Positions 1 to 38,705 of a DNA stretch of 38,705 nucleotides are shown one piece after another; the stretch's first letter is position 1; each line of letters begins with the position of its first letter. The translations under genes were made by a program, and so were the position numbers. The notes below the pieces were generated by a model. It had not been told where the DNA came from, ran no database searches, and saw only the letters and a program-made list of their open reading frames with translations. Source of the DNA: Propionibacteriaceae bacterium (GTDB lineage Bacteria; Actinomycetota; Actinomycetes; Propionibacteriales; Propionibacteriaceae); the NCBI GenBank assembly GCA_031271975.1, contig JAISUR010000028.1:1-38705 (forward strand), in the 5' to 3' direction.

Positions 1-1169
1 GCTGGTCGGCGCATGCTTCCTTCCACGTGCTTCAGCCTCCTCACCGCATCGTCGATCGCTTCGTTGCTGCCGAGCTTGACCTCGACCCCGACCCAGTCGC
101 CAGCGGCGGTTTCAAGGACACAGTCGATCTCGGCGCGGTCATTCGGCGCCCTGTAGTGCAGCGTCCAAGCTCCACAGGCATCAGCGTAGGTTCGCAGGTC
201 GTGCACGGCCAGCGACTCGAACAACAGCCCGGCGGTTGCAAGATCCCCTCGAAGTCCGTCACTGTTCAGGCCGAGCAGGTGGGCCGCCAAGGCGGGGTCG
301 CCCAGATGGCGTTTGGGCGTCATGGTGAACCGCCTGGTCGCTCGGACCGGAGGCTCCCACCCTGGCAAGTCTTCAATGACCCGCATCCGGGTCAGCGTGT
401 CGCGGTAAGTGGCAGCAGTGTCGCGGTTCATCGCGCGGGGATCGGCATCGTCCCGCAACCCAGCGGCATTGGCGGCAATGGTCTTCAGAGTGGTTGCCTG
501 AGCTGTCTGTTGGGCATAGGCGTGGAGGAAACGGCGTACCAGGACCGGATTGCGGCGCCCTCCCGACACCTTGGGCAGATCACGTTCGATGGTGGCGGCC
601 AGATAGCCCGCCAAAAAGCGCCGCGCGGTCGCCTCGGTGCGGCCCACAAGCTCTGGCCAGCCGCCCATCACGATGTGGTGACAGTAGTCGGCAAGGCTGA
701 GTTCGCACAGCGCAGGTGTGACCGGGTCACCGGCAAGGAGCGCGGCCAGGGAGACAGTTGGTGTGGTGGCCTCCTTCTCAGCGAGTGTCATCGTGCGCAT
801 GCTCATGACTGCGAATCGTCCCGCGCCTGGGTGCCGTTCCACGGTGTCATCGGGGGTCGCCGAACCGGTCAAGACGAACTGGCCAGTCGTGTGACGGTCG
901 TCGACGGCCCGCCGAACAGCGTCCCACACGCGAGGGGCGCGTTGCCATTCGTCTATCAGTCGGGGTGTTGGGCCTTCCAATACCAGTCCGGCATCCAATT
1001 CCGCCAAACGGACCGCGTTGGAGTCCACATCGAGGCGGACCTCACTGCGAGCCACCTGCCGCGCTGTCTCCGTCTTCCCACAACTGCGAATACCTTCCAC
1101 CACCACGGCTCCCAGCGCCGACAGGTTGTCCGCCAGAATGCCGTCCGCCACCCGTGCCAAGTACTTCAT
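1..1169 (-). CDS. AAA-family ATPase with C-terminal DUF4143 domain (3' end beyond window)
   Basis: About 389 codons are visible and the gene runs off the left edge. Near residue 30 there is a P-loop reading GIRSCGKT, where most relatives have GPRQVGKT. A Walker B-like LIDEWQ follows, then a sensor-like LTGSA. The second half has DUF4143 features: FLAGYLAATIERDLP, then a PD-(D/E)XK-like core with E-I-D and VGVEVKLG. Such proteins are widespread in bacteria and archaea, and their role is unknown; DNA-linked or toxin-like roles have been suggested. The ATG at 1169 is supported by GGAGG six bases upstream. It is transcribed away from the rest of the window with no operon partner visible. The family call is firm; the function is not. 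Confidence 0.85.
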   Translation of the reverse strand, partial: MKYLARVADGILADNLSALGAVVVEGIRSCGKTETARQVARSEVRLDVDSNAVRLAELDAGLVLEGPTPRLIDEWQRAPRVWDAVRRAVDDRHTTGQFVLTGSATPDDTVERHPGAGRFAVMSMRTMTLAEKEATTPTVSLAALLAGDPVTPALCELSLADYCHHIVMGGWPELVGRTEATARRFLAGYLAATIERDLPKVSGGRRNPVLVRRFLHAYAQQTAQATTLKTIAANAAGLRDDADPRAMNRDTAATYRDTLTRMRVIEDLPGWEPPVRATRRFTMTPKRHLGDPALAAHLLGLNSDGLRGDLATAGLLFESLAVHDLRTYADACGAWTLHYRAPNDRAEIDCVLETAAGDWVGVEVKLGSNEAIDDAVRRLKHVEGSMRRP

Positions 1170-1669
1170 CAACGCCTCCAATCGGCATTTGCAACAGATG
1201 TCAACCCGCATTCTAGACACAGTCGAGTCTGCCTGGCGAACAGCGGCTCGGCGTCCAATCCCCGCCCCGAAGGTGGCGAACCCGTTGACGCACGGCTTGC
1301 CTACACGCCTCTGAACACCAAAACGAAGTCAGCGGACTCCTTTGAGCCAGGTCACGTCTCACCGGTTGGGATTCTCCGGGGCCCCTCGGCCTAGGCCGTC
1401 GAGGTCTTTGCGGGCTCTGACAAGGGCTTCTGGCAACAGTGCCAGGGTTGGAACTTTGTCTCGTAGGGTCCACATGATTGAGCGAGCGGCCGCGAGCTTG
1501 CTCGTGAGCCGCGAGCGATTGAGTGTTGACGAGGGCCGCAGGCCCGAGGAACACCATATGTTCGTTGTTCCAACCCTGTCCTGGAACGTGTTGCGATCCA
1601 TCTTGGGCATTCGCTTGAGTTGTGGCGACGGGAGGGGTGATTCGGTTCTCCAGGCAGCAAGTACTGCAA
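1170..1669. other. 500-bp intergenic stretch without a supported gene
   Basis: Several overlapping reading frames exist on both strands, but none has a convincing ribosome site or recognisable motif. The best candidate is a minus-strand frame of 83 codons at 1359-1610 starting MPKMDRNTFQ. It has irregular codon use and no good upstream purine run. The stretch may be decayed coding DNA between the ATPase and the dehydrogenase-like gene. Confidence 0.5.
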
Positions 1670-2749
1670 TCAGGCGTCGACATCGAAGGCGACTGAGGCG
1701 CCCAGTTCGGCGAGGTCGCGCAGGAGTTGCTCCGGGTTGACGGCCAGAGCAGCCGGTTTGACGCCGATCGGCGCCTTGCGGTCGAGGACTTGGGTGGCGG
1801 TGAGCGCCGCTACGGCCGAGGTGAGCCAGTAGGAGTCTTCGTGGGTGACGGTTAGCCGAGCTCCTTCCGCATCCAAGCGCAGGACCGTGTCGTATGGGGG
1901 TTTGCCCGTCTTCACCAGCCCCCACACCATCAGCCGGGAGGCCGGACCGGCCAGGCGTTTCGAAATGGCGGCCATTGCCATGGCCAGCGGCAGCAACAGA
2001 TAATCGACCAGCGGCGAGAAACCCGACACAGCGAGGCCCGCGTCGCGAATCCCCGGCAACACGCTGGGCAGGCGGCGAATCTCCTCCAACGCCATGTAGG
2101 CGCAGCTGCGCTTCCCGTGTTCACCGAAATCGATCTTCGTCATGGTCTTGGGGCTCATCCAAGACAAGTCGAGCCACTGGCCACCACTGAGCTTCCCGGC
2201 CTTCATGTTCGCCATCTCCAGCGTGAACTCTTTCGCAGTTTCAGGCGGAATCCCGCGGGACCAGTCCATGCTCACGATCATGCCCACCTCGGCCGTGGCG
2301 AGCGGTTTGCGGGCCGCAGCCGCCCGGATCAACACCGCCGGCAAACCCGGATGGATACCCGAACCAACCAACCCGACACGCCCATCCGCCTCGAACCGGG
2401 AAGCCAGCGAATCGAAGATCTCCCATTTCTCGGGAGTGTCAAGCAGTACGTCCACCCAGTCGGTGCCGGTGTCCAAGGCGGCCTGGACCACAGGTTCCAG
2501 CCGATCCAGCAGCGGGGCCGCGACGACGACCAGGTCGAGGGGGGCGAACGCCGTGCGCAGCGAAACCGGATCCGCGGCGTCGGCCGGGGTGAAACTCACC
2601 TGCGCGCTGTCCAGCGAGGCAATGGTCGCTGCGAGCCGGTCGGCATTCCGGCCGAGTAACACTACCTGGATGTCCTCGCGTTCGCACAGGAGCTTGGCCA
2701 CCGACGCGCCAACTAATCCAGAGCCGCCCAAGACTCCCACAGTCCGCAC
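1670..2749 (-). CDS. Saccharopine dehydrogenase-like NAD(P)-binding protein
   Basis: A 359-residue protein from a GTG start. Residues 4-13 read VGVLGGSGLVG, a Rossmann dinucleotide-binding loop. VVLLGRNADRL follows, as expected where the second strand contacts the NADP ribose or phosphate. The middle (residues 70-130) has VVVAAPLLDR and TDWVDVLLDTPEKW, typical of the saccharopine dehydrogenase NADP-binding family. A hydrophobic segment near 245-265 (LLLPLAMAMAAISKRL) resembles the membrane-associated trans-acting enoyl reductase/SCCPDH-type members. The substrate cannot be told from sequence. It lies 75 bp downstream of the Gfo/Idh/MocA gene on the same strand and could be co-transcribed with it. 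The start codon has only a weak ribosome site. Confidence 0.75.
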   Translation of the reverse strand: MRTVGVLGGSGLVGASVAKLLCEREDIQVVLLGRNADRLAATIASLDSAQVSFTPADAADPVSLRTAFAPLDLVVVAAPLLDRLEPVVQAALDTGTDWVDVLLDTPEKWEIFDSLASRFEADGRVGLVGSGIHPGLPAVLIRAAAARKPLATAEVGMIVSMDWSRGIPPETAKEFTLEMANMKAGKLSGGQWLDLSWMSPKTMTKIDFGEHGKRSCAYMALEEIRRLPSVLPGIRDAGLAVSGFSPLVDYLLLPLAMAMAAISKRLAGPASRLMVWGLVKTGKPPYDTVLRLDAEGARLTVTHEDSYWLTSAVAALTATQVLDRKAPIGVKPAALAVNPEQLLRDLAELGASVAFDVDA

Positions 2750-2824
2750 AACTCAAGCTTACTTGAAGCATCCGACCCATCCTCCAGGTGTTGGTGCTGG
2801 ATACGATGGCAGGCGACGGTGAAA

Positions 2825-3844
2825 CTACGGCGAGCCGAGGGGATGCTGATGATCGAAGGTGATGCCGCATTGGCCGCGGATTTCATCGAGAATCTCCATG
2901 ATGCCCACGCTTTGCGACACGGGCAGGGTTGGTGATTCCGTTCTTCCTTCCGCGACGCAGCGCGCCACCTCAGCCAGCTCATACTCGTAGCCGCGGGCAC
3001 GCGTCGGGTGCTCCCAGACATCCCGCTCGCGGCCTTCGCGTTGGAACTCCAGCCGGGTCGGGGCCCACCATTCGTGGGCCAGTCGCACGAGCATGTCAGT
3101 CCCGCCGATATAGACGTCCTGCGGAGTGATCACGTTTATTGACGCCACGGCGGTGGCGTGGGCGTTCGGGTAGCTCAGCAGGGCTGTCGTGTGGGCGTCG
3201 ACTCCGGTGTCCGTGAAGATCGACCGCGCTGTGATCGAACTGGGCATGCCAAACAGGTCCACGATGAAACTGACTGGATAAATGCCCCTGTCCAGCAGCG
3301 CGCCGCCGCCGAGCGAACGGCTGAATATCCGCGACGCCGGGTCGTACGGGTCGCGGTAACCAGAGTCAACGTGCGCATAGCGCAACTCGCCGAGTTGCCC
3401 GGAGCTGAGCCGATGGCGCAGTTCGACCATGTGCGGCAAGAATCGGGTCCACATGGCTTCCATGAAGAAGATCCCTTTGGCCACAGCAAGACTCGCCAAG
3501 CTGTGTGCCTGCGCGGCATCGAGCGTGATGGTCTTTTCGAGCAGCACCGGCTTGCCCGCGTCGAGTGCCTGCGTGGCGAGTTCTGCGTGCGTGTTGTTGG
3601 TCGTCGCGATGTAGACGACGTCCACGTCCGGCTTGTCCAAGACCGCCTCATACGTGCCGGCAAATGGAACGTCATAGCGTTGGGCGAAAGCCTGGGCGCG
3701 CTCAGCGGAACGCGAGCCGACAGCTACCAGACGCTGCCGGGTGGCGGTTCGCAGGCATTCGGCTACGATTCCGGCGATCCAGCCCGGACCGAGAAAACCC
3801 CACCTCAGCCCAGGAGCGTCGAGCGGATCAGGTATGAGCGCCAT
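2825..3844 (-). CDS. Gfo/Idh/MocA family oxidoreductase
   Basis: A 339-residue protein of usual length for the family. The N-terminal Rossmann motif GFLGPGWIA lies near residue 16. VDVVYIAT then NTHAELATQALDAGKPVLLEKT follows, where the usual EKP is EKT. The C-terminal half has MEAMWTRFLP and GGGALLDRGIYP, which place it near the dihydrodiol dehydrogenase or sugar 1-dehydrogenase-like branch. It would oxidise or reduce a sugar or related alcohol with NAD(P). The ATG lies three bases after the methylglyoxal synthase stop (TGACCCATG), so the two genes are almost certainly one operon and translationally coupled. The exact substrate is not predictable. Confidence 0.85.
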   Translation of the reverse strand: MALIPDPLDAPGLRWGFLGPGWIAGIVAECLRTATRQRLVAVGSRSAERAQAFAQRYDVPFAGTYEAVLDKPDVDVVYIATTNNTHAELATQALDAGKPVLLEKTITLDAAQAHSLASLAVAKGIFFMEAMWTRFLPHMVELRHRLSSGQLGELRYAHVDSGYRDPYDPASRIFSRSLGGGALLDRGIYPVSFIVDLFGMPSSITARSIFTDTGVDAHTTALLSYPNAHATAVASINVITPQDVYIGGTDMLVRLAHEWWAPTRLEFQREGRERDVWEHPTRARGYEYELAEVARCVAEGRTESPTLPVSQSVGIMEILDEIRGQCGITFDHQHPLGSP

Positions 3845-3847
3845 GGG

Positions 3848-4309
3848 TCACTCCTGGTCGCGCGAGTCGGTTATCACCACTTCGCCGTCTACCACTTCGA
3901 CGGTACGCGGGTCGAAGTCGGGTTTCAGCGGTTCGTAGTCTCCCTCGAACAGGGGAGAGGAGATGATCATGTCGGCGGTGGCCGTGTTGCATGCGTATGG
4001 GACATTCCACAGCGTCGCCAGCCGCAGCAGCGCCTTGACATCGGGGTCGTGCGGTTGTGGCGATTCCGGGTCCCAGAAGAAGAAAAGGGCGTCCAGTTTT
4101 TGTGTGGCGATCATGGCGCCGATCTGCTGGTCGCCGCCTTTCGGGCCGGACAACAGCCGCGTGACGCTCAGGTGAGTCTCGGCCTCAATGATGGACCCGG
4201 TGGTTCCCGTGGCAAACAACTCGTGCCGGGCCAATACCGGTTTGTTCCAAGCGCACCACTCAAGCAGGGCTCCCTTGCAGTCGTCGTGCGCAACCAATCC
4301 GATCCTCAT
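3848..4309 (-). CDS. mgsA: Methylglyoxal synthase
   Basis: A 153-residue protein converting dihydroxyacetone phosphate to methylglyoxal and phosphate, a bypass of lower glycolysis used to relieve sugar-phosphate stress. The family signatures are clear: LVAHDDCK at the start, FATGTTG near residue 36, and the phosphate and catalytic loop SGPKGGDQQIGA. The last of these carries the catalytic Asp. FFFWDP with PHDPDVKALLRLA and NVPYACNTATAD follow. The start at 4309 was chosen because AGGTGG sits six bases upstream and MRIGLVAHD matches the usual N-terminus; a longer start at 4336 is possible. It forms a tight pair with the downstream Gfo/Idh/MocA oxidoreductase, which may act on a related carbonyl or sugar (inference). 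Confidence 0.93.
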   Translation of the reverse strand: MRIGLVAHDDCKGALLEWCAWNKPVLARHELFATGTTGSIIEAETHLSVTRLLSGPKGGDQQIGAMIATQKLDALFFFWDPESPQPHDPDVKALLRLATLWNVPYACNTATADMIISSPLFEGDYEPLKPDFDPRTVEVVDGEVVITDSRDQE

Positions 4310-4383
4310 CGTTCCCACCTTTCTGGAGCCATCCACTCTAGCCGGGCGTGTGGCACGGCTGGGGGATTTGGGGGCGGGGCAAG

Positions 4384-4731
4384 CTAGGGCGTACGCAGAA
4401 TTGACGACATCTTCTTGCCTTTGGCGACCTCGTCTATCAGCTTGTCCAGGTAGCGGATCTTCTGCATCAGCGGATCCTCGATGTCCTCGACTCGAATTCC
4501 GCAGATCACTCCCTTTATGAGGTGGGCGTTCGGGTTGATTTGCGGGGCTTGGTCGAAAAACTCAGTGAAGTTGGCCTCGCTGTCGAGGGCTGTGGCCAGG
4601 CCTTGCGCGTCGTAGCCGGTGAGCCAGCAGATCACCTGGTCAAGCTCCGCCTTGGTGTGGCCTTTCCGTTCAACCTTTGCCAGCCAATGCGGATAAACGC
4701 TGGCGACACTCATGGCGAAGATGTTCCTCAT
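4384..4731 (-). CDS. DUF2200 family protein
   Basis: A 115-residue protein strongly resembling DUF2200 along its whole length: MSVASVYPHWLAKVERKG at the start, ICWLTGYD near residue 36, QAPQINPNA and IKGVICGIRVE in the middle, and EDPLMQKIRYLDKLIDE near the end. The family has no assigned function and is found in many bacteria. The ATG overlaps the stop of the upstream rhodanese gene by four bases (ATGA), with GGAGG upstream. The two proteins are therefore probably made together. A longer reading frame in register extends upstream inside the rhodanese gene, but it has no family similarity there. Confidence 0.9.
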   Translation of the reverse strand: MRNIFAMSVASVYPHWLAKVERKGHTKAELDQVICWLTGYDAQGLATALDSEANFTEFFDQAPQINPNAHLIKGVICGIRVEDIEDPLMQKIRYLDKLIDEVAKGKKMSSILRTP

Positions 4732-5567
4732 GGGGTTTCCTCCTCGGTGGCGGCGGGCCAGTCGGTGTGTGACCACTGCGACCAAGAGCCCGGATAGAGC
4801 GCCCCCTGGTATCCCGCGATGGTGAGCGCGGCGATCTCGTGGCAGGCAGTCACTCCGGAGCCGCAGTAGGCGGCCAGCGGGCGGCCCGGCCTGACGCCCA
4901 AGGCGGCGAAGCGCTTCCGCAGTGCGTACGGCGGTAGAAAGCGCCCCGACGTTGTGAGGTTGTCTCCAGTCGCGGCCGAGACCGCGCCTGGGATGTGGCC
5001 GGGCCGTGGGTCGATGGGCTCGGTGAGGCCGAGATATCGTTCTTTGGCGCGGGCGTCCAGCAGGACTCCTCCTGCGTCGGCGAAGCTGGCTGCTTCGTCG
5101 ATGCCGATCATTGGGAGCGCCAACGCGTCCGGGAGTGTGACGTTGCCCGGCTCGGGAGTGGTTGGCCCGGTTTCCAGCTCCAGGCCAGCCGCAATCCACG
5201 CGGGCAAAGCCCCATCGATGAGGTACGATTCGACGCCCGAGGCAGTCAAGAGCCACCAGGCGCGCGCCGCGGACATGTTGCCAGCTTGGTCATAGATATA
5301 GGCCACGTCGCCGTCGTTCAGGCCCCAGGAGCGGGCCGCCGTTTGAAATGCGCCGAGATCGGGCAATGGGTGGCGCCCGTCTTCGGGCGTCGGGGGTGAA
5401 GCAAGGTCTTTGTCCAAGTCGACGTACACCGCTGAGGGGAGGTGCCCGGCCAGATACTCGTCGTACGTGTTCGGGTTGCCGAGCTGCCAGCGGACGTCAA
5501 GCACTTTCACGCCAGGGCCAAGTGTCTCCGCTGCCGACTGGGGCGATATCAGAATGTTCGTGTTCAT
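4728..5567 (-). CDS. sseA: Thiosulfate/3-mercaptopyruvate sulfurtransferase (tandem rhodanese)
   Basis: A 279-residue protein with two rhodanese domains. The N-terminal domain (about residues 10-125) has VLDVRW, AGHLPSAVYVDLD and DQAGNMSAARAWW and lacks a catalytic Cys, as usual. The C-terminal domain (about 155-275) has LLDARAKERYLG and PGHIPGA, followed by the active-site loop YCGSGVTA with the nucleophilic cysteine. The CGSGVTA form is typical of 3-mercaptopyruvate or thiosulfate sulfurtransferases, which transfer sulfane sulfur to cyanide, thioredoxin or another thiol acceptor. The start MNTNIL at 5567 fits the family; a longer frame to 5624 is possible but has an unusual leader. The gene overlaps the following DUF2200 gene by four bases. 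Confidence 0.9.
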   Translation of the reverse strand: MNTNILISPQSAAETLGPGVKVLDVRWQLGNPNTYDEYLAGHLPSAVYVDLDKDLASPPTPEDGRHPLPDLGAFQTAARSWGLNDGDVAYIYDQAGNMSAARAWWLLTASGVESYLIDGALPAWIAAGLELETGPTTPEPGNVTLPDALALPMIGIDEAASFADAGGVLLDARAKERYLGLTEPIDPRPGHIPGAVSAATGDNLTTSGRFLPPYALRKRFAALGVRPGRPLAAYCGSGVTACHEIAALTIAGYQGALYPGSWSQWSHTDWPAATEEETP

Positions 5568-5668
5568 CGGCACAACGGTACCGCCCGGGGCCATTGCGGG
5601 GCCATTGTTGGGCGCCCGGCCCAATCAATGAGCGAAAACCGCTGACTTGTGGCACAATCAGATGGCTT

Positions 5669-5750
5669 GCCCAAGTGGCGGAATGGCATACGCGGTCGGC
5701 TCAAACCCGGCTGTCCTTTGGACATGGAGGTTCGACTCCTCTCTTGGGCA
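5669..5750 (+). tRNA. tRNA-Leu (anticodon CAA)
   Basis: The acceptor stem gcccaag/cttgggc closes a class II tRNA with discriminator A. The anticodon stem GTCGG/CCGGC carries loop CTCAAAC, giving anticodon CAA for codon TTG, which is common in this window. A long variable arm (TGTCC-TTT-GGACA) and the T loop TTCGACTC are present. No CCA is encoded. Confidence 0.95.
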
Positions 5751-5756
5751 CAAGCA

Positions 5757-5779
5757 AAACCCCTATTCAGGGGCGGTTT
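5757..5779. terminator. Hairpin between tRNA-Leu and the Rpn-like gene
   Basis: CCCCT-ATTC-AGGGG at 5760-5773 is flanked by AAAA and a GGTTT run, extending the stem. It sits seven bases after the tRNA and overlaps the stop codon of the opposing gene. It may therefore end transcripts from both sides. Confidence 0.55.
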
Positions 5780-6701
5780 CAGGCGACCTTTGAATTTGGG
5801 AGACTTCGCTGATGCTGACGTCCACAAGGCCGCAAATATCTTCCGCTGACAGCCCTCGCGACAGCATGTGCCGTATGACACGGGTTCGTTCGGCCGACTG
5901 ACCGTCGTTCTTGCCCCGCTGGATGCCTTGCTGGAGGCCCTGTTTGAGGCCCTGTTCGAGGCCCTGTTCGAGGCCCAGCCGGAGTCCTTCTTCGCGGGCG
6001 TCCTCCAAGTCGTCGTGCATTCGGCTCAAGTAGTCACGCTCGACCTTCTCCTGGGCCGCCAGCTGCAGCCGGAAGATGTCGTCTTCTGACCAGCGGCGCA
6101 CGGCGTCGGCTGCCTTGGCGATCACGGGATCAAGTTGTGCTGCCATGTCCAACTCCTCCGCACTTTGGGCCGCTATAAATCTCATCCATTTCCACAATTG
6201 TGTGCCGTCCCCGGCCTGGGGAACCTTCCGCAGTTCAAGGGTATCGATTTCCAAGGCGTCAGAGAACACCTTGCCGGTGGCGGGTTCAGACATCAGAAAC
6301 CGATGGTGGTACCCCTCGTCATTTGACAGGTTCTCGCCCACGATCAACACCGTTACCGCGCGGCCCAACTGGTCATATCGCTCGCCACTGTGAAGCTGTT
6401 CGGCGAGCATCCGAGCGGTGTAATAGGCGATGCGAGGAGGCAGGCGACGCGTCACCCGCAGTTGTATCTCGACGTCGACATGCTCGCCCGTTCCCAATTG
6501 GGCCCGCACGTCCAGCACTGGTCCCTTTTGGCCTCCGCTCTCGACTTCCAGCTGGGTCTTCAGCAACTCGACGCGCGCGAAGGCGTCGGCGGGTAAGTCC
6601 AACACGGCACGCAGCAGTGCTATTAGAAACTCCTTGTTCTCTTCGTCGCCGAAGATGTGTTTGAACAACAGATCTGTGCGTGGCGGAATGACTTCAGCCA
6701 T
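5763..6701 (-). CDS. Rpn-family PD-(D/E)XK nuclease / transposase-like protein
   Basis: A 312-residue protein. The N-terminus PPRTDLLFKHIFGDEENKEF and the following LDVRAQLGTGEHVDVEIQLR form the PD-(D/E)XK-type nuclease domain seen in Rpn (recombination-promoting nuclease) and PF12784 proteins. The E-x-Q variant of the catalytic motif is usual for them. Around residues 240-265 is a Gly/Gln-rich repeat of the type G-L-E-Q, which is also characteristic, followed by an HTH-like C-terminal tail (MLSRGLSAEDICGLVDVS). Such proteins promote RecA-independent recombination or act in anti-phage defence. The start has AAGGGAG five bases upstream. The stop lies inside the hairpin next to tRNA-Leu, so this may be a small tRNA-associated insertion, but no repeats marking its ends were seen. 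Confidence 0.85.
   Translation of the reverse strand: MAEVIPPRTDLLFKHIFGDEENKEFLIALLRAVLDLPADAFARVELLKTQLEVESGGQKGPVLDVRAQLGTGEHVDVEIQLRVTRRLPPRIAYYTARMLAEQLHSGERYDQLGRAVTVLIVGENLSNDEGYHHRFLMSEPATGKVFSDALEIDTLELRKVPQAGDGTQLWKWMRFIAAQSAEELDMAAQLDPVIAKAADAVRRWSEDDIFRLQLAAQEKVERDYLSRMHDDLEDAREEGLRLGLEQGLEQGLKQGLQQGIQRGKNDGQSAERTRVIRHMLSRGLSAEDICGLVDVSISEVSQIQRSPETAPE
5934..5976. repeat. 12-bp tandem repeat, about 3.6 units
   Basis: Units of GAGGCCCTGTTC (first copy ends TTT) start at 5934, 5946, 5958 and 5970, the last one partial. They encode the E-Q-G-L repeat in the Rpn-like protein. The unit length keeps the frame, so copy-number change would alter length without switching the gene off. Confidence 0.85.
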
Positions 6702-6929
6702 GGTTCTCCCTTGAAAAGTGGTCTGCGGACGACTCTCGGCCGCGCCACTCCATAATGGTTGTCGGCATGGACAAAAAGCGGGCCCCTTGACTGTGTAAAT
6801 GCCACGCGGCTAGGCAAAATAGTGTTTGTTCGCCTTAAGCGAACTCTGCAGGCCAAAGGTGAGTTGTCCGGGGGATAGAGTTGTGGTCCAACTCCACGTG
6901 GGGTAGCGAAGAGCAGCTTGGAGCGGCAA
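6702..6929. promoter_or_regulatory. Divergent intergenic region (Rpn-like gene / PocR-AraC regulator)
   Basis: This 228-bp spacer must hold the promoters of both divergent genes. AT-richer stretches lie at 6760-6840 (for example AAAATAGTGTTTGTTCGCCTTAAGC, split here only for description of position 6817-6841). I could not identify a clear -35/-10 pair or operator. Confidence 0.35.
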
Positions 6930-8102
6930 ATGGAAGCCTTGGCGCGGGCTGCGGCCGACTGGACGGCCGTCAGCGGTGTCTCCACCTGCGTCTTCGGGTT
7001 TGCCGAACGGGGGCTCATTGGCGGAACGGACGGTCATTTCTGCACGGTGTCCTGCCCTCTGGCCGCGGACGGCACCTGTGATCCACAGGTTGCGCACCGA
7101 TTCGGGTCTTACGAGGCGGAACGCTGGGGTGGGGAATACATCTATTACTGTCCGGCATCGCTGGTTTTCGCCGCCACGCTGACTTGGGAGGACGGGCTCC
7201 CCACGCATGGCCTGGTATGCGGGCCGATCGTTATGGGCCCGGCCGAAGATCTGCTGGGGGACTTTCTCCCTCAGTGGCGCCCGTTGATCGCCACATTGCC
7301 CGTACGCACGCCTGCCCAGGTTGGGTCACTTGCCCGCGTCCAACGGACGTTTAGCCGCGCGCTCGCAGACGCCGAGGTTCCGACAGCGCACGACGACGCT
7401 GTCCCGCCGGGAGCCCCCGGTGAGGTCGCCCCGCACCTGGTTGCGGTCGAGCAGCGCTTGGTGGCGATGATCCGGCGTGGTGACAAGGCCGGCGCCGCTG
7501 GGCTGATCAATCAACTGCTCGGCGCGCTCTATCTGGCCACGGCAGGCGACGCTGCCCAGTTGCGGCAAGGAGCCGCGGAACTGGTCACCTTGTTCTCCCG
7601 CGCGGCCATCGACGGCGGGGCAGACGCCGACGCCATTTTCGGCGAGAAGCGGGTGCTCGACGCGAGGCTCGCGTCGTGCGGCGACGTAGACGACTTGTCC
7701 GGCTTCTTGGTCTCCGTGTTCAACAGGTTCGTCGGCTACGTCTTCGACTTCTCGCAATTCCAGCACGCCAACGCGTTGCGCAAAGCGGTCGATTATGTGC
7801 GCGGACACTACCGAGAGCACATCACGCTGGCCGAGGTGGCTCGCGAGGTGTTCCTTTCCCGCAGTTACCTCAGTTCGGTGTTTTCGGCCGAAATGGGGAT
7901 GAGTCTCACCGCGTACCTGCGAAAAGTCCGCGTCGACAAGGCCAAACAACTCCTGCTGGGCACTGACCGCGCGGTCGCTGACATCGCTGCTACGACCGGC
8001 TTCGCCGACCAGTCGCACTTCACGCGGGTTTTCACCAAGCACGTCGGTGTCTCGCCCACGCAATTCCGCCGCACTTCGAAAACGGATACAAATCACCGTT
8101 AG
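6930..8102 (+). CDS. PocR-domain AraC-family transcriptional regulator
   Basis: A 390-residue regulator. The N-terminal part (residues 1-140) matches the PocR sensory domain: FCTVSCPLAADGTC, then YYCPASLVFAATL and HGLVCGPIVMGP. Its conserved cysteines and the Y-x-C-P motif are present. PocR domains are thought to bind small hydrocarbon derivatives. The C-terminal 100 residues are an AraC double HTH: ITLAEVAREVFLSRSYLSSV and IAATTGFADQSHFTRVF, ending VGVSPTQFR. ATG 6930 has GGAG six bases upstream; a TTG at 6918 is an alternative. It lies 73 bp upstream of mtaB on the same strand. It is therefore the obvious candidate activator of the methyltransferase operon, possibly also co-transcribed with it. 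Confidence 0.9.
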   Translation: MEALARAAADWTAVSGVSTCVFGFAERGLIGGTDGHFCTVSCPLAADGTCDPQVAHRFGSYEAERWGGEYIYYCPASLVFAATLTWEDGLPTHGLVCGPIVMGPAEDLLGDFLPQWRPLIATLPVRTPAQVGSLARVQRTFSRALADAEVPTAHDDAVPPGAPGEVAPHLVAVEQRLVAMIRRGDKAGAAGLINQLLGALYLATAGDAAQLRQGAAELVTLFSRAAIDGGADADAIFGEKRVLDARLASCGDVDDLSGFLVSVFNRFVGYVFDFSQFQHANALRKAVDYVRGHYREHITLAEVAREVFLSRSYLSSVFSAEMGMSLTAYLRKVRVDKAKQLLLGTDRAVADIAATTGFADQSHFTRVFTKHVGVSPTQFRRTSKTDTNHR

Positions 8103-8175
8103 CGCGTTCTATGCCTCCCGTGGCATGCGGGTCAGGATTGATCCTGTTCACCGCAGAACGGCGAAGCGAGGTTCC

Positions 8176-9540
8176 ATGCCCAGAGAAGTCTTCCAAGGCG
8201 TCGAGTATTCCGATCCGACTGCACTCGTCTTCGGGCGGGCTGCCCGCCCGGTCAAGACGCGCGCGGGGCTGGAGATCGGCGGCGGCCTGGTCTATCCGGA
8301 GCTCAACTTCACGTTGCCCCCGATGCTGGTGGACGCCGCCGCGATGCCCGAAGTGTTGGCCAACTACCGCGAAGTGACGGCGGCTGTCTGCAAGCGCGCC
8401 GCCGAACTGGACGTGCCCGGATTCGTGATTGAGATCGAGACGCTGCCGCCGATGACATTCAATCCTGCCTGGGGCGTGGACGTTACCAAGGTGGTGGTGG
8501 ACACGATCGCCGAGGCGGACGCCCGGGCGGTGGTGCGGATCACGCCCAACGACATTCGCGAGGGCCGCGAGCTGGAGCATATGTGGCACGGCCGGCACTG
8601 GGACGCCATATTGGAGACGTTCGCCGGAGCGGCAGCGGCAGGCGCGGAACTGCTGGCCATCGAATCTGTGGGCGGCAAGGAAGTCCATGACGAGGCCACT
8701 ATGTACTGCGATCTGGCTAAGTCGGTGTTCGCGCTAACGGTCCTGGGCGTGCGGGACATGGAACGGCTCTGGGCGGCCATCGCCCAGATAGCGGCCCAGA
8801 CGGACACAGTGGCGGCCGGGGACACCGCGTGCGGTTTTGCCAACACGGCGATGGTGCTGGCCGAGAAGAATTACATTCCACGGGTTTTCGCCGCTGTGGT
8901 CCGCGTCGTATCGGCCATCCGCAGCCTGGTCGCGGTTGAATGCGGTGCGCGTGGCCCGCACAAGGATTGCGGCTACGAGGGCGTCTACGTGAAGGCGATC
9001 TCGGGCATCCCCATCTCCATGGAGGGCCGAACGGCGGCTTGCGCCCACTTTTCCCCGGTTGGGAACATCGCCGGCTGCGCGGCGGATTTGTGGAGCAACG
9101 AATCCATCCAGAACGTCAAATTGCTCGCCGGACCTGCTCCGAGCGTTAGTTTCGAACAACTCGCCTACGACTGCCGCCTGTTCAACGCCGCCAGCGCCCA
9201 AGGCTGTGAGAAAGCCTTGTGGTTGCGCGATCTGCACGCGGCTTCGGACGCTTCGCTCGATCCGCAGGCCTATGTGCTGCGTCCTGACGTCGTGGTCAAG
9301 CTGGCCGCTCAGATCGTGCGGGTCGACGGCGACTATGAGCGCGGCAAGACCGCTGCCCAGTTGACGTTGGACACCTTGCGTGAGGCGCATGCCACTGGCG
9401 AGTTGCGGCTGGACGACCGGGAGCAGATGTGGTTGGAGACGCTCTCGGCCGACGCGGACGCGCTGCCGGAGACGCCGGAGCAATTGTTGGCGGACATGGT
9501 CGACGCGGAAGCGTTCGATCCAAAGCACTACGACCTGTGA
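8176..9540 (+). CDS. mtaB: Methanol:corrinoid methyltransferase, MtaB-like
   Basis: A 454-residue protein, close to the 461 of Methanosarcina barkeri MtaB. In that enzyme Glu164, Cys220 and Cys269 bind the catalytic zinc. Here E163 (in AIESVGGKEVHDEA), C219 (GDTACGFANTAM) and C265 (GPHKDCGYEG) occupy matching positions, so the active site looks intact. GRTAACAHFSPVGNIAG and LRPDVVVKLAAQIV are further family-like stretches. The enzyme would split methanol or a similar methyl donor and pass the methyl group to the cob(I)amide of the downstream MtaC. The ATG has a CGAGG-type ribosome site. It is the first structural gene of an operon with mtaC, an activator and a DUF2284 gene. Methanol is inferred as substrate from the family; other methyl donors are not excluded. 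Confidence 0.93.
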   Translation: MPREVFQGVEYSDPTALVFGRAARPVKTRAGLEIGGGLVYPELNFTLPPMLVDAAAMPEVLANYREVTAAVCKRAAELDVPGFVIEIETLPPMTFNPAWGVDVTKVVVDTIAEADARAVVRITPNDIREGRELEHMWHGRHWDAILETFAGAAAAGAELLAIESVGGKEVHDEATMYCDLAKSVFALTVLGVRDMERLWAAIAQIAAQTDTVAAGDTACGFANTAMVLAEKNYIPRVFAAVVRVVSAIRSLVAVECGARGPHKDCGYEGVYVKAISGIPISMEGRTAACAHFSPVGNIAGCAADLWSNESIQNVKLLAGPAPSVSFEQLAYDCRLFNAASAQGCEKALWLRDLHAASDASLDPQAYVLRPDVVVKLAAQIVRVDGDYERGKTAAQLTLDTLREAHATGELRLDDREQMWLETLSADADALPETPEQLLADMVDAEAFDPKHYDL

Positions 9541-9566
9541 TACTGGGAATCGGAGAAAGGGACGAC

Positions 9567-10202
9567 ATGTCAATAGTTGAGAACCTGTCTGAGGCGGTGC
9601 AGAAGGGCCGGATTAAGGATGTTCTGGCGCTCATCGAAGAAGGTCTGGGTGAGGGCGTCTCGGCGCAGGAAATGCTCGACGACGGCCTGTTGCGGGGTAT
9701 GAGCCTGTTGGGTGCGCGCTTCAAGAACAACGAGGTGTTCGTGCCCGAGGTGCTCATCGCCGCGCGCGCGCTGAACAAGGGCACTGAGGCCTTGAAGCCC
9801 AAGCTGATCGAGGCCGGTGTGCAAGCGCGCGGGCTCGCCGTGATCGGGACGGTCAAGGGCGACTTGCACGACATTGGCAAGAATCTTGTCAAGCTCATGA
9901 TGGAAGGCGCCGGTTTTGAGGTCGTTGACTTGGGCGTGGACGTGTCCGATGACGCGTTCGTGGCCGCCGTCGCCGAACGCAAGCCGGATGTGCTGTTGCT
10001 GTCGGCGCTGCTCACCACGACGATGCGCCAGCAGGAGTCCGTCATCAAGGCGGTCGCAGCGGCGGGGCTGCGCGACAAGGTGAAGATCATGGTCGGCGGA
10101 GCCCCGATCACGCAGGGCTTCTGCGCGGAGATCGGGGCTGACGGGTACGCTCCCGACGCTGCGTCGGCCGCTGAGGTGGCCGCGACTTTCCTGGCGGCAT
10201 AG
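9567..10202 (+). CDS. mtaC: Corrinoid protein, MtaC-like
   Basis: A 211-residue B12-binding protein. Residues 1-85 form the helical cap domain (LLRGMSLLGARFKNNEVFVP). The Rossmann-like domain begins with GTVKGDLHDIGKNLV, whose D-x-H-x-x-G motif supplies H101 as the lower ligand to cobalt. SALLTTTM and VGGAPIT complete the cobamide site. It carries the methyl group between MtaB and an acceptor methyltransferase not found in this window. It starts 26 bp after mtaB with AGAAAGG upstream, and four bases separate its stop from the activator gene. A longer in-frame start inside mtaB has no support. The paralogous families MttC and MtbC look similar, but the MtaB neighbour settles the name. Confidence 0.93.
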   Translation: MSIVENLSEAVQKGRIKDVLALIEEGLGEGVSAQEMLDDGLLRGMSLLGARFKNNEVFVPEVLIAARALNKGTEALKPKLIEAGVQARGLAVIGTVKGDLHDIGKNLVKLMMEGAGFEVVDLGVDVSDDAFVAAVAERKPDVLLLSALLTTTMRQQESVIKAVAAAGLRDKVKIMVGGAPITQGFCAEIGADGYAPDAASAAEVAATFLAA

Positions 10203-10206
10203 GTGA

Positions 10207-11712
10207 ATGGATAAGGTCAGCCCCACTGACAGCGGTATCTTGGCGGATGCGTTGGCCGCCAACGGCCACAACCTGCCCATGCCCTGCCGCGGCCGCCACA
10301 CTTGCGGCAAGTGCGGCGTGTATCTGGCTGGCGCCGCTGAGCCTCCGGGCGATGTCGAACAGTCGCTGCTGGCACGCAACCCGGCGCCGCAGTTGCCCGG
10401 ATACAGTTGGCGGTTAGCCTGCCTGGCGCGTATTCGCTCCGAGGTGTCGATTGTCGCGTCGTCCGTGGCCGGTGTGGTCGTCGCCGATGTGGGCATGGAG
10501 CTTGTGGAATACGACGGGGACGCGCCCGCGTCGCTGGGCTGCGCGGTCGATGTCGGAACCACCACTGTCACATTGCTGCTCTTCCGGCTCGGCGACAGGG
10601 AGCGTGTGGCCGATGTCAGCGAACTCAACCAGCAGGTGGTTCATGGCGCGGATGTGCTCAGCCGCATTGACGCGGCGGCGCAGGTGGGCGTCGCCGCGCT
10701 GCAGTCCCTGATCTTGGCCCAGTTGCGGCGCATGCTCTCGCGGGCCCTCGACTCGGCCGGAGCATGCGCGGCGGATGTGAGCCGGGTGGTGATCACGGGG
10801 AACACCACAATGCTGCACCTGCTTACCGGCCGCCCAGTGGCTTCGCTGGGGGTGTTCCCGTTCACGCCGGATACCCGCTTTGGACACGCGATGCCGGCAT
10901 GCGCGGTCTTCCCGCAGTTGTCGGCCGAGCTCTACCTTCCGCCGGCGATCTCCGCCTATGTCGGCCCAGACATCGTCTGCGGAATCCTGGCCACCGGGTT
11001 GGGGACCCATGGGCGTCCCGAAGTGCTCATTGACGTGGGCACGAACGGCGAGATGGTGCTCGTCGCACATGGCCGCACGCTGTGTTGTTCGACGGCGGCG
11101 GGCCCGGCGTTTGAAGGCGCGGAGATTTCCGCCGGCATGCCCGCGCTGCCCGGGGCTATCGACGGCGTGTGGGTGGACAACGGCCAGGTCGCATATTCCA
11201 CGATTGGGAAAAGACGTGCCCGCGGCATTTGCGGCACGGGTCTGATAGGCGCCGTGGACACGTGCTTGGCGCTGGGCGTGCTCGACGAAACCGGGGCGTT
11301 GGACGCGGATTTCCGCGTCGGGGATTCGGGTATCAGCATCACCCAGGCGGACATCCGGAAGTTGCAGCTCGCCAAGGCCGCCATCGCGGCCGGCGTTGAC
11401 ACGCTCCTGTCCGAAGCCGGGTTGGCTCCAAGCGCCGTGGCAAAGCTCGAATTGGCCGGTGGCTTCGGGAGCTATCTGCAGGCGGAGCCTGCCGCGGCGA
11501 TCGGCTTGTTCCCGCGCGTGCTGGCAAGCGCGGTGGATCCGGCTGGCAACACCGCTCTCGCGGGCGCCGTCTTGTTGACGCTGTCCCGGCGCGCGCGCGA
11601 CGCGGCCGCCCGCATAGCCGCTGAAGCGGAAGAGATCCCGCTGGCCGCCAACGCGGTGTTCCTGGACCGCTACGTGGAAAACATGGCGTTTCCGGAAGCA
11701 GGTGGGCCGTGA
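10207..11712 (+). CDS. Reductive activator of corrinoid methyltransferase ([2Fe-2S] + ASKHA ATPase, RACo-like)
   Basis: A 501-residue protein. The N-terminal ferredoxin-like part has cysteines 27, 33, 36 and 72 (CRGRHTCGKC and RLACLA), spaced as in plant-type [2Fe-2S] centres. The rest is a DUF4445/RACo ASKHA ATPase with phosphate loop AVDVGTTTVTLLLF, VITGNTTMLHLLTG, IDVGTNGEM, AGPAFEGAEIS and ELAGGFGSYL. Such proteins use ATP to drive one-electron reduction of inactive cob(II)amide on MtaC-type proteins back to cob(I)amide. A TGA directly precedes the ATG, so the protein cannot be longer; its [2Fe-2S] domain begins about 15-20 residues later than usual. Four bases separate it from mtaC and it overlaps the DUF2284 gene by four. 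Confidence 0.9.
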   Translation: MDKVSPTDSGILADALAANGHNLPMPCRGRHTCGKCGVYLAGAAEPPGDVEQSLLARNPAPQLPGYSWRLACLARIRSEVSIVASSVAGVVVADVGMELVEYDGDAPASLGCAVDVGTTTVTLLLFRLGDRERVADVSELNQQVVHGADVLSRIDAAAQVGVAALQSLILAQLRRMLSRALDSAGACAADVSRVVITGNTTMLHLLTGRPVASLGVFPFTPDTRFGHAMPACAVFPQLSAELYLPPAISAYVGPDIVCGILATGLGTHGRPEVLIDVGTNGEMVLVAHGRTLCCSTAAGPAFEGAEISAGMPALPGAIDGVWVDNGQVAYSTIGKRRARGICGTGLIGAVDTCLALGVLDETGALDADFRVGDSGISITQADIRKLQLAKAAIAAGVDTLLSEAGLAPSAVAKLELAGGFGSYLQAEPAAAIGLFPRVLASAVDPAGNTALAGAVLLTLSRRARDAAARIAAEAEEIPLAANAVFLDRYVENMAFPEAGGP

Positions 11713-12239
11713 AGAGCCTCGTCCAGGCTGCGTTGGACTTCGGGTTCTCGCACGCCGGCCTTCTCGATGTGGCGACGCTCGCCGTGCGCCCGGAAGTCCG
11801 CGACATGTGCGCCGCCGACTTGTGCAGCCAATACGGCCGCTGCTGGGTATGCCCTCCGGGTTGCGGCACGTTGGACGACTCCCGAAAGCTGCTGGCTGGC
11901 TTCAAGGCGGGCTTGCTGGTCCAGACCACTGTTGTCCTCGAAGACGAGTACGACTACGAGGCCATGTTGGCGGCGGGGGAGGAACACCGCAGGTTGGTCG
12001 CCGACTTCCGCCATGAGCTGTGGCCGCGGTTTCCCAAGTTGGTCGCGCTCGGCAACGGCGCCTGCACCATCTGCGACCCGTGCACGTATCCGGACGCTCC
12101 GTGCCGTTACCCAGAGCTCGCCGTGCAGTCCATGGAAGCGCTCGGCTTGGTGGTCTCGGATGTTTGCGCTGCCAACGATTTGCCTTATTACCACGGGCCC
12201 GGCACGTTGACTTACACGGGGTGCTACCTGCTGATCTGA
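11709..12239 (+). CDS. DUF2284 cysteine-rich putative metal-binding protein
   Basis: A 176-residue protein with two cysteine clusters. Residues 34-52 hold C34, C39, C45, C48 and C52 (GRCWVCPPGCG). Residues 119-132 hold C119, C122, C125 and C132 (ACTICDPCTYPDAPC). This pattern is typical of DUF2284, predicted to bind a metal or Fe-S cluster; no function is known. The GTG start overlaps the activator stop (GTGA), so translation is coupled and the gene clearly belongs to the methyl transfer operon. It may help electron delivery to the activator or cluster/cofactor maintenance, but this is inference from position only. Confidence 0.85.
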   Translation: MKSLVQAALDFGFSHAGLLDVATLAVRPEVRDMCAADLCSQYGRCWVCPPGCGTLDDSRKLLAGFKAGLLVQTTVVLEDEYDYEAMLAAGEEHRRLVADFRHELWPRFPKLVALGNGACTICDPCTYPDAPCRYPELAVQSMEALGLVVSDVCAANDLPYYHGPGTLTYTGCYLLI

Positions 12240-12305
12240 CGGTTTGAGGCAACGTTTTCGGTCGGTTTTCGTTCTGTTAGCTACGTTCTGCGTTTTGTAG
12301 GCAAA

Positions 12306-12377
12306 ATGTTACCGAAAAGGTTTGCGAAATCGTTGACTGTCCTGCTTGGGGGGTAGTACATTGGCGGCATGTTACCG
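12306..12377. promoter_or_regulatory. Direct repeat ATGTTACCG flanking the GH127 promoter
   Basis: The nonamer ATGTTACCG occurs at 12306-12314 and 12369-12377, one copy on each side of the predicted promoter. A related TGTTAGC lies at about 12276. TGTTA-type half sites resemble those bound by LacI-family sugar regulators, so operator function is plausible but unproven. Confidence 0.4.
12333..12362 (+). promoter_or_regulatory. Predicted promoter of the GH127 gene
   Basis: TTGACT (12333-12338) and TACATT (12357-12362) are separated by 18 bp in an AT-rich spacer. This is a good match to a housekeeping sigma promoter 60 bp upstream of the start codon. Confidence 0.5.
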
Positions 12378-12424
12378 TTCACACGGCAGCATGCCTTCCC
12401 CCCCGCCCTCGAGGTAAAGGAGAC

Positions 12425-14734
12425 ATGTCAATGATGACAACCGGTTCACTATCACGCCGGACTATGCTGCAAATCATGCTGGGAGGCAGTTTGGCCATGG
12501 CTGGGGCACTCCGGCCGGCCTTCGGCGCCACCGTGTCGAAGCCGATGCCGCTGGGACCTGCGCTGGGGGCTCCCGGCAACATCGCCGGCTGGAGCGTGGC
12601 GCCGTTCGCATTGGGAGAAGTGCAGTTGAGCGCCGGGAGCGTATTCCAACGGGCCGTCGACGAGCAGTTGACGTTCGCCCGCAACTTCCCGACCGACAGC
12701 TTCCTCACGGTCTTCCGCGTCAACGCCGGCCTGCAGACATCCGCTACTCCAGCCCCGCCCGGCGGCTGGGAGGGATTCCCGAACGCCGGGGTCACTCGGG
12801 CCATCACGCAACAATGGGGTCCCGCGGAGTATCCGCCCGCTGAAGGCAAGAACTCCGGCGCGGACGGCTGCTTGCGCGGCCACTACGGCGGACACGCGCT
12901 GACCATGCTGGCGATGACGTACGCCGCCACCCAAGACGCCACCATCTTGGCAAAGCTCAACGCCTATGTGACCGGCATGAAGGAATGCCGCGACGCGCTG
13001 GCGCTGATGACCTACAACTCGCAGCCGCGCTACTCCCATCCGGGATTCTTCTCCGCCTATGGCGAGTGGCAGTTCTCGGCTCTGGAAGCCTACGCCCCCT
13101 ATGGCGAGATCTGGGCCCCCTACTACACGCTGCACAAGATCCTGCAAGGCTTGACCGACGCCTACCGCTACGCGGGTTCCACGGACGCGCTAGACATCGC
13201 CGAAGGCATCGGACACTGGGTCTATTCGCGCCTGTCGAAGTGCACCACGGCCCAATTGCAGCGCATGTGGGGTATCTACATCGGCGGCGAGTACGGCGGT
13301 ATGAACGACGCGCTGATCGACCTGTATCTGCTGTCGTCCGACCCTGACAAACAGGAGTTCTTCGATGCGGCCAAGCTGTTCGACCTGGACACGATCATCG
13401 ACTCGTGCGCGAACGGCCAGGACGTCCTCAACGGCAAACACGCCAACCAGCACATCCCGCAGATCACCGGCTACGCCAAGCTGGGCGTCTTGGAGCCCGA
13501 CGCGACGGCGCGGGCGCGCTACTTGGCTGCGGCGGCCGGTTTCTTTGGGCAGATCGTTCCCGGCCGCATGTATGCGCACGGCGGCACCGGCGAAGGCGAG
13601 ATGTGGGGCCCGGCCAACACGGTCGCAGGCGACATCGGCTCGCGCAACGCCGAGTCCTGCGCCGCGTACAACATGCTGAAAGTGGCCCGGACGCTGTTCT
13701 TCGCCGACCAGCAGCCCAAGTACATGGACTACTACGAGCGGACGCTGCTCAACCACATCCTCGGCGGCCGCGGCGATGGCACGAAGTACACGACGCTGCA
13801 CAACACGACGTCCCGGCAGACGCCTGGCAACCTGTACATGTATCCCGTCGGCCCCGGCCAAACCAAAGAGTACGGCACGGGCAACATCGGCACCTGCTGC
13901 GGCGGCACCGCCCTGGAATCGCACTCCAAGTACCAAGACTCCATCTACTTCTACGCGGCCGATGGCAAGGCGCTTTGGGTGAACCTGTTCATGCCGTCGG
14001 TGGTGACCTGGGCAGACGCCGGGCTGACGCTGAAACAGGAGACGAGCTATCCCGAGGATGAGACTTCCGTGCTGACCATCCAGCAGGCTCCGATCGGTGA
14101 GTTCTCGCTCAAGATCCGCATCCCCGGTTGGTGCACGGGCGCCACGGTCAAGGTCGGCGCGGGAGCGGCCACCGAGGTCGCCGGGGGCCAGTATTACGAG
14201 GTCAAGCGGACTTGGAGCGCCGGCGACACGGTGACGTTGAACTTCCCGATGCAGTTGCGCACGGAGGCCACCGTCGACCGCCCAGACATCCAGTCATTGA
14301 TGTACGGCCCGACGGTGTTGAACGGCCTGTCCAGCCAGACCACGTACCTGAAGCAGTCGTTCTACAAGAACTACCGCCTGGACGGCACGATGGGGCTCGC
14401 CGGAGCTGCCACGGCCACGCCGAACACCTTCATCGTGAACGGCATCACCTATGAACCGGCCTACAACGGCAACAACGACCCGTACCACATGTACTTCCAA
14501 GTCGCGGAGGACACTGTCGCCTTCGCCGGTGTGGATACCGGGCTGGCCAATGTGGCCAAGTCCGACGGCACTACCCTGCTGGACGCGATCTGGGCGGGCG
14601 CCCCGTTCGCGGACAAGGCGGCGTTCCTCAGACAAGTGCAGGAGGTGACCAAGGCCTTCCAAGACGATGGCCTGATATCACTGCGGGCCAGACAGGAAAT
14701 CCTGGTGGCCGCCGGCCGGGCGCGGATGGCGTGA
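12425..14734 (+). CDS. Secreted GH127 beta-L-arabinofuranosidase-like glycoside hydrolase
   Basis: A 769-residue protein with a Tat-type leader (SRRTMLQIMLGG, then hydrophobic residues to about 35), so it is exported folded. The body is GH127/DUF1680. In the reference enzyme HypBA1 a cysteine nucleophile and a Zn(Cys)3Glu site act with a glutamate acid/base. Here CC at 491-492 (TCCGGTALESHSKYQDSIYF), E410 and C412 (AESCAAYNMLKVAR), and E390 or E392 (GTGEGEMWG) match that layout. It would release arabinofuranose from plant glycans or hydroxyproline-rich glycoproteins. The last 50 residues form a helical tail that may be a FIMAH-like module. AAAGGAG precedes the ATG by a few bases. The secreted multidomain gene follows after 13 bp, so the two form an operon. 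Confidence 0.9.
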   Translation: MSMMTTGSLSRRTMLQIMLGGSLAMAGALRPAFGATVSKPMPLGPALGAPGNIAGWSVAPFALGEVQLSAGSVFQRAVDEQLTFARNFPTDSFLTVFRVNAGLQTSATPAPPGGWEGFPNAGVTRAITQQWGPAEYPPAEGKNSGADGCLRGHYGGHALTMLAMTYAATQDATILAKLNAYVTGMKECRDALALMTYNSQPRYSHPGFFSAYGEWQFSALEAYAPYGEIWAPYYTLHKILQGLTDAYRYAGSTDALDIAEGIGHWVYSRLSKCTTAQLQRMWGIYIGGEYGGMNDALIDLYLLSSDPDKQEFFDAAKLFDLDTIIDSCANGQDVLNGKHANQHIPQITGYAKLGVLEPDATARARYLAAAAGFFGQIVPGRMYAHGGTGEGEMWGPANTVAGDIGSRNAESCAAYNMLKVARTLFFADQQPKYMDYYERTLLNHILGGRGDGTKYTTLHNTTSRQTPGNLYMYPVGPGQTKEYGTGNIGTCCGGTALESHSKYQDSIYFYAADGKALWVNLFMPSVVTWADAGLTLKQETSYPEDETSVLTIQQAPIGEFSLKIRIPGWCTGATVKVGAGAATEVAGGQYYEVKRTWSAGDTVTLNFPMQLRTEATVDRPDIQSLMYGPTVLNGLSSQTTYLKQSFYKNYRLDGTMGLAGAATATPNTFIVNGITYEPAYNGNNDPYHMYFQVAEDTVAFAGVDTGLANVAKSDGTTLLDAIWAGAPFADKAAFLRQVQEVTKAFQDDGLISLRARQEILVAAGRARMA

Positions 14735-14747
14735 GGGGGTGCTTGAG

Positions 14748-17700
14748 ATGAAGAAGATCGCATCGTTCGCAGCAGCCGCAGCTCTGGCGCTCGGCTCATT
14801 GGTTTATGTCACGTCTGAGGCGCACGCCGACCCGGTGAATGTCGCCTCGGCGACCGGAATCCTGCCCCCGGCCATCGACGTCGACGTCAAGAACTCTTGG
14901 AATGACTACACCAAGCTCAACGACGGCGCTTGGAACGTCACGGCAAACAACGCGACTTGGGCCACCTGGGGCACCTCGAAGCTGACAAACTGGGCCACCT
15001 ACACGTGGACTGAGCCGGGCGTGAAAGTGTCGTCGATCAAGGTGACCTTCAACACCAACTGCCGCACCGGCGACTGCGGTGTGCACCTGCCCGCTTCGTT
15101 CTCCCTGGAGTACCTCAATTCCGGCGGAAGCTGGGTCGCGGTCGATAGCTTCGCCCATGACTATCCGGGCCGGTACGACGCTTCGGCCAACCCGACCGGC
15201 GCCGACGAGACCTTGGCCGACGTGTTCGGCCCGTACACCGCGACATTCACCGAAGTCAGCACCACGGCGCTGCGGCTGAACGTGACCAAGCGGCAGTCGG
15301 AGAGCCTCGGCATCGGCGTCACCGAATGGGAGGTTTACGGCGGCCTTGGCGAGTTGGATCCGGATCCGGGCCCCGCCAAGCAGTACATCTCCTTCGAGGA
15401 TGTGTCCGTCCGCACGACGACCGGCGTGGCTCCCACGCTCCCAGCCGCGATCTGGGCGATCACGCCGAACGGCCCGCTCGACCCAGCGGTGCCCGTCACT
15501 TGGGCGTCCGTCTCGGCTTCCTCGTATGCGGCCCCCGGGTCGTTCACGGTCACGGGCACCATCGGAACGGACACGGCTGTCAGCGCCAAGGTGTATGTCG
15601 CCGCGGCCCCGTCGTCCACGATCACAGCAGTTTGGGACGCGTCGACCATCACGGCGGCCGGAACCGCCCCGGTGTGTCCGGGCCGCGTGACGGCCACCTT
15701 TGACGATGACACCGAGGAGTCGGTGGCGGTCACTTGGGCGGCGGCTGCGGCTACTGACTACGACGAGCCAGAAGACATGGGCTACGTGTTGGGCACGGTT
15801 GCGGGCACTGCCGCACAGCCGGTCTGCTGGTTCTTCGCCGTCGACCCGGTGGTGCAGAACAACCCGATCGTCTCGATCCGCTTTGAATCAGCCCCGGGTT
15901 CGTCGGGCTACTATCAGACCGCTCCGAAGTTCACGCTGGCACTCGAACGCGGCATAGCCACGGACAAGATCGTGTCGGCGGAGTATTCGCTGGACGGGGG
16001 TACGACGTGGGAACGCTACAACGGCAAGACGACGATCAGCTTGGAGGGCGTTGTCGAGGTGCGCGCCCGCGCCACATCCGAGGGCGGCTACACCGGAAAT
16101 GACGCGGCCCAGGTGAAGATCGACACCCACGCGCCGGTGACGACGGGCACCTACGTGGTGACCGGGCGCACGGCCGTGGTCGATCTGGATCCGTCGGACG
16201 GCGACAACGGGTCGGGCGTGACCCGCACCCTTTGGTCATTCGGTCCGTCCAGTTCGCCCACCAGCCAGGACAACTCGATGTGGGGCACCTACGAGGAGTC
16301 GGAGAAGATCAGCGTCACACTCGGCCGCGACGGCCCTACGTATGTGCATTTCCGCTCTGAGGACGCCGCGGGCTTCTCGGAAGCCAACAAGACCATCACG
16401 TTGCCCGCCGTCCAATACTGGGTGGCCGCATTCAACATGAATGGGCATGGCGCCCAGATCACGCAGGTGGAGGTGTTGCCGGCCGATCAGGTGAACAAGC
16501 CTGCCGATCCCTTCGAGGAGGGGGCTGTCTTCAAGGGTTGGTACACCGATTCGGGGTTGACCACGCCTGTCGAGTGGCCGCTGACCCTGACCGCCGACGT
16601 CACGCTTTACGCCAAGTGGCTGCCGCTCGACTTGGAGTCTGCGGTGGCGGCGCTGGCGGAGACCGTGCAGCGGATGATCGACGACGGCACGCTGGACAGC
16701 TACACGGACGAAAGCGTGGCCGCCGTGGTGGCGGCGCTGGAAGACGTCAACGACTTGTTGGCAGATCCGGGGACTTCGGCCGTCGAACTAGACGCCGGGC
16801 ATTCGGCCTTGTTGGATGCGCTGGCAGCGCTGGTGCCCAAGTCGTCGGCGGGCGGCGCCAACGAGGCGATCCTGCTGGGATTGATCGACACGGCGACCAA
16901 GATTCCGACCGAGCGCTACACCGACGAGTCGGTGGCGGTGTTCCTCGCCGAGATCGAGGACGCGCTTGCTGTCTTGGCCGATGCCGGGCGCACCCAAGAT
17001 GATTTGGACCAGGCGCTGGCCGAGTTGCTGGACGCCGTGGCGGGTCTGAAGCTGCACTATGTCGCCCAGGTGAAGGCGAACGTGGTCTCGCTCAACATCG
17101 CGAAGAAGAAGACGTTCCAGCTCGCCGCGTTCGGGTACGTCACCGACGGCTCCACGCAGAATGTGGCCTCGTACGTTTCGAGCGATCCGGCCGTGGTTAC
17201 GGTGGACACCAAGGGGAAGGTGAAGGGCATCGCGGTTGGCGCCGCGACGATAACGATCACGTCTGTTGGCGACGGGGAGGCTGGCGTCCCAGCCACGCTG
17301 ACGATCCCGGTGAACGTCGTGGCGAAGTCCGTTGGGCCGAAGAAGGTTACGGCCAATGTGCCGGCTGCTTTGGAGCCCGGACAGGTGGTGCCGATCGTGC
17401 CCGTGATCGAGGCGGATGCCGCGACACCGTCCAAGGTCACGTTCAAGACGTCTAACAAGAAATACGCCGTCATCGACGCCGCGGGAATGCTGCGCGCGGT
17501 GGCTCCGGGCAAGGTGAAGATCACTGTCTATGCCGGCTCGAAGAAGAAGGCGTACACGGTTGCCGTCGCGCAGATCATCCCAGCCACGCCGGTGATTTCC
17601 GGAGAGGCCCGGGTGGGCCAAGTGTTGACGGCCGATCCGGGGGCATGGGGCCCCGGCGCGGTGGACCTCTCCTACCAGTGGTACCGCTCGGGCAAGGCGG

Positions 17701-18125
17701 TGTCCGCAGCCGACGGCGGCACGCTGCCGACGTACGTCCTCGGTGCTGTTGACGCTGGCAAGACCATTAAGGTGAAGGTCACCGGGACCAAACCCGGCTA
17801 CAACACCGTGTCGAAGACGTCCAAGGCGACAAAGTCCGTAGTCAAGGCGCTGTTTACCACTATGCCGACGCCGACGATTTCGGGCACGCCGGTCGTCGGG
17901 AATGTGCTGCTGGCCAACGCCGGGGTGTGGGAGCCGACTCCGGATGTGGTCAAGTACCAGTGGTATCGCACGGGCAAGGCGATCTCGAAGGCGACGCAAA
18001 ACACGTACACGCTGACCAGCGCCGACGTCGGCAAGGAGATCACGGTGAAGGTGACAGTTGAGAAGGCCGGTTACTTCTCGCTGTCGAGCACCAGTTGGCG
18101 CACTGCCACGGTGACCGCCGGCTGA
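14748..18125 (+). CDS. Large secreted multidomain protein (discoidin-like, Ig-like, InlB-type, FIVAR-like, BIG2 and repeat modules)
   Basis: A 1125-residue protein with a Sec signal peptide (residues 1-28, ending AHA). The order is approximate. A discoidin-like beta domain covers residues 29-200. Two Ig-like Big_4-type domains (208-370) end in TWASVSASSY and TWAAAAATDY motifs. A further beta region precedes an InlB-type repeat (552-626: GAVFKGWYTD, LYAKW). Two FIVAR-like helical repeats follow (628-697, 705-767: YTDESVAAVVAALEDV, YTDESVAVFLAEIEDA), then two BIG2 domains (773-940). Two closing repeats have GQVLTADPGAW and YQWYRSGKA. No catalytic domain, LPXTG or obvious membrane anchor is visible. 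It probably binds polysaccharide or cell surface and works with the GH127 enzyme. ATG 14748 has GAGGGGG upstream; GTG 14739 is an alternative. Confidence 0.8.
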   Translation: MKKIASFAAAAALALGSLVYVTSEAHADPVNVASATGILPPAIDVDVKNSWNDYTKLNDGAWNVTANNATWATWGTSKLTNWATYTWTEPGVKVSSIKVTFNTNCRTGDCGVHLPASFSLEYLNSGGSWVAVDSFAHDYPGRYDASANPTGADETLADVFGPYTATFTEVSTTALRLNVTKRQSESLGIGVTEWEVYGGLGELDPDPGPAKQYISFEDVSVRTTTGVAPTLPAAIWAITPNGPLDPAVPVTWASVSASSYAAPGSFTVTGTIGTDTAVSAKVYVAAAPSSTITAVWDASTITAAGTAPVCPGRVTATFDDDTEESVAVTWAAAAATDYDEPEDMGYVLGTVAGTAAQPVCWFFAVDPVVQNNPIVSIRFESAPGSSGYYQTAPKFTLALERGIATDKIVSAEYSLDGGTTWERYNGKTTISLEGVVEVRARATSEGGYTGNDAAQVKIDTHAPVTTGTYVVTGRTAVVDLDPSDGDNGSGVTRTLWSFGPSSSPTSQDNSMWGTYEESEKISVTLGRDGPTYVHFRSEDAAGFSEANKTITLPAVQYWVAAFNMNGHGAQITQVEVLPADQVNKPADPFEEGAVFKGWYTDSGLTTPVEWPLTLTADVTLYAKWLPLDLESAVAALAETVQRMIDDGTLDSYTDESVAAVVAALEDVNDLLADPGTSAVELDAGHSALLDALAALVPKSSAGGANEAILLGLIDTATKIPTERYTDESVAVFLAEIEDALAVLADAGRTQDDLDQALAELLDAVAGLKLHYVAQVKANVVSLNIAKKKTFQLAAFGYVTDGSTQNVASYVSSDPAVVTVDTKGKVKGIAVGAATITITSVGDGEAGVPATLTIPVNVVAKSVGPKKVTANVPAALEPGQVVPIVPVIEADAATPSKVTFKTSNKKYAVIDAAGMLRAVAPGKVKITVYAGSKKKAYTVAVAQIIPATPVISGEARVGQVLTADPGAWGPGAVDLSYQWYRSGKAVSAADGGTLPTYVLGAVDAGKTIKVKVTGTKPGYNTVSKTSKATKSVVKALFTTMPTPTISGTPVVGNVLLANAGVWEPTPDVVKYQWYRTGKAISKATQNTYTLTSADVGKEITVKVTVEKAGYFSLSSTSWRTATVTAG

Positions 18126-18152
18126 GCCAAAGCGCTCAGGCGTTCTGGGGGT

Positions 18153-18196
18153 GACGACGGGGAGGGACTCCTGCAGCGGGGTCCCTCCTGGTCGTC
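18153..18196 (+). terminator. Long hairpin after the secreted multidomain gene
   Basis: GACGAC-GG-GGAGGGAC pairs with GTCCCTCC-TG-GTCGTC across a 12-base loop. It starts 27 bp after the stop and has no U tract, as is common for actinobacterial terminators. It separates the glycan operon from pdtaR. Confidence 0.65.
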
Positions 18197-18325
18197 GCGC
18201 CCATCCGTTCTTGCCGGGCCACAGGTGGCGGACAGCTTCCCAGACTTCGCCAAGTGTGCGCGTGGGGCAGCCGTTTCGCGCTAATCTAACCCCTGGAAGC
18301 GTGTGGAACTCGACCAGGAAAGACG

Positions 18326-18937
18326 ATGAGTACCCCCAGCAAAGATGCAGAACCGCTGCGCGTTCTCGTGGCGGAGGACGAGGCCCTGATCCGCCTCGAC
18401 CTCGTTGAGTTGTTGACGAACGAGGGCTACCAGGTCATCGCGGAGGCCGCGGACGGCGAAGAAGCGCTGCGACTTGCCCGCGAGCTGACCCCGGATTTGG
18501 TCGTCATGGACGTGAAGATGCCCAAGATGGACGGCATCACGGCCGCGGCGACAATTGCCGAGGAGCGGATCGCCCCTGTGGTGATGCTGACGGCGTTCAG
18601 CCAGCGCGAGCTTGTCGAGCGGGCGCGGGACGCCGGGGCGATGGCCTACGTGGTCAAGCCGTTCGACTCTTCGGACGTGATCCCGGCGATTGAGATCGCG
18701 ATCGGCCGCTTCGCGGAGATTCGCGCGGTGGAGGCCGAAGTGGCCGATTTGGAGGAGCGCTTCGCTTCCCGCAAGGCTGTGGATCAGGCCAAGGGCCTGT
18801 TGCAGGAGAGCTTGGGCATCTCGGAGCCGGAGGCGTTCCGCTGGATCCAGAAGACGGCGATGGACTTGCGCAAGTCCATGCGCGAAGTCGCCGAGGGTGT
18901 CATCGACCATTCCAAAGCCACCAAGAAGGGCAAGTGA
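18326..18937 (+). CDS. pdtaR: ANTAR-domain response regulator, PdtaR-like
   Basis: A 203-residue two-domain regulator. The receiver (about 10-128) has the acidic pair in VAEDEALIRLDL, the phosphoacceptor Asp in LVVMDVKMPKMDG, MLTAF, and the conserved Lys in VVKPF. A coiled linker leads to an ANTAR domain (about 150-195: AVDQAKGLLQESLGISEPEA, with FRWIQKTAMD). ANTAR proteins bind paired RNA hairpins and prevent transcription termination. The closest known match is mycobacterial Rv1626/PdtaR, activated by the soluble kinase PdtaS, which is not in this window. It overlaps the thioesterase gene by four bases. Confidence 0.92.
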   Translation: MSTPSKDAEPLRVLVAEDEALIRLDLVELLTNEGYQVIAEAADGEEALRLARELTPDLVVMDVKMPKMDGITAAATIAEERIAPVVMLTAFSQRELVERARDAGAMAYVVKPFDSSDVIPAIEIAIGRFAEIRAVEAEVADLEERFASRKAVDQAKGLLQESLGISEPEAFRWIQKTAMDLRKSMREVAEGVIDHSKATKKGK

Positions 18938-19350
18938 GCTCCGTGCCCGACCTTCCCGAATGGGCGGCGTATTTCGCCAGCGAACTGGACCGCAAAATGG
19001 GCCTGGAGTTGTTGGAGGTCACGCCGCAGCGGGCCGTGGGGCGTTACCCGGTGAAGGGCAACACCCAGCCTGAGGGCATCTGGCACGGTGGCGCGTCGGC
19101 CGTCGTGGTCGAAACCCTCGCTTCCCTCGCGGGGTATGCGGAAGTTGGCGGCACCGGCCACGCGTTCGGCGCCGAAGTGAGCGTCTCCCACCTAAGTCCG
19201 GCCAGTGAAGGCTGGGTGGAGGGCGTGGCCGAAGCGGTCCGCATCGGCGGAACGCTGGCCGTGTACAACGTCACCTTGACCAACAACGGCAAACTCATAG
19301 CCGTAGGCCGCGCCACGGTCGCCCTGAAGCGTCCCAAAGAGTCATCCTGA
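18934..19350 (+). CDS. PaaI-type hotdog thioesterase
   Basis: A 138-residue single hotdog-fold protein. WHGGASAVVVETLASLAG has the His-Gly-Gly turn and downstream acidic residue used by PaaI/YbgC-like acyl-CoA thioesterases. VSVSHLSPASEGWVEG and the C-terminal GKLIAVGRATVAL strand complete the fold. It would hydrolyse an acyl-CoA thioester; the acyl group is unknown. The GTG start overlaps the pdtaR stop by four bases (GTGA), a pairing seen in other actinobacteria. Confidence 0.88.
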   Translation: MSSVPDLPEWAAYFASELDRKMGLELLEVTPQRAVGRYPVKGNTQPEGIWHGGASAVVVETLASLAGYAEVGGTGHAFGAEVSVSHLSPASEGWVEGVAEAVRIGGTLAVYNVTLTNNGKLIAVGRATVALKRPKESS

Positions 19351-19381
19351 TTCGCTGGTTGCAAGCTGGCACATCGCCAAC

Positions 19382-19408
19382 CTCATCCCGGACCTGATCC
19401 GGGGGTCT
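19382..19408. repeat. Half copy of the intergenic palindromic repeat
   Basis: CATCCCGGA-CCTGA-TCCGGG forms one hairpin related to hairpin 1 of the copies near 23.27, 32.69 and 32.80 kb. It lies between the ends of two convergent genes and could serve as their terminator. Confidence 0.6.
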
Positions 19409-19422
19409 GTGCCCGGTAAGGA

Positions 19423-20340
19423 TCAAGAAGCCATTTCCACGGCCACTCGGGCGATCACCGCCGGATCCTTCAAGATGCGGTGGTGGCCCAGCCCCTGTGT
19501 TGACATCAGGTGGGTCTTCTCCCAGGTGTTGATGATGGCTTCCGTCTCGGAGTAGCGGACTTCTTTGTCGAACCGGTCGTGGATCACCAACGCGTCTGGC
19601 AATCCGCCTGCGGCGCCGATCTGGGCGGTGTTGGACCTCTCCAGCGGCTCACCGGCCCATTCCACGACGGCCGGCCCCAGCAGTTCGACAGCCGCTTGGC
19701 TCAGGCCCAGCCGTTGTGCGAACCAGTCCAGGTAGGCGGCCATATCGGGGCTGGGCGCGATGAGCGCCAGCTTGGCGGTGGTCACGCCCTCGCGCAAGGC
19801 CTGGGCGGCCACCGCGCATCCCAGCGAATGGGCGACGATGCCGTGCGGCTGGCCATACTTGGCCACCACGGCTTGGAAGGAGCGCCGGATTTCGGGGGCG
19901 GCGGAATAGTTCGCCCCGTACTTGCCAGGCGTGGAGTCGCCGTGGCTGGCCGCGTCGAAGCCGATGACGCGCAGGCCCTGGGCTACGAGTGGGTCGACAA
20001 ACGCCCCGAGTTGCCCGCGCCAACCACCCCAGCCGTGCACCAGATAGACGATGGGCGCGTCCGCGGCACCCCATAGCTCGACGGCTAGCTGTGCCTGGTC
20101 CATGGCGACGTGCTCGATCTCGCCGGGACTGGTCCTGTTGTCCATGCGTCGGCCGGCGTTGCTGGGCAGGCGGCACCACACTTTGGCAGCTTCCCGCGCG
20201 GCGGCGGCGGGGTTGACCCGGCTCAGGACTGTGAACCGGGCGACGATGGGCAGCGCGGCGGCTGTCTTCAGGAGATTCCGCAAGGGTTTGGGCAGACTCA
20301 CGACTCCATAGGATATCCCGCGATAGAGTTTCCCAGTCAT
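19423..20340 (-). CDS. Alpha/beta hydrolase
   Basis: A 305-residue alpha/beta hydrolase. Motifs are the oxyanion-hole loop [24 protein letters not shown], the nucleophile elbow AHSLGCAV with the catalytic serine, and a late GLGHHRIL with the likely catalytic His. [14 protein letters not shown] probably carries the Asp. The substrate is unknown. The ATG at 20340 has GAAGGGAT upstream and overlaps the obgE start codon on the other strand by two bases; internal starts further in are also possible. It is convergent with the thioesterase gene. Confidence 0.85.
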
Positions 20341-21784
20341 GGCTATCCCTTCATTTGTAGACCGGGTCACGTTGCGCGTCACCGCTGGCAACGGCGGCAA
20401 CGGCTGCGCGAGCGTCCACCGGGAGAAGTTCAAGCCGCTGGGCGGTCCCGACGGCGGCAACGGTGGCAATGGCGGCTCGATCATCCTGCGCGTCGACCCC
20501 GGGCTGACCACGCTCGTCGACTACCACCGGCTTTCGCAACGCCGCGCGCAGAACGGCCAGCAGGGCCGCGGTGATTTCGCAAACGGCGCCAACGGGGCGG
20601 ACGTGGTGTTGCCCGTGCCGGACGGAACAGTGGTTTCGGACGCGGCCACCGGGGAGCAGTTGGCCGACTTGACCGGGACCGGCGCCGAGGCGGTCGTCGC
20701 GGCCGGCGGGCGCGGTGGCCTGGGCAACGCGGCGCTGGCCTCCCCGAATCGCAAGGCGCCCGGTTTCGCGCTCTTGGGGGAGGAGGGGGAGTCGCGCGAG
20801 ATCGTCCTCGAATTGAAGGTGGTCGCGGACATCGGGCTGGTCGGATTTCCCAGCGCCGGAAAATCTTCCCTGATCGCCGCCATTTCGGCCGCGCGGCCCA
20901 AGATCGCCGACTACCCGTTCACGACGTTGGTCCCGAATCTGGGCGTTGTGGTGCGTGGCGACACGGTGTTCACGGTGGCGGACGTTCCCGGGCTGATCGC
21001 GGGAGCCAGCCTCGGCAAAGGCCTCGGCCACGACTTCCTGCGGCACATAGAGCGTTGCCAGGCCATCGTCCACGTCATCGACTGCGCCACTTATGAGCCG
21101 GGCCGGGATCCGGTCAGCGATCTGGACGTGATCGAGGGAGAACTCGCGGCGTACGGCAAGCTGGGGGACCGGCCGCGCATGGTCGCGCTGAACAAGGTGG
21201 ACGTTCCCGACGCCGCGGAGCTGGCGGACATGGCCAAGCCCGACTTGGCAGCACGCGGCTGGCCGGTGTTCGAGATTTCCACCAAGACGGGCGTGGGTCT
21301 GAACGCGCTCTCGTTCGCCATGGCGAAGCTCGTGGAGGAACGCCGCCAGGCCGCTCCTGCGCCGCAACCGAAGCGCATTGTCATCCGGCCCGAGCCGGTG
21401 GACGCCGGGCCCGAGTTCAGCATCGCCCAAGAGCCCGACGGCGAAGGCGGCTGGCTGTGGCGGGTTCGCGGCGTGAAGCCAGAACGCTGGGTGCGGCAGA
21501 CGGATTTCGGCAATTCGGAAGCCGTCGGCTACTTGGCGGATCGCTTTGCGCGGCTGGGAATCGAAGAGGAATTACTGGCGCTGGGGGCCGAGCCGGGCGA
21601 CCCGGTGGCGATCGGCGCCGGGCACGATCCGGTCGTGTTCGACTTCGCGCCTCAAATCGAGGTGGGCGCGCAGATGCTGGCCCGCCGCGGCGAGGACCAA
21701 CGCCTTATCGAGCCGCGTCCCGCCGCCCAACGCCGGCGCGTCAAGGACGCCGAATACCACGCCGCCGCCGATGCGGATGAGTGA
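20339..21784 (+). CDS. obgE: GTPase Obg
   Basis: A 481-residue GTPase. The glycine-rich Obg fold covers residues 1-158 ([33 protein letters not shown]). The G domain has G1 GFPSAGKSS near 169, G3 DVPG near 215 and G4 NKVD near 284. The OCT domain follows at about 360-430, with a short charged tail. Obg binds the large ribosomal subunit and links GTP/ppGpp levels to ribosome assembly and growth. In most actinobacteria it follows rplU-rpmA; here the upstream neighbour is a divergent hydrolase instead. No clear ribosome site precedes the ATG, but the N-terminus matches the family exactly. Confidence 0.97.
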
Positions 21785-21865
21785 CGCCACCCCCGTGCCC
21801 TTGGTAGGGCCGTCTATTGTGGGTTTCACTAGGACTTGGTACCGTTCCCGGCCCAGGAGGCGACC

Positions 21866-23230
21866 ATGCGGCAACTTAGGCGAATAATCCTCGGCGTCTT
21901 GCTCGCCGTGGCCTCCAATGTGGTGTGGATCGCATACGCGGCCGTCGCGCTGCCGATTCGCGTTGCGGCGGTGGTCGCCGCAGTGGCTTTTTGGGTGGCC
22001 GTCGTGGTTTGGCCGCGTCTCACCCGGGACGCGAACACCGAGCCTGAATTGCGCAGGTTCGGGAACGGCTACGAGTCGCTGCTGCTGGCCGGCGTCGCCA
22101 TGCTGGCCGACGTCGTGTATTGGGTTTGGCTGGGGTTGCATATCGACGCGTCCTCGTGCGGCTCGGCATGCCCCGCGCCGGTGTGGCTGCTGTATGGGGT
22201 TGATATCTGCGCGGCACTGTTCGTCCTCTTCACCTGCGTGGTCGTGGGATTCGTCCGTGTGGGCAGCGCGTGGCGGCGGGTGCCGGCCGGGACGATGGCA
22301 TTTATGGCGTTGCTTTGGTGGTTCCCCCCGGCCACCGCTTTTCTCCTGGGAAGGGGTTACAAGACGGCGCTGGCCGAATACGAGGTGGAGAGGGCGAAGG
22401 AGAAACGGGACGCGGCCCGTGCCGCCCAGCGCGTCTGCGCGACCCGCTATCCGCTGCTGTTGGTGCACGGCATCTTCTTCCGCGATTGGGAGGCGTTCGG
22501 CTATTGGGGGCGCATCCCGGCCGCGCTGGAGCGCAATGGCGCGCGCGTCTACTACGGGCAGCAGCAGTCGTCCATGTCCGTCCCGGATTCGGGGGCCGAG
22601 GTGGCCGCTGCGATTCGCCGCGTGCTGGCGGAGACTGGCGCGGACAAGGTCAACATCATCGCGCACTCCAAGGGTGGGCTGGATTCGCGGTGGGCGATCA
22701 GCAACTGCGCCATGGCCCCGCATGTCGCCTCGCTCACGACGATCAACACACCGCACCGGGGCTGCAACTTTGCCCGCGTGCTGTTGGAACGCATTCCGAG
22801 TGCCGCCACGAACGCCATAGGCGACAGCTACGACGCGTTGTTCTCGAAACTGGGGGACGAAGATCCCGATTTCCTCGCCGGCGTGGTGGATCTCACCGAC
22901 ACTGAATGCGCCAAACTGAACGCCCAAATGCCCGACGTTCCCGGCGTGCTGTATCAGTCGGTCGGTTCCAAGATGGCGGGCCGCTTCGCCGCGCTGTTCC
23001 CGCTCAATCTGGGCTACTCGATCATCGAGCCGATGGACGGCGACAATGACGGCCTGGTTGCGGTGTCGTCCATGGCTTGGGGTGAGTGCCTTCCGCTGAT
23101 CCAACCGGCTGGTTCGCAGGGCATATCCCACGCCGACATGGTCGACATGCTGCGCAAGGACGTCCCCGGGTTCGACGTGTGCGAATACTACGTGCAGTTG
23201 GTGGCCAGCCTGAAAGCCCGCGGCCTGTGA
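21866..23230 (+). CDS. Membrane-anchored lipase/esterase (alpha/beta hydrolase)
   Basis: A 454-residue protein. Residues 8-160 contain about five hydrophobic segments (for example at 8-28, 32-50, 70-90, 105-130 and 142-162), then a charged helix. The hydrolase domain starts near 195 with YPLLLVHGIFFRDW, followed by YYGQQQSS, the nucleophile elbow NIIAHSKGGLDSRW (Ser268) and TTINTPHRGC. PMDGDNDGLVAVSS carries the probable acid and HADMVDML the likely His. This matches a family of bacterial triacylglycerol-lipase-like esterases, here fused to a membrane part. AGGAGG precedes ATG 21866. The topology and substrate are uncertain. Confidence 0.83.
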   Translation: MRQLRRIILGVLLAVASNVVWIAYAAVALPIRVAAVVAAVAFWVAVVVWPRLTRDANTEPELRRFGNGYESLLLAGVAMLADVVYWVWLGLHIDASSCGSACPAPVWLLYGVDICAALFVLFTCVVVGFVRVGSAWRRVPAGTMAFMALLWWFPPATAFLLGRGYKTALAEYEVERAKEKRDAARAAQRVCATRYPLLLVHGIFFRDWEAFGYWGRIPAALERNGARVYYGQQQSSMSVPDSGAEVAAAIRRVLAETGADKVNIIAHSKGGLDSRWAISNCAMAPHVASLTTINTPHRGCNFARVLLERIPSAATNAIGDSYDALFSKLGDEDPDFLAGVVDLTDTECAKLNAQMPDVPGVLYQSVGSKMAGRFAALFPLNLGYSIIEPMDGDNDGLVAVSSMAWGECLPLIQPAGSQGISHADMVDMLRKDVPGFDVCEYYVQLVASLKARGL

Positions 23231-23260
23231 GGCCCCGGTGGCCTCAATCGACGCTCCCTC

Positions 23261-23303
23261 CCGTCATGCCGGGCTCGTTCCGGCATCTCCGGACGGAGTC
23301 CGG
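23261..23303. repeat. Twin-hairpin intergenic repeat, copy A
   Basis: Hairpin 1 is ATGCCGG/CCGGCAT around a 7-base loop (23266-23286). Hairpin 2 is CCGGAC-GGA-GTCCGG (23289-23303). Relative to the copies at 32.69 and 32.80 kb the stem changes are paired, so base pairing is kept. Confidence 0.75.
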
Positions 23304-23448
23304 TCTGCTGCTCGGCGCGTGGTTCCGGGGCGATCTTCACGATGAGAGCTTCCTGCCCCCAACCCACATCGTCGTAGCCGCACAGGACCTCGTCCAGAAA
23401 CGTGTCGCGCGCGCTGTTCGTTCGCAAAGCCGCATCCCCGACCCTTCG

Positions 23449-23529
23449 TCACCAGGGGTTGGCGATTCTCAGGCGAGGTATGTCGTGGAAATCCTTGGTG
23501 TTTCGCGTCACCAGAGTCAGATCCCACAT
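23449..23529 (-). pseudogene. VapC-type PIN-domain toxin, C-terminal remnant
   Basis: Only the last 26 codons remain: LTLVTRNTKDF, then IPRLRIANPW and a stop. The strand T-R-N-x-x-D-F with the final N-P-W is diagnostic of VapC ribonuclease toxins. Everything upstream of residue W2 is lost; beyond 23529 the frame runs antisense to another gene. No VapB partner is visible. It is a deletion scar, not a working gene. Confidence 0.75.
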
Positions 23530-23539
23530 CAATGAAGAA

Positions 23540-23764
23540 ATGCTCGAAGAGATCGAGCGCGGGGACGCCGAGCCGATCGCCGTGTATGAGGGCGACGCGC
23601 TGCGGGAAATCGTGGCCGCGCTCGATGCCCGGGACGCCGCTGAAACCGCAATCGAGTCGGCTGTCGCGAAAGCCAGGGCGCAAGGCGCGACCTGGGGCAT
23701 GATTGGCGCGGCCTTGCGCGTCACCCGGCAGGCCGCGCAGAAGCGGTACGCGTACTCCGCCTGA
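23540..23764 (+). CDS. Small HTH-like protein
   Basis: A 74-residue protein, or longer if an upstream start such as 23480 is used. The first part is acidic (MLEEIERGDAEPIAVYEGD). The second, AVAKARAQGATWGMIGAAL then RVTRQAAQKRYA, is the helix-turn-helix pattern found in many short actinobacterial proteins and partners of toxin-like genes. It lies directly beside a VapC remnant on the opposite strand, so its original N-terminus and partner may have been lost in the same deletion. Whether it is still expressed is unclear. Confidence 0.6.
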   Translation: MLEEIERGDAEPIAVYEGDALREIVAALDARDAAETAIESAVAKARAQGATWGMIGAALRVTRQAAQKRYAYSA

Positions 23765-23786
23765 CTCCGCCGCCGTCGGCGCGCGT

Positions 23787-24018
23787 TCACGACGTCCTCC
23801 TAGCGCCGCCGCCGAGGTCGGGCCAGCCCGCCAGCTCGGCCAATGACATGCGCAAGTGGGAGGCAATCGCCTCCAAACTCTGAGACCCGGAACTCGACGC
23901 GCCCAGAGAGGCGACGTGATACCTGCGGCTGCGACACGCCGAGCGCGACAGCGAGTCCTGCGTGATGCCCGCGACGCGGCGTCTCGGTGAACCGGATGGC
24001 GCGAGCTATTGGCCCCAA
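23787..24018 (-). pseudogene. XRE-family HTH regulator, frameshifted
   Basis: Three pieces in different frames read as one regulator: RRVAGITQDSL, then LAVALGVSQPQVSRRLSGRV, then LEAIASHLRMSLAELAG to a stop. The last switch is at an A-run at 23875-23877, where removing one base restores S-E-L-E-A. The earlier switch needs a small deletion near the Q-D-S-L codons. Two breaks make a sequencing error unlikely as the only cause. Confidence 0.7.
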
Positions 24019-24131
24019 TCAGAACTACTGGGCGCGGCGGATGGTGGGAGACACCGCGTTCGATCACCATGATCTGGTAGCGCTGGCAGATTTCCTTGGC
24101 GTGCATCCTGGCGTCTTCTTCGACGGCGCTG
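23996..24131 (+). pseudogene. XRE-family HTH fragment
   Basis: NQNYWARRMVGD followed by HDLVALADFLGVHPGVFF is the second half of a Cro/C1-type HTH domain. The first helices are missing, and the frame continues into the antisense of tRNA-Lys without a natural end. It abuts the other broken XRE gene head to head. Confidence 0.6.
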
Positions 24132-24135
24132 TAAG

Positions 24136-24209
24136 TACCCCCACAGGGACTCGAACCCTGGACACGCGGATTAAGAGTCCGCTGCTCTAACCAACTGAGC
24201 TATGGAGGC
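24136..24209 (-). tRNA. tRNA-Lys (anticodon CTT)
   Basis: The 74-base cloverleaf has acceptor GCCTCCA/TGGGGGT, D arm AGCTCAGTTGGTTAGAGC, anticodon stem GCGGA/TCCGC with loop CTCTTAA, and T loop TTCGAGT. The anticodon CTT reads AAG. No CCA is encoded. Confidence 0.95.
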
Positions 24210-24454
24210 GCTGTTTAGTTGTTTCGCCCGGCTGGGCGAGAGAACAGCATACGCGAGTCTTCCTGAGGCGGCAAACGCGCGCCTTGGCGGCAAACCCTGA
24301 ACCAATACTTGAGAAACACGCCGGGGCGGGGCGGCTTCTTGGCAAACCAGGTTGCCGGTCTCATAGCCTGAGTCCGCCGGAAGTTGTCATTCTTCCCTGC
24401 GGTCCGCCGCGTCAACCGTAAGGCGCCAAGTGAAGTCCTAGCAGAGGTGGTTTC

Positions 24455-25570
24455 GTGGGAACCTCGTCCCAGAATTATCTGGCCTTGATCAAGGTGGTCG
24501 GAGTCGGCGGCGGCGGCGTCAATGCCGTTAACAGAATGATCGAAGCGGGCCTTCGCGGCGTCGAGTTCATTGCGGTGAACACTGACGCGCAGGCGCTGCT
24601 GATGAGCGATGCGGACGTCAAGCTCGACATCGGTCGCGAACTCACACGCGGTCTCGGTGCGGGCGCTGATCCGGATAAGGGCAAGCAGGCCGCCGAGGAT
24701 CACGCCAGCGAGATCGAAGAAGCGCTCAAGGGCGCAGACATGGTCTTTGTCACAGCCGGTGAGGGCGGCGGCACGGGTACGGGCGGCGCTCCTGTTGTGG
24801 CGCGGGTCGCCCGGTCGCTCGGCGCTTTGACTATCGGCGTGGTCACCCGGCCGTTCCGATTTGAAGGCAAGCGCCGCAGTTCGCAGGCCGAAGCGGGCAT
24901 CGACGTGCTGCGCGACGAAGTCGACACGCTCATTGTGATCCCGAACGACAAACTGCTGGAGATGACGGATCACCAGGTGTCGATTCTGGAAGCGTTCAAA
25001 CAGGCCGACCAGGTGCTGATGCAGGGCGTTTCCGGCATCACCGACCTGATCACGACGCCCGGCTTGATCAACCTCGACTTCGCCGATGTGAAGGCCGTCA
25101 TGTCCAACGCCGGGTCGGCACTGATGGGCATTGGGTCAGCGCGCGGCGAGAACCGGGCCCGCGACGCCGCCGAGATGGCTGTGTCGTCGCCGTTGCTGGA
25201 AGCCAGCATCGAAGGTGCCCGCGGCGTGCTGCTGTCCATCGCCGGCGGGTCCGACCTGGGCCTGTTTGAGGTGTCTGAAGCGGCGCAGCTCATCGAGGCC
25301 GCGGCGCACGAAGACGCCAACATCATCTTCGGCACGGTCATCGACGACGGCCTGGGCGACGAGGTGCGAGTGACAGTCATCGCGGCCGGATTCGACGGCG
25401 GCGCACCGCCCAAGCGGCATCCGCGCGCGTCGGCCGCTCCCGACTTCAAGCCTGCCCAGAAGAAGCCCGAGGTTGCCCCCGCGCCGGCCGTAGAGGCTCC
25501 CAAGCCTGAGCCGGTGAAGCGGCTCGCCCCTCCCGACGAGGAGCTGGACGTCCCGGACTTCCTGAAATAG
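24455..25570 (+). CDS. ftsZ: Cell division protein FtsZ
   Basis: A 371-residue tubulin homologue. The N-terminal [18 protein letters not shown] binds nucleotide, the GGGTGTG signature lies at 104-110, and [11 protein letters not shown] is the T7 catalytic loop. The linker is Pro/Ala-rich and the C-terminal tail [10 protein letters not shown]-like peptide would bind SepF and other partners. FtsZ polymerises into the division ring. The GTG start has AGAGGTGG upstream. Downstream genes pgeF, sepF, yggT and divIVA keep the normal actinobacterial order, but the usual murC/ftsQ upstream are replaced by tRNA-Lys and decayed DNA. Confidence 0.98.
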
Positions 25571-25586
25571 GGCGCCACCAGGCCAA

Positions 25587-26279
25587 ATGTTTGCTTTTCG
25601 CGTTGACCCCAGCGCTGATGCCGCAGGTATGGCTTTCACCGACGCAGTCGCGCCCGACGGGGGAGTGCTGAGTCTGACAGTCCATCCTCGGGGCTGGCAA
25701 TGGGATCTGATCGAGGCAGAGTTAGGTGTGCCTGTCTACCAGGTGTCACAGGTTCACGGGGCCAACGTCGTCGTGGTCCATTCCGGCAGCAGCCCAGATG
25801 AGGTCGCGGAAATACCGGCGGATGCCCTGGTTTCGCCCGATGCCGGGTTGGGTTTGGCGGTCCGCGTCGCCGACTGTGTGCCGGTCCTGCTCAGCGACGG
25901 CGCCGCGGGTGTGATTGCAGCTGCGCACGCCGGGCGGGCGGGTCTCCTGGTGGGAGTGTTGGAACGCACTGTGGAGACCATGCGTTCCTTCGGCGCCAAG
26001 CGGATCATGGCCCGGATCGGCCCGCACGTTTGCGGCGAATGCTACGAAGTGCCTGCGGACATGCGCGCGGATTTCTGTTCGGTCATCCCCCTCGGTTGGG
26101 CAACCACGTCATGGGGGACTCCCGCGATCGACTTGGGGAGGTCGGCGGAATCGGTGCTCAACGGCATGGGTGTCCAAGTCGAGCGCCGCGATCCGTGCAC
26201 CCGCACCACGCCGACGCTGCATTCGTACCGCCGCGACCAGCAGGCGGCGGGGAGAATGGCGGGCATCGTTTGGCGCTAA
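25587..26279 (+). CDS. pgeF: Peptidoglycan editing factor PgeF / laccase-domain protein
   Basis: A 230-residue YfiH-family protein. The zinc-site residues are visible: His in SQVHGANVVVV, Cys in VADCVPVLL and His in AAAHAGRAGL (usually AHAGW). IGPHVCGECYEV follows. Members remove L-Ser-containing muropeptide errors and can also act as purine nucleoside phosphorylases or laccase-like oxidases. It starts 16 bp after ftsZ, the standard place in actinobacteria. Confidence 0.92.
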   Translation: MFAFRVDPSADAAGMAFTDAVAPDGGVLSLTVHPRGWQWDLIEAELGVPVYQVSQVHGANVVVVHSGSSPDEVAEIPADALVSPDAGLGLAVRVADCVPVLLSDGAAGVIAAAHAGRAGLLVGVLERTVETMRSFGAKRIMARIGPHVCGECYEVPADMRADFCSVIPLGWATTSWGTPAIDLGRSAESVLNGMGVQVERRDPCTRTTPTLHSYRRDQQAAGRMAGIVWR

Positions 26280-26366
26280 CCGCGCCGTCTTGCGGTGTGC
26301 CTACTTCGAGTCGGCGAGCTTGCGGTCTACGCTGAAATTGCACGCAGACTGTTTAAGGAGCTAGGG

Positions 26367-26816
26367 ATGCCTGATCGTTTGAAGAAAGCCGCCGTGTGGC
26401 TGGGCTTGGTCTCCGACAGCGACTACGCCGCCGAGCCCGACAGTGTCACCGAGGAAGTGCTGGCCGACGATGAAGAGGTCACCGCTACGGTGACGGACAT
26501 CGAGACGCGCCGCCCGGTCAAAGCACCCAAAGTTGCCGACCTGAGCCGTATCGTCACCATCCAGCCACGCACCTACAACGAGGCGCGCGCGATTGGCGAG
26601 AGCTTCCGCGAAGGTGTGCCCGTGATCATGAACCTCACAGACATGACGGAAGCCGAAGCCAAGCGCCTGGTGGATTTCTCAGCGGGGTTGATCTTTGGCC
26701 TGCGTGGCAGTATTGAACGCATCACCAGCAAGGTGTTTCTGCTGTCGCCGATGAACGTGTCGGTGGCCGCGGAAGACAAGGAACGCCTGGCTGGGGGGTT
26801 CTTCAACCAATCGTGA
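26367..26816 (+). CDS. sepF: Cell division protein SepF
   Basis: A 149-residue protein. The N-terminus [15 protein letters not shown] is the membrane-binding amphipathic helix; an acidic linker follows. The C-terminal domain has [27 protein letters not shown] and [18 protein letters not shown], which bind the FtsZ tail. SepF anchors FtsZ in actinobacteria, which lack FtsA. AAGGAG lies six bases before ATG 26367. The yggS gene often present between pgeF and sepF is missing. Confidence 0.96.
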
Positions 26817-26823
26817 GGTGAGC

Positions 26824-27111
26824 ATGAGCCTGGTAGGGCAGATCTTGGGGTTCCTCATCTCGGCATATCTTCTGGTACTTACGGCGCGCGCGGTGTTGTC
26901 GTTCGTCCCGCTGATCAACCGGGATTTTCAACCGCGCGGGGTGCTGTTGGTGATCTGCGAGTTCGTCTACACGTTGACGGACCCGCCGCTGCGCCTCTTG
27001 GGCAAGGTGATCCCGCCGCTGACAGTTGGGTCGATGCGCCTCGACATGGGCTTCATCGTCTTGTGGATGCTGCTTATCATGATCGCGCGGTTCATTCCCG
27101 CGTTTTTCTGA
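26824..27111 (+). CDS. YggT family membrane protein
   Basis: A 95-residue protein with two hydrophobic segments (about 8-28 and 68-92) and the family motif YTLTDPPLRLLGKVIPP between them. The role is not firmly known; the family occurs with division genes and is linked to envelope integrity. It starts eight bases after sepF with GAGGTG upstream. It belongs to the ftsZ-sepF-divIVA cluster. Confidence 0.9.
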   Translation: MSLVGQILGFLISAYLLVLTARAVLSFVPLINRDFQPRGVLLVICEFVYTLTDPPLRLLGKVIPPLTVGSMRLDMGFIVLWMLLIMIARFIPAFF

Positions 27112-27138
27112 GCCGATCCGTGAACTCTAAACCCTGTA

Positions 27139-27153
27139 CCCAGACTCTCTGGG
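27139..27153. terminator. Small hairpin after yggT
   Basis: CCCAGA-CTC-TCTGGG forms a 6-bp stem 27 bp after the yggT stop. It could attenuate read-through into divIVA, but there is no U tract. Confidence 0.35.
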
Positions 27154-27169
27154 CTAAACTGAAGCGTCC

Positions 27170-27199
27170 TTGGTGTAGTTGGGTGTGCTGCACTACTCT
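27170..27199 (+). promoter_or_regulatory. Possible divIVA promoter
   Basis: TTGGTG (27170-27175) and TACTCT (27194-27199) are 18 bp apart, 54 bp before the divIVA start. The match is moderate. Confidence 0.35.
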
Positions 27200-27252
27200 T
27201 TGAGACGAACTAGCCACCCCGGGCGAGCCCGGATGAGCGCATGAGGTGAAGT

Positions 27253-28245
27253 ATGACCCTGACGTTGGAGCAGGTCCGCGCAACGCGTTTCCACCTGGCC
27301 CGCAGGAACGGTTATGAGCCGTCCGACGTGGACGACTTTGTCGACAAGGTTGAGGCGACCCTCGTCCAGTTGCTGGAAGAGAACGACTATCTCAAGCAGC
27401 AGGCGGAAGCGGCCCCCGCTCCGCAGACGAGCAACATCTTCGCCCCGGTGGATTCCACCCCGGACGAGTTCAAGGCCGATTTGCAGGCGAGCCAAGATGA
27501 AATCGACAACCTGAACTCGCAGTTGAGCAGGCTGTCGGCAGATCTGCAGGGCGCCGAGGAAGGCCGCCAGGCGATCGCCCGCGAGTTGTCCCTGCGCGAC
27601 GAGGAGATCGTCTCGCTGCGCGCCGAGGTGCAGACGCTGCGGCAGTCGGCCGCCGCCGGCCGCGCTGTCGAGCAGATGACGGCCCCGGTGCCAGGCCAAG
27701 TCGAGAACATCGTCGTGACGACGTCCGACCAGGCATCGATGGCGGTCACGCGGTTGTTGCAGATGGCGACCGAGCAGGCCGAGCGGCTGGTTGGCGAATC
27801 CAAGGCCGAAGCGCAGCGGCTCGTCAACGAGGCGCGTTCGGAAGTCGAGAACGTCGTCAACAATGCCAACAAGCGCGCGCACGAGACGCTCACAGACGCC
27901 CGCACGCGCGCCGACCGCATCGAGTCTGAAGCCCGGGTCAACGCCGAGCAGGTCACGACCGAGGCGCGGGTCAAGGCCGATTCGCTCACAGCCGAGGCCG
28001 AGCGCAGCCGCAACGAGATCATCGGCAAGCTCGAATCCGACCGCGATGTGCTGCGTGGCAAGGTTGAGTCGCTGCGCACCTTCGAGAAGAACTACCGCGC
28101 GAATCTGACTTCTCACATGGAGAAACAGATACAGATGATCACCGAGGCGAAGCTGGAGCCGACCGACGCTCCGGCCGTGTTGAGCGAGCCCGCACCAGAA
28201 TCTTCGACGCCACGCCTTGACGCGCTATTGGGTGATCAGCACTGA
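27253..28245 (+). CDS. divIVA: DivIVA/Wag31 polar growth protein
   Basis: A 330-residue coiled-coil protein. The N-terminal domain MTLTLEQVRATRFHLARRNG and PSDVDDFVDKVEATLVQLLE is the membrane-curvature-binding DivIVA domain. A Pro/Ala linker leads to long coiled coils (about 75-130 and 155-300) with heptad-like repeats such as EAQRLVNEARSEVENVVNNA. In actinobacteria it marks cell poles and directs polar peptidoglycan synthesis. AGGTGA precedes the ATG. Confidence 0.95.
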   Translation: MTLTLEQVRATRFHLARRNGYEPSDVDDFVDKVEATLVQLLEENDYLKQQAEAAPAPQTSNIFAPVDSTPDEFKADLQASQDEIDNLNSQLSRLSADLQGAEEGRQAIARELSLRDEEIVSLRAEVQTLRQSAAAGRAVEQMTAPVPGQVENIVVTTSDQASMAVTRLLQMATEQAERLVGESKAEAQRLVNEARSEVENVVNNANKRAHETLTDARTRADRIESEARVNAEQVTTEARVKADSLTAEAERSRNEIIGKLESDRDVLRGKVESLRTFEKNYRANLTSHMEKQIQMITEAKLEPTDAPAVLSEPAPESSTPRLDALLGDQH

Positions 28246-28292
28246 GGTGGTAGCCTGCCTCCCCATGGAGGAGGACTATTTCAGGAGCACCA

Positions 28293-28721
28293 ATGGCCAC
28301 AGCGCGTAAAGTGAAGGCCCCCGAAGCGCCCGCGTTGCCCATCGCCGAGGGCGAGGATCCTTGGACGGCTGAGGAAGTCGAAGAGGTGCGCGCGGAATTG
28401 CTGTCCGACATTGCCCGCATGGAGAAGGCGATCGCCGTGGCTGAGGCGGGTCTGGCCGACTTGTTCTCGGAAGGCACGGACGGCGCCGGGCGCGATGCGG
28501 CCGACATAGGTTCGTCCAATTTCGAGCGGGACCAGGAGATGTCGTTGGCGGCCAATGCCAGAGACATGCTGGAGCAGGCCCAACTCGCATACCGTCTTTT
28601 CGAGTCCGGCGAATACGGCACGTGCGAATCGTGCGGCGATCCGATCGGCAAGGACAGGCTGCTCGTATTCCCAAGGGCGACTATGTGCTTGGAGTGCAAG
28701 CGCCGGGAGGAACGGCGATAA
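28293..28721 (+). CDS. DksA/TraR-type zinc-finger protein
   Basis: A 142-residue protein. The N-terminal half is helical and acidic (EEVEEVRAELLSDIARMEKA). The C-terminal four-cysteine zinc finger reads CESCGDPIG then CLEC, spaced C-x2-C-x17-C-x2-C. Such proteins can bind the RNA polymerase secondary channel; the actinobacterial homologue next to divIVA/lspA has no firm role. Its end overlaps an alternative lspA start. Confidence 0.9.
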   Translation: MATARKVKAPEAPALPIAEGEDPWTAEEVEEVRAELLSDIARMEKAIAVAEAGLADLFSEGTDGAGRDAADIGSSNFERDQEMSLAANARDMLEQAQLAYRLFESGEYGTCESCGDPIGKDRLLVFPRATMCLECKRREERR

Positions 28722-28753
28722 TCACGTCTCGCCCGAAGTCATCGTTCCCGCAC

Positions 28754-29335
28754 ATGGTCGTCGCGTTCAACATCGCGGCGGTCGGACTCGCGGCGGACTT
28801 TTGCACCAAAGTCGCGGCGCTGGCGTGGCTGGACCCGGCGCATCCGATCCGACTGCTGGGCGGACTGGTTACGTTGCGGCTATTGCGCAACCCGGGGGCG
28901 GCGTTTTCCATGGGTGAGAACGCAACCCCGCTGTTCACAGTGTTCGCAATCGCCGCGCTGATCGGTGTCTTCGGCTGGATGCTGCCGCGGGTGCGACACA
29001 AGGGCTGGGCGGTCGCGACCGGGTTACTGATCGCCGGCATCGCGGGGAATCTGATCGACCGTCTCAGCCGTGAGCCGGGGCCTTTCTATGGGCAGGTCAT
29101 CGACTTCATCGAACTGCCGTATTTCGCGGTCTTCAACGTGGCCGACATGTGCATCACGGGCGCGGCGGTGCTCATCATCTGGTTCTCGGTGGTCAAGCAG
29201 ATCGGGTTGAACGGCAAGCGGATGGCGGCAAAAGGCGAGGCCGAGCCGGTGTCAGGGCCCGAATCCGGCGCCGGCGCGGCTGAGGAGGTCGACGAGTCGG
29301 CCAGGGAGGAAGCCCGGGAGCCCGGCGATGCCTAG
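28754..29335 (+). CDS. lspA: Lipoprotein signal peptidase
   Basis: A 193-residue membrane protein with four transmembrane segments. The two catalytic aspartates lie in AGNLIDRLSREPGPF and FNVADMCI. NPGAAFSMG is the conserved loop before helix 2. It cleaves the signal peptide from prolipoproteins after diacylglyceryl transfer. An acidic Glu/Ala/Gly tail of about 30 residues extends past the last helix. ATG 28754 has a weak ribosome site; a GTG upstream within the zinc-finger gene (near 28693) would add a charged leader. The last eight bases overlap the pseudouridine synthase gene. Confidence 0.92.
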   Translation: MVVAFNIAAVGLAADFCTKVAALAWLDPAHPIRLLGGLVTLRLLRNPGAAFSMGENATPLFTVFAIAALIGVFGWMLPRVRHKGWAVATGLLIAGIAGNLIDRLSREPGPFYGQVIDFIELPYFAVFNVADMCITGAAVLIIWFSVVKQIGLNGKRMAAKGEAEPVSGPESGAGAAEEVDESAREEAREPGDA

Positions 29336-30266
29336 CACGTGGCTTGTGCCGGACGGCTTGGACGGCGAAAGGCTGGATGTCGCGGCGGCCCGCATGACGG
29401 GTCTGAGCCGCAGCCGTGTGGAATCGCTGTTGGCGCGCGGCGACGTGAGTCTGAATTCCAGGCCTGCGGCGAAGTCGGACCGGGTGGCCGCTGGGGACCT
29501 GCTGGAGGCGGAGCTTGCCGAGGCGGCCACTGGCGTCGCGGTCGTGCCCCGCGAAGTCGCCGGGATCGAAATCGTCTACGACGACGCCGACATAGTGGTG
29601 GTGGACAAGCCCGCCGGAGTGGCCGCCCATCCAAGTTTGGGATGGGATGGCCCGTCGGTGGTGGAACACCTCGCGGCGGCCGGTTTCCGCATCTCGACGT
29701 CGGGCGCCGCGGAGCGCCAAGGGATCGTCCAGCGTCTTGACGTGGGTACTAGCGGGCTGATGGTCGTCGCGAAGTCCGAGCCCGCCTACACGGCCCTGAA
29801 ACAGGCTTTCCGCTCCCGCAAGGTGGAGAAGGTCTACCAGACGCTCGTACAGGGGCTTCCAGACCCGCTGGAAGGCACTATCGACGCGCCGATCGGGCGG
29901 CATCCGGGCGCTGATTACAAGATGGCCGTCGTCGCCGGTGGGCGCCGCGCCGTGACGCACTACGAAACCCTGGAGGCTTTCCGCGCGGCGACACTGCTGC
30001 GGGTGCGTCTTGAAACTGGGCGCACCCATCAGATCCGCGTCCACATGCAGGCCATCCGGCATCCGGTGGCGGGCGATCCCACGTATGGTGGCGATCCGGT
30101 GCTGGCGGCGCGGCTGGGCCTGGAACGGCAGTGGTTGCACGCTGTCCGGCTCGGCTTCGACCATCCGGTCACGGGTGAGCCGATGCGGTTCGAGTCGCAA
30201 CCGTCCGCCGACTTGGAAACGGCCCTAATTCGGATTGCGGAGGCGGGACAGTCCCCGGGGCTGTAG
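29328..30266 (+). CDS. rluD: RluD-family pseudouridine synthase
   Basis: A 312-residue enzyme. An S4 RNA-binding domain (about 13-65: SRSRVESLLARGDVSLN) precedes the catalytic domain. VVDKPAGVAAHPS, QRLDVGTSGLMVVAK (with the catalytic Asp in R-L-D) and GRTHQIRVHMQAI are the family signatures. The substrate is probably 23S rRNA as for RluD, but RluC-type specificity is not excluded. The ATG lies inside the end of lspA, so translation is coupled. Confidence 0.92.
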   Translation: MPSTWLVPDGLDGERLDVAAARMTGLSRSRVESLLARGDVSLNSRPAAKSDRVAAGDLLEAELAEAATGVAVVPREVAGIEIVYDDADIVVVDKPAGVAAHPSLGWDGPSVVEHLAAAGFRISTSGAAERQGIVQRLDVGTSGLMVVAKSEPAYTALKQAFRSRKVEKVYQTLVQGLPDPLEGTIDAPIGRHPGADYKMAVVAGGRRAVTHYETLEAFRAATLLRVRLETGRTHQIRVHMQAIRHPVAGDPTYGGDPVLAARLGLERQWLHAVRLGFDHPVTGEPMRFESQPSADLETALIRIAEAGQSPGL

Positions 30267-30319
30267 TCTCGGGTGAGTGGAACGGGGCGCCCCTCGGCCC
30301 CGGCGCGTAGGAGGCAGTG

Positions 30320-31723
30320 GTGAGAAGAGCGAAGATCGTCTGCACGATCGGACCGGCGAGCGATTCGGCTGAGCAGATCCTCGCTTTGGCACAGGCGGGA
30401 ATGAACGTTGCCAGGCTCAACATGAGCCACGGCGACCATGTGGAACACACCAAGCGGCTGGGCTGGGTCCGCGACGCGAGCCGGGCGGTGGGCCGGCCGA
30501 TCGGAGTGTTCGCCGACTTGCAGGGCCCCAAAATTCGCCTGGAGACTTTCAAGGGCGGCAAAGCAGTTCTGAAGGAGGGTGCGCAGTTCGTCATCACCAC
30601 TGACGATGTGGTGGGCACTGAGAAACGCTGCGGCACGACGTTGAAGACGCTGACTGCCGACGTCCGGCCCGGCGAGCGGATCCTCATCGATGACGGCCAT
30701 TTGGAGTTGGAGGCCGTCAAGGTGACGGCCACGGACGTGGTGACGAAAGTGATTGTGGGAGGGCCGGTTTCCGACCACAAGGGGATCAATCTGCCGGGCG
30801 TGGCTGTGAGCGTGCCCGCGCTCAGCGACAAGGATGAGTTGGATCTGCGCTGGGCGTTGCGGCACGGCGTGGACATGGTGGCGCTGTCGTTCGTGCGGTC
30901 CGCCAAGGACATTGAATCGGTGCACCGGGTGATGGCTGAGGAGGGGCGGCGCATTCCCGTCATCGCCAAGCTGGAGAAGCCGCAGGCCATCGACAATTTG
31001 GAGGACATCGTCGACGTGTTCGACGCGCTGATGGTGGCGCGCGGGGACCTGGGTGTGGAGTTGCCGCTGGAGGACGTGCCGTCCGTGCAGAAGCGGATCT
31101 GCGACGCGGCCCGGATGTGGGCAAAGCCCGTGATCGTGGCCACGCAGATGCTGGAATCGATGATCACCTCACACCGCCCGACCAGGGCCGAGGCTTCCGA
31201 CGTCGCCAATGCGATTCTCGATGGAGCCGACGCGGTGATGCTGTCCGGGGAGACCGCGGTGGGGGAGTACGCCGTGGAGGCTGTCGAGGTGATGAAGCGG
31301 ATCATCTTGAAGACCGAGGAAGACCTGAAGCAGGTGCGTTGGCTGGAATGGGATCCGCACACGGTCTCGGGCGTGATTTCCAAGGCCGCCGTGGAGGTGG
31401 CGGAGCGGATGGAAGCAAAGTATTTGGTCGGCTTCACCATTTCCGGCGATACTCCGCACCGGCTGGCCCGCATGCGTTCCCACGTGCCGATCATGGCGTT
31501 CACGCCGCTCCCGACGACGGCGAACGAGTTGACGCTCTGCTGGGGCGTGCAGACGTATGTCACACCGGAGTACACGACGATGGACGCCATGGTGGAGTCT
31601 GTGCAGAATTCCATGACGGAGTTGGGCCTGGTCTCCTGCAAGGACCGCGTGGTGATAGTGGCCGGCAATCCGGGCCGCCACACGCATCAGACCAATTCGC
31701 TGCGCGTGTACGAGATGGACTGA
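30320..31723 (+). CDS. pyk: Pyruvate kinase
   Basis: A 467-residue glycolytic enzyme making pyruvate and ATP from phosphoenolpyruvate and ADP. AKIVCTIGPASDS, NVARLNMSHGD and FADLQGPKIRLE form the N-terminal active site. VIAKLEKPQAIDNL carries the active-site Lys, and ARGDLGVELPLEDVP and ATQMLESMI follow. The GTG at 30320 is five bases after AGGAGG; a GTG at 30317 is the alternative. The C-terminal domain is complete. A hairpin directly follows the stop. Confidence 0.97.
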   Translation: MRRAKIVCTIGPASDSAEQILALAQAGMNVARLNMSHGDHVEHTKRLGWVRDASRAVGRPIGVFADLQGPKIRLETFKGGKAVLKEGAQFVITTDDVVGTEKRCGTTLKTLTADVRPGERILIDDGHLELEAVKVTATDVVTKVIVGGPVSDHKGINLPGVAVSVPALSDKDELDLRWALRHGVDMVALSFVRSAKDIESVHRVMAEEGRRIPVIAKLEKPQAIDNLEDIVDVFDALMVARGDLGVELPLEDVPSVQKRICDAARMWAKPVIVATQMLESMITSHRPTRAEASDVANAILDGADAVMLSGETAVGEYAVEAVEVMKRIILKTEEDLKQVRWLEWDPHTVSGVISKAAVEVAERMEAKYLVGFTISGDTPHRLARMRSHVPIMAFTPLPTTANELTLCWGVQTYVTPEYTTMDAMVESVQNSMTELGLVSCKDRVVIVAGNPGRHTHQTNSLRVYEMD

Positions 31724-31741
31724 GGTTTTCCACAGAAAACC
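31724..31741 (+). terminator. Hairpin after pyk
   Basis: GGTTTTC-CACA-GAAAACC begins at the first base after the pyk stop codon and is followed by a second inverted repeat. It is a probable terminator. Confidence 0.5.
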
Positions 31742-31751
31742 GCCACCAGTG

Positions 31752-31784
31752 GTGTTGTCACCTGATTTGTCCACACGACAACAC
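31752..31784. promoter_or_regulatory. Inverted repeat upstream of the sigma factor gene
   Basis: GTGTTGTC and GACAACAC form a perfect 8-bp inverted repeat separated by 17 bases, ending 11 bp before the GTG start. It could be a dimeric regulator operator, or part of the pyk terminator. Confidence 0.45.
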
Positions 31785-31795
31785 ATCCGATTTGG

Positions 31796-32668
31796 GTGCC
31801 GCTCGATTTCGCGCCATCGTTGGATTACGTGAGCAAGGACATTCTTGCGGTATTGCCGCTATCACAGGAGAAAGAACGCGAGTTGGCCCACCGCATAGAG
31901 GTGGGCGTTTTGGCCAGGCAGGCCCTGGAATCGGGGAGTGGCCCGGGCAGCGCGCAAGAGTTGGCCGAGTTGGCCCAGATGGGCCGCCAGGCGTGGCAGC
32001 ACTTTCTGTTGGCAAACACGCGCATCGCCTGGCAGTTGGCCGGTCGAGAAGCCAGGCGGGCGCAGTTGGACTGTGACGACCTGTTTCAGGAAGCGTGTGT
32101 GGCTTTGGCCGACGCTTTGCGGCGCTACGACTACCGGCGGGGTAGGTTCCTGACGTACGCGATGCCGCGGCTGCGGCAGCGTCTGTCGGCGCTGTCGGCC
32201 TCACTGTTGGGCCGGATCCCGGTCCCGGAGAACGTTGCCGCCCAGCGGCGCCGCATCATCGCGATCGGCGGCGCCCTGACCCAGGAGAAACAGGCCACCG
32301 CCACTGCCAACGACGTTTCGGCGGTGCTCGGGAAAGATGTCGCTTGGGTGCGCCGCACAGCTAGCTATTCAGCCCCGATGTCGTTGGTGGACGAGGAGGG
32401 CAGGTTGCGCGACGTGCCGTCGGACGAGACCGACTTTGACGCCGGCCTGGAGCGGCAAGCCGTCCACCGTTCCCTGGCTTGGCTGACCAGAGTGGAGCGC
32501 GAGGTGGTGACAATGCGTTTCGGCTTCGGCGGCCTTGAGCCGATGAGCCTCACGATGGTGGGCAGAAGGCTCAACATGAGCGTTTCCGGCGTGCGCGGCA
32601 TAGAAAAACGCGCCCTGGCCCGTCTGCGCGACCATCTCACGCCAGGCGGAGACGACCTAGCGGCGTGA
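31796..32668 (+). CDS. Divergent RNA polymerase sigma-70 factor
   Basis: A 290-residue sigma factor, shorter than primary sigma. A region 1.2-like stretch (SQEKERELAHRIEVGVLA) comes first. Region 2 is recognisable (DCDDLFQEACVALADALRRY, RFLTYAMPRLRQRL), but the promoter-melting part departs from the usual F-S-T-Y-A-x-W-W-I-R-Q. A region 3-like part and region 4 HTH (LTRVEREVVTMRFG, MVGRRLNMSVSGVRGIEKRA) follow. No anti-sigma gene is adjacent. It may be a group 2 or 3 factor. The GTG at 31796 has no obvious ribosome site; GTG 31829 is an alternative. Confidence 0.85.
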   Translation: MPLDFAPSLDYVSKDILAVLPLSQEKERELAHRIEVGVLARQALESGSGPGSAQELAELAQMGRQAWQHFLLANTRIAWQLAGREARRAQLDCDDLFQEACVALADALRRYDYRRGRFLTYAMPRLRQRLSALSASLLGRIPVPENVAAQRRRIIAIGGALTQEKQATATANDVSAVLGKDVAWVRRTASYSAPMSLVDEEGRLRDVPSDETDFDAGLERQAVHRSLAWLTRVEREVVTMRFGFGGLEPMSLTMVGRRLNMSVSGVRGIEKRALARLRDHLTPGGDDLAA

Positions 32669-32682
32669 GCAACGCACCCGTC

Positions 32683-32720
32683 ATCCCGGACTCGTTCCGG
32701 GATGTTGGGACAAAGTCCCA
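32683..32720. repeat. Twin-hairpin intergenic repeat, copy B
   Basis: Hairpin 1 is ATCCCGGA-CTCGT-TCCGGGAT (32683-32703). Hairpin 2 is TGGGAC-AAA-GTCCCA (32706-32720). It starts 14 bp after the sigma factor stop. Confidence 0.75.
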
Positions 32721-32786
32721 TGTGCGCCAACCCCGCTCGTCCATCCGCCAACCGCACCCGGTCATCCTGAACAACCCCACCCGGTC

Positions 32787-32822
32787 ATCCCGGACTCGTT
32801 CCGGGATCTCGGACGAAGTCCG
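32787..32822. repeat. Twin-hairpin intergenic repeat, copy C
   Basis: Hairpin 1 is ATCCCGGA-CTCGT-TCCGGGAT (32787-32807). Hairpin 2 is CGGAC-GAA-GTCCG (32810-32822). A partial third start (GGTCATCCTGA) lies just before, near 32759. Confidence 0.75.
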
Positions 32823-32846
32823 GTCCCCACCAGGCACAATGGGCAC

Positions 32847-33305
32847 ATGCTGTTGCGAAACGCCATCGTGGACCCAGACCTGGCTGCCCTGGTGGGCGCG
32901 CGGGCAAGGGCGCTGGCATCCGCGCCCAACGTCGTCGCGCTGTTGGCGTCCCTGGCCGTGAAGGACGGCTCCTGGCGGCTCATCCCCTGGGAGCAGGTCG
33001 ATTCGGCCACCTGGAGTGACGCGGGCCGCCAATTGCGCCTAACCCTGGCTGGCGGAGAGATTCTAGACGTCTCGGTCAGCAAGCCCAGCCGCCTCCCAGA
33101 AGTGATCCAAGAGCGGGTCTTGGCCAGCATCGTCTTCGCGACGACGGTGTCGTGGCCCGGGCACGCGGCGACAATCGCGAAGCGCCGCGGCCCAGCCGCC
33201 CCAGACGACGCGGGGGAGTGGCGGATTGCCGCCGCGCCAGGCACTGACCCCAACGATCCGCACCTGCTGGCGGAACTCGCGCGCATCCAAGCCGAATACG
33301 AGTAG
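32847..33305 (+). CDS. Conserved actinobacterial hypothetical protein
   Basis: A 152-residue protein that I do not recognise as a named family. Residues 35-75 (SWRLIPWEQVDSATWSD, then RLTLAGGEI) look like the beta strands of a PH-like domain, as in several short actinobacterial proteins of unknown role. The ATG is clear and the protein ends HLLAELARIQAEYE. It sits alone between the repeats and two tRNA genes. Confidence 0.7.
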   Translation: MLLRNAIVDPDLAALVGARARALASAPNVVALLASLAVKDGSWRLIPWEQVDSATWSDAGRQLRLTLAGGEILDVSVSKPSRLPEVIQERVLASIVFATTVSWPGHAATIAKRRGPAAPDDAGEWRIAAAPGTDPNDPHLLAELARIQAEYE

Positions 33306-33352
33306 GGCGTCCTCTTGAGGAATGTGGTAGCGTATGTCTTCGCCTAGCGCGA

Positions 33353-33425
33353 TCCCCTGTAGCTCAATCGGCAGAGCGTCGGACTGTTAATCCGCAGGTT
33401 GGAGGTTCAAGTCCTCCCGGGGGAG
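33353..33425 (+). tRNA. tRNA-Asn (anticodon GTT)
   Basis: The 73-base cloverleaf has acceptor TCCCCTG/CGGGGGA, D arm AGCTCAATCGGCAGAGC, and anticodon loop CTGTTAA (anticodon GTT). The T loop is TTCAAGT and the discriminator is G. Confidence 0.95.
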
Positions 33426-33430
33426 CTGAG

Positions 33431-33459
33431 GCAAATCCGTCCCACCAGGGCGGGTTTGC
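33431..33459 (+). terminator. Hairpin between tRNA-Asn and tRNA-Met
   Basis: GCAAATCCG and CGGGTTTGC pair (one G-T wobble) around an 11-base loop in the spacer between the two tRNAs. It may be a terminator or processing signal. Confidence 0.5.
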
Positions 33460-33463
33460 GCTG

Positions 33464-33537
33464 GGGGCGGTAGCTCAGCCGGTCAGAGCAGAGGACTCAT
33501 AATCCTCCGGTCCCGGGTTCGAGCCCCGGCCGCCCCA
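33464..33537 (+). tRNA. tRNA-Met (anticodon CAT)
   Basis: The 74-base cloverleaf has acceptor GGGGCGG/CCGCCCC, anticodon stem GAGGA/TCCTC with loop CTCATAA (anticodon CAT), and T loop TTCGAGC. The first acceptor pair is matched, so it is not an initiator. Elongator Met is most likely, but a lysidine-modified Ile tRNA has the same anticodon. Confidence 0.9.
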
Positions 33538-33654
33538 CCCGCAGTCTTTTGTCCGTCGAGAGCCCCGCCCGCCAAGCCCGAAAGTGAGAGCAAGGCCTGA
33601 GGCCGAGAAAACTGTCTGTCCTGGTCGCTAGGGTTACTTGCGGAAAGGCCACAG

Positions 33655-35958
33655 ATGAGCGATGACATGGTTCCCGTGAGGGTGTTGGGTAAAGGTGACC
33701 TCATCGCTCACACCCCGAGCGCGGCAGAGCCAAATGTGTGGCATGCATTGGGGTCGCACCTTCTTGAAACGAGTCGACTGGCTACTAGTTTCGCCGACGC
33801 ATTTGGCGGAGGGCCCGTCGCTGGATTTGCTGGGCTTGTACACGATGCAGGCAAAGCCGCACTGGACGTGCAATGCGCGCTGCGGCGTTGTGCAGTCGAC
33901 GGGAGCCGTCACCTGGGAGTACCACACAAGGGCGAGGGAGCGCAGTTGGCCTACTTGGTCGAAGAAGCAGGTGACGCAGAGGCCGCCACGGCAATCATGC
34001 TCATGAACTACGGTCACCACAACGGTATCCCAAATCTGTCAGGCGCAGGTAGGGACCTGCGTGCAGAGATGAAAGCTTCTCCCGGCAGGTTGGACGATCT
34101 GGTTGAGACTCTTGGTTCGCTCGTGGGATTGTCGATTCGTGATGCTGCGTCGCAGGCGGTTGCCCCCGCATTCGTAAAGGAGGCAGTCAATGCTCAGAAT
34201 TGCACGTCACTTGAGTTCTTCACCCGAATGTGCCACTCAGCTCTGGTCGACGCAGATTTCTTGGATACTTCGAGGCATTTCAGAGGTGGCGGCGCGTTGG
34301 AAGAGTCGCCGGTAGTAGCTATGGGCGTTCTGGCTGAGGTGTTCTTTGCGGAGTACGAGCGCCGTTACAGGGGATCTCCCACGACCCGCATGAATGCTCT
34401 CAGGCGTGAGCTTTTCGATGACGCCCGTCGCCAAGGCGGTGATCCAACGCCTTCCAAGATCTACAGGCTGCCAGCTGGCACCGGAACGGGCAAGACAATG
34501 GCGGCGGCCGCTTTTGCGCTGGAGCATGCACGGACTCATGGGAAGAGGCGGGTCTTGGTGGCCGTACCATACACGTCCATCACCACGCAGAATGCGGCAG
34601 AGTATCGCAGGATGTTCGGGAGCTTCGCGGGATCGGTTGTATTGGAGCATCAATCCGGGATTCTTGATTCGAGAATCGCTGATGATTCGTGGCGTCGTTT
34701 CGCTGCCGGCAACTGGGATGCCCAATTCATCGTGACCACGACGGTCCAACTCTTCGACTCGCTGTTCTCCAACAAGCCTTCAGCCACCCGAAAACTTCAT
34801 CGACTGGCCGATTCGGTCGTTGTTGTCGATGAAGTGCAAGCCCTTCCGCGCCGGTGGGTGCCCGCTATTCTCAACGTCCTTCGCGAGCTTTCTGAGCACT
34901 ATGGCGTGACTGTTCTGCTCTCTTCGGCTACCCAACCTCGTTTCTGGGCGCGCCAGGAGTGGAAGGGACTCGAGTACAGGGATATCGAGGTGCCTGGTAG
35001 CTCCCCAGGACGTGTGGTGTATCAGGTCAGACAGCAGCAGCAAACCTGGGATGAAGTTGCGGATGAACTGGCAGAGTTGTGCCAGGCGCTCGTGATCGTC
35101 AACACGACCGACGACGCGCAGGCGCTGTACCGGGCCGTTCGACGCAAGGTGGACGAGGCGAGACCGGTCTTCCACTTGTCGACCCGGATGTGTGGCCAGC
35201 ATCGAGCAGACACGTTGGAGGCCGTTAGACGTCTCTTAGGCCAAGAGTGTCCTGTGATTCTTGTCTCGACTCAAGTGGTGGAGGCGGGCGTCGACGTTGA
35301 TTTTCCGGTGGTTTATCGCGCAGTCGCTCCGGCAGATTCCATCTTGCAGAGTGCCGGAAGATGCAATCGTGAAGGAGTGCTGAGGCACCCTGGCAGGGTG
35401 GTGGTGTTCAACCCAGCCGAGGGGCATATGCCGCCAGGCGAGTACCAGATGGCCGCAAGCCTGGCCAAGGCCCTGTTCGTGGATGCCCCGGAAGGGAGCA
35501 CACTGCCGCGGGCCGATCTGACAAGTCCGAAAGGAATTGATCGCTATTACGAGGCCCTTGATTCTCTGGATCCGAACATCGCAGCCGGGGCAGCACAAAC
35601 GGCCGCAAGAGAATTGTCCATGGCCAGGGCTAGGCTCGACTTCGAGGAGGTAGCCACGATGTTTCACATGATCGACGATGACACGGTTCCGGTGGTGGTC
35701 GAGTACGGTTCGCCCGCCGACGTAGCAGAGGCCAGGGATATCCTGACCAGCCTGCATGACGATCCCGGCTCTGGCCTCACCTTGGCCCAACGCAGGTTCT
35801 TGGGGCGTTTCACTGTGTCTCTGCAACGCTGGATGTTGCAGCCCGGTGCAGCAGAGCAGGTCGGCGGGTCGGGCTCGGGATCCTGGCGCTGGATAGGCGA
35901 GTACGACGAGGTGTGCGGAGTTGTTGCTGGAGCAGGTAGGGAGGCCTCCATATGGTGA
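33655..35958 (+). CDS. cas3: CRISPR-associated helicase/nuclease Cas3 (type I-C)
   Basis: A 767-residue protein with an N-terminal HD nuclease (H30, H35, H63-D64 in LVHDAGKA, H91, H121-H122) and a C-terminal superfamily 2 helicase. Walker A is AGTGTGKT (274-281), the DEVQ box 392-395, the S-A-T motif 424-426, and motif VI is near 563-572 (QSAGRCNREG). Cas3 is recruited by Cascade to unwind and degrade target DNA. The ATG has GGAAAGG upstream. The 117-bp spacer from tRNA-Met must contain the operon promoter; no clear -35/-10 was seen. It overlaps cas5c by seven bases. Codon use here is richer in A and T than in the genes to the left. Confidence 0.96.
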   Translation: MSDDMVPVRVLGKGDLIAHTPSAAEPNVWHALGSHLLETSRLATSFADAFGGGPVAGFAGLVHDAGKAALDVQCALRRCAVDGSRHLGVPHKGEGAQLAYLVEEAGDAEAATAIMLMNYGHHNGIPNLSGAGRDLRAEMKASPGRLDDLVETLGSLVGLSIRDAASQAVAPAFVKEAVNAQNCTSLEFFTRMCHSALVDADFLDTSRHFRGGGALEESPVVAMGVLAEVFFAEYERRYRGSPTTRMNALRRELFDDARRQGGDPTPSKIYRLPAGTGTGKTMAAAAFALEHARTHGKRRVLVAVPYTSITTQNAAEYRRMFGSFAGSVVLEHQSGILDSRIADDSWRRFAAGNWDAQFIVTTTVQLFDSLFSNKPSATRKLHRLADSVVVVDEVQALPRRWVPAILNVLRELSEHYGVTVLLSSATQPRFWARQEWKGLEYRDIEVPGSSPGRVVYQVRQQQQTWDEVADELAELCQALVIVNTTDDAQALYRAVRRKVDEARPVFHLSTRMCGQHRADTLEAVRRLLGQECPVILVSTQVVEAGVDVDFPVVYRAVAPADSILQSAGRCNREGVLRHPGRVVVFNPAEGHMPPGEYQMAASLAKALFVDAPEGSTLPRADLTSPKGIDRYYEALDSLDPNIAAGAAQTAARELSMARARLDFEEVATMFHMIDDDTVPVVVEYGSPADVAEARDILTSLHDDPGSGLTLAQRRFLGRFTVSLQRWMLQPGAAEQVGGSGSGSWRWIGEYDEVCGVVAGAGREASIW

Positions 35959-36644
35959 GTGCATCGGCAGTCCACCACGATTGGACAGGTGTGAAAATGC
36001 CAGAGTTTCACGAGAAGCCACTGGCGCTCCAGGCGCGTGGTGACTGGGCATGCTTCACCCAACCCGGAATGAGTTCCGAACGAGTGTCGTACCCAATCAT
36101 GACCCCGTCCGCGGCAGATGGACTCTTGTCTTCCGTCTTCTGGAAGCCGCAGTTCCGCTGGGTGATCGAGGCCATAGAAGTCCTAGCTCCAGTGAAGTGG
36201 GTGACTTTGCGGCGCAATGAATGTGCTAAACCTATCACTCGGGAGGCGCTGGACAAGGGGTACCTTGATGTCGACAAGCACGTCCAGCAGCGAATGACTC
36301 TCATGCTTCGGGACGTGCACTATCGCGTCTTGGCTCACGTGTGGGTTCATCCTGATGCGGACGAGCAGAACCCGGCCAAGTGGAGAGACCAATTCCGGCG
36401 AAGGTTGGAACGCGGTCAGACCTTCCGCACTCCATTTTTCGGCATGAGGGAGCTTCATGCGGATGTGGATGTGGCCGATGACACTCCGGCAATTGATTGG
36501 AGTGTGAGTCTGGGCAGCATGATCCACTCCATCAAAGTGGATTCCCGGGGTCGTGAGTCCTACCGATGGTTCGCCGCTGATGTAGTTCATGGACGGATGG
36601 AGGTGCCCCGAATGGGAGCCACGAGCGAGGGGGGTGTCAGGTGA
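35952..36644 (+). CDS. cas5c: Cas5c, pre-crRNA processing subunit (type I-C)
   Basis: A 230-residue Cas5 of subtype I-C, which acts as the crRNA endonuclease in place of Cas6. FTQPGMSSERVSYPIMTPSA holds a tyrosine near 47 equivalent in position to the catalytic Tyr46 of Bacillus halodurans Cas5d. K109-H110 and the following QRMTLMLRDVHYRVLAH motif occupy the region where the family's catalytic Lys/His lie. It ends with a FRTPFFGMRELHADV segment. ATG 35952 has GGGAGG seven bases upstream; ATG 35997 would give the more usual family N-terminus. Confidence 0.92.
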   Translation: MVSASAVHHDWTGVKMPEFHEKPLALQARGDWACFTQPGMSSERVSYPIMTPSAADGLLSSVFWKPQFRWVIEAIEVLAPVKWVTLRRNECAKPITREALDKGYLDVDKHVQQRMTLMLRDVHYRVLAHVWVHPDADEQNPAKWRDQFRRRLERGQTFRTPFFGMRELHADVDVADDTPAIDWSVSLGSMIHSIKVDSRGRESYRWFAADVVHGRMEVPRMGATSEGGVR

Positions 36645-38602
36645 TACTGCAGGCACTTGCCCAGCATCAGACGTCTCTGGCGCCTGGCTATGCCATCAAG
36701 GGAATCGGCTTCGTCTTGCGCATACTGACGTCGCCTCTCGGGTGCCAGTTGGTGTCTCTGTACGAGGACGTCATTGATACAGGAGGCAAGGCTCGTCGAA
36801 CGGCCCCCGAGCACGCGGTACCCAACAAGGTCAGGTCCAACAACCCTCCACCGATCTTGGCATGTGACAACTCGACTTTTGTCCTGGGTTTGCCCCAGAG
36901 AGTTCGGGTGCCTGAAGAACTCAGGCAACTCGTTGCAGATTCTGCCAGATTGGCCTGGTCTAAAGACACGGGCAGGTTCGCCTGGGCGGATGGCTACCTT
37001 CGCCTCCGCGATTCTGCAGCGGGCACACAAAGAGATTCCCTTGAGCAGCTGATCTCAACGCAGCAAGCGGAGGACGAAACGGCCGCACGTAGACGCCAAG
37101 CGTTTAACGACCAACTTCTCGAATGGGTGAAGATTTCCGGGGAGGTTGGTGTTCAGGACTACGTGAAGTGGTACATGCAAGGCTCACCTGGCCTCGGATC
37201 AGGTGTAGCAGATGTACTCAGCGGCCCTGATGCCGGGCGACTTGCGCTCGATACTATCGCCATACAGGTCGAGTCGGGACCGTTCCTACACTCAATGCCC
37301 TCGGCCCAGGCATTCTGGATCGGCCAACTCTCGCCAGATGGCGAGGCTCGAGTCGATCGATGCATGCTATGTGGGACTACTGGTCCGGTGGTGGACAAGC
37401 TGCCGCAAGCAATAGCAGGCGCGAATGTGCCAGGCACAACAGCTTCTCAAGTAGCTCTAATCAGTGCCAACTTCTCGTCGGCTCTGCGCGGAGCCACAGG
37501 TGGTGGCCTCAAGTCCTCCCCCATTTGCCCATCATGCGGCATTAGGGCCGTCCAGTCGTTCAACGGTCTGGCATCGGACCGCCGCCATCGTCTTGGCCTT
37601 TTCGGGGACACAGCAACCGTCTGGTGGGTAAAGGGTGTTTCTGACAACGAGGGAGTCTTCTCTCTGCTTGAAGACCCAGATCCTGGCCGTGTGAAGCGTT
37701 TGTTGGAGTCGCCGCTTGATCCTTCCAGCCGTCCGCGCGGTCCGGTGGATGGAGATCGGTTCTTTGCGTTGACTTACTCTGGCAACGTTGCCCGGCTCGT
37801 GGTCAGGTCATGGGTGGACGTTCCGCTTTCAGATGCCGAGCGAAACATCCAGGCATGGTTTGCTGACATAGCGACTCCTGCAGAGCGCGAATTTCCGTCC
37901 CTTGGTGCGTTGGCAAAGAGCGCGGGGGATTTGGCCAGAGTTGAGAGGAAATGGCGCGAGACTATCCCAGATGGCACTGTGGAGGCGCTTCTGAGAACTG
38001 CGCTGGTAGGGGCGAGTCCGCCGCGCGGCTTGCTTCTTCGTGCGCTTGGCAGGGCCCGTGCCGAAGTCCACGTCGAGTCACGCAACGACGGGCTCGCCAA
38101 GAGTATCGCCAGACAGCGCGCAAGCGCGCGATTCGGCCTTTTCAGGCTCATTCTTAATCGCACCTACTTGAAGGAGAATCCAATGAAACAGCACCTCGAC
38201 GAAGGCAGGAGGTCACCCGCCTATCTGAGCGGTCGGCTCTTTGCAGTTCGAGAAAGCCTGCAATATGCGGCCTCAGGTGACGTCAACGCCTCCATCGTCG
38301 ATCGGTTCTTCTCTCGCGCGTCCGAAAATCCGGCGTCTGTGGAGCATTCACTGGCCGCCCTGGAAAAGCAACACCTAAAGGCCGTGGAACGAAAGAGAGG
38401 GAAAGGTGTGGCCACTGCTCTCGACAAGCGCATCACGGAGCTGCATGACTTGCTCGGAGCCGATGGCGCGCCTGGAAGACTGTCCGACACTGGCAGCGCC
38501 GAGTGGATCGCAGGCTACTACCAACAGCGCCAACACGATTTTTCCGCGGCAGCAGAACGCAAAGCCGCTCAAGCCCACAGCAATAACGAGACTCAGGAGT
38601 AA
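36641..38602 (+). CDS. cas8c: Cas8c (Csd1), Cascade large subunit (type I-C)
   Basis: A 653-residue Csd1/Cas8c protein. The N-terminus is typical (QALAQHQTSLAPGYAIKGI). A four-cysteine cluster sits at C241, C244, C296 and C299 (RCMLCGTTG, CPSCGIRA), as expected for a zinc-binding loop. The C-terminal third is helical with KENPMKQHLDEGRRSPAYLS and LAALEKQHLKAVERKRGKG, the part that would provide the Cas11-like function. It recognises the PAM and binds target DNA. The GTG start overlaps cas5c by four bases. Confidence 0.93.
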   Translation: MILQALAQHQTSLAPGYAIKGIGFVLRILTSPLGCQLVSLYEDVIDTGGKARRTAPEHAVPNKVRSNNPPPILACDNSTFVLGLPQRVRVPEELRQLVADSARLAWSKDTGRFAWADGYLRLRDSAAGTQRDSLEQLISTQQAEDETAARRRQAFNDQLLEWVKISGEVGVQDYVKWYMQGSPGLGSGVADVLSGPDAGRLALDTIAIQVESGPFLHSMPSAQAFWIGQLSPDGEARVDRCMLCGTTGPVVDKLPQAIAGANVPGTTASQVALISANFSSALRGATGGGLKSSPICPSCGIRAVQSFNGLASDRRHRLGLFGDTATVWWVKGVSDNEGVFSLLEDPDPGRVKRLLESPLDPSSRPRGPVDGDRFFALTYSGNVARLVVRSWVDVPLSDAERNIQAWFADIATPAEREFPSLGALAKSAGDLARVERKWRETIPDGTVEALLRTALVGASPPRGLLLRALGRARAEVHVESRNDGLAKSIARQRASARFGLFRLILNRTYLKENPMKQHLDEGRRSPAYLSGRLFAVRESLQYAASGDVNASIVDRFFSRASENPASVEHSLAALEKQHLKAVERKRGKGVATALDKRITELHDLLGADGAPGRLSDTGSAEWIAGYYQQRQHDFSAAAERKAAQAHSNNETQE

Positions 38603-38608
38603 TTACCC

Positions 38609-38705
38609 ATGACCAGCATCTACACAGACCCCTCACGCAAGCACGATGCCCTCCTTGTGTTTGACGCCATCGACTCCAATCCGAACGGTGATCCTGACAA
38701 CGCAG
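38609..38705 (+). CDS. cas7c: Cas7c (Csd2), Cascade backbone, 5' end only
   Basis: The first 32 codons are visible before the right edge. After a short leader (MTSIYTDPSRKHDALLVFD) the family motif SNPNGDPDN appears, which marks Csd2/Cas7 of type I-C. AGGAG lies nine bases before the ATG. The remaining operon (cas4, cas1, cas2 and array) is expected beyond the window. Confidence 0.9.
   Translation, partial: MTSIYTDPSRKHDALLVFDAIDSNPNGDPDNA

Follow-up and report, generated by a model that had tools for sequence, protein, structure and literature searches.

Methanol from pectin and lignin is contested by gut methanogens and acetogens. A contig from a member of the Propionibacteriaceae carries genes of the methanol methyltransferase kind and raises the question of what an actinomycete would do with the methyl group. 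We analyzed the window, by which we mean the whole stretch of 38,705 nucleotides, and found its operon to be a real variant of this known kind. Our leading reading, held with roughly even confidence, is that the operon encodes a methyltransferase system moving the methyl group of methanol, as a small methyl donor, to a corrinoid protein, and that the methyl group is assimilated through homocysteine and MetH or through the folate pool. If true, an actinomycete that is neither methanogen nor acetogen would be using the methanol methyl group and would form a third methanol sink.

Organization of the Operon

Five genes form a tight run on the + strand at 6930–12239, in the order AraC regulator, MtaB, MtaC, RACo, and DUF2284, with intergenic gaps of 73, 26, 4, and –4 bases (starts checked). 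The zinc enzyme MtaB, a methanol:corrinoid protein methyltransferase (8176–9540, +), scored 510 bits on PF12176 against a cut-off of 25, and the corrinoid methyl carrier MtaC (9567–10202, +) matched B12-binding at 100 bits and B12-binding_2 at 61 bits. The RACo-type reductive activator (10207–11712, +) combines a 2Fe-2S domain with an ASKHA domain and matched RACo_C_ter (218 bits), Raco_middle (136 bits), and Fer2 (22.6 bits; cut-off 21). The sequence-only reading had described a complete MtaB–MtaC–activator module with the activator on the same strand, and both the profile matches and the reading-frame coordinates agree with this. Additional to the activator, and absent from that reading, is the fifth gene, a DUF2284 protein (11709–12239, +; PF10050, 148 bits).

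Downstream of the operon, a GH127-type glycosidase gene (12425–14734, +; PF07944, 216 bits) is probably a unit of its own; the gap before it contains a promoter-like match (12333–12362), which is weak, the scan giving two sites against 1.0 in shuffled sequences. On the upstream side, a PD-(D/E)XK (PDDEXK_2) transposase-family gene (5763–6701, –; PF12784, 161 bits) adjoins a tRNA gene (5669–5750). The last 14–20 bases of the tRNA gene had no second exact copy in the window that could bound an island, and no cobalamin riboswitch was found there at the gathering score.

Placement of MtaB

For comparison, we used two sets of loci. The close-relative set consisted of 82 neighborhoods (the best 80 of 87 candidates plus L095 and L096, with L097, lacking a full mtaB, dropped from 83), and the phylum sample contributed 27 loci from 31 genomes with a match, one (G589) being already included and three (G627, G781, and G868) holding fragments. 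Many contigs end near mtaB, and all neighbor counts are lower bounds.

The putative zinc ligands of MtaB, E163, C219, and C265 counted from the start at 8176, correspond to E176, C232, and C278 in the 467-residue reading from 8137. They align with E164, C220, and C269 of Methanosarcina barkeri 2i2x_A, which we take to be the zinc ligands of that chain, and are invariant in nine aligned MtaB sequences, the window protein and eight relatives; the claim that all three ligands are kept is thus borne out.

The window MtaB is 47–57% identical to 19 phylum-sample MtaB, including 9 with MtaA in the vicinity, and 34–35% identical to the eight methanogen-like ones. On the NCBI MtaB model NF040651, it scored 374 bits, below the equivalog cut-off of 720. 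Two MtaA-linked bacterial MtaB also missed the cut-off (406 and 432 bits) while a methanogen-like one passed it (731 bits), and the cut-off therefore appears to mark the methanogen type of MtaB. In the MtaB tree, the window protein falls on the side of the MtaA-linked bacterial MtaB, and its nearest kin outside the family are two Oscillospiraceae metagenome-assembled genomes (MAGs). The trees left out 12 rows shorter than 330 residues and the repeat loci L001, L006–L010, and L092–L094; a later tree additionally left out the repeats L149, L153, and L156. Judged by score and branching, MtaB belongs to the bacterial, acetogen-type enzymes outside the methanogen clade, which speaks against a degenerate or non-methanol family, and methanol is its presumed substrate.

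Carrier, Activator, and Regulator

The cobamide-binding histidine that MtaC was said to keep, H101 counted from the ATG at 9567 (H99 in alignment numbering), lies within the motif GDLHDIGKN, invariant in nine aligned sequences including the window. The nearest solved relative of MtaC is 1y80_A (206 bits), presumably the Moorella corrinoid protein Moth_1224. Among the NCBIfam models, none matched MtaC above its cut-off (best, MtgC_2 at 208 of 370 bits); the MetH model TIGR02082 matched at 108 bits, a resemblance to the cobalamin domain of MetH.

The closest solved chains to the activator are 3zyy and 4c1n, which we take to be RACo from Carboxydothermus. The middle and ASKHA C-terminal domains are matched over residues 108–496 of 501, and the window RACo differs in its partner, which the operon suggests to be MtaC. 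The DUF2284 protein has seven cysteines invariant in 11 aligned sequences and a confident structure model (pLDDT 89), and its profile matched none of the solved chains. DUF2284 genes occur within 7 kb of mtaB in nine close-relative loci, eight of them also with RACo, and the protein is probably an Fe-S electron carrier to RACo.

The regulator (6930–8102, +) starts at the ATG at 6930, with a TTG at 6918 as a possible alternative. Of the earlier label PocR/AraC, the AraC part stands (HTH_18, 91 bits), while the PocR part draws on orthologues: the window protein had no Pfam match to a PocR domain up to E 0.05, and PF10114 (cut-off 23.9) was matched in three of four orthologues, above the cut-off in L014 (30.6 bits), below it in L012 (21.8) and L097 (17.6), and not at all in L037. 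The protein is probably of the PocR-sensor kind and a probable activator of the operon. AraC-family reading frames of one similarity cluster, not all of them PocR-type, lie near mtaB in at least 25 of the 82 close-relative loci, and homologues of the regulator in at least 14 of the 27 phylum-sample loci.

Distribution and Integrity of the Contig

The suggestion that such a module is unusual in actinomycetes was confirmed: among 394 genomes of the class sample, MtaB was found in a single one, the source genome itself, and it was found in 7 of 198 genomes of Propionibacteriaceae, two of them with fragments only. An origin in Coriobacteriia was rejected: the class sample and three loci recorded as Propionibacteriaceae, L012, L022, and L037, which match contigs of G555, G554, and G578, respectively, assign the source genome to that family. 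The contig does carry the FtsZ/SepF/DivIVA cluster, noted earlier as a Wag31/SepF growth cluster; other Gram-positives have this cluster too, and it is therefore no proof of phylum by itself. A chimeric contig or misbinned DNA is very unlikely, indeed barely credible, because the module is present, whole or in part, in five other Propionibacteriaceae genomes. Some of these family relatives are themselves MAGs, which leaves the idea a foothold, but GC content is even across the module (0.61–0.68), the source genome has a completeness of 99.86% and a contamination of 0.1%, and five MtaB from the source and related genomes form one clade (SH-aLRT 99).

The Methyl Acceptor

The reported absence of MtaA, MtrH, and a coenzyme M enzyme held genome-wide. 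In the source genome, Pterin_bind matched only FolP and MetH and no pterin-binding MtaA- or MtrH-type enzyme, and no coenzyme M methyltransferase scored above its model cut-off; two URO-D proteins, the type to which the coenzyme M enzyme MtaA belongs, gave only 20–61 bits with the models for MtaA, MtbA, and MtaA/CmuA, far short of the cut-offs. A profile of acetogen MtaA, whose own members score 437–531 bits, drew a response from only 12 MetH-type reading frames (115–178 bits) among 30 Pterin_bind places in 13 genomes, and no dedicated MT2 was found in any of the nine MtaB-bearing or remnant-bearing genomes searched. CdhC (acetyl-CoA synthase; PF03598) had no match in the source genome and was found in all four MtaA-linked control genomes (4 of the 18 genomes searched). 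Because no acetyl-CoA synthase was found, the host is probably not an acetogen, and assimilation is the most likely use of the methyl group.

In the mechanism that we propose, the zinc of MtaB would activate methanol and the methyl group would pass to Co(I) on MtaC; RACo would rereduce MtaC after a slip to Co(II), with electrons probably arriving via DUF2284, and the PocR-type regulator would turn the operon on. From methyl-MtaC, the methyl group may then go to homocysteine, with MetH or a separate homocysteine methyltransferase as the enzyme, or into the folate pool that supplies MetH, and it possibly ends in methionine. The source genome encodes MetH and MTHFR and, on contig C20, a stand-alone homocysteine methyltransferase, with no recognized methyltransferase gene among its neighbors. 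In each of the other Propionibacteriaceae searched, PF02574 matched once, the frames being of MetH size (671–1,239 residues); a weak PF01717 match in the source genome (28 bits) is not specific to MtaB-bearing genomes. Against assimilation, the operon of the source genome has no linked gene for a methyl acceptor, and the BLAST neighborhood search found no sulfur-amino-acid gene by mtaB in any Propionibacteriaceae locus.

Non-HemE URO-D genes accompany MtaB in the family and point to other routes. We consider it unlikely that their products take the methyl group from methyl-MtaC to a thiol. Called by score, such a protein is present in seven of eight MtaB-bearing genomes (G000, G552, G554, G555, G578, G583, G449, and G590, the last recorded simply as Actinomycetes), the exception being G583, with a HemE-like gene only. 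With the Oscillospiraceae genome G589 included, the count is 8 of 9, against 1 among six genomes of the genus that lack MtaB, which we chose ourselves (Fisher P = 0.011). Next to mtaB, L013 and L095 encode MtaA/CmuA-like proteins that contain an HICGN motif and score 171 and 144 bits, respectively, below the model cut-off of 235, and Kountz and Balskus (PMC10418091) propose S/Se transfer for MtaA-like proteins. The low model scores of the two source proteins argue against this route, as do their location on contigs other than that of the operon, the kin of one of them in an MtaB-free genome (L144 of G533), and the spread of the URO-D partners over more than one family (tree with duplicates dropped). 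The same genes could instead be extra demethylases feeding MtaC, with MtaB drifted to another small O-methyl compound. URO-D genes do adjoin ABC transporter genes in L022, in L077, and, as we read the frames, on contig C8 of the source genome, and G449 retains a URO-D gene, two mtaC, the regulator, RACo, and DUF2284 but only a remnant of mtaB; the kept zinc ligands, the position beside MtaA-linked MtaB, and the same-family regulators near MtaB in the phylum sample make this decidedly improbable.

The case for tetrahydrofolate, earlier named as a candidate acceptor, is weakened by the lack of the acetogen MT2 and by the position of MtaB next to methionine or cysteine genes in some relatives. 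A folate route without acetogenesis, in which MetH or an unrecognized enzyme methylates tetrahydrofolate and MTHFR oxidizes the product for electrons or C1 units, fits the presence of MTHFR and MetH and the likeness of MtaC to the MetH cobalamin domain, but the failure to find MT2 in the nine genomes searched makes it quite improbable.

Comparison with Known Systems

The acetogen MtaABC methanol system is described for Acetobacterium woodii, Eubacterium callanderi, and Moorella thermoacetica (mtaA1B1C1; PMC13391211). The window operon shares with it the side of the MtaB tree, an MtaC-type carrier, and AraC regulators of the same family; it differs in its actinomycete host, the missing pterin-binding MtaA and CdhC, and the inclusion of RACo and DUF2284, which lie within 5 kb in only 2 and 0, respectively, of the 19 non-methanogen-like phylum-sample loci (these may not be the named species). 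The methanogen system (M. barkeri, 2i2x) is alike in MtaB family, zinc ligands, and MtaC histidine and unlike in MtaB clade and coenzyme M methyltransferase. Type 1 mlp clusters, as described in PMC10418091, likewise contain a corrinoid protein and a RACo-type activase and no tetrahydrofolate methyltransferase, but several MtaA-like proteins, against none among the five genes at 6930–12239. A lineage of Propionibacteriaceae probably gained the operon from Clostridia-like gut bacteria, without the acceptor enzyme MtaA of acetogens. The literature portions covered, including PMC5770442 and PMC7024585, contained no report that we recognized of MtaB in Propionibacteriaceae or in methionine synthesis; the accessible parts of PMC9469553 and PMC11323727 deal with rumen methanogens.

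Sulfur Genes near mtaB in Relatives

In 13 of the 82 close-relative loci, a BLAST search placed MetY or CysK no more than 5 kb from mtaB, sometimes accompanied by MetA, MetH, or MTHFR, and a profile search added L080. In the phylum sample, the count was 1 of 27, a difference without significance (Fisher P = 0.09); only a chance model, whose gene numbers were assumed, supported the link strongly. In 12 sulfur-linked genomes (completeness not given), representing 12 of the 13 loci with L058 left out as near-identical to L036, MTHFR above the cut-off was missing in 6, PF02574 in 4, and PF01717 in 12, and all three in G990, G993, G996, and G1000, with one MTHFR match below the cut-off in G996. An argument from missing methionine synthase was not adopted, as all four MtaA-linked controls also lack PF02574 and PF01717.

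The sulfur genes hint at a methionine or thiol fate in the wider clade and are a more novel lead than the window operon itself. A bolder and rather unlikely extension is that an MtaA-free MtaB clade, spread among gut bacteria and with the window operon as its actinomycete branch, has come to serve the formation of methionine or a thiol, passing the methanol methyl group through the corrinoid protein to homocysteine or sulfide without methyl-tetrahydrofolate. The linkage of MtaB with MetY, CysK, MetA, MTHFR, and MetH in relatives would offer a testable route from methanol to methionine.

Results

A five-gene operon for a predicted methanol methyltransferase

The segment at 6930–12239 consisted of five co-directional genes, encoding in order on the same strand an AraC-type regulator, MtaB (methanol:corrinoid methyltransferase), MtaC (corrinoid carrier), a RACo-type reductive activator, and a DUF2284 protein, with intergenic gaps of 73, 26, 4, and –4 bases. 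The sequence-only reading had described a module of the first four on one strand and named the ligand residues of MtaB and MtaC; both claims were borne out, with DUF2284 as an additional fifth gene and residue numbering from the start at 8176. The Glu, Cys, and Cys of MtaB aligned with E164, C220, and C269 of the M. barkeri enzyme (structure 2i2x), which we take to be its zinc ligands, and were invariant across nine aligned sequences; the cobamide histidine of MtaC sat within an invariant motif of its alignment. The closest solved chain for MtaC was 1y80 (206 bits), with the methanogen MtaC of 2i2x behind (93 bits), and those closest to the activator were 3zyy and 4c1n. The components are all of known kinds. 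The Propionibacteriaceae host, the absence of the acceptor enzyme MtaA, and the linked DUF2284 are new as far as the literature searched shows. Among published proposals, the one that comes closest is a thiol/selenol role for mlp clusters, which contain several MtaA-like proteins (PMC10418091).

Judged from the sequences, MtaB is strongly predicted to transfer the methyl group of methanol, its predicted substrate, to MtaC, and family membership argues strongly that the RACo-type protein would reactivate MtaC. The DUF2284 protein, for which a predicted structure model was of good confidence, contained seven invariant Cys in the alignment; because of these residues, its position after RACo, and the presence of RACo in 8/9 close-relative loci with DUF2284, we infer that it would serve as an electron carrier. 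By comparison with orthologues, a PocR-type sensor would regulate the operon.

The window was an entire contig (38,705 bases) of a host genome of 2.70 Mb that was 99.86% complete, and GC was even over the module. Just 5′ of the operon (5669–6701), a tRNA gene adjoined a PDDEXK_2 transposase-family gene; the end of the tRNA was not repeated exactly elsewhere in the window. Directly 3′ (12425–18125) were a GH127-type glycosidase and a 1128-aa protein carrying Big (bacterial Ig-like) repeats, while Cas3, Cas5d, and Csd1 genes (type I-C like) lay near the contig end at 33655–38602, where GC was lower (0.58–0.61).

Distribution and phylogeny of MtaB

In a 394-genome sample of the class, the host itself was the sole genome with an MtaB match; within the family, 7 of 198 genomes had one (4/141 among the better-quality ones), confirming the earlier impression that the system is unusual for an actinomycete. 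In one of these seven genomes, G583, mtaB begins at a contig edge. Among 398 genomes sampled from the phylum of the Oscillospiraceae genome G589, 31 matched MtaB. All five operon genes occurred together, in gene orders other than that of the window, at loci L012 (same genus) and L013. The latter belongs to an Actinomycetes bacterium from sample Emb289, listed in PMC7024585 as the termite Embiratermes; samples Th196, Lab288, and Co191, which yielded other relatives, are likewise termites there. Other loci were less complete: L037 (same family) held mtaB, mtaC, and the regulator, L022 (same genus) mtaB and mtaC, and L096 the mtaB end, two mtaC, the regulator, and a partial RACo before the contig end. 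At L097 (2544–9016), from G449, another of the seven family genomes, a URO-D gene, two mtaC, the regulator, RACo, and DUF2284 persisted, but of mtaB there was just a remnant of ~50 codons.

We inferred an MtaB tree of 105 rows with a quick method, taking SH-aLRT values without bootstrap as support. The window MtaB clustered with L012, L013, L022, and L037 (five rows, SH-aLRT 99), with Oscillospiraceae L014 and L021 as nearest neighbors (96), and this clade was nested in one of 50 rows (95), chiefly Bacillota and spirochaetes. The window MtaB shared 47–57% identity with 19 MtaB from the phylum sample and 34–35% with the 8 grouping with M. barkeri; on the NCBI MtaB model it scored 374 bits, two MtaA-linked MtaB 406 and 432, and a methanogen-like MtaB 731. 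By sequence, the window MtaB falls on the acetogen-type side of the tree, so labeled because a pterin-binding MtaA lay near mtaB in 9/27 phylum-sample loci (two of the nine scanned with Pfam) and the acetyl-CoA synthase marker CdhC was found in 4/4 searched genomes with such loci. PMC5770442 likewise reports a split of MtaB into a clade with methanogens and another with acetogens.

A divergent MtaB (52%) of the same genus, at L095 (8026–11082), was placed on a long branch with six Bacteroidia rows including Symbiothrix (SH-aLRT 95). An MtaA/CmuA-like URO-D gene lay upstream (144 bits, cut-off 235), and no MtaC was found within the available stretch. The placement with Bacteroidia and the lack of MtaC in the stretch suggest a second acquisition within the genus.

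Sulfur genes beside mtaB in relatives

Among 82 close-relative loci (the best 80 of 87 candidates plus L095 and L096), BLAST placed MetY or CysK within 5 kb of mtaB in at least 13 (L016, L017, L026, L030, L033, L036, L039, L043, L057, L058, L068, L072, and L078, counting the near-identical L036 and L058), vs. 1/27 phylum-sample loci. A profile search added L080 (14/82). Within 2 kb, MetY was found in 8/82 and CysK in 7/82. The 13 hosts were Bacillota, an Anaerolineaceae, and a spirochaete MAG, and some loci further held MetA, MetH (matches due to MtaC excluded), MTHFR, NifS, MnmA, or Rrf2. Arrangements included MetY-CysK-MtaB-Rrf2 (L072) and Rrf2-CysK-MtaB (L016), each on one strand; MetA, Rrf2, and MetY divergent from MtaB (L068); MtaB-MtaC-MnmA followed by CysK and a MetA-homoserine dehydrogenase fusion (L036); and MetY, MtaB, MetH, and MTHFR (L033). 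No MtaC-like ORF was found within 7 kb in 10/13.

Under a chance model assuming five such genes per 2.3 Mb, 13/82 within 2 kb gave p ~1e-10, and the trait required 11 changes on the MtaB tree. The excess over the phylum sample was not established, however, as Fisher's test gave p 0.09. The link was seen in none of the Propionibacteriaceae loci and thus touches the window through kinship alone. 

Candidate methyl acceptors

The absence of MtaA noted by the sequence-only reading extended, for the pterin-binding type, to the whole host genome: Pterin_bind occurred in two places, FolP, which by reading adjoined a FolE-like ORF, and MetH. Across 13 genomes, of which 9 carried mtaB or a remnant of it and 4 did not, it occurred in 30 places, 12 of which answered to the acetogen MtaA profile, all MetH-type ORFs. 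With this profile, a Pterin_bind ORF was found near mtaB in 1/82 close-relative loci, the 804-aa MetH of L033. Since neither acetogen MT2 nor CdhC was found in searches of the host genome, and MetH and MTHFR were present, we favor a route in which MetH-type enzymes would assimilate the methyl group, either into methionine or into the C1 pool.

The host genome contained two URO-D genes, neither at HemE score, whose proteins scored 20–61 bits on MtaA-type models. Non-HemE URO-D occurred in 7/8 MtaB-bearing genomes, including that of L013 (8/9 counting G589), and in 1/6 MtaB-free genomes, the six being our own pick from the genus. These genes represented several families, and the role of the URO-D proteins may be that of additional demethylases instead of methyl acceptor.

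Another contig of the host (L215, 1812–6671) placed a URO-D methyltransferase-like gene next to an AraC-like ORF and to genes that, by reading, encode a sugar-type ABC transporter; ABC and URO-D genes also followed mtaC in L022 and mtaB in L077. A further host contig (L230, 6803–13452) held a stand-alone homocysteine S-methyltransferase; ~3.4 kb away lay a glycyl radical enzyme, accompanied by activase-like and ProC-like ORFs (both by reading).
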